Shown in pieces: positions 1 to 41,873 of a DNA stretch of 41,873 bases. A program made the position numbers and the translations under genes. Numbering within the stretch: position 1 is the stretch's first letter; every line of letters starts with the position of its first letter. The stretch spans positions 1-41,873 of the forward strand of contig JACIYF010000012.1 of assembly GCA_014360065.1 (NCBI GenBank), written 5' to 3'. The notes below the pieces were generated by a model. The model was not told the origin of the DNA. It was given only the letters and a program-made list of their open reading frames with translations, and ran no database searches. The DNA comes from Clostridia bacterium. GTDB lineage: Bacteria; Bacillota; DSM-521; Neomoorellales; JACIYF01.

Positions 1-95
1 ACATTCACCCAATATGATTATTCGGCATGTATTGCTTAAAGATATAGACCCTCAACATAATTTACTGAAAACTATAAACTATTTTATGTCAGGAT

Positions 96-134
96 TATAA
101 ATGGCCGGTTAGCTGAAGGAACCGGCCATTTATA
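96..134. terminator. bidirectional hairpin terminator
   Basis: Two 15-nt complementary arms (96-110 and 120-134, core AAATGGCCGGTT/AACCGGCCATTT) flank a 9-nt loop. On the plus strand the stem is followed by TTCTTT. On the minus strand it lies just beyond the lipoprotein stop codon. It can therefore end the leftward operon and also a gene entering from the left of the window. Bases 1-95 are AT-rich and show no gene. Confidence 0.75.
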
Positions 135-180
135 TTCTTTCCAGGCAACTTACTGCTGGTTAATGGAAGCAACTCTCCGC

Positions 181-1059
181 CTACGCCTTTTCCACCGCGT
201 CGATAACCCAGATGTGATTGGGATCGGGCCCGCCGAACTGGGTGAGGGTAATCCTATACTCGGCACCCTCGTGGGTAACCTCTACTGCGGCTTGGCCAGT
301 AACCTCTTTGCCGCTGGCACCGGTGGTAATGAGCTTCATTACATCCGTCTTTAGGAAGCCGGCGATCCCACCTTCCCGCTTGGCCACCTGCAAGGGATCT
401 ATCCGCCACTTATCGAGCCCCTTGTTTACCCGATCCTCCTGAAGCCACTTCAGTCGTTCCGGACTGTTATATATTGACCCGGTAGTAATATGTCGTTCAA
501 TCGGTTCCGAGGTAATTCCATGGCCCCAGATGGACTCCTCTTTCTTGCCTTCCAGGAGGAACTGAACTGCTTTCACATTGGGGAGCTCGGTTAGAGAATT
601 GACCACTGACTGTATGGTCATGGACTCACCAGCTGACCCGCCCCAATGTTTAGTCTGCACCTCTTTGGAGAAATTTACGTAGCAAATTCCATCCCGCGTC
701 TCCACCGATAGCAAACGCGTGCCTTGGGGCAAGGTAGCACGCAAGGTGGGATCCAACTGTGGTCCCCGCAAAAGCTCGGTTACAATCAGCTGTTCCAGGT
801 TTCCATTGCCTTTATCCACTGTCCGCTCTTCCGGCACTACATTCATGGCCTGATCATCAGCAAAATACAGGGTGAGAGTTACTTTATCCTGTTTGGGTTC
901 AGGGCTTATGGGAGGTTGGCTCTCGGCTTTTGAAGCCTCTTGGTTTTCAGCTACCTGTTGACCGCCGGAGGCAGTCGGCTTGCCCTCCTGGCTGCATCCT
1001 CCCAGCGTAACCGCCAAAACCAAAACCAATGCCAGCCACCACGTCATTCTTCGGAGCAT
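181..1059 (-). CDS. GerMN-domain lipoprotein
   Basis: A 292-residue exported lipoprotein. A hydrophobic N-terminus ends in the lipobox LGGC, so it should be lipidated and anchored outside the membrane. A GerMN domain follows (about residues 60-190: TLYFADDQ, ELLRGP, LPQGTRLLSV, CYVNFSKE, VNSLTELPNVKAVQFLLEG). This domain is known from the germination protein GerM. The last 100 residues match no family I recognise. The start is the ATG at 1057-1059, because AAAGGAGG lies 6-7 nt upstream; an in-frame ATG 21 nt earlier has no ribosome site. It is the last gene behind a regulator/kinase pair and has its own repeat-rich promoter region. The exact role is unknown; a cell-envelope or germination function is an inference. 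Confidence 0.85.
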   Translation of the reverse strand: MLRRMTWWLALVLVLAVTLGGCSQEGKPTASGGQQVAENQEASKAESQPPISPEPKQDKVTLTLYFADDQAMNVVPEERTVDKGNGNLEQLIVTELLRGPQLDPTLRATLPQGTRLLSVETRDGICYVNFSKEVQTKHWGGSAGESMTIQSVVNSLTELPNVKAVQFLLEGKKEESIWGHGITSEPIERHITTGSIYNSPERLKWLQEDRVNKGLDKWRIDPLQVAKREGGIAGFLKTDVMKLITTGASGKEVTGQAAVEVTHEGAEYRITLTQFGGPDPNHIWVIDAVEKA

Positions 1060-1116
1060 CAACAATCCTCCTTTCGACATGTTGAGCCCTATTAGCTCTA
1101 GATTTAGGATATACCG

Positions 1117-1180
1117 ATAATATTGCTCACCTGTTAACAGTTGTTACAAAAGTATTATGATTGTATTAAGTTTCTCTTAC
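1117..1180 (-). promoter_or_regulatory. five-box response-regulator array and -10 before the lipoprotein gene
   Basis: Read on the minus strand, hexamers GTAAGA, TTAATA, ATAATA, GTAACA and TTAACA begin 11, 11, 11 and 10 nt apart (plus-strand positions 1175-1180, 1164-1169, 1153-1158, 1142-1147, 1132-1137). A TATTAT -10 candidate lies at 1117-1122 with no good -35. This geometry fits PhoP/OmpR-family activators, which bind tandem direct repeats one helical turn apart from about -22 to -70. The regulator encoded at 2661-3356 is the obvious candidate binder. Confidence 0.55.
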
Positions 1181-1182
1181 AA

Positions 1183-2631
1183 CTATCCAGTTTGTTCGAT
1201 CTGCCGATCTGGGAGTCCCAACCTAGCCGACAATTGAACCGTAAAAATGCTCCCCCGCCCCGGCTGGCTATCAACCTCGATGCGACCACCGTGGAGACGG
1301 ATGATCTCTTGGCTCAACGCCAGCCCTAAGCCGAATCCTCCTCTGCTTCGCGGGAGCTCGCTGGAGCTCCTATCTCGGGTTCGAGCCAAATCACCCCGAT
1401 AGAACGGCTCAAACAGGTGCGGCAACGCCTCTGGCGCGATGCCTACCCCAGTATCTTGCACCCGGATCTCAATCCATTGCTCACTGGGCCGTACGGATAC
1501 CTCCACTCGCCCTCCACTAGGCGTGTACTTAATGCCGTTGTCAATAAGATTTAGGATTACTTCTAGCAGCCTCTCGCCGTCTCCCATCGCGTATACAAGT
1601 GGCGAGTCAAGTACCTTTAGGCTTACGCCCTTGATCTCGGCTAGAGGACGAAGCAACCGCGCTGCTTCCTCAACTAATTCTTGGACGTTGACTACGCTCA
1701 AATCCAACCCCTTTACTTTGCTGAGGCGAGTCATCTCCAATAGATTGTTAACCAGCCGAGCCAGTCGGTCCACCTCCGCCTCGATGTCCCTCAAAAACTC
1801 CCGGTACAGCTCGGCATCAGCGTTGGGATCATCTAAGGCCGATTGAGTCAAAGCTTTGATAGATCCGAGCGGGGTTCTGAGCTCATGGGAAGCATTGGCT
1901 AGAAAGTTCCGCCTGGCTGTTTCCCAGTCTTCTAAGGCATCAGCCATGGTGTTAAAGGCAGCACCAAGCTCTGCAATTTCGTCTTTCCCCCACCTGGATC
2001 CGACTCGGCAGGACAAGTTGCCTCGGCTGAGTTCCCTCGCTGCCGCGGTAAGCTCCTTGATTGGACGGGTGATAAAGTTGGCTACCAGCCAGCTTATACC
2101 TGCTATCACCATTCCTGAGAGAGCCAGAATAGTCAAGAGGCCTTGCCTAAATGAAGCAATTTGCTCCATTACCCATTCAACTGAAGCGGAAATGAGCACT
2201 GCTCCCACCGTTTTTCGGCCCTGGCTAATCGGGGAAGTAGCGTACATGGCCCACCCTTCCCCCGGTAAGAAATGCATTTCCGCCATACCTTGGCCTCGCA
2301 AGGCGCTTCTCAATTCGGCATGGCCAAGGACTTCGCCTATCAGTCCATTGGGACCAGCCGAATCGCTGATTACCTTACCTTGGGAATCAACTACCAGTAA
2401 GCGGTGCCCGATCTGCCGGGAGAAGCTGTCTACCACCGTATCAAGCGACTTGCCCTGCTCCAATTCCTGCCCCACCACGGTGGCAGCGATGCTGGCCTGG
2501 GTAAGAAGAGACATTTTAGCTCCTTGCACATATTGGTTTGATACCGATCGCTCTAGGAAGAATCCTGCCGTTCCCACCACCAGTATGATAACCAAGCAAT
2601 AAGTCAAAGCTAGTTTCGTGCGCCAACTCAA
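1183..2631 (-). CDS. membrane sensor histidine kinase (PhoR/ResE type)
   Basis: A 482-residue sensor kinase. Domains in order: a transmembrane helix (about 9-28), an extracytoplasmic sensor domain of about 135 residues, a second helix (about 165-188), HAMP, a dimerisation/phosphoacceptor domain with SHELRTPLGSIKAL (His near 247), and a HATPase domain with NLIDNGIKYTPSGG, DTGVGIAP and GFGLGLALS. It should phosphorylate the regulator encoded just upstream. The start is TTG with a GAGGT ribosome site. The gap to the regulator stop is 29 nt, so they are cotranscribed. There is no cytoplasmic PAS domain, unlike Bacillus PhoR, so the signal is not predictable. Confidence 0.93.
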   Translation of the reverse strand: MSWRTKLALTYCLVIILVVGTAGFFLERSVSNQYVQGAKMSLLTQASIAATVVGQELEQGKSLDTVVDSFSRQIGHRLLVVDSQGKVISDSAGPNGLIGEVLGHAELRSALRGQGMAEMHFLPGEGWAMYATSPISQGRKTVGAVLISASVEWVMEQIASFRQGLLTILALSGMVIAGISWLVANFITRPIKELTAAARELSRGNLSCRVGSRWGKDEIAELGAAFNTMADALEDWETARRNFLANASHELRTPLGSIKALTQSALDDPNADAELYREFLRDIEAEVDRLARLVNNLLEMTRLSKVKGLDLSVVNVQELVEEAARLLRPLAEIKGVSLKVLDSPLVYAMGDGERLLEVILNLIDNGIKYTPSGGRVEVSVRPSEQWIEIRVQDTGVGIAPEALPHLFEPFYRGDLARTRDRSSSELPRSRGGFGLGLALSQEIIRLHGGRIEVDSQPGRGSIFTVQLSARLGLPDRQIEQTG

Positions 2632-2660
2632 ACCCGGCTACCTCTTTTCCTAAAATAAGG

Positions 2661-3356
2661 TTAAAGGCGATCATTAAAGTAGTACCCTACGCCCCATTTG
2701 GTCAAAATGTACTTGGGCCGCGAAGGATCAAGCTCTAGTTTTTCCCGGAGCCGGCGGATGTGGACATCGATAGTACGGTCATCACTAGTCTGCTCATATC
2801 CCCAAACTAGCTTTAATAGGTCGCTCCGGTGGTAAACGCGACCAGGGTGCCGAACTAGAACCTGCAATATGGAAAATTCTCGAGCAGTAAGTTCCACCTC
2901 CCGCCCCCGTACCAGTACCCGCTGGCGAGCCAAATCTACCTGAAGATCGCCGATGGATATTGTCGCCTGGTTACTAAAGGGGACTGCGCGGGAACGGCGC
3001 AATAAGGCTCTTATCCTAGCCAGGAGTTCACGCATGTTGAAAGGTTTGGTGACATAATCATCAGCTCCCATTTCCAGGCCGATGATTTTATCGAGGTCTT
3101 CGCTGCGGGCAGTAAGCATAATAATGGGAAGATTCGAACGCAAACGTACTTGGCGGCAGACGGCCAACCCATCTACCTCAGGCAACATAAGATCTAAGAC
3201 CAGGAGGTCAAAATCCTGGTCGTTAATTAACTGCAGAGCTTTTGCCCCAGTTTGGGCGGTGACTACTTGGTATCCTTCTCGCTCCAGTGAATGCTTTAAA
3301 GCTTTTAGCAGCGACGGTTCGTCATCTACCACCAGAATCCTCACGGGAGGCTCCAC
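2661..3356 (-). CDS. OmpR/PhoP-family response regulator
   Basis: A 231-residue two-domain regulator. The receiver domain has the acidic pair VVDDE, the phosphoacceptor Asp in DLLVLDLMLPEVDG and the conserved Lys in DDYVTKPF. The C-terminus is a winged-helix DNA-binding domain (VELTAREFSILQVL, DDRTIDVHIRRLREKL, GVGYYF). I chose the GTG at 3354-3356 because AAAGGTGGGAG precedes it. A longer frame from a TTG at 3401 would overlap the promoter -10. It is the first gene of the regulator-kinase-lipoprotein operon. Confidence 0.93.
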   Translation of the reverse strand: MEPPVRILVVDDEPSLLKALKHSLEREGYQVVTAQTGAKALQLINDQDFDLLVLDLMLPEVDGLAVCRQVRLRSNLPIIMLTARSEDLDKIIGLEMGADDYVTKPFNMRELLARIRALLRRSRAVPFSNQATISIGDLQVDLARQRVLVRGREVELTAREFSILQVLVRHPGRVYHRSDLLKLVWGYEQTSDDRTIDVHIRRLREKLELDPSRPKYILTKWGVGYYFNDRL

Positions 3357-3387
3357 CGGTTGCTCCCACCTTTCTCTATTGCCATTC

Positions 3388-3416
3388 AGTATAACACGCA
3401 AAACCCATCTTGAAAA
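3388..3416 (-). promoter_or_regulatory. sigma-A promoter of the regulator operon
   Basis: On the minus strand, TTTTCA (3411-3416), a 17-nt spacer, then TATACT (3388-3393) with an upstream TG, i.e. an extended -10. The predicted transcript starts about 25 nt before the GTG start, which supports that start. Confidence 0.6.
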
Positions 3417-3495
3417 ACTACTGTTACTACCTACATTACTTCGGACCGCCAGTGCAAACTATATAAGGACTTAGCAAAGGGGTGAAATCACCGCC

Positions 3496-4575
3496 GTGGC
3501 CGATGAAAAACCGGGTTCTGCTAGCGAGCCTAGGCAACCTATAGGTATCTTCCGGAAGAGTATACCCGGCCAGGGTCGAGACGTGGCTATCGACATGGGC
3601 AGCTCTACTACCCTGGTCTATGTTCGTGGCAAGGGCATAGTCCTTCAGGAACCTTCGGTTATTGCCATCGATAAGGCCAGTGGTGATGTGGTTGCCTTTG
3701 GCAAGGAAGCGGCGCAGATGCTGGAAAGGGTGCCTGATACAATTGAGGTTATCCGGCCGCTACGCCGGGGTACCGTAGCTGATTTTGACACCACTGAAAG
3801 GATGCTAAAGCATTTCCTTTTTAAAGCCATAGGGAAGCGGCCTTTAGCCAAACCACGAGTAATCACCACTGTCAGTTACGGTTCCAGTCAGGTCGAAAAA
3901 AGAGCAGTCCTGCAGGCGGTGCAACAAGCAGGCACCCGCGAAGCCTATCTAATCGAGGAGCCGCTGGCAGCTGCCATGGGAGCTCACCTTCCAGTCGACG
4001 AAGCCACAGGCAGCATGGTAATCAATATTGGCGGAGGCCGAGCCGAGATAGCGGTATTGGCTTTAGGTGGGGTGGTGAATGCTACTTCTACCAGCGAAGC
4101 TGGGGACGCATGGGACGAGGCTATTAAAGACTACCTGCGCCGGGAGTACTTGTTGGAAGTTGGTGGACCCACTGCCGAAAAACTTAAAAAGCAATGGGGT
4201 TTTGCGTGCGACCCACCGCCAGGGGCCAAGACTGAGATTACCGGGATCCATACGGTTACCGGTCTCCCTAAAAAGGTCGAAATTACCGCTCAAGACATCA
4301 CCAAGGCATTGTCTCACCCGCTTTGGACTCTAATACACATGGCTAGCCGCGTTTTCGAGCGCACTTCTCCCCAGCTAGCTTCAGACATAATTGAAAATGG
4401 GATCGTTATGACCGGTGGAGGAGCAATGCTGAAAAATTTAGATAAACTGCTGAGCCAGGAATTGGCACTCCCAGTTAGGGTAGCTGACCGCCCAATCGAA
4501 TGTGCAGCGCGGGGAGCAGGCAAAGCCCTAACCCAGACAGCTAGCCTGTCGCAATTGGCCCTTTACCGGGCTTAG
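3496..4575 (+). CDS. MreB-like actin-family protein
   Basis: A 359-residue member of the MreB/Mbl family, bacterial actins that organise cell-wall synthesis under the membrane. Recognisable segments are the phosphate-1 loop AIDMGSSTTLVYVRGKGIVL, EPSVIAID, IRPLRRGTVADF, IEEPLAAAMGA, VINIGGGRAEIAVL, and the adenosine segment NGIVMTGGGAMLKNLD. About 28 residues precede the usual start, and several positions differ from canonical MreB (GSST where GTANT is normal). The start is GTG with AAAGGGGTGA upstream. It is a single gene divergent from the regulator operon, with no mreC/mreD beside it. An alternative is a specialised or sporulation-stage paralogue. Confidence 0.85.
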   Translation: MADEKPGSASEPRQPIGIFRKSIPGQGRDVAIDMGSSTTLVYVRGKGIVLQEPSVIAIDKASGDVVAFGKEAAQMLERVPDTIEVIRPLRRGTVADFDTTERMLKHFLFKAIGKRPLAKPRVITTVSYGSSQVEKRAVLQAVQQAGTREAYLIEEPLAAAMGAHLPVDEATGSMVINIGGGRAEIAVLALGGVVNATSTSEAGDAWDEAIKDYLRREYLLEVGGPTAEKLKKQWGFACDPPPGAKTEITGIHTVTGLPKKVEITAQDITKALSHPLWTLIHMASRVFERTSPQLASDIIENGIVMTGGGAMLKNLDKLLSQELALPVRVADRPIECAARGAGKALTQTASLSQLALYRA

Positions 4576-4595
4576 GCCCGATCGGAGTCCCATAG

Positions 4596-4633
4596 TTTAG
4601 GGCCCCGGAGCGCATGCGCTCCGGGGCCCTAAA
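4596..4633. terminator. perfect 38-nt palindrome between convergent genes
   Basis: TTTAGGGCCCCGGAGCGCA is followed directly by its exact reverse complement, between the stops of the MreB-like gene and groEL. Such a stem would stall polymerase from both sides. Neither side has a real U-tract, so intrinsic termination is likely but not proven; a protein site or mRNA-stabilising stem is possible. Confidence 0.6.
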
Positions 4634-4643
4634 GTTCCAAGCC

Positions 4644-6263
4644 CTAATAATCCATATCTGGGGAAGGAGGATAAGGCGGCGTCTTCTCCTTCTCGGGGAT
4701 CTCGGTAATCAAAGCTTCCGTGGTCAATAGCATAGAGGCAATGCTGCCGGCATTTTGTAAGGCGCTACGAGTGACCTTAGCTGGATCAACAATACCGGCT
4801 TTCACCATATCCACATATTCTTCGCTCACGGCATCAAAGCCAATTCCCTTCTCCAGGGTCTTCACTTTCTCAACCACCACTGAACCTTCTAGACCAGCGT
4901 TAACAGCGATCTGGCGTAAAGGCTCCTCCAAGGCGCGGCGGACTATCTGGACCCCTATTGATTCATCACCCTCGGCCTTGACATCATCCAAGACCGGAAT
5001 AATGTTGATGAGCGTAGTGCCGCCACCCGGCACAATGCCCTCTTCGACTGCGGCTCTAGTAGCTGACAGAGCATCCTCTACCCGGTGCTTCTTTTCCTTG
5101 AGCTCGGTCTCGGTAGCAGCTCCTACTTTTATCACAGCCACGCCGCCAGCCAGTTTGGCCAAGCGCTCCTGCAACTTTTCACGATCGTAGTCAGAATCGG
5201 TCTCATCGATCTGCTTGCGAATCTGGTTGACCCGGGCGTTAATGGCATCCCGCGATCCGGCACCTTCTACGATGGTAGTCTTTTCTTTGGTCACCTTGAC
5301 CGTCTTAGCCCGACCAAGCATGTTCAGGTCAACATTTTCAAGCTTAATGCCCAGGTCTTCAGAGATGAACTTGCCATCAGTTAGAATGGCAATATCCTCC
5401 ATCATGGCTTTGCGTCGGTCACCAAACCCAGGCGCCTTGACCGCGCAGGCATTAAGCGTACCGCGGATCTTGTTGACTACCAGGGTAGCCAGGGCCTCGC
5501 CCTCGATATCCTCAGCTATGATGAGCAACGGCTTGCCAGTACGAACTACCTTCTCGAGAACTGGCAAGAGCTCAGTTACTGCCGAGATCTTCTTTTCGTG
5601 GATGAGAATGTAGGGCTCCTCCAGGACGGCTTCCATGGTGTCAGCGTTGGTAACAAAATAAGGCGATACATATCCCTTGTCGAACTCCATGCCTTCAACG
5701 ACTTCTACGCTGGTGGTTATGCCTTTGGATTCCTCGACAGTAATTACCCCGTCCTTGCCTACCTTCTCCATGGCCTCGGCAATAAGCTCACCAATCTCCG
5801 GGTCATTGGCAGCTATGGCGGCTACGTGGGCAATGCTGTCACGCGTCTCAACGGTGATGCTGGCCTTCTTAATCGCTTCGACTGCGGCCTCGATCGCCTT
5901 ATCGATACCTTTCTTCACAAAAATAGGATTGGCTCCAGCTGCAACGTTTTTTAAGCCTTCCAAGACTATCCTTTGGGCTAGCACAGTAGCAGTGGTAGTT
6001 CCATCCCCAGCTACGTCATTGGTCTTGGAAGCTACCTCTCGGCACAGCTGAGCCCCTAAGTTCTCATATGGGTCTTTGAGTTCGATTTCTTTGGCTACCG
6101 TAACCCCGTCTTTAGTGATAACGGGGGATCCGAACTTACGTTCCAATACAACGTTGCGGCCCTTAGGTCCTAAAGTTACCTTTACCGCGTTGGCTACGGC
6201 GTTAACACCCCGCTCCAGAGCGCGGCGGGCCTCAGCGTCGTAAATCAACTGTTTAGCAGCCAT
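4644..6263 (-). CDS. groEL: chaperonin GroEL (60 kDa)
   Basis: A 539-residue group I chaperonin, the subunit of the ATP-driven folding cage. Signature segments are [25 protein letters not shown], the ATP site [23 protein letters not shown] and [10 protein letters not shown]. It follows groES by about 50 nt and shares its CIRCE-controlled promoter. The C-terminus ends [11 protein letters not shown] instead of the usual GGM-repeat tail. Confidence 0.99.
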
Positions 6264-6312
6264 TACCTCAACCTCCCTCTTACCGAATCTATATTTCCAA
6301 ACCTAGTAGCTA

Positions 6313-6606
6313 TTATCCTTCACGAATAGCTAGTATGTCACTGTCCCTGATAATGAGGTACTCTTCGCCCTCGACCTTGACCTCCGTCCCACTGTACTTG
6401 GCGAAGATGACCCGGTCACCAACCTTGACCTCCGGGGTGAGGCGCTCTCCATTGTCCAAAACTCGCCCAGGGCCAACCGCTATCACTTCTCCTTCCTGCG
6501 GCTTTTCCTTGGCGGTGTCCGGAAGAACAATCCCCCCCTTGGTTACCTCCTCGCTAGTGGAGACTTTTACAATAACCCGGTCAGCCAACGGTTTAAGTTG
6601 AGGCAC
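6313..6606 (-). CDS. groES: co-chaperonin GroES (10 kDa)
   Basis: A 97-residue lid of the chaperonin cage. It starts with [12 protein letters not shown], has a mobile loop ([19 protein letters not shown]), and carries [10 protein letters not shown] and [15 protein letters not shown]. It is the first gene of the groESL operon, with AAAGGAGG before the ATG. Upstream lie a CIRCE operator and a near-consensus promoter. Confidence 0.99.
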
Positions 6607-6644
6607 TCAAAAACCCTCCTTTCTATGTATTAACTTAGCAAAGA

Positions 6645-6685
6645 TTGGTTGTTAGCACTTACCTCAGGTGAGTGCTAACAACCAA
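6645..6685. promoter_or_regulatory. CIRCE operator (HrcA site)
   Basis: The inverted repeat TTAGCACTT-N9-GAGTGCTAA occupies 6652-6678 and differs from the CIRCE consensus at one base. The complementarity extends to 16-nt arms (6645-6660 and 6670-6685). It lies at the expected transcription start of groES, where HrcA represses in the absence of heat stress. hrcA itself is not in the window. Confidence 0.96.
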
Positions 6686-6690
6686 GTAAT

Positions 6691-6719
6691 ATAATAGCCA
6701 CCCTTTATTGCCTTGTCAA
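6691..6719 (-). promoter_or_regulatory. sigma-A promoter of groESL
   Basis: On the minus strand, TTGACA (6714-6719), a 17-nt spacer and TATTAT (6691-6696). The -35 is perfect, and the start point falls within or next to the CIRCE element. Confidence 0.88.
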
Positions 6720-6740
6720 CGGCTTAACATCAAAAATTTG

Positions 6741-8654
6741 CTAGATGTCGTGCCATTCGCCGTTAGTTGGGGCATAGACGTTCCGGTCCTTGCCAAGGGT
6801 ATGCGCCAGGCGATCAATTTCCTTCTCTTCTCCATGTACCAAAACTATGCTATCAGGGTCGTAATAAGCTGCCAAACGTTTTAGCTCCTCTTCGCTGGGA
6901 TGGGTAGAAAAGGCATACCTGTAGACCTGGCAGCGAACCGGCTGAGTTATGGCTGACATAGCTAGCTTGCCCTCAGTGCCGGTAAAAATGATAGCAGAAT
7001 CCTTTCGCCCCACAATCTTGTCCTTGTAGTTAGCCGCAGGACCACCTAGTAAGGTACCCGAGCTAGCCAGAATAATGCAGGGTTGCTGCCAAACCCGCTT
7101 TTCCCGGATGATGGAGTTGCGAACTTCCACCACCGGATAATGGAAAAACCCTTTTTCCTTGTTGGATCCTTGCAGATCTTGATGCAGACTTTTCCAGAAA
7201 GTTCGATAGATGTTGCATACCTCGCGCACCATTCCATCTACGTAGATTTTCGTTTCAGGTATTCTTCCTTTTCGCATGGCTTCCTTTAGTAAGAGAATTA
7301 AATCCTGGGCGCGACCCACTGCAAATGCAGGCAACAACACAAAGCCTCCTTGCGCGAGCACGCCCTTGATTTTATCCAGAAAGTCCGCTTCCTCTTCTGC
7401 CCAGCTCCTTACTCCCCGCATCCCGCTCTGAGCGGTGCCTTCCATAATCAATACATCAGGAAAACTTTCCTGGGGCACGGCCCCATCCACCGTAGGTAAA
7501 GCCCGCAGGTTAAAATCGCCGGTATACAGTACCTCTCCATCTGTAAATTGAATGGAAATCATGGCCGCCCCCAAAAGGTGACCTGCCGGAAACATAGTAA
7601 CTCGAACACCCTCGATACCAGTATATGGAAGCCCGTAATCCAGTGCCGTCAACCCCAAATGCTCAATTAGGTTGCGATCGGCTAGGGGCGTGTATTCATT
7701 CTCTCCTTCCCAAAAACCGGCTTGATCGGTCAATGCCAAGCGAATTAAAGGCTTGCTTTGACGAGTACATAAGATAGGTACGTCTGGCCATTTAGACCTT
7801 ACTAGCGGCAGAGCCCCGCAATGATCGAGGTGGGCATGACTTACCAAGACTGCATCCAAGCGATCAATAAAATCCAAGTCTGGCAAATAATTATTGGAAG
7901 TCAACCGTAGGCCGGCATCCAAGAGTATGGTGGTAGAGCTATGACGCAGGAATATGCAACTAGCTCCAACCTCTCGTCCTCCTCCCAACACTACCAAACC
8001 GATCCGGCTACCGGTTCGCGGCCGCTGCCTTTGCCGAGCCGGCCAACGCGACAGCTCTTCTTCCTCTATGCTTGGTTCACCTGGTTCCTTGAAACCAGGT
8101 TCTGATGCCTCGGAGTTAGAAATCTCAAATGGCTCACTTACAGCTTCAGCTACCAGGGCAGCTGCTGCTTGGGCTTCTGCCGTCTCAGCCATAGGAGGTT
8201 CAGACGCCGACTCTATGCTGGCCCCACCGGCAGGTACGCCCTCATCTTTAGGCCGAGCCGTGCCCTCTACCCCACTAATGGTGCCCAAGTCATCCGCAGG
8301 TATGCCATCGCCCACAGGCTGGCAAGCCTCTTCAGCCAACCATGGGCGTTCCGCCAGGTACTTGCGAAGTCGCTCCTCTAACCTTTCTATCGCCACCTTA
8401 ACCTGCCCGATCTTCTCGTCAATCGCCATTTGGGCCTTAACTTCCGGGTAGGCCCTCCCGTTCCATTCTATCAATGCCTGCAAGATTGTCCGGTGTTCGT
8501 TAAGCTCGCCCACTAGATCAGCATATTTTCTTCGCTGAGCTTCTCGCGCCTGCTCCACTTTGGCCTGGGCCTCCTCGATTTGCTGCACCCATTTCCTAAA
8601 CTCCACTAAGTCAGGAAGGGTAGCAGAGGACTTGGCACCTTTCTTGTTTGACAC
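6741..8654 (-). CDS. beta-CASP metallo-beta-lactamase, putative RNA-processing nuclease, with coiled-coil extension
   Basis: A 637-residue protein. The C-terminal 420 residues are a metallo-beta-lactamase plus beta-CASP domain of the CPSF/RNase J superfamily: GGGREVGASCIFL, zinc motif SHAHLDHCGALP, YTGDFN, the acidic EGTAQSG, AFAVGRAQDLILLL, FSTHPSEEEL and LVHGE. Family members cut or trim RNA. The first 220 residues are unusual: a charged coiled coil (about 15-110) followed by an Ala/Glu/Pro-rich acidic linker. The start is GTG at 8652-8654 with AAGGAGGT 6 nt upstream; an earlier in-frame ATG at 8687 lacks a ribosome site. It is monocistronic upstream of groESL. The substrate is unknown. Confidence 0.85.
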   Translation of the reverse strand: MSNKKGAKSSATLPDLVEFRKWVQQIEEAQAKVEQAREAQRRKYADLVGELNEHRTILQALIEWNGRAYPEVKAQMAIDEKIGQVKVAIERLEERLRKYLAERPWLAEEACQPVGDGIPADDLGTISGVEGTARPKDEGVPAGGASIESASEPPMAETAEAQAAAALVAEAVSEPFEISNSEASEPGFKEPGEPSIEEEELSRWPARQRQRPRTGSRIGLVVLGGGREVGASCIFLRHSSTTILLDAGLRLTSNNYLPDLDFIDRLDAVLVSHAHLDHCGALPLVRSKWPDVPILCTRQSKPLIRLALTDQAGFWEGENEYTPLADRNLIEHLGLTALDYGLPYTGIEGVRVTMFPAGHLLGAAMISIQFTDGEVLYTGDFNLRALPTVDGAVPQESFPDVLIMEGTAQSGMRGVRSWAEEEADFLDKIKGVLAQGGFVLLPAFAVGRAQDLILLLKEAMRKGRIPETKIYVDGMVREVCNIYRTFWKSLHQDLQGSNKEKGFFHYPVVEVRNSIIREKRVWQQPCIILASSGTLLGGPAANYKDKIVGRKDSAIIFTGTEGKLAMSAITQPVRCQVYRYAFSTHPSEEELKRLAAYYDPDSIVLVHGEEKEIDRLAHTLGKDRNVYAPTNGEWHDI

Positions 8655-8841
8655 TATTATACCTCCTTGCTTGCCAGATATTTCCAAACAGTTCTTTTCG
8701 CTAAGAAATATGCTTCTCCTCCTGCCAAAAGCCGACCATCAATTACCAAATCCAGCACAATATACCATAAAGCGTATAAATCCCTGTTTTAACGGCAATA
8801 ATGGTTAGCGAACCGTGTCTAAAGGAGGTTCAAACTACAGA

Positions 8842-9738
8842 TTGTCAAGAAAAGTGTCTTGTTTAGCCAAAATCTTGTTGGTATTAACCTTGTTGGCAGC
8901 GCCAGCGCGGTCAGCGTTAGCTTACGTGGTCTGCCCCATACCTGAGCGCTTAACTGAGGTAAGCCAACAAGCCATATACTTGGTGCAGCCAGGGGATACC
9001 TTATGGAGCATTGCTCGTGACTATGGTATACGAGTTGACTCCTTGATGGAAGCCAACCAGCTGCAGTCAAGTCTAATTACCGAAGGACAGGCTTTGACCA
9101 TCCCGGACAGTGAACAGGAACAGGTAAACCAAAACTGCGCCGACAACAGCAATAACCACCCGGCAGAAGGTTACGTAGTTAAAGCCGGTGATACTTTGTG
9201 GGGAATCGCCCAACGGTTTGGGACTAGCGTAGGCCAGCTGAAAGATATAAACGGCCTTCGAGGAGATTTAATTCGCCCCGGAAGGCGCTTGATCCTTCCC
9301 CAGGGAGCCTCTCAACCTGTTATGGTTCAGCAAGCTGCCCTGGGATCGCGCTCTCAGGCTCATTCTTACAGCCAAGAAGACTTGATGTGGCTGGCTCGCG
9401 CCATTTCGGCTGAAGCCCGGGGCGAGCCGTTCCTGGGTCAAGTGGCGGTAGGAGCCGTTATCCTCAACCGGGTTGAAAGCCCTAGGTTCCCTAATACCAT
9501 TAAGGGTGTAATCTTTGAAGCCCACGGAGGAGTATACCAGTTTTCTTGTGTGCAAGATGGGAGTATCTACCAGGAACCTAGTGAAAGTGCCATCCGGGCA
9601 GCCAAGGAAGCTCTTCGCGGAGTGGATCCAACCAACGGGTCCCTATACTTCTATAATCCTGAGCTGACTTCGGGCTCCAATTGGATACGCACCCGCCCGG
9701 TGGTTAAGACCATTGCCAACCACGTGTTTACCATCTAA
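8842..9738 (+). CDS. exported LysM cell-wall hydrolase, SleB type
   Basis: About 298 residues. It has a signal peptide (hydrophobic stretch ending near ARSALA), two peptidoglycan-binding LysM repeats (YLVQPGDTLWSIARDYG and YVVKAGDTLWGIAQRFG), and a C-terminal Hydrolase_2/SleB domain (WLARAISAEARGEP with the likely catalytic Glu, VGAVILNRV, GVYQFSCVQDG, SLYFYNP). SleB-type enzymes are lytic transglycosylases that open the spore cortex on germination. I prefer the TTG at 8842, because AAAGGAGGT (8821-8829) lies inside a longer frame that would begin at GTG 8815. It is monocistronic. Confidence 0.88.
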   Translation: MSRKVSCLAKILLVLTLLAAPARSALAYVVCPIPERLTEVSQQAIYLVQPGDTLWSIARDYGIRVDSLMEANQLQSSLITEGQALTIPDSEQEQVNQNCADNSNNHPAEGYVVKAGDTLWGIAQRFGTSVGQLKDINGLRGDLIRPGRRLILPQGASQPVMVQQAALGSRSQAHSYSQEDLMWLARAISAEARGEPFLGQVAVGAVILNRVESPRFPNTIKGVIFEAHGGVYQFSCVQDGSIYQEPSESAIRAAKEALRGVDPTNGSLYFYNPELTSGSNWIRTRPVVKTIANHVFTI

Positions 9739-9753
9739 CCATTGCCTCCACAC

Positions 9754-9783
9754 AAAAAAATACCCCGAGCGCCACGCTCGGGG
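9754..9783 (-). terminator. intrinsic terminator of the met-hdr-mvh operon
   Basis: On the minus strand, CCCCGAGCG-TGG-CGCTCGGGG (9-bp stem, 3-nt loop) is followed by TATTTTTTT. It sits about 30 nt past the mvhA stop and has no U-tract on the plus strand, so it serves the leftward operon. Confidence 0.93.
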
Positions 9784-9813
9784 CTCCAACTGGAGGCGGG
9801 GGATAGAGATTGT

Positions 9814-11274
9814 CTAATGGAAAGCTTGGATTAGATTACCCTGGGAATCGTACACCCGGATTTGCCAGGGCAATTCACCCGTAATGGCATGGGTAGCACA
9901 GCTGAAACAAGGATCGTAGGCCCGAAAAGCCATCTCCACCATATTAAGGATGCCCTGGGTAATTTGGATGCCAGGTTTGATGAGGCTCTGGGCCGCTTTC
10001 TTAATAGCCATGTAAATGGGGGCGTGGTTGTTAGTAGTCCCCACGATCAAGTTGACCTTAGTCACTATGCCCCGGTCATCGGTCTGATAGTGATGAGTAA
10101 GCGTACCCCGCGGAGCTTCAACAATGCCTACGCCTTCGGTGGGAGCAGCGCTAGGTATGATCCTGATCTCAGGAGAAGTAATCTCCGGATCTCTGGCCAA
10201 CTCCAGCATCCGCTCGGCAGCATAGAGCAGCTCCACCAGGCGCGCCCAATGGGTAGCTAGGACTGCGTGGGCAGGCTTGCCTCCCAAAGTATAATACATT
10301 TTTTCGTAAGCCTCTTGAGCAAGGGGAGTAGCCATGCCTTCGGCCGCGTTTAAACGCGATAGAGGAGTAGCTTGATACACGCCGGTACCGGGGCCTTCCA
10401 CAAACCCCTTCCAGCCCAGCTTCTTCAAAAAAGGAAACTTCAAATATGACCATGGCTCCACATGTTCGCTTACGAATTCTAAGTATTGATTGGGTTCGTA
10501 CTTGAACAACTCCTTGCCCTCACAATCCACTACCCGTACCCGGCCGTCATAAAAGTTGACGCGGTTGTTGTCATCGACCAGACCCATGTAGTTGCTTACC
10601 AGCCGATAACCATCGCTTAGAATTAAATCTAAATAAGCCTTATTAGCCAAAACCACATCTTCAAACAGTTTAAGCGAAAACTGAGCAAACTGTACGCAGG
10701 ATTTGGCCATGGCCTCAATCTCCTGCCGCTCTTCTTCCTTAATGCCTTTGCTGACACCACCGGGCAGGTTCCATACTGGGTGGGTAGAGCGGCCGCTCAG
10801 GATAATCTGCGTCTTTTGGGCATAAGCCCGGTGCTTAATGACCTCTCCGCCGATGTCTAGCCCGACTTTGTTAATCACGCCCAAGACGTTCCGGTCACCT
10901 GGAGGGGCGTCAGGCCCTAGGACAAAGTCAGCGCTCGCCAACGCATAAAAATGAGCAATGTGGCTGTGTACGAAGTGAGCCGAATAAAATAGCTCGCGCA
11001 GCTTCTTGGCTGCTGGAGGTGGATCGGCATGGAAAACAGCATCAACGGCCTTACCCGAGGCCATGTGATGGGCACCGGGTCAGACGCCGCAGATGCGGGT
11101 TACAATCCGAGGGAGCTCCTCCACCGGTCTGCCCTCGCAAAACTTTTCAAACCCCCGTAGCTCGGGAATTTGAAAATATACATTTTCCACCCCACCCTCT
11201 GAGTCGAGGAAGATTTCTATCTTTCCGTGCCCCTCCAGACGGGTAATGGGGTCAATGGTCACCCGCTTGCTCAT
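9814..11274 (-). CDS. mvhA: [NiFe] hydrogenase large subunit MvhA type, putative selenoprotein (TGA read as Sec65)
   Basis: Catalytic subunit of an F420-non-reducing (group 3c-like) hydrogenase that splits H2 at a Ni-Fe centre. The frame reads MSKRVTIDPITRLEGHGKIE up to RICGV, meets TGA at 11080-11082, and continues PGAHHMASGKAVD to the C-terminal DPCFSCATH motif and a 24-residue tail of the sort removed on maturation. Without recoding, the gene is a 64-residue and a 416-residue piece. With TGA as selenocysteine it is 486 residues, normal for the family. The TGA replaces the second Cys of the N-terminal RxCGxC motif; the other three nickel ligands are Cys. A SECIS-like hairpin starts 9 nt downstream. 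The start ATG overlaps the mvhG stop. A nonsense mutation or base error is the alternative. Confidence 0.85.
11040..11082 (-). other. selenocysteine TGA codon with bacterial SECIS-like hairpin
   Basis: On the minus strand, TGA (11080-11082) is followed after 9 nt by CAUCA-C-AUGGCCU-[CGGGUA]-AGGCCGU-UGAUG (11070 down to 11040). This gives 12 base pairs, one U-G wobble among them, a single bulged C and a 6-nt loop with G at its second position. Bacterial SECIS elements lie in the coding region just after the TGA; known ones have a short GC-rich upper stem about 16-37 nt from the TGA and an early G in the loop. The 5-bp core GGCCU/AGGCC begins 17 nt after the TGA and fits. Confidence 0.72.
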
Positions 11275-12230
11275 CAGACTCGCGCCCTCCTTAATAGCGA
11301 TGTGGGAAGACCAAAACGGTAGAAAGTTCCAGCTGGGTCGACGATGCCATCGATGATCCTTGCCACTTCCTCGGGATCGTTGCTATCAATGATCGAGCCG
11401 AGGGCACTAATGATCTTAGCCCCTTGCTCCACAATATTTGGTGCTGGTCCATAACAGCCCCGGCACGGCATATTGGTGTTAGGACACCTTACCCCGCAAC
11501 CACCACGCGTGACCGAGCCCAAGCAAATGATCCCTTGTTCCAATAAACAACGGTCGGGATCGGGGATGATCTGGTAGGGCCGGTAGAACTGCTTAATCTT
11601 CTTTTCCTCCTTGCGACGCTTACATTCATCGCAAACCGTCTTCTCTGAGGCTCCAACTACCGACCCAGCAGGAGGTAGATTGCCAGAAGCAATAGCTTCA
11701 ACCACATTCCAAATTTGTTCCGGTGCGGGAGGACAGCCAGGCACATAGTATTCCACTTTTACTACGTCACCCAACGCGCGTACCCTATCGTAGAACTCGG
11801 GTAGGGTTAGCACGCCCTCGGGGACAGAAACCTGGGTCTGAGGCAATATGCAGTCAGGGTTATCGGTAGAAGGAGTCTCGATAAAAACTCGCTCCAAAAT
11901 TGATTCTCGAGTAGTAAAGTTGGCCAGCCCGGGTATGCCCCCCATCATTGCACAAGAACCAAATGCTACCATAATCTTGCTCTTCTGTCTTAGAAGTTTA
12001 GCTATATGCTCATTTTCCGAGTTGCGGATGGCGCCATTGAAAAGGCATACATCAATGGATCCATCCTCCACAGCCTCAACGTCACTGTACTTGAAGTCCA
12101 TAGCTATTGGCCACAATACAATATCGGCTATGGCAGCAATATCAAGTATTTTCTCGTTGACATCCAAAACCGCTACGTCGCACCCGCCACAGGCTGCTGC
12201 CCAGTACAGGGCTAGCTTAAGCTTCGCCAC
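11274..12230 (-). CDS. mvhG: [NiFe] hydrogenase small subunit, MvhG type
   Basis: A 318-residue iron-sulfur subunit that carries electrons from the Ni-Fe site to MvhD. The N-terminal YWAAACGGCDVAVLD provides the proximal-cluster cysteines, followed by FNGAIRNSENEH and AFGSCAMMGGIPGLAN. Further clusters are suggested by VPGCPPAPEQIWNV, CDECKRRK and GCGVRCPNTNMPCRGCYGP. There is no Tat signal or membrane anchor, so the enzyme is cytoplasmic, as expected for group 3. The GTG start has GAGGTGA upstream and lies inside the end of mvhD. The stop overlaps the mvhA start (TGATG). Confidence 0.93.
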   Translation of the reverse strand: MAKLKLALYWAAACGGCDVAVLDVNEKILDIAAIADIVLWPIAMDFKYSDVEAVEDGSIDVCLFNGAIRNSENEHIAKLLRQKSKIMVAFGSCAMMGGIPGLANFTTRESILERVFIETPSTDNPDCILPQTQVSVPEGVLTLPEFYDRVRALGDVVKVEYYVPGCPPAPEQIWNVVEAIASGNLPPAGSVVGASEKTVCDECKRRKEEKKIKQFYRPYQIIPDPDRCLLEQGIICLGSVTRGGCGVRCPNTNMPCRGCYGPAPNIVEQGAKIISALGSIIDSNDPEEVARIIDGIVDPAGTFYRFGLPTSLLRRARV

Positions 12231-12660
12231 CGGCGCTCACCTCCTTGCCGGCAGCGCGAAATGGACCGAGGGCTCTTACCTTCTCGGTCATGTCTGTAAC
12301 TACCTGAGCAAAGATATTGCCCTCAGCTGCCGACACCCACTCTAACCGTACCCGATCTCTTTCTACACCCAGCTGCTCAAGCACTCTCATCATTAAGGGA
12401 AAGCGCCTGAGGGTATTGTAGTTGCCGTGGTTATAATGGCAATCCCCTGGGTGACAGCCAGCAATAAGCACGCCATCGGCTCCTTCGCTCAAAGCTTTAA
12501 ATACGAACGCAGGCTCGACCCTTCCCGAACACATTACCCGAATTACCCGCAGGTTGGGCGGGTACTGCAGCCGGCTAATGCCTGCCAGGTCAGCACCCGC
12601 ATAGCTGCACCAGTTGCACAGGAACCCGACAATTCTTGGTTCGAATTGCTGTTCTGTCAT
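12217..12660 (-). CDS. mvhD: MvhD electron-transfer subunit (complete Cys set)
   Basis: A 147-residue [2Fe-2S] protein that links a hydrogenase or formate dehydrogenase to HdrA. All expected cysteine motifs are present: FLCNWCSYAGADLAG, RVMCSGRV, and LIAGCHPGDCHY, followed by VSAAEG. The start chosen is the ATG at 12658-12660, with AGAGAGGTG upstream. It lies between the giant hdrA (34-nt gap) and mvhG (overlap), the order that fits a direct HdrA-MvhD-MvhG electron path. Confidence 0.93.
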   Translation of the reverse strand: MTEQQFEPRIVGFLCNWCSYAGADLAGISRLQYPPNLRVIRVMCSGRVEPAFVFKALSEGADGVLIAGCHPGDCHYNHGNYNTLRRFPLMMRVLEQLGVERDRVRLEWVSAAEGNIFAQVVTDMTEKVRALGPFRAAGKEVSAGGEA

Positions 12661-12694
12661 GTTTAATCCCACACCTCTCTCCTCGCCGATGCCA

Positions 12695-15600
12695 TTAGGC
12701 GCTTAATAAGGCTTCGATTTGGTTCATGATTTGTTCTGTCTTGAAGCCTCTGGCCGTGTTGGCGCCAGAGGGGCAGGCTGCGCTGCAAGTACCACATCCC
12801 TTACACAGAGCTTCATTAACTACTGCTACTTCCCTCTCAGGGTCAAAAGTAATGGCATTGTAGGAGCAAATGCCCACGCATACTTTGCAGCCAGCGCACA
12901 GGTTTTCATCGATGGAGGCTACGATGCCCTCGGCGGTAATCTGGTCCTTTACCAATACGGTAGTCGCCCGGGAGGCCGCTGCCTTGGCTTGAGCAATGCT
13001 TTCGGAAATTGATTTAGGTGAATGAGCCAGCCCCGCCAGGAACACTCCGTCAGTAGCAAAATCTACCGGGCGAAGCTTCACGTGCGCCTCCAGGAAGAAA
13101 CCATCTTCGTTTAAAGGTACCTTGAAGAATTGAGCCAATTCATGCCTTCCATCGGCGGGGATGATAGCCGTAGCTAACGCTACCATGTCAGCCTCAATAA
13201 TTAGGGGTTGGCCCAAGATCTGATCCTGCAGGGATACTTTAATTCGACCGCTGCTAGCATCGGCAGTCAGTTGAGGCTTGTGGTCGGGCTCATAGCGGAG
13301 AAATACCACTCCTTGGTCACGAGCCTGGCGGTAGTAATCCTCTTTGAACCCGTAGGTTCGAATATCCCGGTACAGGATGTAGATATTGAGATCCGGATTT
13401 ATTTGTTTTAGGGCGAGGGCGTTCTTAATTGACTGAGTACAACAGATTCGGCTACAGTATGGCCGCTCTTCATCCCTCGAACCTACGCATTGGATCATGA
13501 CGATATCCTTTAACTTACTTAGGTTGGGGTCAGCGGTAGCAATCCGTCGTTCCAGCTCCCGGCCGGTAAGAACCTGGGGATGCTGTCCGTACAGGTACTC
13601 CTGGGGCTGGTACTCCATGCCTCCAGTGGCAATTATAGCCACACCATGCTCAATCTCATGGGTAAGGCCAGTGCAACGATTTTTGAGCACCGTCTTATAA
13701 TTGCCTACAAACCCGGAAACGTCAGCGATCTCTGTCTCCATAAGTACAGTGATCCGGGGATCCTTCTTAACTGCTTGAATTAAACCTTTTAGATAGGCCT
13801 GGACATCGTCCCCCTCAACCGTGTAGTAAATATGGCGCGCCTGGCCGCCCAGTTCGCTGGTCCTTTCGACTAGAACAACTTCGTAACCTTGCTGGGATAG
13901 GGTCAAAGCGCTGGTCAGTCCCGCTACTCCTCCCCCTACTACCAGAGCTTTCCTGGTCAAGCCCACAGCCAGCTGCGACAACGGCTCAATTAAGCGCGCT
14001 TTAGCTACTGCCGAGCGCACCAAATCTTTGGCTTTGGCGGTAGCAGCTTCTTTTTCGTGCATGTGAACCCAGGAGCATTGGTCGCGGATGTTGGCCATCT
14101 CAAACAGATAGCGGTTGAGGCCGGCTTCTTTGATGGTTTCCTGGAACATGGGCTCGTGGGTGCGGGGCGAGCAAGAAGCTACCACGACCCGGTTTAAGTT
14201 GTACTCCTTGATCTTTTCCTTGATTTTTTCCTGAGTATCCTGGGAACAGGTATATAGGTTTTCATCGGCAAACACCACATCCGGAAGAGTGGCCGCATAT
14301 TCCTTCACCGCTGGAACGTCCACGACACCACCAATGTTAATGCCGCAATGGCACACGAAGACTCCAATCCGCGGCTCTTGCCCCCGTACATCGATTTCTG
14401 GCGGGTAAGTTTTTTCCTTGGTCAGGGTCTTACGCACTGGAGCCAACATAGCCGAAGCACTGCCAGCCGCAGCGCTGGCTTGCATCACCGTTTCCGGAAT
14501 ATCCTTTGGTCCGCTGAAGGCTCCACAGACAAAGACTCCGGGTCGGGAAGTCTCGACTGGGTTAAAAGTTTCTGTCGCGCAGAAATCATAATGATTGAGC
14601 TGGATGCCAAGCAAGTCAGCTAGTTGGTGGGAGCCATGGGAGGGCCTAAGACCCACTGATAGCACCACCAGGTCAAACTGCTCTTGAGCCACCTGGCCAT
14701 CCTCGGTGGTGTACTTTACCAACAAGCTCTGGTCGGGCAGCTCTTCTACCTCGTAGACTTTAGAGCGAACAAAATTGATCTTATGCTCCTCTTGTGCGCG
14801 GGCGTAATACTTATCGAAATCTTTACCGTAAGTACGCATATCCATAAAGAAGATAGTGGCATCCATTGGTTCAGCAGCATGTTCCTTAGCAATTATGGCC
14901 TCTTTTATGGCGTAAGTGCAGCATACCGAGGAGCAATAACCGCATCCTATCTTTTCATCTCGTGAACCAATGCATTGGATCCACGCCACCTTATGAGGGT
15001 GTTTGCGATCCGAAGGGCGACATAGCTCTCCTTGGTATGGACCAGAAGCGCTCAGTATCCGTTCGAACTCAATGCTGGAAACCACGTTTTTGTACTTGCG
15101 GTAGCCATAAGGAACAAGTAGACTAGGGTCAAACTCATCAAAGCCTGGACATAGCACTATGGCCCCCACATTGACCTCCAGCAACTCATCTTGCATCTCA
15201 TGGTCAATAGCTTTGGCCTTGCAAGCTTCAATGCACTGCAGGCATTCAGAACAGGTACCACAGCTTAGGCACCTTTTCGCCTCTCGGCGAGCTGCTTCTT
15301 CGCTAAAACCAAGATTGACTTCATCAAAGCCCGTCTTGGCCTTTTCTACCGGAAGCGCAGGCATGACTTCCCGGGCTTGCTTGGGACGCCATAAAGGCAG
15401 CTCATCCAAATCCGGTTCCAGCTTCAAATCTGGCTTGGACAAGGGCCGGTTGGCCAATAGGTCCTCCCCTCGTAGGTAGCGCGCAATAGAAATGGCTGCC
15501 TCTCTTCCCGCCGCTACCGCCTCTATAGCTATGGATGGCCCGGTCACAGCATCGCCGCCAGCAAAAACCCCAGGCCGAGAAGTAGCTTTGGTAACTGGAT

Positions 15601-17140
15601 CGACTACTATGGTCCCTTTAGCTATATCGATACCACTATTCTCAAGACAATCCAACTGGGAAGCCTGGCCGATGGCTGGAATTACCATATCTACAACTAC
15701 TTCAAATTCAGAATCGGGTATAGCAACCGGCCGACGGCGACCAGAGGCATCGAGGGCTCCTAATTGCATGCGAACAAGGCGCAGGCCACACACTTTGCCG
15801 TTGTCAGTTAATACCTCCACCGGGGCCACCAAGTATTCAATCTTAATGCCTTCCTCCAAGGCCGCTTCAATTTCTTCCTCAGCGGCTGGCATCTCCTTTT
15901 TGGTACGCCGGTAAAGGATGGTTACTTCCTCTGCTCCTAAGCGAACTGCTGATCTAGCCGCATCGATGGCTACGTTGCCGCCACCGATAACAGCAACCTT
16001 TTTACCTACAGTAACTGGTCTCCCCAAGTTAAGCTCGCGCAAAAAATCAACCCCGTGGCATACGCCCTCTGCTTCCTCACCGGGAATGTTGAGCTTCTGG
16101 CTGCGGTGGGCCCCCAACCCCAGAAAGACAGCTTTATACCCTTGGGCAAATAAATCGTCAATGGTGAGATCGGGCCCGAGCGGGGTATTGGTCCTGATCT
16201 CAGCTCCTAATCTGGTAATATACTCTATCTCCCGATTCAGGACTTCCCGGGGCAGTCGGTAGGCAGGTATCCCCACCGCCAGCATACCACCAGCTACCGG
16301 CAAAGCCTCAAAGATGGTGGACCGGTAACCTTCTAAGGCCAAGTAATACGCGCAACTGAGGCCTGCCGGACCAGAGCCGATAATAGCTACTTTTTCTTGA
16401 CGGTACTCGATCTCTGGAACTGGAAGCTGGCCTACCTGGTCAGCCGCAAAGCGCTTAAGGCCAGCAATAGAAATCGGGTTCTCGATATAGGTACGCTTAC
16501 ACTTATCCTCACAAGGGTGAGGGCAAATCCGCCCAATTATGCCCGGAATAGGAATATGGCGCATGATTAGTTCTAGCGCTTCCCTATACTTTCCTTGCCC
16601 AATCAAAGCTACGTATCCCTGAACGTGGCATCCGGCCGGACAAGTGAGGCTGCAGGGCCGCTTCTGGTTATATTTTTCAATAGCAAACACATTAGGAAAG
16701 GCCTGCGGGAAAGGGCGGTAGATAGCCTTGCGCATAACCTGGCCCTCGTCAAATTCACTAGGTACTTCCACCGGGCAGACTTCCGCACATTGCGCACAAC
16801 CGGTACACTTGGTAGGGTCAATGTAACGGGAGCGTTTACGGATACTAACGCTGAAGTTTCCTGGTTCGCCTTCTACCTTTACAACATCAGCATAGGTAAT
16901 GGTTTCAATATTTAGATGACGGCCACATTCAACTAACTTGGGCGCCAGTATGCACATAGCGCAATCGTTGGTGGGAAAGGTTTTATCCAGCTGAGTCATA
17001 ACTCCACCGATGGAGGGTGACCTCTCTACTAAGTAAACGTAGTATCCTGATTCGGCCAAGTCTAGAGAAGCCTGGATCCCGGCAATGCCACCTCCTATAA
17101 CCAAGACTGCTCCTACTTGGCCATTGGCTTCTGTAGCCAC
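12695..17140 (-). CDS. hdrA: giant HdrA: HdrA with GltD-like insertion, fused to a second HdrA-like unit
   Basis: About 1481 residues. Order: a FAD motif (VLVIGGGIAGIQ) and HdrA cysteines (TNDCAMC); a ferredoxin motif CTGCAQCAEVC; from about 155 to 625 an inserted NADPH-glutamate-synthase-beta-like module (CPAGCHVQGY, VAIIGSGPAGLSCAYYLA, AVIGGGNVAIDAARSA, YRRTKKEMPA, GVFAGGDAV); the rest of HdrA with cluster motifs CGTCSECLQCIEAC and CIGSRDEKIGCGYCSSVCC; from about 920 a second unit (GVFVCHCGINIGG, VVASCSPRTHEPMF, a second FAD motif VVGGGVAGLTSA, CVGSRDEERPYCSRICC); and two C-terminal 4Fe-4S motifs (CAGCKVCVGIC, CKGCGTCSAACP). HdrA flavins bifurcate electrons in known complexes. Both GTG 17140 and TTG 17143 follow AGGAGG; GTG is preferred. 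Confidence 0.93.
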   Translation of the reverse strand: MATEANGQVGAVLVIGGGIAGIQASLDLAESGYYVYLVERSPSIGGVMTQLDKTFPTNDCAMCILAPKLVECGRHLNIETITYADVVKVEGEPGNFSVSIRKRSRYIDPTKCTGCAQCAEVCPVEVPSEFDEGQVMRKAIYRPFPQAFPNVFAIEKYNQKRPCSLTCPAGCHVQGYVALIGQGKYREALELIMRHIPIPGIIGRICPHPCEDKCKRTYIENPISIAGLKRFAADQVGQLPVPEIEYRQEKVAIIGSGPAGLSCAYYLALEGYRSTIFEALPVAGGMLAVGIPAYRLPREVLNREIEYITRLGAEIRTNTPLGPDLTIDDLFAQGYKAVFLGLGAHRSQKLNIPGEEAEGVCHGVDFLRELNLGRPVTVGKKVAVIGGGNVAIDAARSAVRLGAEEVTILYRRTKKEMPAAEEEIEAALEEGIKIEYLVAPVEVLTDNGKVCGLRLVRMQLGALDASGRRRPVAIPDSEFEVVVDMVIPAIGQASQLDCLENSGIDIAKGTIVVDPVTKATSRPGVFAGGDAVTGPSIAIEAVAAGREAAISIARYLRGEDLLANRPLSKPDLKLEPDLDELPLWRPKQAREVMPALPVEKAKTGFDEVNLGFSEEAARREAKRCLSCGTCSECLQCIEACKAKAIDHEMQDELLEVNVGAIVLCPGFDEFDPSLLVPYGYRKYKNVVSSIEFERILSASGPYQGELCRPSDRKHPHKVAWIQCIGSRDEKIGCGYCSSVCCTYAIKEAIIAKEHAAEPMDATIFFMDMRTYGKDFDKYYARAQEEHKINFVRSKVYEVEELPDQSLLVKYTTEDGQVAQEQFDLVVLSVGLRPSHGSHQLADLLGIQLNHYDFCATETFNPVETSRPGVFVCGAFSGPKDIPETVMQASAAAGSASAMLAPVRKTLTKEKTYPPEIDVRGQEPRIGVFVCHCGINIGGVVDVPAVKEYAATLPDVVFADENLYTCSQDTQEKIKEKIKEYNLNRVVVASCSPRTHEPMFQETIKEAGLNRYLFEMANIRDQCSWVHMHEKEAATAKAKDLVRSAVAKARLIEPLSQLAVGLTRKALVVGGGVAGLTSALTLSQQGYEVVLVERTSELGGQARHIYYTVEGDDVQAYLKGLIQAVKKDPRITVLMETEIADVSGFVGNYKTVLKNRCTGLTHEIEHGVAIIATGGMEYQPQEYLYGQHPQVLTGRELERRIATADPNLSKLKDIVMIQCVGSRDEERPYCSRICCTQSIKNALALKQINPDLNIYILYRDIRTYGFKEDYYRQARDQGVVFLRYEPDHKPQLTADASSGRIKVSLQDQILGQPLIIEADMVALATAIIPADGRHELAQFFKVPLNEDGFFLEAHVKLRPVDFATDGVFLAGLAHSPKSISESIAQAKAAASRATTVLVKDQITAEGIVASIDENLCAGCKVCVGICSYNAITFDPEREVAVVNEALCKGCGTCSAACPSGANTARGFKTEQIMNQIEALLSA

Positions 17141-17197
17141 CAAATGGTTACCTCCTTTCACCTGGCCCCTACCGGTTGCTTGTGAGTAAAAGCTTCT

Positions 17198-17662
17198 TTA
17201 CTTGGCCAAGACTTGCTGCACCAATTTATCAGGATCGAGGGCAAAATCATGCTGCCGCTGATCTACTACTGCCATTACCAGCTTCCGGCGAATCTCCTGG
17301 GCCAGCTTATCTAGAACTCTGACCTTGGCCTCGAAAGATTTATGAACGTATCCTTGGTCTACCGCCATAGCCCGCAAAGCCCCCATAACATCAGAGAACT
17401 TAACGTTTTGGGGGCAATGAGCGGTACAAGTGTTGCAAGAGATACAGAGCCAAATGGTATCGGAACCCAGTACTTCCTCCCGCATTCCTAAAAGTATCTT
17501 CCGGATGATCTGACGAGGATTGTAACGGTCGTCAATTTCTGAAACAGGACAACCGGCTGTACATACGCCACAAGCGAAGCAATACTTGATGTTTTCCCCT
17601 CCTGGGTGATTGGCTACTTCGTATTTAAATTTTGGGTCCAAAGCGCTCAAAGCAACTTGCAT
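17198..17662 (-). CDS. hdrC: HdrC-like 4Fe-4S subunit
   Basis: A 154-residue protein with two cubane-cluster motifs, CFACGVCTAGCP and CISCNTCTAHCP, in the spacing of heterodisulfide reductase subunit C, which wires HdrA to its partner. It has no transmembrane segment. The ATG at 17660-17662 follows GGAGGTGTAAGC; a longer frame reaching into metF has no ribosome site. HdrB, the usual partner with CCG motifs, is not encoded anywhere in the window. HdrC may here pass electrons to MetV/MetF (inference). Confidence 0.92.
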   Translation of the reverse strand: MQVALSALDPKFKYEVANHPGGENIKYCFACGVCTAGCPVSEIDDRYNPRQIIRKILLGMREEVLGSDTIWLCISCNTCTAHCPQNVKFSDVMGALRAMAVDQGYVHKSFEAKVRVLDKLAQEIRRKLVMAVVDQRQHDFALDPDKLVQQVLAK

Positions 17663-17678
17663 GCTTACACCTCCAGAA

Positions 17679-18602
17679 TTAGAGTTGCGGCCGCGGGTAT
17701 AAGCCGGCCCGCTGGACAATAGTAGGAACAATTTCTTCCCACTCGATGGCCATCAGGTGAATCCCGTGTACGCCCTCTATCTGTCGCAGTTGTTCGATGG
17801 TCTCAACGCAGATATTTATCCCTTCTTCTCTAGCCTTGTCTTTTCCAGCTACACGCATCCGGTTGATGATTTCATCTGGGACATCCATCCCGGCTACACT
17901 TTCCTTCATGTACCGAGCCATACCTACCGACTTTAGGGGCGTGACACCGGCCAGGATATGAGTTCTCTCATGTAACCCGCGATCGCGAACCATTTCCATC
18001 CACTTAGCGAATTTCTGAACGTTAAAAATACACTGGGTCTGAATGAAGTCCGCCCCGGCTGCCACCTTCTTGGCAAGACGAAGTACGCGAAATTCAAAGG
18101 GATCGGCAAAGGGATTGGCAGCTGCCCCAATGAATAGAGCTGGCCTACCCTCAATATCAGTCCCGGCAGCGGTTTTGCCTTCATCCCGCATAGTTTTTAC
18201 AATCTGGAGAAACTGAATGGAATCTACATCAAATACGTTCTTTGCCGTAGGGTGATTCCCGAACCTTTGGTGGTCCCCGGTAAGGCATAGTAAGTTCTTG
18301 ATCCCCAATGCACATGCTCCGAAGATATCGCTTTGTAAAGCTATCCGATTCCGGTCTCGGGTAGTCATCTGCATAGTTGGCTCAAGACCCAACTGGCTCA
18401 AAAGGACGCAACTGGCCAGGCTCGACATGCGAACAATTGAGGTTTGATTATCGGTTACATTAACCGCATCTACGTAACCCTTTAGGTATCCAGCCTTCCG
18501 CTCAATGACCTTTCGGTCTGCACCTTGGGGAGGGCCACATTCAGCAGTCACTGCAAAGTGACCTGCTGCTAATACTTTTTCAAGGTTACTTCCTGCTTTC
18601 AT
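17679..18602 (-). CDS. metF: methylene-THF reductase catalytic subunit MetF
   Basis: A 307-residue TIM-barrel flavoprotein that reduces 5,10-methylene-THF to 5-methyl-THF in the methyl branch of the Wood-Ljungdahl pathway. Family segments are AECGPPQGAD, NVTDNQTSIVRMS, MQMTTRDRNR, NLLCLTGDH, GADFIQTQCIFN and ILAGVTPLKS. The start ATG overlaps the metV stop by 4 nt (ATGA at 18599-18602), so translation is coupled. The MetF-MetV pair is the acetogen-type reductase that takes electrons from iron-sulfur partners rather than directly from NADPH. Confidence 0.95.
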   Translation of the reverse strand: MKAGSNLEKVLAAGHFAVTAECGPPQGADRKVIERKAGYLKGYVDAVNVTDNQTSIVRMSSLASCVLLSQLGLEPTMQMTTRDRNRIALQSDIFGACALGIKNLLCLTGDHQRFGNHPTAKNVFDVDSIQFLQIVKTMRDEGKTAAGTDIEGRPALFIGAAANPFADPFEFRVLRLAKKVAAGADFIQTQCIFNVQKFAKWMEMVRDRGLHERTHILAGVTPLKSVGMARYMKESVAGMDVPDEIINRMRVAGKDKAREEGINICVETIEQLRQIEGVHGIHLMAIEWEEIVPTIVQRAGLYPRPQL

Positions 18603-19267
18603 AGGCGTAAATCTCCCCTATCTATCCTCCGTGGACCACCATCGCGGTTAGTCGACCAATCCTTAGGAGGCAGGATTTCCTCAAGCTTGTTAAGTTGCCC
18701 CAAGGTTTTCAAGCGGTCATAGATTAGTTGCCAGCCACAATCGATAGTAGGATCAATCTCGCATTTACCGTTTTGCGAGCCACCGCAAGGACCATTGAGC
18801 AGGCTCTTGGAGCAGCGGGCTATGGGACAGATACCTCCAGTACGATCCAGAATGCAATTTCCGCAAGCGGCGCACCGCTCTGACCAAACCCCTTGTTCTT
18901 CAGGGATACCTATAAAGGAAGTGTTTAGTCCTGGATATACTGGAAGACCAGCGAAGATTTCGGCGATGGTCTGAACGCCGGCCCCGCATCCCAATGAGAC
19001 TATAGCTTCTACTTCTCTAGCCTCGGCTTCTAGCTCTCTCACCATTTCTTTTTCACATTGGCGAATGATGGTTTTCTCAACCACTTTTAGGTTTTGGTTT
19101 TGGCGAAGGGCTATAAGCTCAAGGCTAGAAGCCAAGATACCGACCTCTTTTTCGCCTCCAGCAAGGCAAACCGTAACACAGGTACCGCATCCCACCACTA
19201 GCAGTCTTTGATGTTGTGAAACCATTTGCCAGATTTCGGCCAGAGGTTTCCGTTCGCCAACGATCAC
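18599..19267 (-). CDS. metV: MetV, zinc/Fe-S subunit of methylene-THF reductase
   Basis: A 222-residue protein of the MTHFR C-terminal-domain family (MetV), which partners MetF in acetogens. It is cysteine-rich: VGCGTCVTVCLAGG, SLGCGAGVQ, CAACGNCILDRTGGICPIARC, NGPCGGSQNGKCEI. These residues should hold Fe-S or zinc centres that feed the MetF flavin. The start is the GTG at 19265-19267, overlapping the preceding stop as GTGA and preceded by GAGGGGGT. A longer frame would run into mvhD2. Confidence 0.93.
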   Translation of the reverse strand: MIVGERKPLAEIWQMVSQHQRLLVVGCGTCVTVCLAGGEKEVGILASSLELIALRQNQNLKVVEKTIIRQCEKEMVRELEAEAREVEAIVSLGCGAGVQTIAEIFAGLPVYPGLNTSFIGIPEEQGVWSERCAACGNCILDRTGGICPIARCSKSLLNGPCGGSQNGKCEIDPTIDCGWQLIYDRLKTLGQLNKLEEILPPKDWSTNRDGGPRRIDRGDLRL

Positions 19268-19680
19268 TTTGCTACCCCCTCTGCCTGAGATACTCGGCCT
19301 CGGCAAGGACCTAAAGCGCGGACAGTATCCAACATTTCCTTTATCACATCTGCAGCTTGCGGTACCATCATGGAGGCTAAAGCAGCCATTTCCAGGCGCT
19401 CCTTCTCTATGCCAATTTCTTCCAAGAGTCTTTGAGCGTATTCTACCCGCTGTCTAGCCCGAACATTGCCGGTAAGATCCTGGCAGCTACCTTCTGGGCA
19501 AGCCAACACCAAAACTCCGTCCGCACCATCTCGAAAGGCCCTTAGGAGATCGCGCACTTCCACCCGTCCAGAGCAAGGAACGCGAACAATGTTGACCTCA
19601 CTCGGGTCGAGCAATCCCGTTATTACCGCCTGATCGGTAGCCAGGTAGGCTGATCGAAAACAGGCAAATGCTGTGATCAC
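19264..19680 (-). CDS. divergent MvhD-like protein
   Basis: A 138-residue MvhD homologue. It keeps RVPCSGRV and LACPEGSC, but the N-terminal CNWCSYAGAD segment has become CFRSAYLATD, losing one cysteine of the pair, and the histidines of GCHPGDCHY are gone. Its [2Fe-2S] site may be altered or lost. The GTG start overlaps the upstream stop (GTGA at 19677-19680), with GGAGG 7 nt before it. It lies between an HdrA-like half protein and metV, so it probably joins those two (inference). Confidence 0.85.
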   Translation of the reverse strand: MITAFACFRSAYLATDQAVITGLLDPSEVNIVRVPCSGRVEVRDLLRAFRDGADGVLVLACPEGSCQDLTGNVRARQRVEYAQRLLEEIGIEKERLEMAALASMMVPQAADVIKEMLDTVRALGPCRGRVSQAEGVAK

Positions 19681-21275
19681 TTCCACCCCTCCCCCAGTTG
19701 CAGTTGTACTGCCATCTGTGCATCGGTAAAGCCGTTCAGTTGTAATGCTTTCCCGGGGCATTCGGCAGCACAAATGCCACAGCCCTGACAGGATAAATCG
19801 TCAACGTAGGGAGCACGGCGTATGGGATCGATGCTAATGGCCCGGTGTGGACAGCTGCGAATGCAGGTCAGACAGAGCGCACACTTCTCAGCCTCTATAG
19901 CTACCTTTCCACTTAATACCCAAGTCTTCCCACCACTGAGCAACGAGGCGGCGCTTTCTGCCGCTTGCCGAGCGTCAGCCAAGCTTTCCTCCAATTCTTG
20001 CTCCCAACGGCACAGGCCCGCATAGAATATGCCAGGCCGGTTGGACAAAACTGGGTAGAGGTGAACGTTAGCATCCTGGAGCCAGCCCTCAGGGCTAATG
20101 GTAAGTCCAGCTTCCCGGGCTATTTCTCGAATTGATGGTCCTACCGCTAGTTCCTGCTCCACCACTAATAAATCGCAGGCAAGGCTAACTGGCTGGCCAC
20201 CTAAGTAGATATCGTTGACGACGATCTCCACTTGTACCCCACAGAGTTTTACTGACGGGTTATCCCTAAATTTAAAGAAAATAACACCTTGGTCTCGGGC
20301 CTGTCGATACAGGCCTTCCCATTCACGGCCATCAACCTTTACATTGCGGCAAAGAATATAGGCTTCGCTAGCCCAATTCTTTTTACAAGCGAGCGCACCC
20401 TCAACCGCCATGTGGCTTGCTAACCGCGACTCCTGAGCTAAATCGACAAGAAACCCTACTCGCCTAAACTTTTCCGAGGAAGTAGCTAGGATCCGGGGTA
20501 GCTGCCAAAGGCCAATGACCTGGGGAGGGGAAAAGTAGGGCGGAGTCTGAGGCTCGACCCCACTAGCTATAATGATGGCTCCCGCATTAACGATAGAGGT
20601 TTGCCCGCCTTTCTTCACCGAGATTGCAAAATGGCCAGCTTGTCCTTTAATTGCAAGTAATTCTGTGCCAGTTGAAACCGTAATCCGGGGCTGTTGTACC
20701 AGCTCTTGCAGCTTTTTGGTTAGTACTTCCGGATAGAGCTCTGAACCACGCCTTCCCAACTCCTTTTCCTTTTCTATCAGGGTTACCCTCAACCCCAGCT
20801 GGGCCGCGGTTAAGGCTGCTTCAATACCGGTAAGGCCGCCTCCTATTATCGCCACCGCCGGCTCTACTGAGACTGCCTTTTCCGGTAGAGGTACCAGCAA
20901 TGCAGCCTTCCTGACTGCGGCCAACACCTCGCGAGCAGCCCTCTGGGTGGCTTCTTCTCCGAAGCAACGTTCCCTCAGAGCAGCCATGGCCATAAGTTGA
21001 GGATCAAAGCCAAAGTCCCGGAGCGCCTCCATGAAAGTCTCCTCATGGAAACTAGGAGAGCAACCAGCAATTACCACCCGGTTTAAGCCCTGTTCTTTTA
21101 TAGCCCTGCCTATGCTTACCCGGCCCTCGGCCAAGCATAGAGCGCTGTCCACTTGCGAGTAAGACACCCCGGGAAAAGTGTTGACTTGGGTCAACAGCTT
21201 TTGAAAATCTATTCGTTTTGCCAAAGCCCCGCCACATTTACACAAAAATACCCCGATTTTCAAGTTCTCGTTCAC
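19677..21275 (-). CDS. HdrA-like protein, C-terminal-half type
   Basis: A 532-residue protein collinear with the second unit of the giant HdrA: KIGVFLCKCGGAL, VVIAGCSPSFHEETF, a FAD motif AIIGGGLTGIEAALTA, and two C-terminal 4Fe-4S motifs (CALCLTCIRSCP, CQGCGICAAECP). The central CVGSRDE...CC cluster motif of that unit is missing here (the aligned stretch reads FLVDLAQES), so it is simplified. The start chosen is the GTG at 21273-21275 with AGGAG 8 nt upstream. It follows the N-terminal-half gene by about 50 nt. Confidence 0.88.
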   Translation of the reverse strand: MNENLKIGVFLCKCGGALAKRIDFQKLLTQVNTFPGVSYSQVDSALCLAEGRVSIGRAIKEQGLNRVVIAGCSPSFHEETFMEALRDFGFDPQLMAMAALRERCFGEEATQRAAREVLAAVRKAALLVPLPEKAVSVEPAVAIIGGGLTGIEAALTAAQLGLRVTLIEKEKELGRRGSELYPEVLTKKLQELVQQPRITVSTGTELLAIKGQAGHFAISVKKGGQTSIVNAGAIIIASGVEPQTPPYFSPPQVIGLWQLPRILATSSEKFRRVGFLVDLAQESRLASHMAVEGALACKKNWASEAYILCRNVKVDGREWEGLYRQARDQGVIFFKFRDNPSVKLCGVQVEIVVNDIYLGGQPVSLACDLLVVEQELAVGPSIREIAREAGLTISPEGWLQDANVHLYPVLSNRPGIFYAGLCRWEQELEESLADARQAAESAASLLSGGKTWVLSGKVAIEAEKCALCLTCIRSCPHRAISIDPIRRAPYVDDLSCQGCGICAAECPGKALQLNGFTDAQMAVQLQLGEGWK

Positions 21276-21326
21276 AGCCCTCACTCCTAAATTAGCGTAT
21301 AACCTGACCAGATGCTCAGGCTAGAC

Positions 21327-22634
21327 CTAACTGCAAAGCGCTGCTTTTACCTTCCCTGCTGCTTCCAAGCCTTGAGCTAACGACCCAGCTATATCCTTGG
21401 GTCCTTGGCAAGCACCAGCTATGAACACTCCCCGGCGGTTGGTAACACATGCGTCCTGGGATCGGCCGGCAAAGAAACCGTAGCGATCTAAGCTGATGCC
21501 TAACATCCTAGCCAGCTCAACATTTCCTTCTCCAGGTAGAATACCAGTAGATAAAATAATGAGATCAAAAGCAGTGTGGGCAAGCTGGCCTTTGGCAATA
21601 TCTTCATAGCGAACTAGTAGCTTACCGTTGTCACCGCGGAAAATTTCCATTGGTAGCCCGTGAACGAAGGCCATGCTCTCGCGACACTCTTGGTACAGTT
21701 CCCAAAATGCCTTGCCAGCCGATTGGATATCCATATGAAAAATAGTAATTTCTACTTCCTGATTCTGGCTTTTAAGTAGCCTGGCAATCCGCAGGGCGTA
21801 TTTACAGCAAACCTGGGAACAATACCCCCGGTTACTTTGGGCATTTCTGGAACCAACGCATTGAATGAACGCCACCTTTTGAGGGATGCCACCATTGGCT
21901 AAGCGGAGGGTACCGGTACGTCGGATAAGCGATTCAGCATCCTTACCAGAAAGGACATTGGTAAACCGCTGGTAACCCCAACCTCCCCCTTGGCGAAGAT
22001 CGTAATGGGAAAAACCAGTGGCAGCTATTATCGCTCCAACATTTAGGACCATTGTTTCGGGCTGCCGGCTGAAACTTAATGCCCCAACCGGGCAAGAATC
22101 AACGCAAAGGCTACAAGGTTCACCGTGGTATAACTGGCAACGGTTCCGAGCTAGCGTATAAGTTGGCTTGCTGCCCGCAGTCACGCTCGTTTCTATTGCC
22201 TGGCTAGGACAACCCCTGGCGCATTCGCCGCAGGCTATGCACTTATGGGGGTCAATCGGCGGAAGATGACGGGTTAGATAAACCGTAAAGTTACCTACTT
22301 CTCCGATTATTCTTGCCACTGAGGCAGAATTATACACCGTAACTCGAGGCTGGGTTCTGGTTTCGATTGCTTTTTTGGGGACTAAACACACGCCGCAACG
22401 GCTGCAATTCTCAGTCGCCTTGCAACAATAATCTAGAGCCTTTCCGCCCAGAGTTTCGGCTTTATCAACCAAGTAAACATAAAAGCCGCTACGGGCTAAT
22501 TCTACCGCGGAACTCATGCCGGCTATGCCTCCACCTATGACCAGCACCTTGTCTTTAATCAAGCTTTCAACCTCCCGGGCATAGAGTTGGTGTATTTCAT
22601 CCCCACAAGTTCCCAACTTCACGTTTGGCCACAA
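21327..22634 (-). CDS. HdrA-like protein, N-terminal-half type
   Basis: A 435-residue flavoprotein matching the first unit of HdrA without the GltD-like insertion. It has VLVIGGGIAGMSSAVELARSG, a cysteine cluster CCKATENCSRCGVC, ferredoxin motifs CIACGECARGCP and CSLCVDSCPVG, and CVGSRNAQSNRGYCSQVCC, ending GVFIAGACQGPKDI. Here the HdrA cysteine segment has extra cysteines compared with TNDCAMC. It starts at TTG after GGGAGGT and is the first gene of the ten-gene operon. Together with the next gene it makes a split version of the giant HdrA. Confidence 0.88.
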   Translation of the reverse strand: MWPNVKLGTCGDEIHQLYAREVESLIKDKVLVIGGGIAGMSSAVELARSGFYVYLVDKAETLGGKALDYCCKATENCSRCGVCLVPKKAIETRTQPRVTVYNSASVARIIGEVGNFTVYLTRHLPPIDPHKCIACGECARGCPSQAIETSVTAGSKPTYTLARNRCQLYHGEPCSLCVDSCPVGALSFSRQPETMVLNVGAIIAATGFSHYDLRQGGGWGYQRFTNVLSGKDAESLIRRTGTLRLANGGIPQKVAFIQCVGSRNAQSNRGYCSQVCCKYALRIARLLKSQNQEVEITIFHMDIQSAGKAFWELYQECRESMAFVHGLPMEIFRGDNGKLLVRYEDIAKGQLAHTAFDLIILSTGILPGEGNVELARMLGISLDRYGFFAGRSQDACVTNRRGVFIAGACQGPKDIAGSLAQGLEAAGKVKAALCS

Positions 22635-22673
22635 AGCTACCTCCCTGGGTTACTCTCAAGAACAATTGGCTAG

Positions 22674-22697
22674 AGATAGTGAAAGACATTACTATCT
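22674..22697. promoter_or_regulatory. inverted repeat in the operon leader
   Basis: AGATAGT-N10-ACTATCT lies between the putative promoter and the first gene of the met-hdr-mvh operon. Its position just downstream of the expected transcript start suits a repressor operator or a small leader hairpin. No family was recognised. Confidence 0.4.
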
Positions 22698-22722
22698 TTA
22701 TGGTACATTGGCTTAACTCAGA

Positions 22723-22752
22723 ATACTAGCACCCAAATAACTATTTTGACAA
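22723..22752 (-). promoter_or_regulatory. candidate sigma-A promoter of the met-hdr-mvh operon
   Basis: On the minus strand, TTGTCA (22747-22752), 18 nt, TAGTAT (22723-22728). The -35 has 5 of 6 consensus bases and the -10 has 4 of 6. It would give a leader of about 80 nt. The rest of 22635-22820 shows no gene. Confidence 0.4.
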
Positions 22753-22820
22753 ACGCCTGCCTACTCCTCCGGACTAGAGCCGGTAGCCCTAAATGACTAC
22801 GCCATCCCCCGCCCATAGGG

Positions 22821-24680
22821 CTAGCTAATGAGGTCCATATTTACCCGGTTTCTTCCTGATTGTTTAGCGCTATAAAGCGCCCGATCAGCGGCCCTGACCA
22901 GGGTGGGTCCATCCGGCTTGCCTCCAACTGTTCGCTTCAAAGGCAAGTAAGTCACGCCACCAATGCTTACCGTAACCTGTTCGAGGCGCCCTGGTCCGAC
23001 AGTAAAGTTTTCGCGCTCCATTGCCTCCCGAATGCGTTCAGCTGTAGCCGCCGCACCCACCATTCCGGTTTCTGGAAGGATGACTACAAATTCTTCTCCG
23101 CCATAGCGAGCCGGAAGGTCAACGCTGCGCAAATTGCGCCGCAGTACCTCACCTACCCTGGTCAGAACTTGGTCCCCTGCCAGGTGTCCGTAAGTATCGT
23201 TAAATTTCTTGAAGTAGTCAAGATCAAGCATTAACAAACTTAACGGCCGATTAAAACGGTGAGCTCTCTCAAGCTCATTTTCCAAGGCGGCATCAAAGCG
23301 GCGACGGTTTGCCAGGCCGGTAAGCGTATCGGTCAAGGCCATTTCCCTGATTTCTTGGTACACCCGGCTATTATCAACTGCCAGGGCCGCTTGTTGGGCA
23401 ACCAAGCGTGCAACCTGTAAGCGCTCTGAGGACAACGGTTTAGCCGGTTGCAGAAACCCGGCCAAAGCAACTCCCAAAACCCGATTTTGGACAGTTAAAG
23501 GCAATACCACCAGGGATCGCAAAGAGCCAGCCTCAGGAGGTAAGGGCAATTGGTCCCGTAACCGATCGGATTGCAAATCAACAATCTGAAAGGGTTCACC
23601 TTCTACAAGCAGTTTCCTGAGTTCAGGTAACAACGCATACTTCTTCTTGCCGCCAGCAAGAACCGGCATTCCCGGCGCCAGCTCTAGCGAAATTCCGTCT
23701 TTAGTAACCAAGAAAATAGTAACTATATCCGCTTCCAGGGCTTCGGTCATATAGTTGGTTGATTCCTTGACCACATCACCCATTTGGGTGGAAAGGCCCA
23801 CATCTTCAAACAGCTTGCCGATTTGGGCAAATGCCTTTTCCATCTCCTCCCCTTGACGTTGGGCTTGCCGAAACAACCAAGCATTGGTTTCTGCGTTTCT
23901 TTCTGCCTGCTCAAGCTTCTGTCGCAACTGCTGCTGGGGCTGATACCAGCCTAACTCCAAAGCTCCCTGCAAAAAAAAGTAACCGCCGATAATCTGGTAA
24001 AGGTGTCCAAGGAGGGCAAAGGCATCTCCCCCTACAGCCAGCTTGACCATGGCTACCCAAGCAAAGGGAATAACCAACGCTCCCCAGGCCATGGGATAGT
24101 AACCACCGGACTTTTTTTTGGAAAGAGCCAGCCATGCCCCAGCGCCAATAACCAGAATTGCCGGAATTATGTACGATGCCTCTATGAAAAGAGAAAGTGA
24201 AGAAGGTAGTATGGCAGTTAGAACCAAGACTGCCAGCGTAGCTATTATGGTACCACCCTGCCACATGCGGGAGTCAATCTCTCTAGGCTCCTTAAAACCA
24301 ACGATCCCGGCCGCCGCTAACCCTAGACCTAAGCACAAATATCCTGCCGAGGAAGTCCAGCCATGAAGCAACAAAATGTGGGCCAGATTTAAAGCGGTTA
24401 CTATACCCCAGACAACTGCCAGCAAACCGACAATCAAGTGTGGACGCTGCCCAAGACCGTAGTAAAAGGCAACCAAGGTCGCCGCCTCTAATCCAAAAGC
24501 ACCAATCTCCAGAAGCTGGTGAGTAACTTGCCAAGTATAGCCATCAAAGCGAAAATAAAGCCACCCATTGGCCCACCTGACAATAACCAGCAAAAGCGCC
24601 AGCAATAAAGTCAGGGCGAGAGTCGGGCCCACTGAGTACCTCTTGGGAGATGTTGCTGTAGCTGGGACCTGGGTGGCCAT
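22821..24680 (-). CDS. membrane diguanylate cyclase (7-8 TM, GAF, GGDEF)
   Basis: A 619-residue enzyme making cyclic di-GMP from two GTP. The first 240 residues are hydrophobic with about eight membrane helices (MASE-like sensor). A short coiled coil (QLRQKLEQAERNAET) and a GAF domain (about 290-440) follow. The GGDEF domain (about 450-615) has LTGLANRRRFD, DLDYFKKFNDTYGH and the active site GGEEF. RSVD five residues before GGEEF is an intact product-inhibition site. It appears to be a single gene behind the met-hdr-mvh promoter region. The sensed signal is unknown. Confidence 0.93.
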   Translation of the reverse strand: MATQVPATATSPKRYSVGPTLALTLLLALLLVIVRWANGWLYFRFDGYTWQVTHQLLEIGAFGLEAATLVAFYYGLGQRPHLIVGLLAVVWGIVTALNLAHILLLHGWTSSAGYLCLGLGLAAAGIVGFKEPREIDSRMWQGGTIIATLAVLVLTAILPSSLSLFIEASYIIPAILVIGAGAWLALSKKKSGGYYPMAWGALVIPFAWVAMVKLAVGGDAFALLGHLYQIIGGYFFLQGALELGWYQPQQQLRQKLEQAERNAETNAWLFRQAQRQGEEMEKAFAQIGKLFEDVGLSTQMGDVVKESTNYMTEALEADIVTIFLVTKDGISLELAPGMPVLAGGKKKYALLPELRKLLVEGEPFQIVDLQSDRLRDQLPLPPEAGSLRSLVVLPLTVQNRVLGVALAGFLQPAKPLSSERLQVARLVAQQAALAVDNSRVYQEIREMALTDTLTGLANRRRFDAALENELERAHRFNRPLSLLMLDLDYFKKFNDTYGHLAGDQVLTRVGEVLRRNLRSVDLPARYGGEEFVVILPETGMVGAAATAERIREAMERENFTVGPGRLEQVTVSIGGVTYLPLKRTVGGKPDGPTLVRAADRALYSAKQSGRNRVNMDLIS

Positions 24681-24734
24681 ATACCCGCTGCCCCCTCATT
24701 CACTCGTTCATCCCCAAAATATTCGCCATAAATT

Positions 24735-25253
24735 TCAAACATCCTGCTGTTGGTCTCGCGCCCGATGGGCCAACCTTGCTGCCGCTGCAGCTGCGATGGA
24801 AGCTACGATATCATCTAGAAAAGTATTCACTTGAGCACCCTTTTTCTCATTGATTTTACCCAGGATCCCTAGCTTAACTTTGTCTAGATAGCCAAAGTTG
24901 GTAAGACCAATGGAACCGTAAATGTTGACCACACTTAGCGCCAAAATCTCATCGATCCCGTATAACCCATCATCATTACGAAGCATTTCCAGGAGAGGAT
25001 CAGGAATCAAACCTCTTTCTGCTAGTTCATCCAGAGTGAGGCCGGTGAAAACGGCATTCTGAACCTCACGCTTCTCTAATACCCGCTCCACGCTATCGAT
25101 ACAATCCTCAATCTTTAAATTGGGAATATATCGTTGCTGAATTTCGTAAACCAGCTCCGCGATATCAGCTAGCTTGACCCCTCGGCGATTGAGCCAGCCC
25201 AGTGCGCTCTCCTTCAGTGGCTCACATATTCTTTGCGCTGGGACCGCACCCAT
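24735..25253 (-). CDS. phosphatidylglycerophosphatase A family protein (YutG-like)
   Basis: A 172-residue protein of the PgpA/YutG family. The first half (LGWLNRRGVKLADIAELVYEIQ, TGLTLDELAERGLIPDPL) matches the N-terminal region of Gram-positive YutG proteins. The second half has GIDEILALSVVNIYGSIG and NTFLDDIVASIAAAAAARL. True PgpA proteins are membrane phosphatases; this version is poor in transmembrane helices, so the lipid-phosphatase activity is uncertain. GGGAGGTGG precedes the ATG. Confidence 0.75.
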   Translation of the reverse strand: MGAVPAQRICEPLKESALGWLNRRGVKLADIAELVYEIQQRYIPNLKIEDCIDSVERVLEKREVQNAVFTGLTLDELAERGLIPDPLLEMLRNDDGLYGIDEILALSVVNIYGSIGLTNFGYLDKVKLGILGKINEKKGAQVNTFLDDIVASIAAAAAARLAHRARDQQQDV

Positions 25254-25332
25254 GTACTCTCCACCTCCCAGGCCTTAGTGGCTTGTCTACATTCATTGTA
25301 TAGCTATTCGCCCCGTATTGCCACTACCGGGA

Positions 25333-26874
25333 TCAGGAATCGAGCGGGCACTGCTTGCTGCCAGGCAGAATGAAAAAGAAACAAGCCCCTCGGCCCAGCT
25401 CACTCGTTACCCCCACGATTCCGCCGTGGATTTCTATGATTCGCTTGGCGATTGCTAATCCCAGCCCTGTACCTCCAGTTCCTGGAGTACGAGCTTTATC
25501 CACCTTATAGAAACGCTCCCAAATCCGGTCCTGATCTTCTGGACTTATGCCGGGGCCAGTATCAATGACCGAAACCTTCACCTGATTCTGCTGTCCTGTA
25601 CCCACCCTCTGTACCGCCAAAGTGACTTGGCCACCAGGGGGAGTAAACTTCAAGGCGTTGCTAAGGAAAATAAGCAAAACTTGCATTATGCGATCGCCGT
25701 CAGCCCAGACTATAAGGCCCTCTGCCTCCAACTCCGGTGGAAACGTGGTTATCAACTTGATGTCTTTCTTGTCAAACTCGGGCCGAAGGCGGAAGGCCGC
25801 ACCCTCAGCCAGCTCGCGAAGGTCCACAGCCTCCCGAGCCAGCGGAATATGGCCGCTTTGCAGCCGACTCAGCTCCAACAGGTCGCCTACCAATCTCTCT
25901 AGTCTCTCTACTTCTTCGCGAATGATTTGATGGTACTTTGCCCGGGTAGCTGGGTCTGGGGCTGTGCCATCGGCTATCGCCTCATTGTAACCCCGAATCG
26001 CTGTTAGGGGAGTGCGAAGCTCATGGGACACATCAGCCACAAATTGGCGCCTGAGGCTTTCAAGCCTGCCCACTTCACCAGCCAAGTAGTTAAAGGCTTC
26101 CCCTAGTTTCTGGATTTCGTCTCCGGTAGTGATGTGGACGCGGGTATCGTACCTGCCATTGGCCACTGCCAGAGCTGCCTCCCGGAGCTCTCGTAACGGT
26201 TGAAATAGCACACACCAGAACAGGTAAGAAAGAACTCCAGCAACAACTAAACCAAGCAGAAGGGAGATTAAAAGATATTGCCGCAATTGAGAGAGCACCT
26301 CTACTAATCCAACTACCGGCGCATGCAGGAATACTGCCCCTAAAATCGGCGAAGTACCTTGGTCCCCACTGGGATTACTGACTATAACCGGAACCGCAAC
26401 TGATACCATAGGCTGATCAAAGTATGGGTTGTTACCCACAGTTTTGACTACTTGCCCCTGCAATACTTGAGCAACCATAGCCGGCGGCAATTTGACGCCG
26501 CGCTGCATTTGGCCCATGCGGTGACCGTTACCAGGTCCCATCCGCCTTGGCCCAAGCGAGAGTCGGCCGCCGCCTCGGCTAAGGCTAGTTACCAAGCCAT
26601 CACTGTCTACTATCCACACCTCAGCACCAACAAAAGCATTGGCAACATCAAGGGTGTGCACTAGTTCCTCTGACGTCAGCGCGCCCAGGAAATACGAGGC
26701 CGCATACCTGGACAGCTGGTATCCGTGACTAACTAGCTCATTCTCCTTGGCCCCAATTAAGTAGTTTTTGGTAAAGTGGGTGGACAACACCCCTATTCCA
26801 GACAGGGCAGCCAGAAGGACTACCATATGTGTAGCCATTAATTTGGTCAGGATGCTCCGGTTAAGCCAACGCAT
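25333..26874 (-). CDS. membrane sensor histidine kinase
   Basis: A 513-residue kinase: a first membrane helix (about 9-30), an extracytoplasmic domain of about 165 residues containing a Gly/Arg/Met-rich stretch (GGGRLSLGPRRMGPGNGHRM), a second helix (about 195-220), HAMP, a phosphoacceptor domain (VSHELRTPLTAIRGYNEAI), and a HATPase domain (NALKFTPPGGQV, DTGPGISPEDQ, GTGLGLAIAKRI). It follows its regulator gene by 21 nt. The GT-rich loop and a neighbouring divergent exported protein suggest envelope-stress sensing (inference). Confidence 0.93.
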   Translation of the reverse strand: MRWLNRSILTKLMATHMVVLLAALSGIGVLSTHFTKNYLIGAKENELVSHGYQLSRYAASYFLGALTSEELVHTLDVANAFVGAEVWIVDSDGLVTSLSRGGGRLSLGPRRMGPGNGHRMGQMQRGVKLPPAMVAQVLQGQVVKTVGNNPYFDQPMVSVAVPVIVSNPSGDQGTSPILGAVFLHAPVVGLVEVLSQLRQYLLISLLLGLVVAGVLSYLFWCVLFQPLRELREAALAVANGRYDTRVHITTGDEIQKLGEAFNYLAGEVGRLESLRRQFVADVSHELRTPLTAIRGYNEAIADGTAPDPATRAKYHQIIREEVERLERLVGDLLELSRLQSGHIPLAREAVDLRELAEGAAFRLRPEFDKKDIKLITTFPPELEAEGLIVWADGDRIMQVLLIFLSNALKFTPPGGQVTLAVQRVGTGQQNQVKVSVIDTGPGISPEDQDRIWERFYKVDKARTPGTGGTGLGLAIAKRIIEIHGGIVGVTSELGRGACFFFILPGSKQCPLDS

Positions 26875-26895
26875 ATGCGCTACTGCGCCACCTTA

Positions 26896-27591
26896 TCACT
26901 TTTCTTTTTCCACCTCGAACTTATATCCGGTACCCCACACGGTCTTAATCTCCCATGGATGTTTAAGGCCAGTCCCCAGCTTCTTGCGCAGGCGTTTTAC
27001 ATGGGTGTCTACGGTTCTGGTATCGCCAAAGTATTCGTAACCCCATACTTGTTCCAGCAACTGCTCTCGACTATAGACCCGCCCTGGGTTAGAAGCGAGA
27101 ACCCACAGCATTTCCATTTCCTTGGGAGTAAGAGCCACTAAGCGGCCATCAACCCGGACTTCCCGCTGATCTAGATCAATGCTCAGCCCAGGATACCGAA
27201 GAGGCTTTGACTCTGCTCTGGGCAAGGTAGTCCGGCGAAGCACCGCCTTAACCCGGGCTACCACTTCCCGGGGGTTAAAAGGCTTAGCGACATAATCATC
27301 GGCACCCAATTCTAATCCTAGGATCTTGTCCATATCCTCATCGCGGGCGCTTAACATGATGACCGGTACCTGGGATTGCTTGCGCAACTCCCTGCACACC
27401 TCCCAGCCATCCATGCCTGGCATCATAATGTCTAAGATGATAAGGGCAGGTTTATCAGTTTGCGCCAACTGTAAAGCCTCATCTCCCCTTCTGGCCAATA
27501 GCACAGTAAATCCTTCCCGGCCAAGATACAAGCTCAGAAGTTCCAAGACATGTTCGTCATCATCAGCTACCAGGATGGTGAGGTTTTCCAT
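26896..27591 (-). CDS. OmpR-family response regulator
   Basis: A 231-residue regulator. The receiver has VADDDE, the phosphoacceptor in IILDIMMPGMDGWE and the conserved Lys in DDYVAKPFNPRE. The winged helix has VALTPKEMEMLWVL, DTRTVDTHVKRLRKKL and GTGYKF. The start chosen is the ATG at 27589-27591 behind AGGAGGAGA; a GTG 30 nt earlier would place the ribosome site inside the frame. It is the first gene of a regulator-kinase operon transcribed away from the small exported protein at 27853. Confidence 0.92.
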   Translation of the reverse strand: MENLTILVADDDEHVLELLSLYLGREGFTVLLARRGDEALQLAQTDKPALIILDIMMPGMDGWEVCRELRKQSQVPVIMLSARDEDMDKILGLELGADDYVAKPFNPREVVARVKAVLRRTTLPRAESKPLRYPGLSIDLDQREVRVDGRLVALTPKEMEMLWVLASNPGRVYSREQLLEQVWGYEYFGDTRTVDTHVKRLRKKLGTGLKHPWEIKTVWGTGYKFEVEKEK

Positions 27592-27668
27592 GAATTCTTC
27601 TCTCCTCCTACGTCTCTGCACCTATTTTAACGGACCAGACCGCTAAACCCAACTGGGGCATCAAAGAA

Positions 27669-27714
27669 GTTCACAATTTGTTCATTTGATGGCCTCATTT
27701 CTGTCCCATATAAT
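27669..27714 (+). promoter_or_regulatory. promoter with upstream direct repeat for the exported LTxxQ protein
   Basis: TTGATG (27686-27691), 17-nt spacer, perfect TATAAT (27709-27714). Immediately upstream GTTCA occurs twice, 11 nt apart (27669-27673 and 27680-27684), the spacing used by OmpR-family regulators. The transcript would carry a leader of about 130 nt. I found no known riboswitch in that leader. Confidence 0.65.
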
Positions 27715-27852
27715 GGTTAAACTGATGGTGTCGGTCGGAGAAATATGGGCTCAAGAGGGAGGGCAAAAAGAAAGGTTCTATAAAAAATATATGCGAGCAT
27801 CTCCGGCCCATGGGCAACGCCCAGAAAGCCATAATCGAAAGGGAGGTTAAGC

Positions 27853-28275
27853 ATGTCAAAAAGAGCTTTGGCCGTGGTAGTAGCGGTTCTAATTGCAGGT
27901 CTACTGGTACCCGCAGCTTTTGCGGCAACCAATAACAGCTCCTCCAATTCGTCGGCAGGCGCTCAGGCATCAGCACCACCACCAACCTGGTTCACTCTAA
28001 CTCCGGATCAACAACAGCAGATCCAAGATCTGCAACAGCAGATTTTAGATGTCCAAAAAAAGATAATCGATAAATATGTGGAATTCGGGGCTATAACTAA
28101 GGCCCAAGGCGATTGGGCCAAACAGCAGGTAGAATACCGCTACAAGAATCGTAGCCAACTCGGCATACCTGGGTTAGGTGGATTTGGGCGCCATGGCTGG
28201 GCCAAGCGTGGCTACGGAGGCTACTGCCCATACGCCCAAACGCCTGCGCCCAGTGGCTCCAATTCTGTCAGCTAA
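27853..28275 (+). CDS. small exported protein, DUF2680/LTxxQ-like
   Basis: A 140-residue secreted protein with a clear signal peptide (hydrophobic core VVVAVLIAGLLVPAAFA, cleavage after AFA). A Ser/Asn/Ala/Pro-rich linker and a helical region (LTPDQQQQIQDLQQQILDVQ, KYVEFGAITKAQGDWAKQQV) follow, resembling DUF2680 proteins. The tail is Gly/Tyr-rich (RHGWAKRGYGGYCPYAQ). The LTPDQ motif also recalls CpxP/Spy-type LTxxQ stress proteins, but homology is not shown. Strong GGGAGG before the ATG. It is divergent from a two-component system, which may control it. Confidence 0.7.
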   Translation: MSKRALAVVVAVLIAGLLVPAAFAATNNSSSNSSAGAQASAPPPTWFTLTPDQQQQIQDLQQQILDVQKKIIDKYVEFGAITKAQGDWAKQQVEYRYKNRSQLGIPGLGGFGRHGWAKRGYGGYCPYAQTPAPSGSNSVS

Positions 28276-28295
28276 GATTCAAAAACTAGTAACTA

Positions 28296-28368
28296 CCCCC
28301 TTTCCGGGCATTTGTCTGCCTTAAGAATAAAGAAAAGGCAAGGCGGGAAAATAGAATCGGAAAGGGGG
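28296..28368 (+). promoter_or_regulatory. long stem that can hide the DUF1540 ribosome site
   Basis: CCCCCTTTCCG (28296-28306) is exactly complementary to CGGAAAGGGGG (28358-28368), which contains the ribosome binding site of the next gene. Inside it a second stem TGCCTT/AAGGCA (28317-28322, 28335-28340) can form. The structure would block initiation, suggesting translational control or coupling. No U-tract follows, so it is not an ordinary terminator. Confidence 0.5.
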
Positions 28369-28374
28369 TTGATT

Positions 28375-28527
28375 ATGCCTCAAGGAGTAAGCTGTCAAGT
28401 AGAAGAATGTGTCCATAATGATATGAGGGTATGCAAAGCGGCCAGCATAGAAGTTAGAAACGTGGCGAATGTTGTCAAAGCAACCACCTCAGATCATACT
28501 GCCTGCGAGACCTTCAAAGTACGATAA
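28375..28527 (+). CDS. DUF1540 small cysteine protein
   Basis: A 50-residue protein with the DUF1540 pattern: VSCQVEECVHND, VCKAASIEV, and a terminal ACETF. Four cysteines probably bind a metal. The function of the family is unknown; members are common in spore-forming Firmicutes. The start is the ATG at 28375 after AAAGGGGG; an upstream in-frame extension to 28312 has no initiation signal. A terminator follows. Confidence 0.85.
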   Translation: MPQGVSCQVEECVHNDMRVCKAASIEVRNVANVVKATTSDHTACETFKVR

Positions 28528-28553
28528 GATCACTGGGTACTAGTTCAGCAAAT

Positions 28554-28586
28554 GGTCCAGCCTCTTAGAGCTGGACCTGCTTTTTT
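28554..28586 (+). terminator. intrinsic terminator after the DUF1540 gene
   Basis: GGTCCAGC (28554-28561), an 8-nt loop, GCTGGACC (28570-28577), then TGCTTTTTT. It ends the small exported protein/DUF1540 unit. Confidence 0.95.
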
Positions 28587-28615
28587 AAGGGATAACTATT
28601 CTCGGCTATAGCATG

Positions 28616-28621
28616 TATAAT
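28616..28621 (+). promoter_or_regulatory. candidate -10 element before the M20 peptidase gene
   Basis: A perfect TATAAT preceded directly by TG lies 60 nt before the start codon. No good -35 is visible, so this is a weak call. Confidence 0.35.
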
Positions 28622-28680
28622 GTTTAATGAAGCGCCAACTGGTACATAGAGTTTGATTGCCCACCCGAGGAGGTATAGAT

Positions 28681-30003
28681 ATGAGCGGATCAGCCGTTGG
28701 GCTATCCCCGGAATCCATCCTTGCTGAACTCATCCGCATCAATACTACCAACCCTCCTGGTCAAGAAACCAGCGTGGCTTGTTACCTGAAGGATTTGTTT
28801 GATTCTCAAGGTATACCCAACCAAATCATCGAGCCCGAACCAGGCCGGGCTAGCTTCGTAGCCACGCTGGGAAGCGGAGAAAAAGCGCTGCTGTTTCTCT
28901 CCCACACCGATGTGGTCCCCCCGGGGGATGGATGGGACTTTGACCCTTTTGGGGGAGAAATCAAATCAGGGATGGTTTTAGGCCGGGGTGCCCTAGATTG
29001 CAAAAGCCTGGTGGCGGCAGAGGCTTGGGCCCTGATTCAGTTGCATCATCAGAGCAGTCTTAACGGTAGGCTGACCTTCATTGCAGCTGCCGACGAGGAA
29101 CGGGGAGGAAAACTAGGGGTAGAGTTTCTAATCGCCAATCATCCAGAACTATTTCAAGTTGATTTCGCCATTAACGAAGGGGCAGAAGAACCCGTAATCC
29201 TGAATGATTGCCCCCTCTATTTCATTCAAATCGGTGAAAAAGGAATGGCTCAAGCCAAACTTACTGCTAGAGGAATCTCGTGTCATGGCTCGGTGCCCTC
29301 TCTGGGAGAAAACGCGGTGGTGAAAATGGCTCGTGCCCTAGCCCGCCTAGCTGACTATCAGCCGCAATCAGTCATTATACCGGAGGTTCTATCCTTACTC
29401 AAGGAATTGGCTCATGAACTCGGTTTTGAGAGTCGGCATCCCCAAGAGATGCTTTCTAAGATCCTAGATTCACTTCCAGACCGTAACTTACGGGAAGACA
29501 TCAGAGCCCTGACTCAAATGACTATTTCCCCAAACGTCATCAATGGTGGACTAAAGGCAAATATTGTTCCCGATCATTGTACGGCCGAGGTAGATATCCG
29601 AGTACTACCAGGGCAGAGTCAGGATTATGTTACAGATGTGCTGGATAAGCTCCTAGGAAAAAGCGTGGAATTCAATATCCCCAATTTCCAAGCCCCGACC
29701 ATCTCTCCTTCCGATTCACCATATTTTCGGTTGCTGGCTCAAACCATAACCGATGTAGTCGAGCAATCCGCTCGTCGGTGGACTTCGAGAGTCCGTTGCG
29801 TTCCCTGGATATCGGCTGGGGGGACCGATTCCCGGTTTCTGAGGAGGGCAAACATACCCGCCTACGGCATTGCCGTCATGACTCCCGACTTCCCTCCGGA
29901 ACTCCGCTCCACTGTTCACGGAAAAAATGAGCGCATTGATATATCTAGCGTAAGGTTGATGGCTAGGTGGCTGGTAACACTGGCACATAATTACCTTAAG
30001 TAG
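28681..30003 (+). CDS. M20 family metallopeptidase/deacylase (ArgE/DapE type)
   Basis: A 440-residue dinuclear zinc hydrolase. Metal-binding and catalytic segments are FLSHTDVVPPG (His, Asp), GRGALDCKS (bridging Asp), AADEERGG (catalytic Glu plus ligand) and NEGAEE. A lid/dimerisation domain occupies about 190-310 (EKGMAQAKLTARGISCHGS) and the final ligand His is in STVHGKNE. The family cleaves amide bonds of peptides or N-acyl amino acids; the substrate cannot be read from sequence. The start is the ATG at 28681 with GAGGAGG upstream. It stands just before the end-joining genes but need not be related to them. Confidence 0.9.
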   Translation: MSGSAVGLSPESILAELIRINTTNPPGQETSVACYLKDLFDSQGIPNQIIEPEPGRASFVATLGSGEKALLFLSHTDVVPPGDGWDFDPFGGEIKSGMVLGRGALDCKSLVAAEAWALIQLHHQSSLNGRLTFIAAADEERGGKLGVEFLIANHPELFQVDFAINEGAEEPVILNDCPLYFIQIGEKGMAQAKLTARGISCHGSVPSLGENAVVKMARALARLADYQPQSVIIPEVLSLLKELAHELGFESRHPQEMLSKILDSLPDRNLREDIRALTQMTISPNVINGGLKANIVPDHCTAEVDIRVLPGQSQDYVTDVLDKLLGKSVEFNIPNFQAPTISPSDSPYFRLLAQTITDVVEQSARRWTSRVRCVPWISAGGTDSRFLRRANIPAYGIAVMTPDFPPELRSTVHGKNERIDISSVRLMARWLVTLAHNYLK

Positions 30004-30048
30004 ACTACATGCGTTCCCGCTCCCGAGCAAACACTAAAAGCAACAATC

Positions 30049-30882
30049 GTGCGAGCGGGGGACTCAAACTTGCGCAGTTTATGGAAGGGTTCTATCAGCT
30101 TTGGGCTGGTGAACATACCGGTAAAACTATACCCAGCCACCGAAAATAAAGATGTCAAGTTCCACTTAATCCACCGGGAATGCGGTTCGCCAATCCGTTA
30201 TTCTCGGGTATGCCCCATATGTAATCGAGAAGTAGAACCCCAAGAAATCAGCCGGGGCTATGAATACCAAAAGGAGAGATACGTGCTTGTAAGCGATGAG
30301 GAATGGGAGCAAGCCCAACCAGCACCTACCGGAAATATCGATCTAATCCAGTTCGTTGCTTTGAATCAGATCGATCCCATCTATTTTTCTTGGCCTTATT
30401 ACTTAACCCCTAATGAAGGCGGTCAAAAGGGCTATGCCCTCTTACTCCACGTAATGCGTCGCACCGGTAAAATCGCTCTAGCCAAAGTCGCCTTGCGCAA
30501 CCGGGAATCGCTAGCAGCCTTACGCGTATATCAGTCTTGCCTGTTGATGGAGAGCTTACTCTACGCTGACGAAATAAGGTCGATAGATCTCCTACCGGAG
30601 CTGAACTTTGAGGTTCAGCTGGACGACCGAGAAATTAAGATGGCAGAAACACTAGTAGCAGCGTTGTCTGGCGATTTTAAGCCTGAGGAATATCACGATA
30701 CCTATCGGGAAAACCTTCTCAACTTGATCCGGCAAAAAATAGCTGGGCAAGAAATAAGCATGCCCCCTCCGGCCCGGCAAGCTAAAGTTGTTGATCTCAT
30801 GGAGGCCCTGAAGGCAAGCATTGAAGAGGCTGAAAAGCGAAAGCAAAAACCTAAAAGACAACGGCGCCAAAGGGAGGCCTAA
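30049..30882 (+). CDS. ku: Ku protein, DNA end-binding
   Basis: A 277-residue bacterial Ku. It forms a ring on double-strand break ends and recruits the ligase and polymerase of non-homologous end joining. Core segments are LWKGSISFGLVNIPVKLYPAT, FHLIHRECGSPIRYSRVCPIC (a zinc-like CxxC), GYEYQKERYVLVSDEEW and YYLTPNEGG. The lysine/arginine-rich C-terminus (about 255-277) is the usual DNA/ligase-contact tail. The GTG at 30049 gives full length, but a TTG at 30070 has the better ribosome-site spacing. It is the first gene of a three-gene operon. Confidence 0.95.
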   Translation: MRAGDSNLRSLWKGSISFGLVNIPVKLYPATENKDVKFHLIHRECGSPIRYSRVCPICNREVEPQEISRGYEYQKERYVLVSDEEWEQAQPAPTGNIDLIQFVALNQIDPIYFSWPYYLTPNEGGQKGYALLLHVMRRTGKIALAKVALRNRESLAALRVYQSCLLMESLLYADEIRSIDLLPELNFEVQLDDREIKMAETLVAALSGDFKPEEYHDTYRENLLNLIRQKIAGQEISMPPPARQAKVVDLMEALKASIEEAEKRKQKPKRQRRQREA

Positions 30883-30888
30883 TCTTTT

Positions 30889-31860
30889 GTGCTGACAGCC
30901 CCAATCATACCCATGGAGCCGCTTTCCCATTCTCATATATTTGAGAGCAAAGATCATTTCTTCCAGGTTAAGTGGGATGGAGTTCGGATTATCGCTTGGG
31001 TAGAAGGAAAAGAAATCTGGCTTCAGAACCGCAAAGGCCATGATCGTACCCAGCACTACCCCGAGCTACGATCCTTGCCAGCAAGATTGCGCGGAACCGA
31101 GGCTGTTTTGGACGGAGAGATAGTGGTCCTAGACTCAAACGGTCACCCCAGTTTTCCCAGAGTTCTTGAACGAGATTTAGTCAGCAGGCCCCACATTACC
31201 ACTGGAGTATTCCCGCGATGGCCAATCACTTACATCGTCTTTGACATCTTGTCTTGGAAGGGAAAGCTCCTCACCCCACAACCATTAGAAAGCCGACAGG
31301 AAATACTGCAAAAAGCACTGCGAGTTGACAAAACATCGAAATGGGCAGATAAAAACGAGACCCCAGATAATATCATCATCATTGAAAACTTCGCCAACGG
31401 GCCAAGCTTGTTTGCCGCAGTGCGCGAACACCACCTGGAAGGAGTAGTGGCGAAAAACAAGTCCAGCCCTTACTTGCCAGGCAAGAAGACTAGGCATTGG
31501 TTGAAGATAAAAAACCGCCGCCGGCAGCTTTGCCTAGTCGTAGGTTATTTAACCCGCAACCAGTTATTGAGCTCACTAGTTCTGGCCGCTTATCATGGGA
31601 AACAATTGCTATATTTAGGGCGAGCCGGAACTGGTCTTACCGAGAAACAGCGCCAGGAACTGGGACAGCTACTCCCTCATTTGCAGACAAAAACCAGCCC
31701 TTGGACACGACCGCCTCGTTTTCCTGGCTTGCAAGCCCATTGGATTGACCCGCCTATAGTTGTATTAATTGAGTTCCTGGAATGGACGAGCGACCTCAAA
31801 CTCAGGTCGCCGGTCATTATTGGCTTTCCCAACCAGGATCCCGGCAAATGTCAAGTCTGA
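30889..31860 (+). CDS. ATP-dependent DNA ligase (LigD ligase domain as separate protein)
   Basis: A 323-residue nucleotidyltransferase. The adenylated Lys is in FQVKWDGVR, and the other ligase motifs are LDGEIVVLD, YIVFDIL, LEGVVAKNK and HWLKIK. An OB-fold follows (LVVGYLT, YLGRAGTGL). It seals breaks held by Ku. The GTG start has AGGGAGG 11 nt upstream and lies 6 nt after the ku stop. In many bacteria this domain is fused to polymerase and nuclease domains; here it stands alone. Confidence 0.94.
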   Translation: MLTAPIIPMEPLSHSHIFESKDHFFQVKWDGVRIIAWVEGKEIWLQNRKGHDRTQHYPELRSLPARLRGTEAVLDGEIVVLDSNGHPSFPRVLERDLVSRPHITTGVFPRWPITYIVFDILSWKGKLLTPQPLESRQEILQKALRVDKTSKWADKNETPDNIIIIENFANGPSLFAAVREHHLEGVVAKNKSSPYLPGKKTRHWLKIKNRRRQLCLVVGYLTRNQLLSSLVLAAYHGKQLLYLGRAGTGLTEKQRQELGQLLPHLQTKTSPWTRPPRFPGLQAHWIDPPIVVLIEFLEWTSDLKLRSPVIIGFPNQDPGKCQV

Positions 31861-31876
31861 GGGAGGGAAAGTATTA

Positions 31877-32806
31877 ATGCTAGTTCAAATTGGCAACCGA
31901 ACTTTAGAATTGACTAATCTAGATAAAGTGTACTGGCCCAACGAAGGTTACACCAAAGCTCACTTGATTCAGTACTATTTGGAGGTAGCTCCCCACTTAC
32001 TCCCTCACCTTCGCGACCGCCCTTTAGTTCTCAAACGGCACCCCGAGGGAATCGAAGGTAAGTACTTTTACCAAAAAGAATGCCCTGATTATGCCCCCGA
32101 GTGGTTGCCACGACTAGGAATAGCAACTACGGGACCATCGGGCGCAAAAAAACTCGTCCACTTTTGCTTAGCTCCAGACCTGCCAAGCCTCATCTGGATC
32201 GTTAATCAGGGTTGTATGGAAATGCACCCCTGGCTATCTACCTGCCAGCGCCCCGACCACCCCTCTTTTGCCGTGATTGACCTTGACCCATCAGCAACGG
32301 TTGGTTTTGGAGAAGTCCTGGTGGTTGCCCGCACCCTCAAGGCTACCCTCGACGAACTAGGCATCGTTGGATACCCCAAGACCTCTGGTGCTACCGGATT
32401 GCATGTCTACATCCCGCTTGCAGAGCGGTATACCTATACCCAAGTTCGACAAGCCTTACGGCGCTTGGGCGAGCTAGTAGTAGCTAAAAATAGCCAATAT
32501 TGCACGCTAGAGAGAGCAGTTAAAAAGCGAGGCGCCAAGGTTTATTTCGACTATCTCCAAAACGTACGAGGTAAGACCATTGCCAGCGTCTATAGCGTCC
32601 GACCCTTACCGGGGGCGCCTATCTCCGTTCCTGTAGAATGGAGAGAAATTGTGGAGGGCCAATTTGTCCCAAGTGATTTTAACCTAGGCAACTTTCGTCA
32701 CCAAGTACCACGGCGGTGGCAGCTTTTTAACCACTTATTGGAAAAGGGAGCCGAGCAAAACCTCGCCCCCCTTTTGCAACTGCCCAAACAAACCGCGCTT
32801 GGGTAA
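31877..32806 (+). CDS. LigD-type polymerase (archaeo-eukaryotic primase family)
   Basis: A 309-residue end-joining polymerase that fills gaps, often with ribonucleotides. Segments are ELTNLDKVYWPNEGYTK, RPLVLKRHPEGI, FYQKECPDYAPEW, MEMHPWLS, the catalytic acidic motif FAVIDLDPS, and TSGATGLHVYIPL. The start is the ATG at 31877 behind GGGAGGG; an in-frame extension into the ligase gene lacks a signal. Its stop is 2 nt from the stop of the convergent sufB, with no terminator between. Confidence 0.94.
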   Translation: MLVQIGNRTLELTNLDKVYWPNEGYTKAHLIQYYLEVAPHLLPHLRDRPLVLKRHPEGIEGKYFYQKECPDYAPEWLPRLGIATTGPSGAKKLVHFCLAPDLPSLIWIVNQGCMEMHPWLSTCQRPDHPSFAVIDLDPSATVGFGEVLVVARTLKATLDELGIVGYPKTSGATGLHVYIPLAERYTYTQVRQALRRLGELVVAKNSQYCTLERAVKKRGAKVYFDYLQNVRGKTIASVYSVRPLPGAPISVPVEWREIVEGQFVPSDFNLGNFRHQVPRRWQLFNHLLEKGAEQNLAPLLQLPKQTALG

Positions 32807-32808
32807 AC

Positions 32809-34044
32809 CTAAAGCCCCTTTTCCTGGCTGGAAGCGATAGCCCGATCAATTTGAGCCTGCAAATGTGAAGGCAAACCAGTTATCTGAACATTCAGGAAGC
32901 CACGGACTATTACGGCTGTAGCTTGCTCCTCGCTTAGGCCCCGGGCCATAAGGTACTCGATCTCTTCCGGAGCAATTTTGCCGACGGCAGCCTCATGGGA
33001 CAGATCTAAGTTCGGCGCCTTAGCTAAGAGCTCGGGAATAGCCTGAATAATCCCCTTGTCCCCTAGCATCAACCCCCGGCATTCAAGGTGGGCTTTCACT
33101 CCTGGAGTCTCGCCTACCAAACAACCCCGGTTGATTATGGTGCCACCAGTAGTTAGAGTACGGGCAATGATCTCAGCCCGAGTATCTGGCGCTTGCAATA
33201 CTACCCTCGAACCTACATCTAGATTGGACCCTTCAGGTGCCACTACAATGGTATGGTACCTGGCTATAGCTCCCGGACCCTTAAGATAGGTGGTGGGATA
33301 CATTTGCAGGTCTCGAACTGGATTCATGGACACGTAGTTAGAAAGGAATATCCCGCCTTCTTCAACGATGGTTCCAGTTCGAGGGCGGACAGCTACCTGT
33401 TCACCCCAGTTGTGGATCATGGTGAAAGTGACTCTGGCTCCCTTTTTAACGTAGAACTCCGATACCCCAATATGCAAACCCGAGGTTACATGGGCGCCAG
33501 TGGCACAACCGCTAATAATGTGGAGTTCCGAACCTTCCTCAGCAATGACTATGTTATGAACATCCTGTTCCAGACCTTCCTGCCCAATGTAAAGGCAAGC
33601 CTGCAAAGGAAAGATAGCCTTTACTCCTGGTAAAGCTCGAATGAAGTAACCATGTTCCTGATGTAGTTCAGCTCGAGCCGTGTATTTATCGGCATCAACA
33701 GCCAAGGCTTTCCACCAATAATCGGACAGCCAGGGATAGCGTTCCCGCGCCTCGCTGGTACTCAGCAATTCTATTCCCTCTTGGGTTGCCCCACAATGGA
33801 TTACCGAGTGGTCCATTTGCACAAAGGTGCCAGCACGTTCGTTCTCTTCAACATCTACCCCCACCCGAAGCATTTGCTCCTTGTCCTCGGGGCTAAGATC
33901 GGCTAGACTCTTTGGATAATCGTGGTCCTTGGCCTTTTCTCGGTACTGGCTAAAATCAATGTCTTTCCCAAATGCTGCTTTTTTGCTCAAAGCGTTTCGC
34001 GCTTTGATGTCCTCAATTCTATCTAGCCTACTTGGCTCGCCCAT
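32809..34044 (-). CDS. sufB: SufB/SufD-family scaffold (minimal SmsB type)
   Basis: A 411-residue Fe-S assembly scaffold that works with SufC. The beta-helix core shows VHNIVIAEEGSELHIISGCATG, SGLHIGVSEFYVKKGARVTFTMI, RTGTIVEEGG and FLSNYVSMNPVR; the C-terminal region has LSHEAAVGKIAPEEIEYLMARGLSEEQA, typical of both SufB and SufD. There is one such protein only and no SufS or SufU, matching the two-gene sufCB (SmsCB) systems of anaerobes. The start is the ATG at 34042-34044 with GGGGAGAG upstream. Confidence 0.92.
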   Translation of the reverse strand: MGEPSRLDRIEDIKARNALSKKAAFGKDIDFSQYREKAKDHDYPKSLADLSPEDKEQMLRVGVDVEENERAGTFVQMDHSVIHCGATQEGIELLSTSEARERYPWLSDYWWKALAVDADKYTARAELHQEHGYFIRALPGVKAIFPLQACLYIGQEGLEQDVHNIVIAEEGSELHIISGCATGAHVTSGLHIGVSEFYVKKGARVTFTMIHNWGEQVAVRPRTGTIVEEGGIFLSNYVSMNPVRDLQMYPTTYLKGPGAIARYHTIVVAPEGSNLDVGSRVVLQAPDTRAEIIARTLTTGGTIINRGCLVGETPGVKAHLECRGLMLGDKGIIQAIPELLAKAPNLDLSHEAAVGKIAPEEIEYLMARGLSEEQATAVIVRGFLNVQITGLPSHLQAQIDRAIASSQEKGL

Positions 34045-34076
34045 AGATTCACTCTCCCCTGTAAGTTGCAGGATCC

Positions 34077-34832
34077 TTATACTATGCATCTAACGCACTC
34101 TTCGTAGCCGACACTTTGAATGCAATTTAACAGCTCTCTAGGATTGCCGCTACAAGATAAGTGGCCGTCATACATCACGTGACCCACATCCGCGGTTATA
34201 TAATCGAGAATGTATCCCGTATGGGTGATAACTAGGCCGGATTTGCGCCGCTGGCGCCGAGCTTCGCGGGGAGTTTTGCCACTCGACAACTCCGGACGGC
34301 GCTCCAGGAGCCCCGCAATGGCATTACCAATGAGAGCAATGTTCTCAATATCCACACCTGATTCAGGTTCGTCAAGTAAAACTAAGGAAGGATCTTGTGC
34401 CAACAGTTGCAGTAGCTCAGATCGTTTAATTTCCCCTCCAGAAAAACCATGGTTGACGTCACGGTCCAGAAAATCTTCAAGTTTTAAGCTATGGGCAAGA
34501 CCTTCTACATCCGCCTGGCCCTTACCGGCGATCTGCACAATTTGGCGGGTGGTTACGCCTCGGACCGTAGGAGGACGCTGAAAGAGAAGGCCAATCCCCA
34601 GTTGGGATCGCTGATCCACTGGCAAGAAAGTAATATCCTGTCCATTAAAGATAATCTGACCTTGTACCACCTCGTACCCGGAAAAGCCCATGATAGTGGA
34701 CAGTAATGTGGACTTGCCCGAACCATTGGGCCCAAAGAGCACATGGACCTCCCCTGGGGCTATTTCTAGGTTGACATCGTGGAGAATAGTGCGCCCTCCT
34801 ACTCGCACAGAAAGGTTTTTAACCTCAAGCAT
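34077..34832 (-). CDS. sufC: SufC ATPase (minimal SmsC type)
   Basis: A 251-residue ABC-type ATPase driving Fe-S cluster assembly with SufB. Walker A is FGPNGSGKSTL, the signature is HGFSGGEIKRSELLQLL, Walker B is LVLLDEPESGVD, and the switch His is in VITHTGYIL. A basic insertion (SSGKTPREARRQRRKSG) precedes the last strand, and the end carries CVRC. The start is the ATG at 34830-34832 after GAGGGA. It is the first gene of the suf operon. Confidence 0.93.
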   Translation of the reverse strand: MLEVKNLSVRVGGRTILHDVNLEIAPGEVHVLFGPNGSGKSTLLSTIMGFSGYEVVQGQIIFNGQDITFLPVDQRSQLGIGLLFQRPPTVRGVTTRQIVQIAGKGQADVEGLAHSLKLEDFLDRDVNHGFSGGEIKRSELLQLLAQDPSLVLLDEPESGVDIENIALIGNAIAGLLERRPELSSGKTPREARRQRRKSGLVITHTGYILDYITADVGHVMYDGHLSCSGNPRELLNCIQSVGYEECVRCIV

Positions 34833-34877
34833 AGGCTTCCCTCGCATTTCTAGCGGTAAATGACCTAGTCCTTATAT

Positions 34878-34886
34878 ATTATAACA
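34878..34886 (-). promoter_or_regulatory. extended -10 promoter of sufCB
   Basis: On the minus strand, TGT-TATAAT, an extended -10 element, 45 nt before the sufC start. The -35 is weak. It is divergent from the DUF554 promoter. Confidence 0.55.
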
Positions 34887-34946
34887 TTGCCTCTTTTCGC
34901 TACTAGTTCTCTTTCTCCTTCAGAGAATAGTTCTTTCCAAGGGCTG

Positions 34947-34955
34947 TGATATAAT
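34947..34955 (+). promoter_or_regulatory. extended -10 promoter of the DUF554 gene
   Basis: TGA-TATAAT about 47 nt before the ATG. The -35 is poor, as is common with extended -10 promoters. An in-frame ATG at 34957 would lie at the transcript start, which supports the later start at 35002. Confidence 0.55.
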
Positions 34956-35001
34956 CATGCTTGTCATTCGCATCTCGCCCAGGAAAGGAAATAGCCTAAT
35001 C

Positions 35002-35679
35002 ATGACCGGTACTATAGTAAACGCCGCTGCTATCATAGCTGGAGGGTTAATCGGAGTAACCTTTAAAAAAGGAATCTCTGAAAACATGCGCAGCACCTTA
35101 ACCCACGGATTGGCCCTGGCTATTGCTCTAGTAGGGCTACAAATGGCGCTGGAAACTAGGAATCCGCTGATTGTAGTAGTCAGCATCGCTTTGGGGGCTG
35201 TAGTCGGCGAGCTAATGAACATAGAGGGCTGGCTCAACCGAATGGCCCAACAAGTTGAAACCAAGATCGCTGCATCTGACGGGAACTTGGCCCGAGCATT
35301 TGTAAGCGCTAGCTTAGTTTTTTGTGTAGGCGCCATGGCTATTATGGGCTCAATAGAGGACGGTTTAACTGGATATCCTAAGATCCTCTATGCGAAATCA
35401 CTGATGGATGCCATCGTCGCTGTAGTTTTCGCTTCCACTATGGGAGTCGGTGTGGTGTTTTCTGCGGCTCCAGTCTTTGTCTATCAAGGCAGCATCACCT
35501 TGGCCGCCAAGTTAATCGGAAACTTTCTAAGCCCAGCTGCTATAACCGAATTGACCGCCACCGGGGGATTGTTAATTGTAGGCATTGCTCTTAATCTGTT
35601 GGGCATTACCAAAGTGCGATTGGGGAACCTCCTTCCAGCAGTAATATTTGCTGCTTTACTGGCAAGCTTATGGAAATAG
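35002..35679 (+). CDS. DUF554 integral membrane protein
   Basis: A 225-residue protein with about six or seven membrane helices, matching the DUF554 (YdfK-like) family: GTIVNAAAIIAGGLIGVTFKKG, LALAIALVGLQMAL, FCVGAMAIMGSIEDGL, KSLMDAIVAVVFASTMGVGV and GLLIVGIALNLLGI. It may be a transporter, but the substrate is unknown. The start is the ATG at 35002 after AGGAAAGGAAA. It converges on lgt with a 8-nt gap. Confidence 0.88.
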   Translation: MTGTIVNAAAIIAGGLIGVTFKKGISENMRSTLTHGLALAIALVGLQMALETRNPLIVVVSIALGAVVGELMNIEGWLNRMAQQVETKIAASDGNLARAFVSASLVFCVGAMAIMGSIEDGLTGYPKILYAKSLMDAIVAVVFASTMGVGVVFSAAPVFVYQGSITLAAKLIGNFLSPAAITELTATGGLLIVGIALNLLGITKVRLGNLLPAVIFAALLASLWK

Positions 35680-35687
35680 CCGAGCTA

Positions 35688-36479
35688 TCAATAGTGCTGC
35701 CAGGAATTGAAAGAACCGAGCTGGCCGTGTCTCAGGCTGTAGCGCATTAATACGTAGGCCAAAATCATTACTAAGGGAGTTGCTATCTGCGCCAAAGTGA
35801 AGAATCCCACTCCCCATTTAACGTTTACATAGCCCCAAATCACCAAAGGGTTTTCGCGTATAGTCTCTTCTACTAGCCCTCGTAACAATTGATGGTAAAA
35901 AATAAATGACCAAAACTGATATCCGGGCGGTGGGTTCTTAGCCCTAAGGTAAAAGTAACGGACCAGCAAGATAAGGCCAATTGCCGAACCAACCACCTGG
36001 GCTGGCCACCGATCGAAGCCCCATCCTAAAGCCATCGGTCGCCCCAAGACTTCTTGGTTAAAGATGTTGCCCACCCGCACCAGGGCATAACCAATGGTCA
36101 GGCCCGGTACGCTGAAATCAGCCAACCGGTTTATTCCTTGCCCTCGGTAAAGTACATAACCCCCTCCTAAAGCGAGGCCACCAAGCAATGCTCCATGCCA
36201 GGCTAGCCCACCTTCCCAAACCATTAGAATCTGGGCCGGGTCTTGCCAAAACCACTGTGGGTCGTTGGCCACCACAAACATCAGCCTTGCCCCCACCACG
36301 CCACCGAGTACGGCCAGGATAATAGTATTTAGGACAAAGTCCTCATCGAGCCCCCGCCGCTGCGCTTCGGTATAAAAGTAATAAGCGCCAATCAGAATTG
36401 AGATCCCCATAAAGAGTCCGTACCATCGCACTGCTATAGGCCCAATGTGAAATGCAATTGGATTGAGATCAAGGACCAT
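35688..36479 (-). CDS. lgt: prolipoprotein diacylglyceryl transferase
   Basis: A 263-residue membrane enzyme that attaches diacylglycerol to the lipobox Cys of exported lipoproteins (such as the GerMN lipoprotein at 181-1059). It has about seven helices, VRWYGLFMGISILIG, GLAWHGALLGG (key His) and the signature VRVGNIFNQEVLGRP. GAGGAGG lies before the ATG. The Lgt signature reads GNIFNQE rather than GNFxNxE, a small departure from the usual form. Confidence 0.93.
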   Translation of the reverse strand: MVLDLNPIAFHIGPIAVRWYGLFMGISILIGAYYFYTEAQRRGLDEDFVLNTIILAVLGGVVGARLMFVVANDPQWFWQDPAQILMVWEGGLAWHGALLGGLALGGGYVLYRGQGINRLADFSVPGLTIGYALVRVGNIFNQEVLGRPMALGWGFDRWPAQVVGSAIGLILLVRYFYLRAKNPPPGYQFWSFIFYHQLLRGLVEETIRENPLVIWGYVNVKWGVGFFTLAQIATPLVMILAYVLMRYSLRHGQLGSFNSWQHY

Positions 36480-36515
36480 GCGCTTCCTCCTCGTCCAGGA
36501 CTTAGGTTGGTTACT

Positions 36516-36524
36516 ATTATATCA
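36516..36524 (-). promoter_or_regulatory. extended -10 promoter of lgt
   Basis: On the minus strand, TGA-TATAAT lies about 37 nt before the lgt start, with a weak -35. The remaining part of 36525-36690 shows no convincing gene. Confidence 0.5.
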
Positions 36525-36690
36525 CCCATAGCCCGGAAATTTAAAACTCGAGATAAGCTAAACCCCCTCGAGCAGCCTCTTCCCATAACCTCTGGGTCTC
36601 GGGTTTTGGAACAAGAGCTAGAACTGAGCCTGCGCCCTTGGGAAATCAAGACTACCTGAGTTACTTTTTCCTGTCCTTAAGCTAAGTAGG

Positions 36691-37740
36691 TTACGACTGA
36701 GCTTTTGTTCGGTATCCGGTAACAAATAAGAGAAAGCGCTGGTAAACAGACCATGTCCAACTTGGCTCTACAATATCGAAAGCACAGTGACCACCTTTAG
36801 GCATAATCATGGTTTTTACCCAAGGGTTATTTACAGCGTTTCGCGCCAGTTCTTCAGCTTCCACAACCGGTATAATGGGGTCATCCTTGCCGTGAATTAT
36901 CAACGTTGGCACTTGAATTCTTTTAACAACTTGCCCAGGACTTCCTAGCTGATAGAGCTCATGGCTAGTCATATGGTAATAGAGAGCGCTTACTTGCTCT
37001 AAAAGGGCCGCAAAAGTATCGATTCCCTTCGGTAACCCCATATCCTTTCGTTTCCGCCTCAAAAGCAAACTGAACACAGGATAGACCGAAGAGTACCCCT
37101 CCCATGGCTTGGGACGCCTCGATATATAGGCTACCTGTCGCCGCAAGTCGGAATAAGGGCTTACTGCCAAGGTTCCAGCGATTTGGCCAGCCCGAGCCTG
37201 GGCAGCAGCCTGCAGAACTGAGGCTGCCCCCATGCTAAAACCCATTACAGCCGGAGGGGCGTTAATGACATCGGCAAGGATTTCGGCGGCAGCTAATACG
37301 TCTTGGCCTTCCCTCCAGCTCCCTGTGCTTTGGGCACCAGAAAGGTACCGACTTTCCCCAAACACACGTAGGTCAGGAACAATAACATTAAAACCCCATT
37401 CTCGATAAGCTTTTAAAGCTGGCTTTTTCACATAAAGAGCATTCTTACTGGCAAATAGGCCGTGGACTATGACTACCCCTGGTCGAGGTTGGTCAGGTTG
37501 CAGAGCCATTAAGCCCGCCAAGGGAGTGCCATCATCAGAGGTAAACTTTACTGGGACAAATGGCGGCGGATACCGGTAGAGCTTACCTACAGTCCTAGGG
37601 GAAGTATCAAAAAACATGGATGGGACATCGGGTAACCCCCAGATGGAAGTAGCAACGGCTCCTGGCAGGAACCGAGGACGAAAAGGTATCGCCTCAAGTT
37701 GGTTATAAAATTCAGTTATCTCCGTTATTGTCGTCCCCAT
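36691..37740 (-). CDS. alpha/beta hydrolase
   Basis: A 349-residue serine hydrolase. It has an oxyanion segment VVIVHGLFAS, the nucleophile elbow VMGFSMGAAS (Ser), the acid LIIHGKDDPIIPV (Asp) and a terminal His in PKGGHCAFD. There is no signal peptide or clear membrane helix. An insertion between about 215 and 260 (RRPKPWEGYSSVYPVFSLLL) could be a lid. Esterase or acyl-peptidase activity is possible; the substrate is unknown. AGGAGG precedes the ATG. It is a single gene. Confidence 0.88.
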   Translation of the reverse strand: MGTTITEITEFYNQLEAIPFRPRFLPGAVATSIWGLPDVPSMFFDTSPRTVGKLYRYPPPFVPVKFTSDDGTPLAGLMALQPDQPRPGVVIVHGLFASKNALYVKKPALKAYREWGFNVIVPDLRVFGESRYLSGAQSTGSWREGQDVLAAAEILADVINAPPAVMGFSMGAASVLQAAAQARAGQIAGTLAVSPYSDLRRQVAYISRRPKPWEGYSSVYPVFSLLLRRKRKDMGLPKGIDTFAALLEQVSALYYHMTSHELYQLGSPGQVVKRIQVPTLIIHGKDDPIIPVVEAEELARNAVNNPWVKTMIMPKGGHCAFDIVEPSWTWSVYQRFLLFVTGYRTKAQS

Positions 37741-37860
37741 GGACGATGATACCTCCTAAAACATCAGGTTGACATTGCTTCGGATTCTCCTATTCCAGTC
37801 ACTTTCCATTCTACTATTCTCTGTACAAAGCAATTATCCTCTAAATGCAGAACAAACGTT

Positions 37861-37893
37861 AAAAGGCGGTAGACCAAAGCGTCTACCGCCTTT
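37861..37893 (-). terminator. terminator of RNase P RNA
   Basis: On the minus strand, GGCGGTAGAC-GCTTTG-GTCTACCGCC followed by TTTT, just past the 3' end of RNase P RNA. The stem is 10 bp and perfect. Confidence 0.92.
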
Positions 37894-37897
37894 CGCA

Positions 37898-38286
37898 GAG
37901 CGAGCAAACCTGTAAGCCGAGTTCTGTCGTGAGTGATCATCTATCTAGGGTGCCAGTTGCCTGACACCTCAAGCGACCAACCCGGGAACAGAGCGGGCCA
38001 CTCTATGGTTCCCCTATTTGGTCTTGCTCCAGGTGGGGTTTGCCTAGCCGGCGGATTACTCGCGCCGCTGGTGAGCTCTTACCTCACCTTTTCACCCTTG
38101 CCTATGACTCGGATCCGGCGCCACTACGCCAACGTCGACCGAATCAGGCGGTATGTTTCTGTGGCACTCTCCTTGGGGTCACCCCCACTGGGCGTTACCC
38201 AGCACCTTGCCCTATGGAGCTCGGACTTTCCTCAGGCGCACCGATGATCAAATCGGTACCCCCGCGACCACTCGGTTTGCTCATCA
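37898..38286 (-). ncRNA. rnpB: RNase P RNA (bacterial class A)
   Basis: About 390 nt. On the minus strand it contains the conserved core GAGGAAAGTCCGAGCTCC, CAGAAACATACCGCC, GGTAAGAGCTCACCAG, and near the 3' end ACTCGGCTTACAG. The first helix pairs AGCAAACC near the 5' end (around 38281) with GGTTTGCT near 37901-37910. This is the catalytic RNA that trims tRNA 5' leaders. Ends are approximate. Confidence 0.96.
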
Positions 38287-38394
38287 TATCCTTACCAGTT
38301 TCCCTACTAGTTTAACACGTCCCCTACTAAGTTGCAAATGACGTTAACCAGCCAATAATACCTGCCCGACCTCCCCAATTCCTATTCACTCTAT

Positions 38395-38814
38395 TCATTG
38401 GTGGCTACCCTTGAGGGCAACTTCAATGGCTAAATTGGCTAGTTCATCTGCCCTCTTGTTTTTGCCTCGAGGCACGTGCTGTATTCGGAATTCGCTAAAC
38501 CGTTTGCTGAGGGAAAGGATACGATTATGTAGAGGCTGTAAAACCGGACTTCTTACCTGGTATTGGCCTAAAACCTGGCGCACCAACAGCTCGCTATCGG
38601 AGAAAATTTCAACTTTCCTGGCCCCCAGGTCCAATGCTGTTTCCAAAGCCCGAATTAGCGCTGTGTATTCAGCCGAGTTGTTGGTACTAATTCCTAGGTA
38701 CTGTTTTACCTCGGCCAGAGTCTCTCCTTCGGGGCTAACAATCACAAAACCGATACCGGTAGGACCCGGGTTGCCACGTGAGGCACCATCGCTAAAGATC
38801 CTAACTTGCTCCAT
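38395..38814 (-). CDS. RNase HI-like ribonuclease
   Basis: A 139-residue RNase H-fold protein. Acidic residues lie in IFSDGASRGNPG (Asp), STNNSAEYTALIRAL (Glu), EIFSDSELLVRQ (Asp) and NKRADELAN (Asp), so the full DEDD set is present. It should cut the RNA strand of RNA-DNA hybrids. It belongs to the short family often called reverse-transcriptase-like proteins, without a hybrid-binding domain. It follows the nif3-like gene by 6 nt and is probably cotranscribed. Confidence 0.92.
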   Translation of the reverse strand: MEQVRIFSDGASRGNPGPTGIGFVIVSPEGETLAEVKQYLGISTNNSAEYTALIRALETALDLGARKVEIFSDSELLVRQVLGQYQVRSPVLQPLHNRILSLSKRFSEFRIQHVPRGKNKRADELANLAIEVALKGSHQ

Positions 38815-38820
38815 TGCTGC

Positions 38821-39951
38821 TTAGACAGTCCGTACGGGATCGGCGTTGGTGTGGCCGACAAAGGTGAAAACCGGAACATCCATGTTAATGTCTCGGAAGT
38901 AGCGACGTAAATAGTCAGCCACCGCTGGGACTACAGGTTCTTCCGTAGCCTGATGTCCAGCATCTATAACCGCCAACCCTTGAGCGTCAGCATCCAAGGC
39001 CTCATGATACTTGATGTCTCCCGTAATTAGCACATCGGCACCCTTAGCCACCGCGCTGTCAACTACAGTACCTCCCGAACCCCCACAGACGGCAACTCGC
39101 TTCACCCTGAGATCTAGATCCCCCACTACCCTTACTGTGGGTACTAGGTAGCGCTCCTTAACTTGATCAACCAAATCACTCAGAGAAATGGGTTCGGGAA
39201 GGTTGCCAATCATACCCAACCCCCATGGCATCCCCTCATTGGCAAGGGGATACAAGTCATAAGCTACTTCTTCGTAAGGGTGAGCCTTAAGCATGGCTTC
39301 AACGACAGTCTGTGATTTTCTTTTGGGAACTATAGTCTCCAGCCGTAATTCGTCCGTCTTTTCCAACTGACCGATTTCCCCTTGAAAAGGATTAGAACCT
39401 TCCAGCGGCATGAAAGTCCCCGTCCCTGCGCTCTGAAAGGTACAGAAGGAATAGTTCCCTATCCAGCCCGCTCCCACCTTACCCATGGCTTCCCTAACTA
39501 CATCCTCGTAGCCCCGGGGCACAAAGACTACCAGTTTGTAATATTCATCACGCCCACGTACATCCAAGACCTGCATCCCTTGTAAACCTAGGAGCTGGCC
39601 TAACTGATAATTTACACCTTGAGGGGCAAAATCGAGATTGGTATGGGCTACTATAACGTTCATCCTATGGCTGACTAGCTCACGAATCACTTTACCTATC
39701 GGACGATCATACTGAAGTCTGCGCAGCGGGCGGAAGATCACCGGGTGATGAGCTACAATAAGGTTGGCGCCTCTTTTGCGAGCCTCATTTATGGAAGCAA
39801 AATCGACATTAAGCGTTACAAGTATTGCATCCACACTGGACTCGGCATTGCCAATCTGAAGACCAACGTTGTCCCACTCTTCTGCCCAGGCAAAGGGAGC
39901 CATTTCCTCCAACAAACTGAGCACTACATTACAAGTGATTTCCCTGGCCAA
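38821..39951 (-). CDS. Nif3/DUF34 dinuclear-metal protein
   Basis: A 376-residue protein of the NIF3/YqfO family, hexamers with a two-metal site. Metal ligands lie in IVAHHPVIF (two His), AHTNLDFA (His, Asp) and the C-terminal FVGHTNAD with DAGHQATEEP. The middle (about 130-235, YKLVVFVPRGYEDVV, AHPYEEVAYDLYPL) is the PII-like insertion of the long form. Its activity is debated; the label GTP cyclohydrolase I type 2 should be used with care. It starts at TTG after AAAGGGG. Confidence 0.92.
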   Translation of the reverse strand: MAREITCNVVLSLLEEMAPFAWAEEWDNVGLQIGNAESSVDAILVTLNVDFASINEARKRGANLIVAHHPVIFRPLRRLQYDRPIGKVIRELVSHRMNVIVAHTNLDFAPQGVNYQLGQLLGLQGMQVLDVRGRDEYYKLVVFVPRGYEDVVREAMGKVGAGWIGNYSFCTFQSAGTGTFMPLEGSNPFQGEIGQLEKTDELRLETIVPKRKSQTVVEAMLKAHPYEEVAYDLYPLANEGMPWGLGMIGNLPEPISLSDLVDQVKERYLVPTVRVVGDLDLRVKRVAVCGGSGGTVVDSAVAKGADVLITGDIKYHEALDADAQGLAVIDAGHQATEEPVVPAVADYLRRYFRDINMDVPVFTFVGHTNADPVRTV

Positions 39952-40180
39952 CCCTATACCCCTTTCGTCAGGTTGAATTAATCATCAACCTTTACTATCT
40001 CCCGGCCCTCACCATTTATCCCTTGCCAAGCCTAACGTTTTCCAACAGGTTTTGGAATTTGTAGCAGTATCATATTTCTAGTTCCCTCAAGCAAATCCTT
40101 TAAAGCTAATTAATCAAGACTGTTTTGATAATTTGGCAGTGAGAACAACCTGCGAAGGGTAAGTGGCACGTTATTACAGA

Positions 40181-40207
40181 AAGAAAATTCCTCCCCGCAG
40201 GGAGGAA
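40181..40207 (-). terminator. terminator, probably of the original tRNA-Val gene
   Basis: On the minus strand TTCCTCCC-TGCG-GGGAGGAA is followed by TTTTCTTTC. It lies 40 nt past the CCA end of the tRNA-Val fragment. Bases 39952-40180 show no gene. Confidence 0.8.
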
Positions 40208-40247
40208 AAGACCAGCACAAACGCTCCCAGGAAGCCTTTTCAATCCA

Positions 40248-40294
40248 TGGTGGGCGATAGTAGATTCGAACTACTGACCCCCTGCTTGTAAGGC
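40248..40294 (-). pseudogene. 3' fragment of tRNA-Val(TAC), attachment-site scar
   Basis: On the minus strand the sequence runs from GCCTTACAAG (anticodon loop CTTACAA, anticodon TAC) through a variable loop, a T-arm AGTAG-TTCGAAT-CTACT, to ATCGCCCACCA. The D-arm, 5' acceptor strand and 5' half of the anticodon stem are missing: GCAGG has no CCTGC partner. A tRNA cut at the anticodon loop with its own terminator downstream is the usual mark of tyrosine-recombinase integration. The intact gene should lie at the other end of the element, to the right. Confidence 0.85.
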
Positions 40295-40418
40295 TCATGG
40301 CAGCTTTTTCATTGCTTTCCGCTCCATGCCAAATGGCTTGATTCTATTAGCTTCTAGCGATTCCAACTTTCAACTGAATACCCGTCAATTTGGCCTATTT
40401 TGGGTGCTACTGCATCCG

Positions 40419-41138
40419 CTATTGCATCATACTCGGAACCTGGAGAGCCTGATTTTTCTTGTTTCGGCGGTGCCAAGCCAACTTGCAGGCGGTGCTACAG
40501 AATATCCTTCTGCCGAATCTCTCAAAGGGAACCCCACAAAAGCGGCATTGGATAACCGGACGGGAGTCGGCTATTATCTGCCACAAATCGTAAAGGACAG
40601 CCGCAAGCAGGTAGGGCGTTGCCCTGGTCTCCACAAGCCCAGGTGGTTTATCGGTGGCAACGAAGTCCAACCTGATGCCGTCCTGAAGCCCGCGCTTGAG
40701 ATAGGTTGCCAGCATCATGGCCTGCCTGTCGCTGTCGGGGGGCGCTATCCTGCCTTCCGCAAGCTGGCAGTAAAGCACCATCTGGCGGCGAACGGCATCT
40801 ATGAAATACTGCCACAAATCCAGCGGTTCAAAGAGGGTATCCCTGTCATAGCGCCAATTACCCATATCCTGGCCCGGAGGGACCGAGACCCCCAAAAGCC
40901 CGTTGGCCCTGGCGAATGCGTCAATCTGCCTTTCTTTCTTGAGCCCGGCAAAGCGGGAGGCCAAGCCCCTTACTTCCGGCTGGACCGGAGGCCGGGAAAT
41001 GTCAAGCAGGATGACTGCATCATACCGAAGCATGGCCTGGATTGTTGCAGAACCGAAGTAGCCCTTTTCTTCACTGGTGAACTCATAGGCACGCGGGCAG
41101 ATTATCTTTGCCGGAAGCCGTTGGTCAACAACCAGCAT
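40419..41138 (-). CDS. hypothetical protein with C-terminal zinc finger
   Basis: A 239-residue protein of no family I can name. The last 40 residues form a zinc-finger pattern: CRFCGVPFERFGRRIFCSTA then CKLAWHRRNKK, i.e. C-x2-C, then C-x3-C and a basic tail. The first 195 residues are mixed alpha/beta. Such tails bind DNA or RNA, but no function is claimed. The ATG at 41136-41138 follows GAAGAGGG and a consensus-like promoter. The plus strand of this region also has an open frame; the zinc motif and promoter favour the minus strand. It is cargo of the element. Confidence 0.75.
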   Translation of the reverse strand: MLVVDQRLPAKIICPRAYEFTSEEKGYFGSATIQAMLRYDAVILLDISRPPVQPEVRGLASRFAGLKKERQIDAFARANGLLGVSVPPGQDMGNWRYDRDTLFEPLDLWQYFIDAVRRQMVLYCQLAEGRIAPPDSDRQAMMLATYLKRGLQDGIRLDFVATDKPPGLVETRATPYLLAAVLYDLWQIIADSRPVIQCRFCGVPFERFGRRIFCSTACKLAWHRRNKKNQALQVPSMMQ

Positions 41139-41187
41139 CAAAAACCCTCTTCCGTGATACTAAATTTTTGCCAAGTGCTCCATGCAA

Positions 41188-41216
41188 AGTATCCCTCTTA
41201 TTACGGGCATTGTCAA
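41188..41216 (-). promoter_or_regulatory. sigma-A promoter of the zinc-finger gene
   Basis: On the minus strand, a perfect TTGACA (41211-41216), 17-nt spacer, GATACT (41188-41193), about 45 nt before the start codon. Confidence 0.7.
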
Positions 41217-41359
41217 GCACAGATTGCTAAAAATTTATATGCAACAAATTACAGGTAGCGTATCTGGAAACGAAAAAGAGCCATCTAGGTGTTGTCTTGC
41301 GTAGCACGAACGAATATCATTGATTTAGAGAACAAAACAAAAGGGGGAGGTAAAAGAAA

Positions 41360-41554
41360 ATGGCCGTGCCTGTAGAAAAAGTGAGGGCGTTTGATTGGGG
41401 AGAAGTACCACTCGTTCTTACGATTGAGGATTTGCAAAGAGCCTTGGGTATTCCAAGGCATCAGGCTTATGCCCTCGCACATCGGGTTGGAAAAAAATTG
41501 GGGAAACGTTTGTTGGTTGCGCGCGAGAGCCTGCGGCGTTTCCTCGAAAGCTGA
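41360..41554 (+). CDS. small excisionase-like HTH protein
   Basis: A 64-residue protein with a winged-helix/MerR-like fold typical of excisionase-family DNA binders: LTIEDLQRALGIPRHQAYAL, RVGKKLGKRLLVARESLRRFL. Such proteins direct excision or regulate replication genes in integrative elements. GGGGGAGG lies 9 nt before the ATG. The primase-polymerase gene follows 78 nt later. Confidence 0.85.
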   Translation: MAVPVEKVRAFDWGEVPLVLTIEDLQRALGIPRHQAYALAHRVGKKLGKRLLVARESLRRFLES

Positions 41555-41632
41555 AATCCGGCAGAAAAAAACCACCTAGGCGGAAGGAGGAAGAGGCCCA
41601 AAAACAATTTACACCCGAGGTGGTAATAAACT

Positions 41633-41873
41633 ATGAAGATAAGTTCTGAAGCAAGTGTACCACAAGTAGCCTTCGAGTACCAGAGACAAGGCTTTGCAGT
41701 AATTCCTGTCAGTCGCGATAAGAAACCCCTTATTCCCTGGCAGGAATTTCAACATCGCAAGCCGGCACCCCAGGAGATAGCCGCATGGTGGAAGCGGTGG
41801 CCCAAGGCCAATGTAGCCATTGTGACCGGCGCTATTTCCGGCATAATAGTCCTAGATGTTGATGGTGCGGAGG
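41633..41873 (+). CDS. bifunctional DNA primase/polymerase, N-terminal part (cut by window end)
   Basis: The first 80 residues of a phage/plasmid-type prim-pol. The segment YQRQGFAVIPVSRDKKPLIP and WWKRWPKANVAIVTGAISG lead to the catalytic acidic motif IIVLDVDG. The ATG follows GAGGTGG. Such proteins prime and copy the DNA of mobile elements. The rest lies beyond the window, so it is partial and not shown to be truncated in the genome. Confidence 0.85.
   Translation, partial: MKISSEASVPQVAFEYQRQGFAVIPVSRDKKPLIPWQEFQHRKPAPQEIAAWWKRWPKANVAIVTGAISGIIVLDVDGAE

Follow-up and report, generated by a model that had tools for sequence, protein, structure and literature searches.

A 47-nt piece of a tRNA-Val(TAC) gene near the right-hand end of the window (the whole stretch of 41,873 nucleotides analysed here) is, at a probability we put at roughly 0.93, the attR scar of an integrative element of about 7.8 kb, E1, that occupies tRNA-Val(TAC) and has its partner ends on two contigs of one genome, C92 and C12. 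The initial annotation, made from the window's letters alone, had predicted an intact tRNA-Val with the same 3' sequence and an integrase at the far end. Because the window is the whole of contig C12, one of 242 in the genome, and ends at 41873, 1.6 kb to the right of the scar, the search for that far end was extended to the genome's other contigs. Both predicted genes were found there, side by side on C92. At the level of sequence comparison, integration of E1 is demonstrated by the intact tRNA with its integrase, the identical 45-bp fragment at the far end, the proximity of the two flanks in relatives, and the tRNA that results when the flanks are joined. The orphan-looking scar is thereby resolved: the island is real, small, and split by assembly. 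The integration mechanism is of the ordinary textbook kind, while the element and its setting are moderately interesting.

The scar and its surroundings

The scar, GCCTTACAAGCAGGGGGTCAGTAGTTCGAATCTACTATCGCCCACCA, is the minus strand from 40294 to 40248. It contains the end of the anticodon stem, the loop CTTACAA, the T-arm, the 3' strand of the acceptor and CCA, and it starts two bases ahead of the anticodon loop. Its first description as the 3' part of a tRNA-Val(TAC) lacking the 5' half agrees with the minus-strand sequence and with ARAGORN, which finds no whole tRNA in the window. The longest exact match to tRNA-Val is 45 nt in the window, against a maximum of 14 nt across 20 simulated windows. 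The terminator said to accompany the fragment was recovered as well, as a terminator-like hairpin with a T-rich tail after the scar (40207-40188, minus strand), a pattern of which about two would be expected by chance in the stretch scanned. The features at this end of the window are these:

38821-39951, minus strand: Nif3-like gene (TIGR00486), the first chromosomal gene past the scar
40188-40207, minus strand: terminator-like hairpin, beyond the scar on its chromosomal side
40248-40294, minus strand: probable attR scar, the tRNA-Val(TAC) 3' part from anticodon arm to CCA, with the 45-bp att core at 40250-40294
40295-41873, no strand: probable right-hand (attR) end of E1, cut by the contig end
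40419-41141, minus strand: 240-aa ORF with a treble-clef/zinc-finger-like C-terminus, reading towards the scar
41360-41554, plus strand: 64-aa HTH_17 protein, candidate excisionase or regulator
41633-41873, plus strand: N-terminus (80 aa) of a Prim-Pol primase-polymerase whose gene runs off the contig

The fragment had been said to abut HTH and prim-pol genes; both genes are present, but the 240-aa ORF lies in between. The HTH_17 match has an E value of 1.2e-5, slightly below the family cut-off. The Prim-Pol N-terminus, which runs from 41633 to the contig end, matches PF09250 at 4.9e-17. A 310-aa ORF on the opposite strand (40326-41258), overlapping the 240-aa ORF, has no match in Pfam or PHROG. 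Farther into the chromosomal part of the window, Rfam identifies an ordinary RNase P RNA class A gene at 37897-38283 on the minus strand.

The far end and the proposed join between contigs

BLAST places the scar segment at three sites in the genome: C12 itself, C1:25056-25102 (47 of 47 bases) and C92:5227-5271 (45 of 45). The C92 copy belongs to an intact tRNA-Val(TAC) gene at 5199-5271, the last of a cluster Asn-Met-Glu-Val, and it is followed by a convergent gene for a 343-aa tyrosine integrase whose C-terminus points towards the tRNA (L004 5408-6439; Phage_integrase, E 4.2e-30). Between the C92 and C12 element ends, 45 bases are identical, and this identity stops two nucleotides 5' of the anticodon loop, which upholds the chromosomal boundary originally placed at about 40294. 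A crossover at or near the anticodon loop, as then proposed, is compatible with these ends, but the 45 identical bases permit no placement within them.

The two copies part company at their 3' ends. The intact tRNA on C92 ends in GCCCAC-AAGG, without CCA, whereas the scar retains CCCACCA, as do the tRNA-Val genes of three relatives (G055, G003, G005); that of a fourth, G001, also ends in CCA. It therefore seems that the 3' end without CCA was supplied by the element and that the old CCA end now lies in the scar. Joining the 5' side from C92 to the 3' side from C12 gives a complete tRNA-Val according to ARAGORN, which finds no complete tRNA in attR alone or attP alone.

Eight fetched stretches carrying the cluster Asn-Met-Glu-Val(TAC) were compared. 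Nif3 lies downstream of the cluster in three of them, which lack E1, at 56-58% identity to the window's gene in G055, 39% in G026 and 45% in G031, where it is about 2.8 kb on; in G055 a single ORF, a putative methyltransferase, separates tRNA-Val from Nif3. Two others (G005, G001) have an integrase directly after tRNA-Val, 39% and 42% identical to that of E1. Since the remaining three (G003, G054, G035) lack both Nif3 and an integrase over about 8 kb, the tRNA cluster-Nif3 gene order is not universal. One further candidate for the same hot spot, G053, was set aside: it has tRNAs for Pro, Glu, Asp and Thr.

These comparisons bear on the possibility that no mobile element is involved, the fragment being either a tRNA pseudogene in decay or a duplicate of part of a tRNA. 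The failure of ARAGORN to find a tRNA in the window would suit such an origin, but an exact match to the intact copy over all 45 bases, a sharp start next to the anticodon loop, the integrase at that intact copy and the gene order in relatives make it barely credible.

Identifying C92 and C12 as the two ends of one element, the reading we prefer, rests in part on how the contigs terminate. C12 ends within the Prim-Pol gene (80 aa visible), and C92 breaks off within a DUF3987-like protein, showing 139 aa of its C-terminal part and reading in a direction that matches C12. The sole other matches of these two module ends in the genome are on contig C5, at 60% and 96% identity, respectively.

The C5 region (6638-21695, L042/L043) holds two tandem elements at tRNA-Leu(CAG), each ending in a tRNA-Leu 3' fragment, and shows the same anatomy as E1 at tRNA-Val. 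An intact tRNA-Leu(CAG) and integrase are followed by a full element, F2 (9.9 kb), a 59-bp tRNA-Leu 3' fragment, an older element F1, and a 57-bp fragment. F2 contains terminase genes, a Prim-Pol and a DUF3987 protein that scores over the family cut-off; its terminase large subunit is split over two overlapping ORFs, and no capsid gene was found among the proteins scanned. F1 retains an integrase remnant and an IS110-type transposase. It also carries a MazF-like gene (L042 10301-10666; PHROG E 3.9e-16).

On C5 the matches to the two module ends lie 1,426 bp apart, so that E1 would measure about 7.8 kb (4,780 bases on C92, 1,579 on C12 and a gap of about 1.4 kb). The visible C-terminal part in E1 is 96% identical to that of F2, yet taken alone it falls below the DUF3987 cut-off. 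The missing Prim-Pol/DUF3987 piece is in none of the genome's contigs, and no contig spans C92 to C12; we infer a join through the unsequenced middle of this module because the contigs end in two halves of one gene module, a relative exists on C5, and the gene order recurs in other genomes. A more complex array may lie between the two ends. An exact repeat shared with C5 was considered as the cause of the assembly gap and rejected, the C92 and C12 ends being only 93-95% and about 71% like C5, respectively, over longer matches.

A regenerated tRNA together with a displaced fragment is the signature used by Islander, as set out in the available text of that work (PMC4383910). Like the tDNA islands described there, E1 has a regenerated tRNA, a displaced 3' fragment and a tyrosine integrase of its own. 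The ends of E1 lie on two contigs, and a search that requires tRNA and fragment on one replicon sequence would miss the element; the gene order in three of the eight relatives favours a single replicon for both ends, and the piece of about 1.4 kb between them is absent from the assembly.

In the mechanism that we propose, the attP of E1 would carry the 3' part of tRNA-Val(TAC), and its tyrosine integrase would recombine this site with the tRNA-Val that closes the chromosomal Asn-Met-Glu-Val cluster. The element's copy would then complete the tRNA at attL, on C92, and the gene's own 3' part, CCA and hairpin included, would be displaced to the far end, on C12, on the Nif3 side. Excision would presumably be aided by the HTH protein, and the excised circle would be replicated by Prim-Pol and the DUF3987 protein.

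Integrases and the phages of contig C1

Integrase matches with E values up to 1e-85 were found in 26 of 398 genomes of the phylum, this one included, with 28 matches outside it. Nineteen of the 28 were kept as loci, and in 15 of these a tRNA 3' end lies within 200 bp of the end of the match; one of the remaining loci has a tRNA 3' end at about 770 bp, and in three the stretch contains no tRNA. In a tree of 13 integrases, those of E1 and of phage A, one of two phage genomes on C1, are sisters (95/95), and the pair stands next to an integrase at tRNA-Val(CAC) of an Armatimonadetes MAG (92/94, below the starred level). The phage A branch is long. The integrase at tRNA-Val in G005 is also long-branched and is placed elsewhere, so that in this tree integrase site and ancestry are not in full agreement.

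C1 falls into a half A, from 1 to about 48.4 kb, and a half B. Eleven pieces match between them; most are colinear, with identities largely of 66-78%. The ends of the contig share 68 and 86 identical bases with the edges of a central 1.7-kb stretch, which is present whole once in the assembly; the overlaps point to a second copy between the ends of C1. Probably the assembler has joined two circular genomes here, or A and B form a single cointegrate. Ten phage A proteins were scanned, with matches to large terminase, portal, head, major head, tape measure, tail, endolysin, DnaB and integrase; one of the ten has mostly unknown-family matches. The six phage B proteins scanned have matches that include head morphogenesis, portal, minor tail and integrase. 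Beside the B integrase a tRNA-Ser-like 3' piece can be read in the sequence (L045 about 3836, C1 73835); its best match elsewhere in this genome, outside C1, is 86% over 59 bases, and the usual host of B may thus be another strain or species.

The tRNA-Val core of phage A (47-48 bp) lies beside A's integrase and has colinear phage sequence on both sides. Phage A is therefore apparently not integrated through this core, and the C1 copy looks like the unsplit attP of a tailed phage. The same facts have to be set against a tandem array at tRNA-Val, with phage A of C1 lying between E1 and the chromosome. An array of this kind would account for a C1 copy of the same 47-48 bp that stands beside an integrase and has different genes on the fragment's 5' side, and tandem arrays do occur in this genome at tRNA-Leu. 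We nonetheless regard it as highly improbable, given that the halves of C1 are colinear around the core (66-78% in most matched pieces), as an unsplit attP would be, and that the 5' side of the scar bears Prim-Pol, whose other end adjoins the tRNA on C92.

The att sequence that E1 shares with phage A implies that the two would compete for one tRNA-Val site. No prophage was observed in that site; G005 and G001 have integrases there. Apart from the integrase, no E1 protein matches phage A or B at E 0.01, and the case for phage A as a helper of E1 extends no further than the shared site and the integrase kinship. That said, a single genome here combines two related elements at two tRNA genes with a phage att site exactly matching the same tRNA-Val, a co-occurrence that makes competition between a small element and a phage for an attachment site directly testable.

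The chromosomal flank of the scar (window 40180-40247) bears some resemblance to integrase-side att flanks. When the post-scar sequence was compared with such flanks using 500 shuffles each, the similarity to phage A (reached by 79 shuffles), G005 (224) and G001 (108) was without distinction, and that to E1, F2, the F1/F2 junction, phage B and L053 was reached by 0-5 shuffles, as was the similarity to the empty sites of G055 and G003.

Small elements with a Prim-Pol/DUF3987 module

The DUF3987 protein of F2 is matched in 8 of 398 genomes, this one included. Regions from six of the other seven were fetched (G091 was left out), and in four of the six an integrase and a tRNA are accompanied, at the far end, by a displaced tRNA 3' fragment:

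G051: tRNA-Leu(TAA), fragment of 77 bp, about 7.8 kb
G392: tRNA-Leu(CAG), fragment of 21 bp (exact), about 8.7 kb
G353: tRNA-Pro(CGG), fragment of 53 bp, about 10.2 kb
G195: tRNA-Pro(CGG), fragment of 50 bp, about 9.2 kb

G069 is a 7.3-kb contig with no tRNA, and G104 has an integrase and no tRNA. L053, L055, L061 and L062, which are short stretches or run into a contig end, showed no displaced fragment.

The group is uneven. Pfam recognises DUF3987 in F2 and G195, while the proteins of G353, G392 and G104 are relatives of the F2 protein by sequence alone; G051 has a fused protein with Prim-Pol and no DUF3987 by Pfam, and in G392 no Prim-Pol domain is recognised in the 182-aa ORF at that place. 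The G051 integrase is of another type (23% identical to that of phage A) and has the opposite orientation. The 240-aa ORF beside the scar has positional counterparts in G051 (L075; weak similarity, E 2e-5) and in G392 (L076; similarity not significant). Only part of each element's ORFs was scanned; within that part, matches to terminase small subunits occur in G051 (1.7e-9), G353 (1.4e-7) and G195 (4.2e-6), with none in two small ORFs of G392.

In E1 itself, a 138-aa protein has no terminase match in Pfam, PHROG or NCBIfam. It is 46% identical to the F2 protein just upstream of F2's terminase large subunit, a counterpart that itself lacks any terminase match, and on this basis it is a tentative terminase-like candidate. 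An AlphaFold model of the protein (two sequences) has a mean pLDDT of 81 and a pTM of 0.50, and a fold search with it returned no PDB match at E 0.001. The small terminase of phage Sf6 comes fourth and seventh, at E 0.7-0.9, with unrelated proteins around it; a single viral match is significant, to an uncharacterised phage protein. Phage structural or lytic genes are absent from the ten E1 proteins scanned, with about 1.4 kb of the element unsequenced; likewise, no capsid gene was found among the proteins scanned in E1 and similar elements, and a PADLOC search with ten proteins of E1 and its family gave no match.

A tyrosine integrase, an HTH protein and Prim-Pol at a tRNA gene match the integration and replication modules of AICEs (actinobacterial ICEs), as presented in the accessible portion of PMC3218068, and E1 could accordingly replicate once excised and pass between cells by conjugation, as AICEs with Prim-Pol do, rather than by phage. 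The likeness extends to the replication gene adjacent to Prim-Pol. The scanned proteins tell a different story, however: Pfam detects no FtsK/SpoIIIE-like protein in ten proteins of E1 (about 1.4 kb of which is unseen) or in ten of F1/F2, a difference from AICEs as portrayed there, and relatives of E1 have terminase matches. Conjugative transfer is on this evidence unlikely.

Transfer of E1 by a helper phage is a guess, and its group of elements, little described, may ride with viruses of bacteria. We tentatively suggest, as a possibility that is more doubtful than probable, that E1, F2 and the four elements elsewhere form one undescribed family of phage satellites of 8-10 kb, with a tyrosine integrase, an HTH protein, a Prim-Pol and DUF3987-like module and a terminase subunit, in varied tRNA genes, and that E1 competes with phage A for the tRNA-Val site through integrases of common ancestry. 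A DUF3987 scan of viral contigs found no relative. A literature search gave no paper joining DUF3987, satellite, integrase and terminase, and the wider set of titles and abstract openings held no description of the group, which is not proof of novelty.

Judged against PICIs as described in the available sections of PMC6092414, E1 and its relatives are similar in their integrase, excisionase-like HTH, primase module, in some of them a terS gene, and lack of structural genes in the scanned part. E1 differs in size (about 8 kb versus about 15 kb) and in layout: its integrase lies at the opposite end from the HTH gene and reads in the direction of Prim-Pol, which departs from the PICI order, where integrase and regulator diverge from the xis-primase module. 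Its att core is common to a phage attP. PICI att sites are described as never occupied by prophages; phage A carries the same 48 bp as E1 beside its integrase, and no prophage was observed in the tRNA-Val site itself.

In replication genes E1 resembles the elements of PMC5862659, in whose available text 14 of 25 delimited elements lie in tRNA genes and archaeo-eukaryotic primases occur with DUF3987-type putative helicases. Both domains are present in the integrated elements studied here, Prim-Pol over its cut-off in E1 and DUF3987 over its cut-off in F2. As in those elements, E1 combines a primase with a DUF3987-like domain and is integrated by a recombinase; compared with what that text presents, the Prim-Pol and DUF3987 of F2 are adjacent ORFs, and terminase genes follow them.
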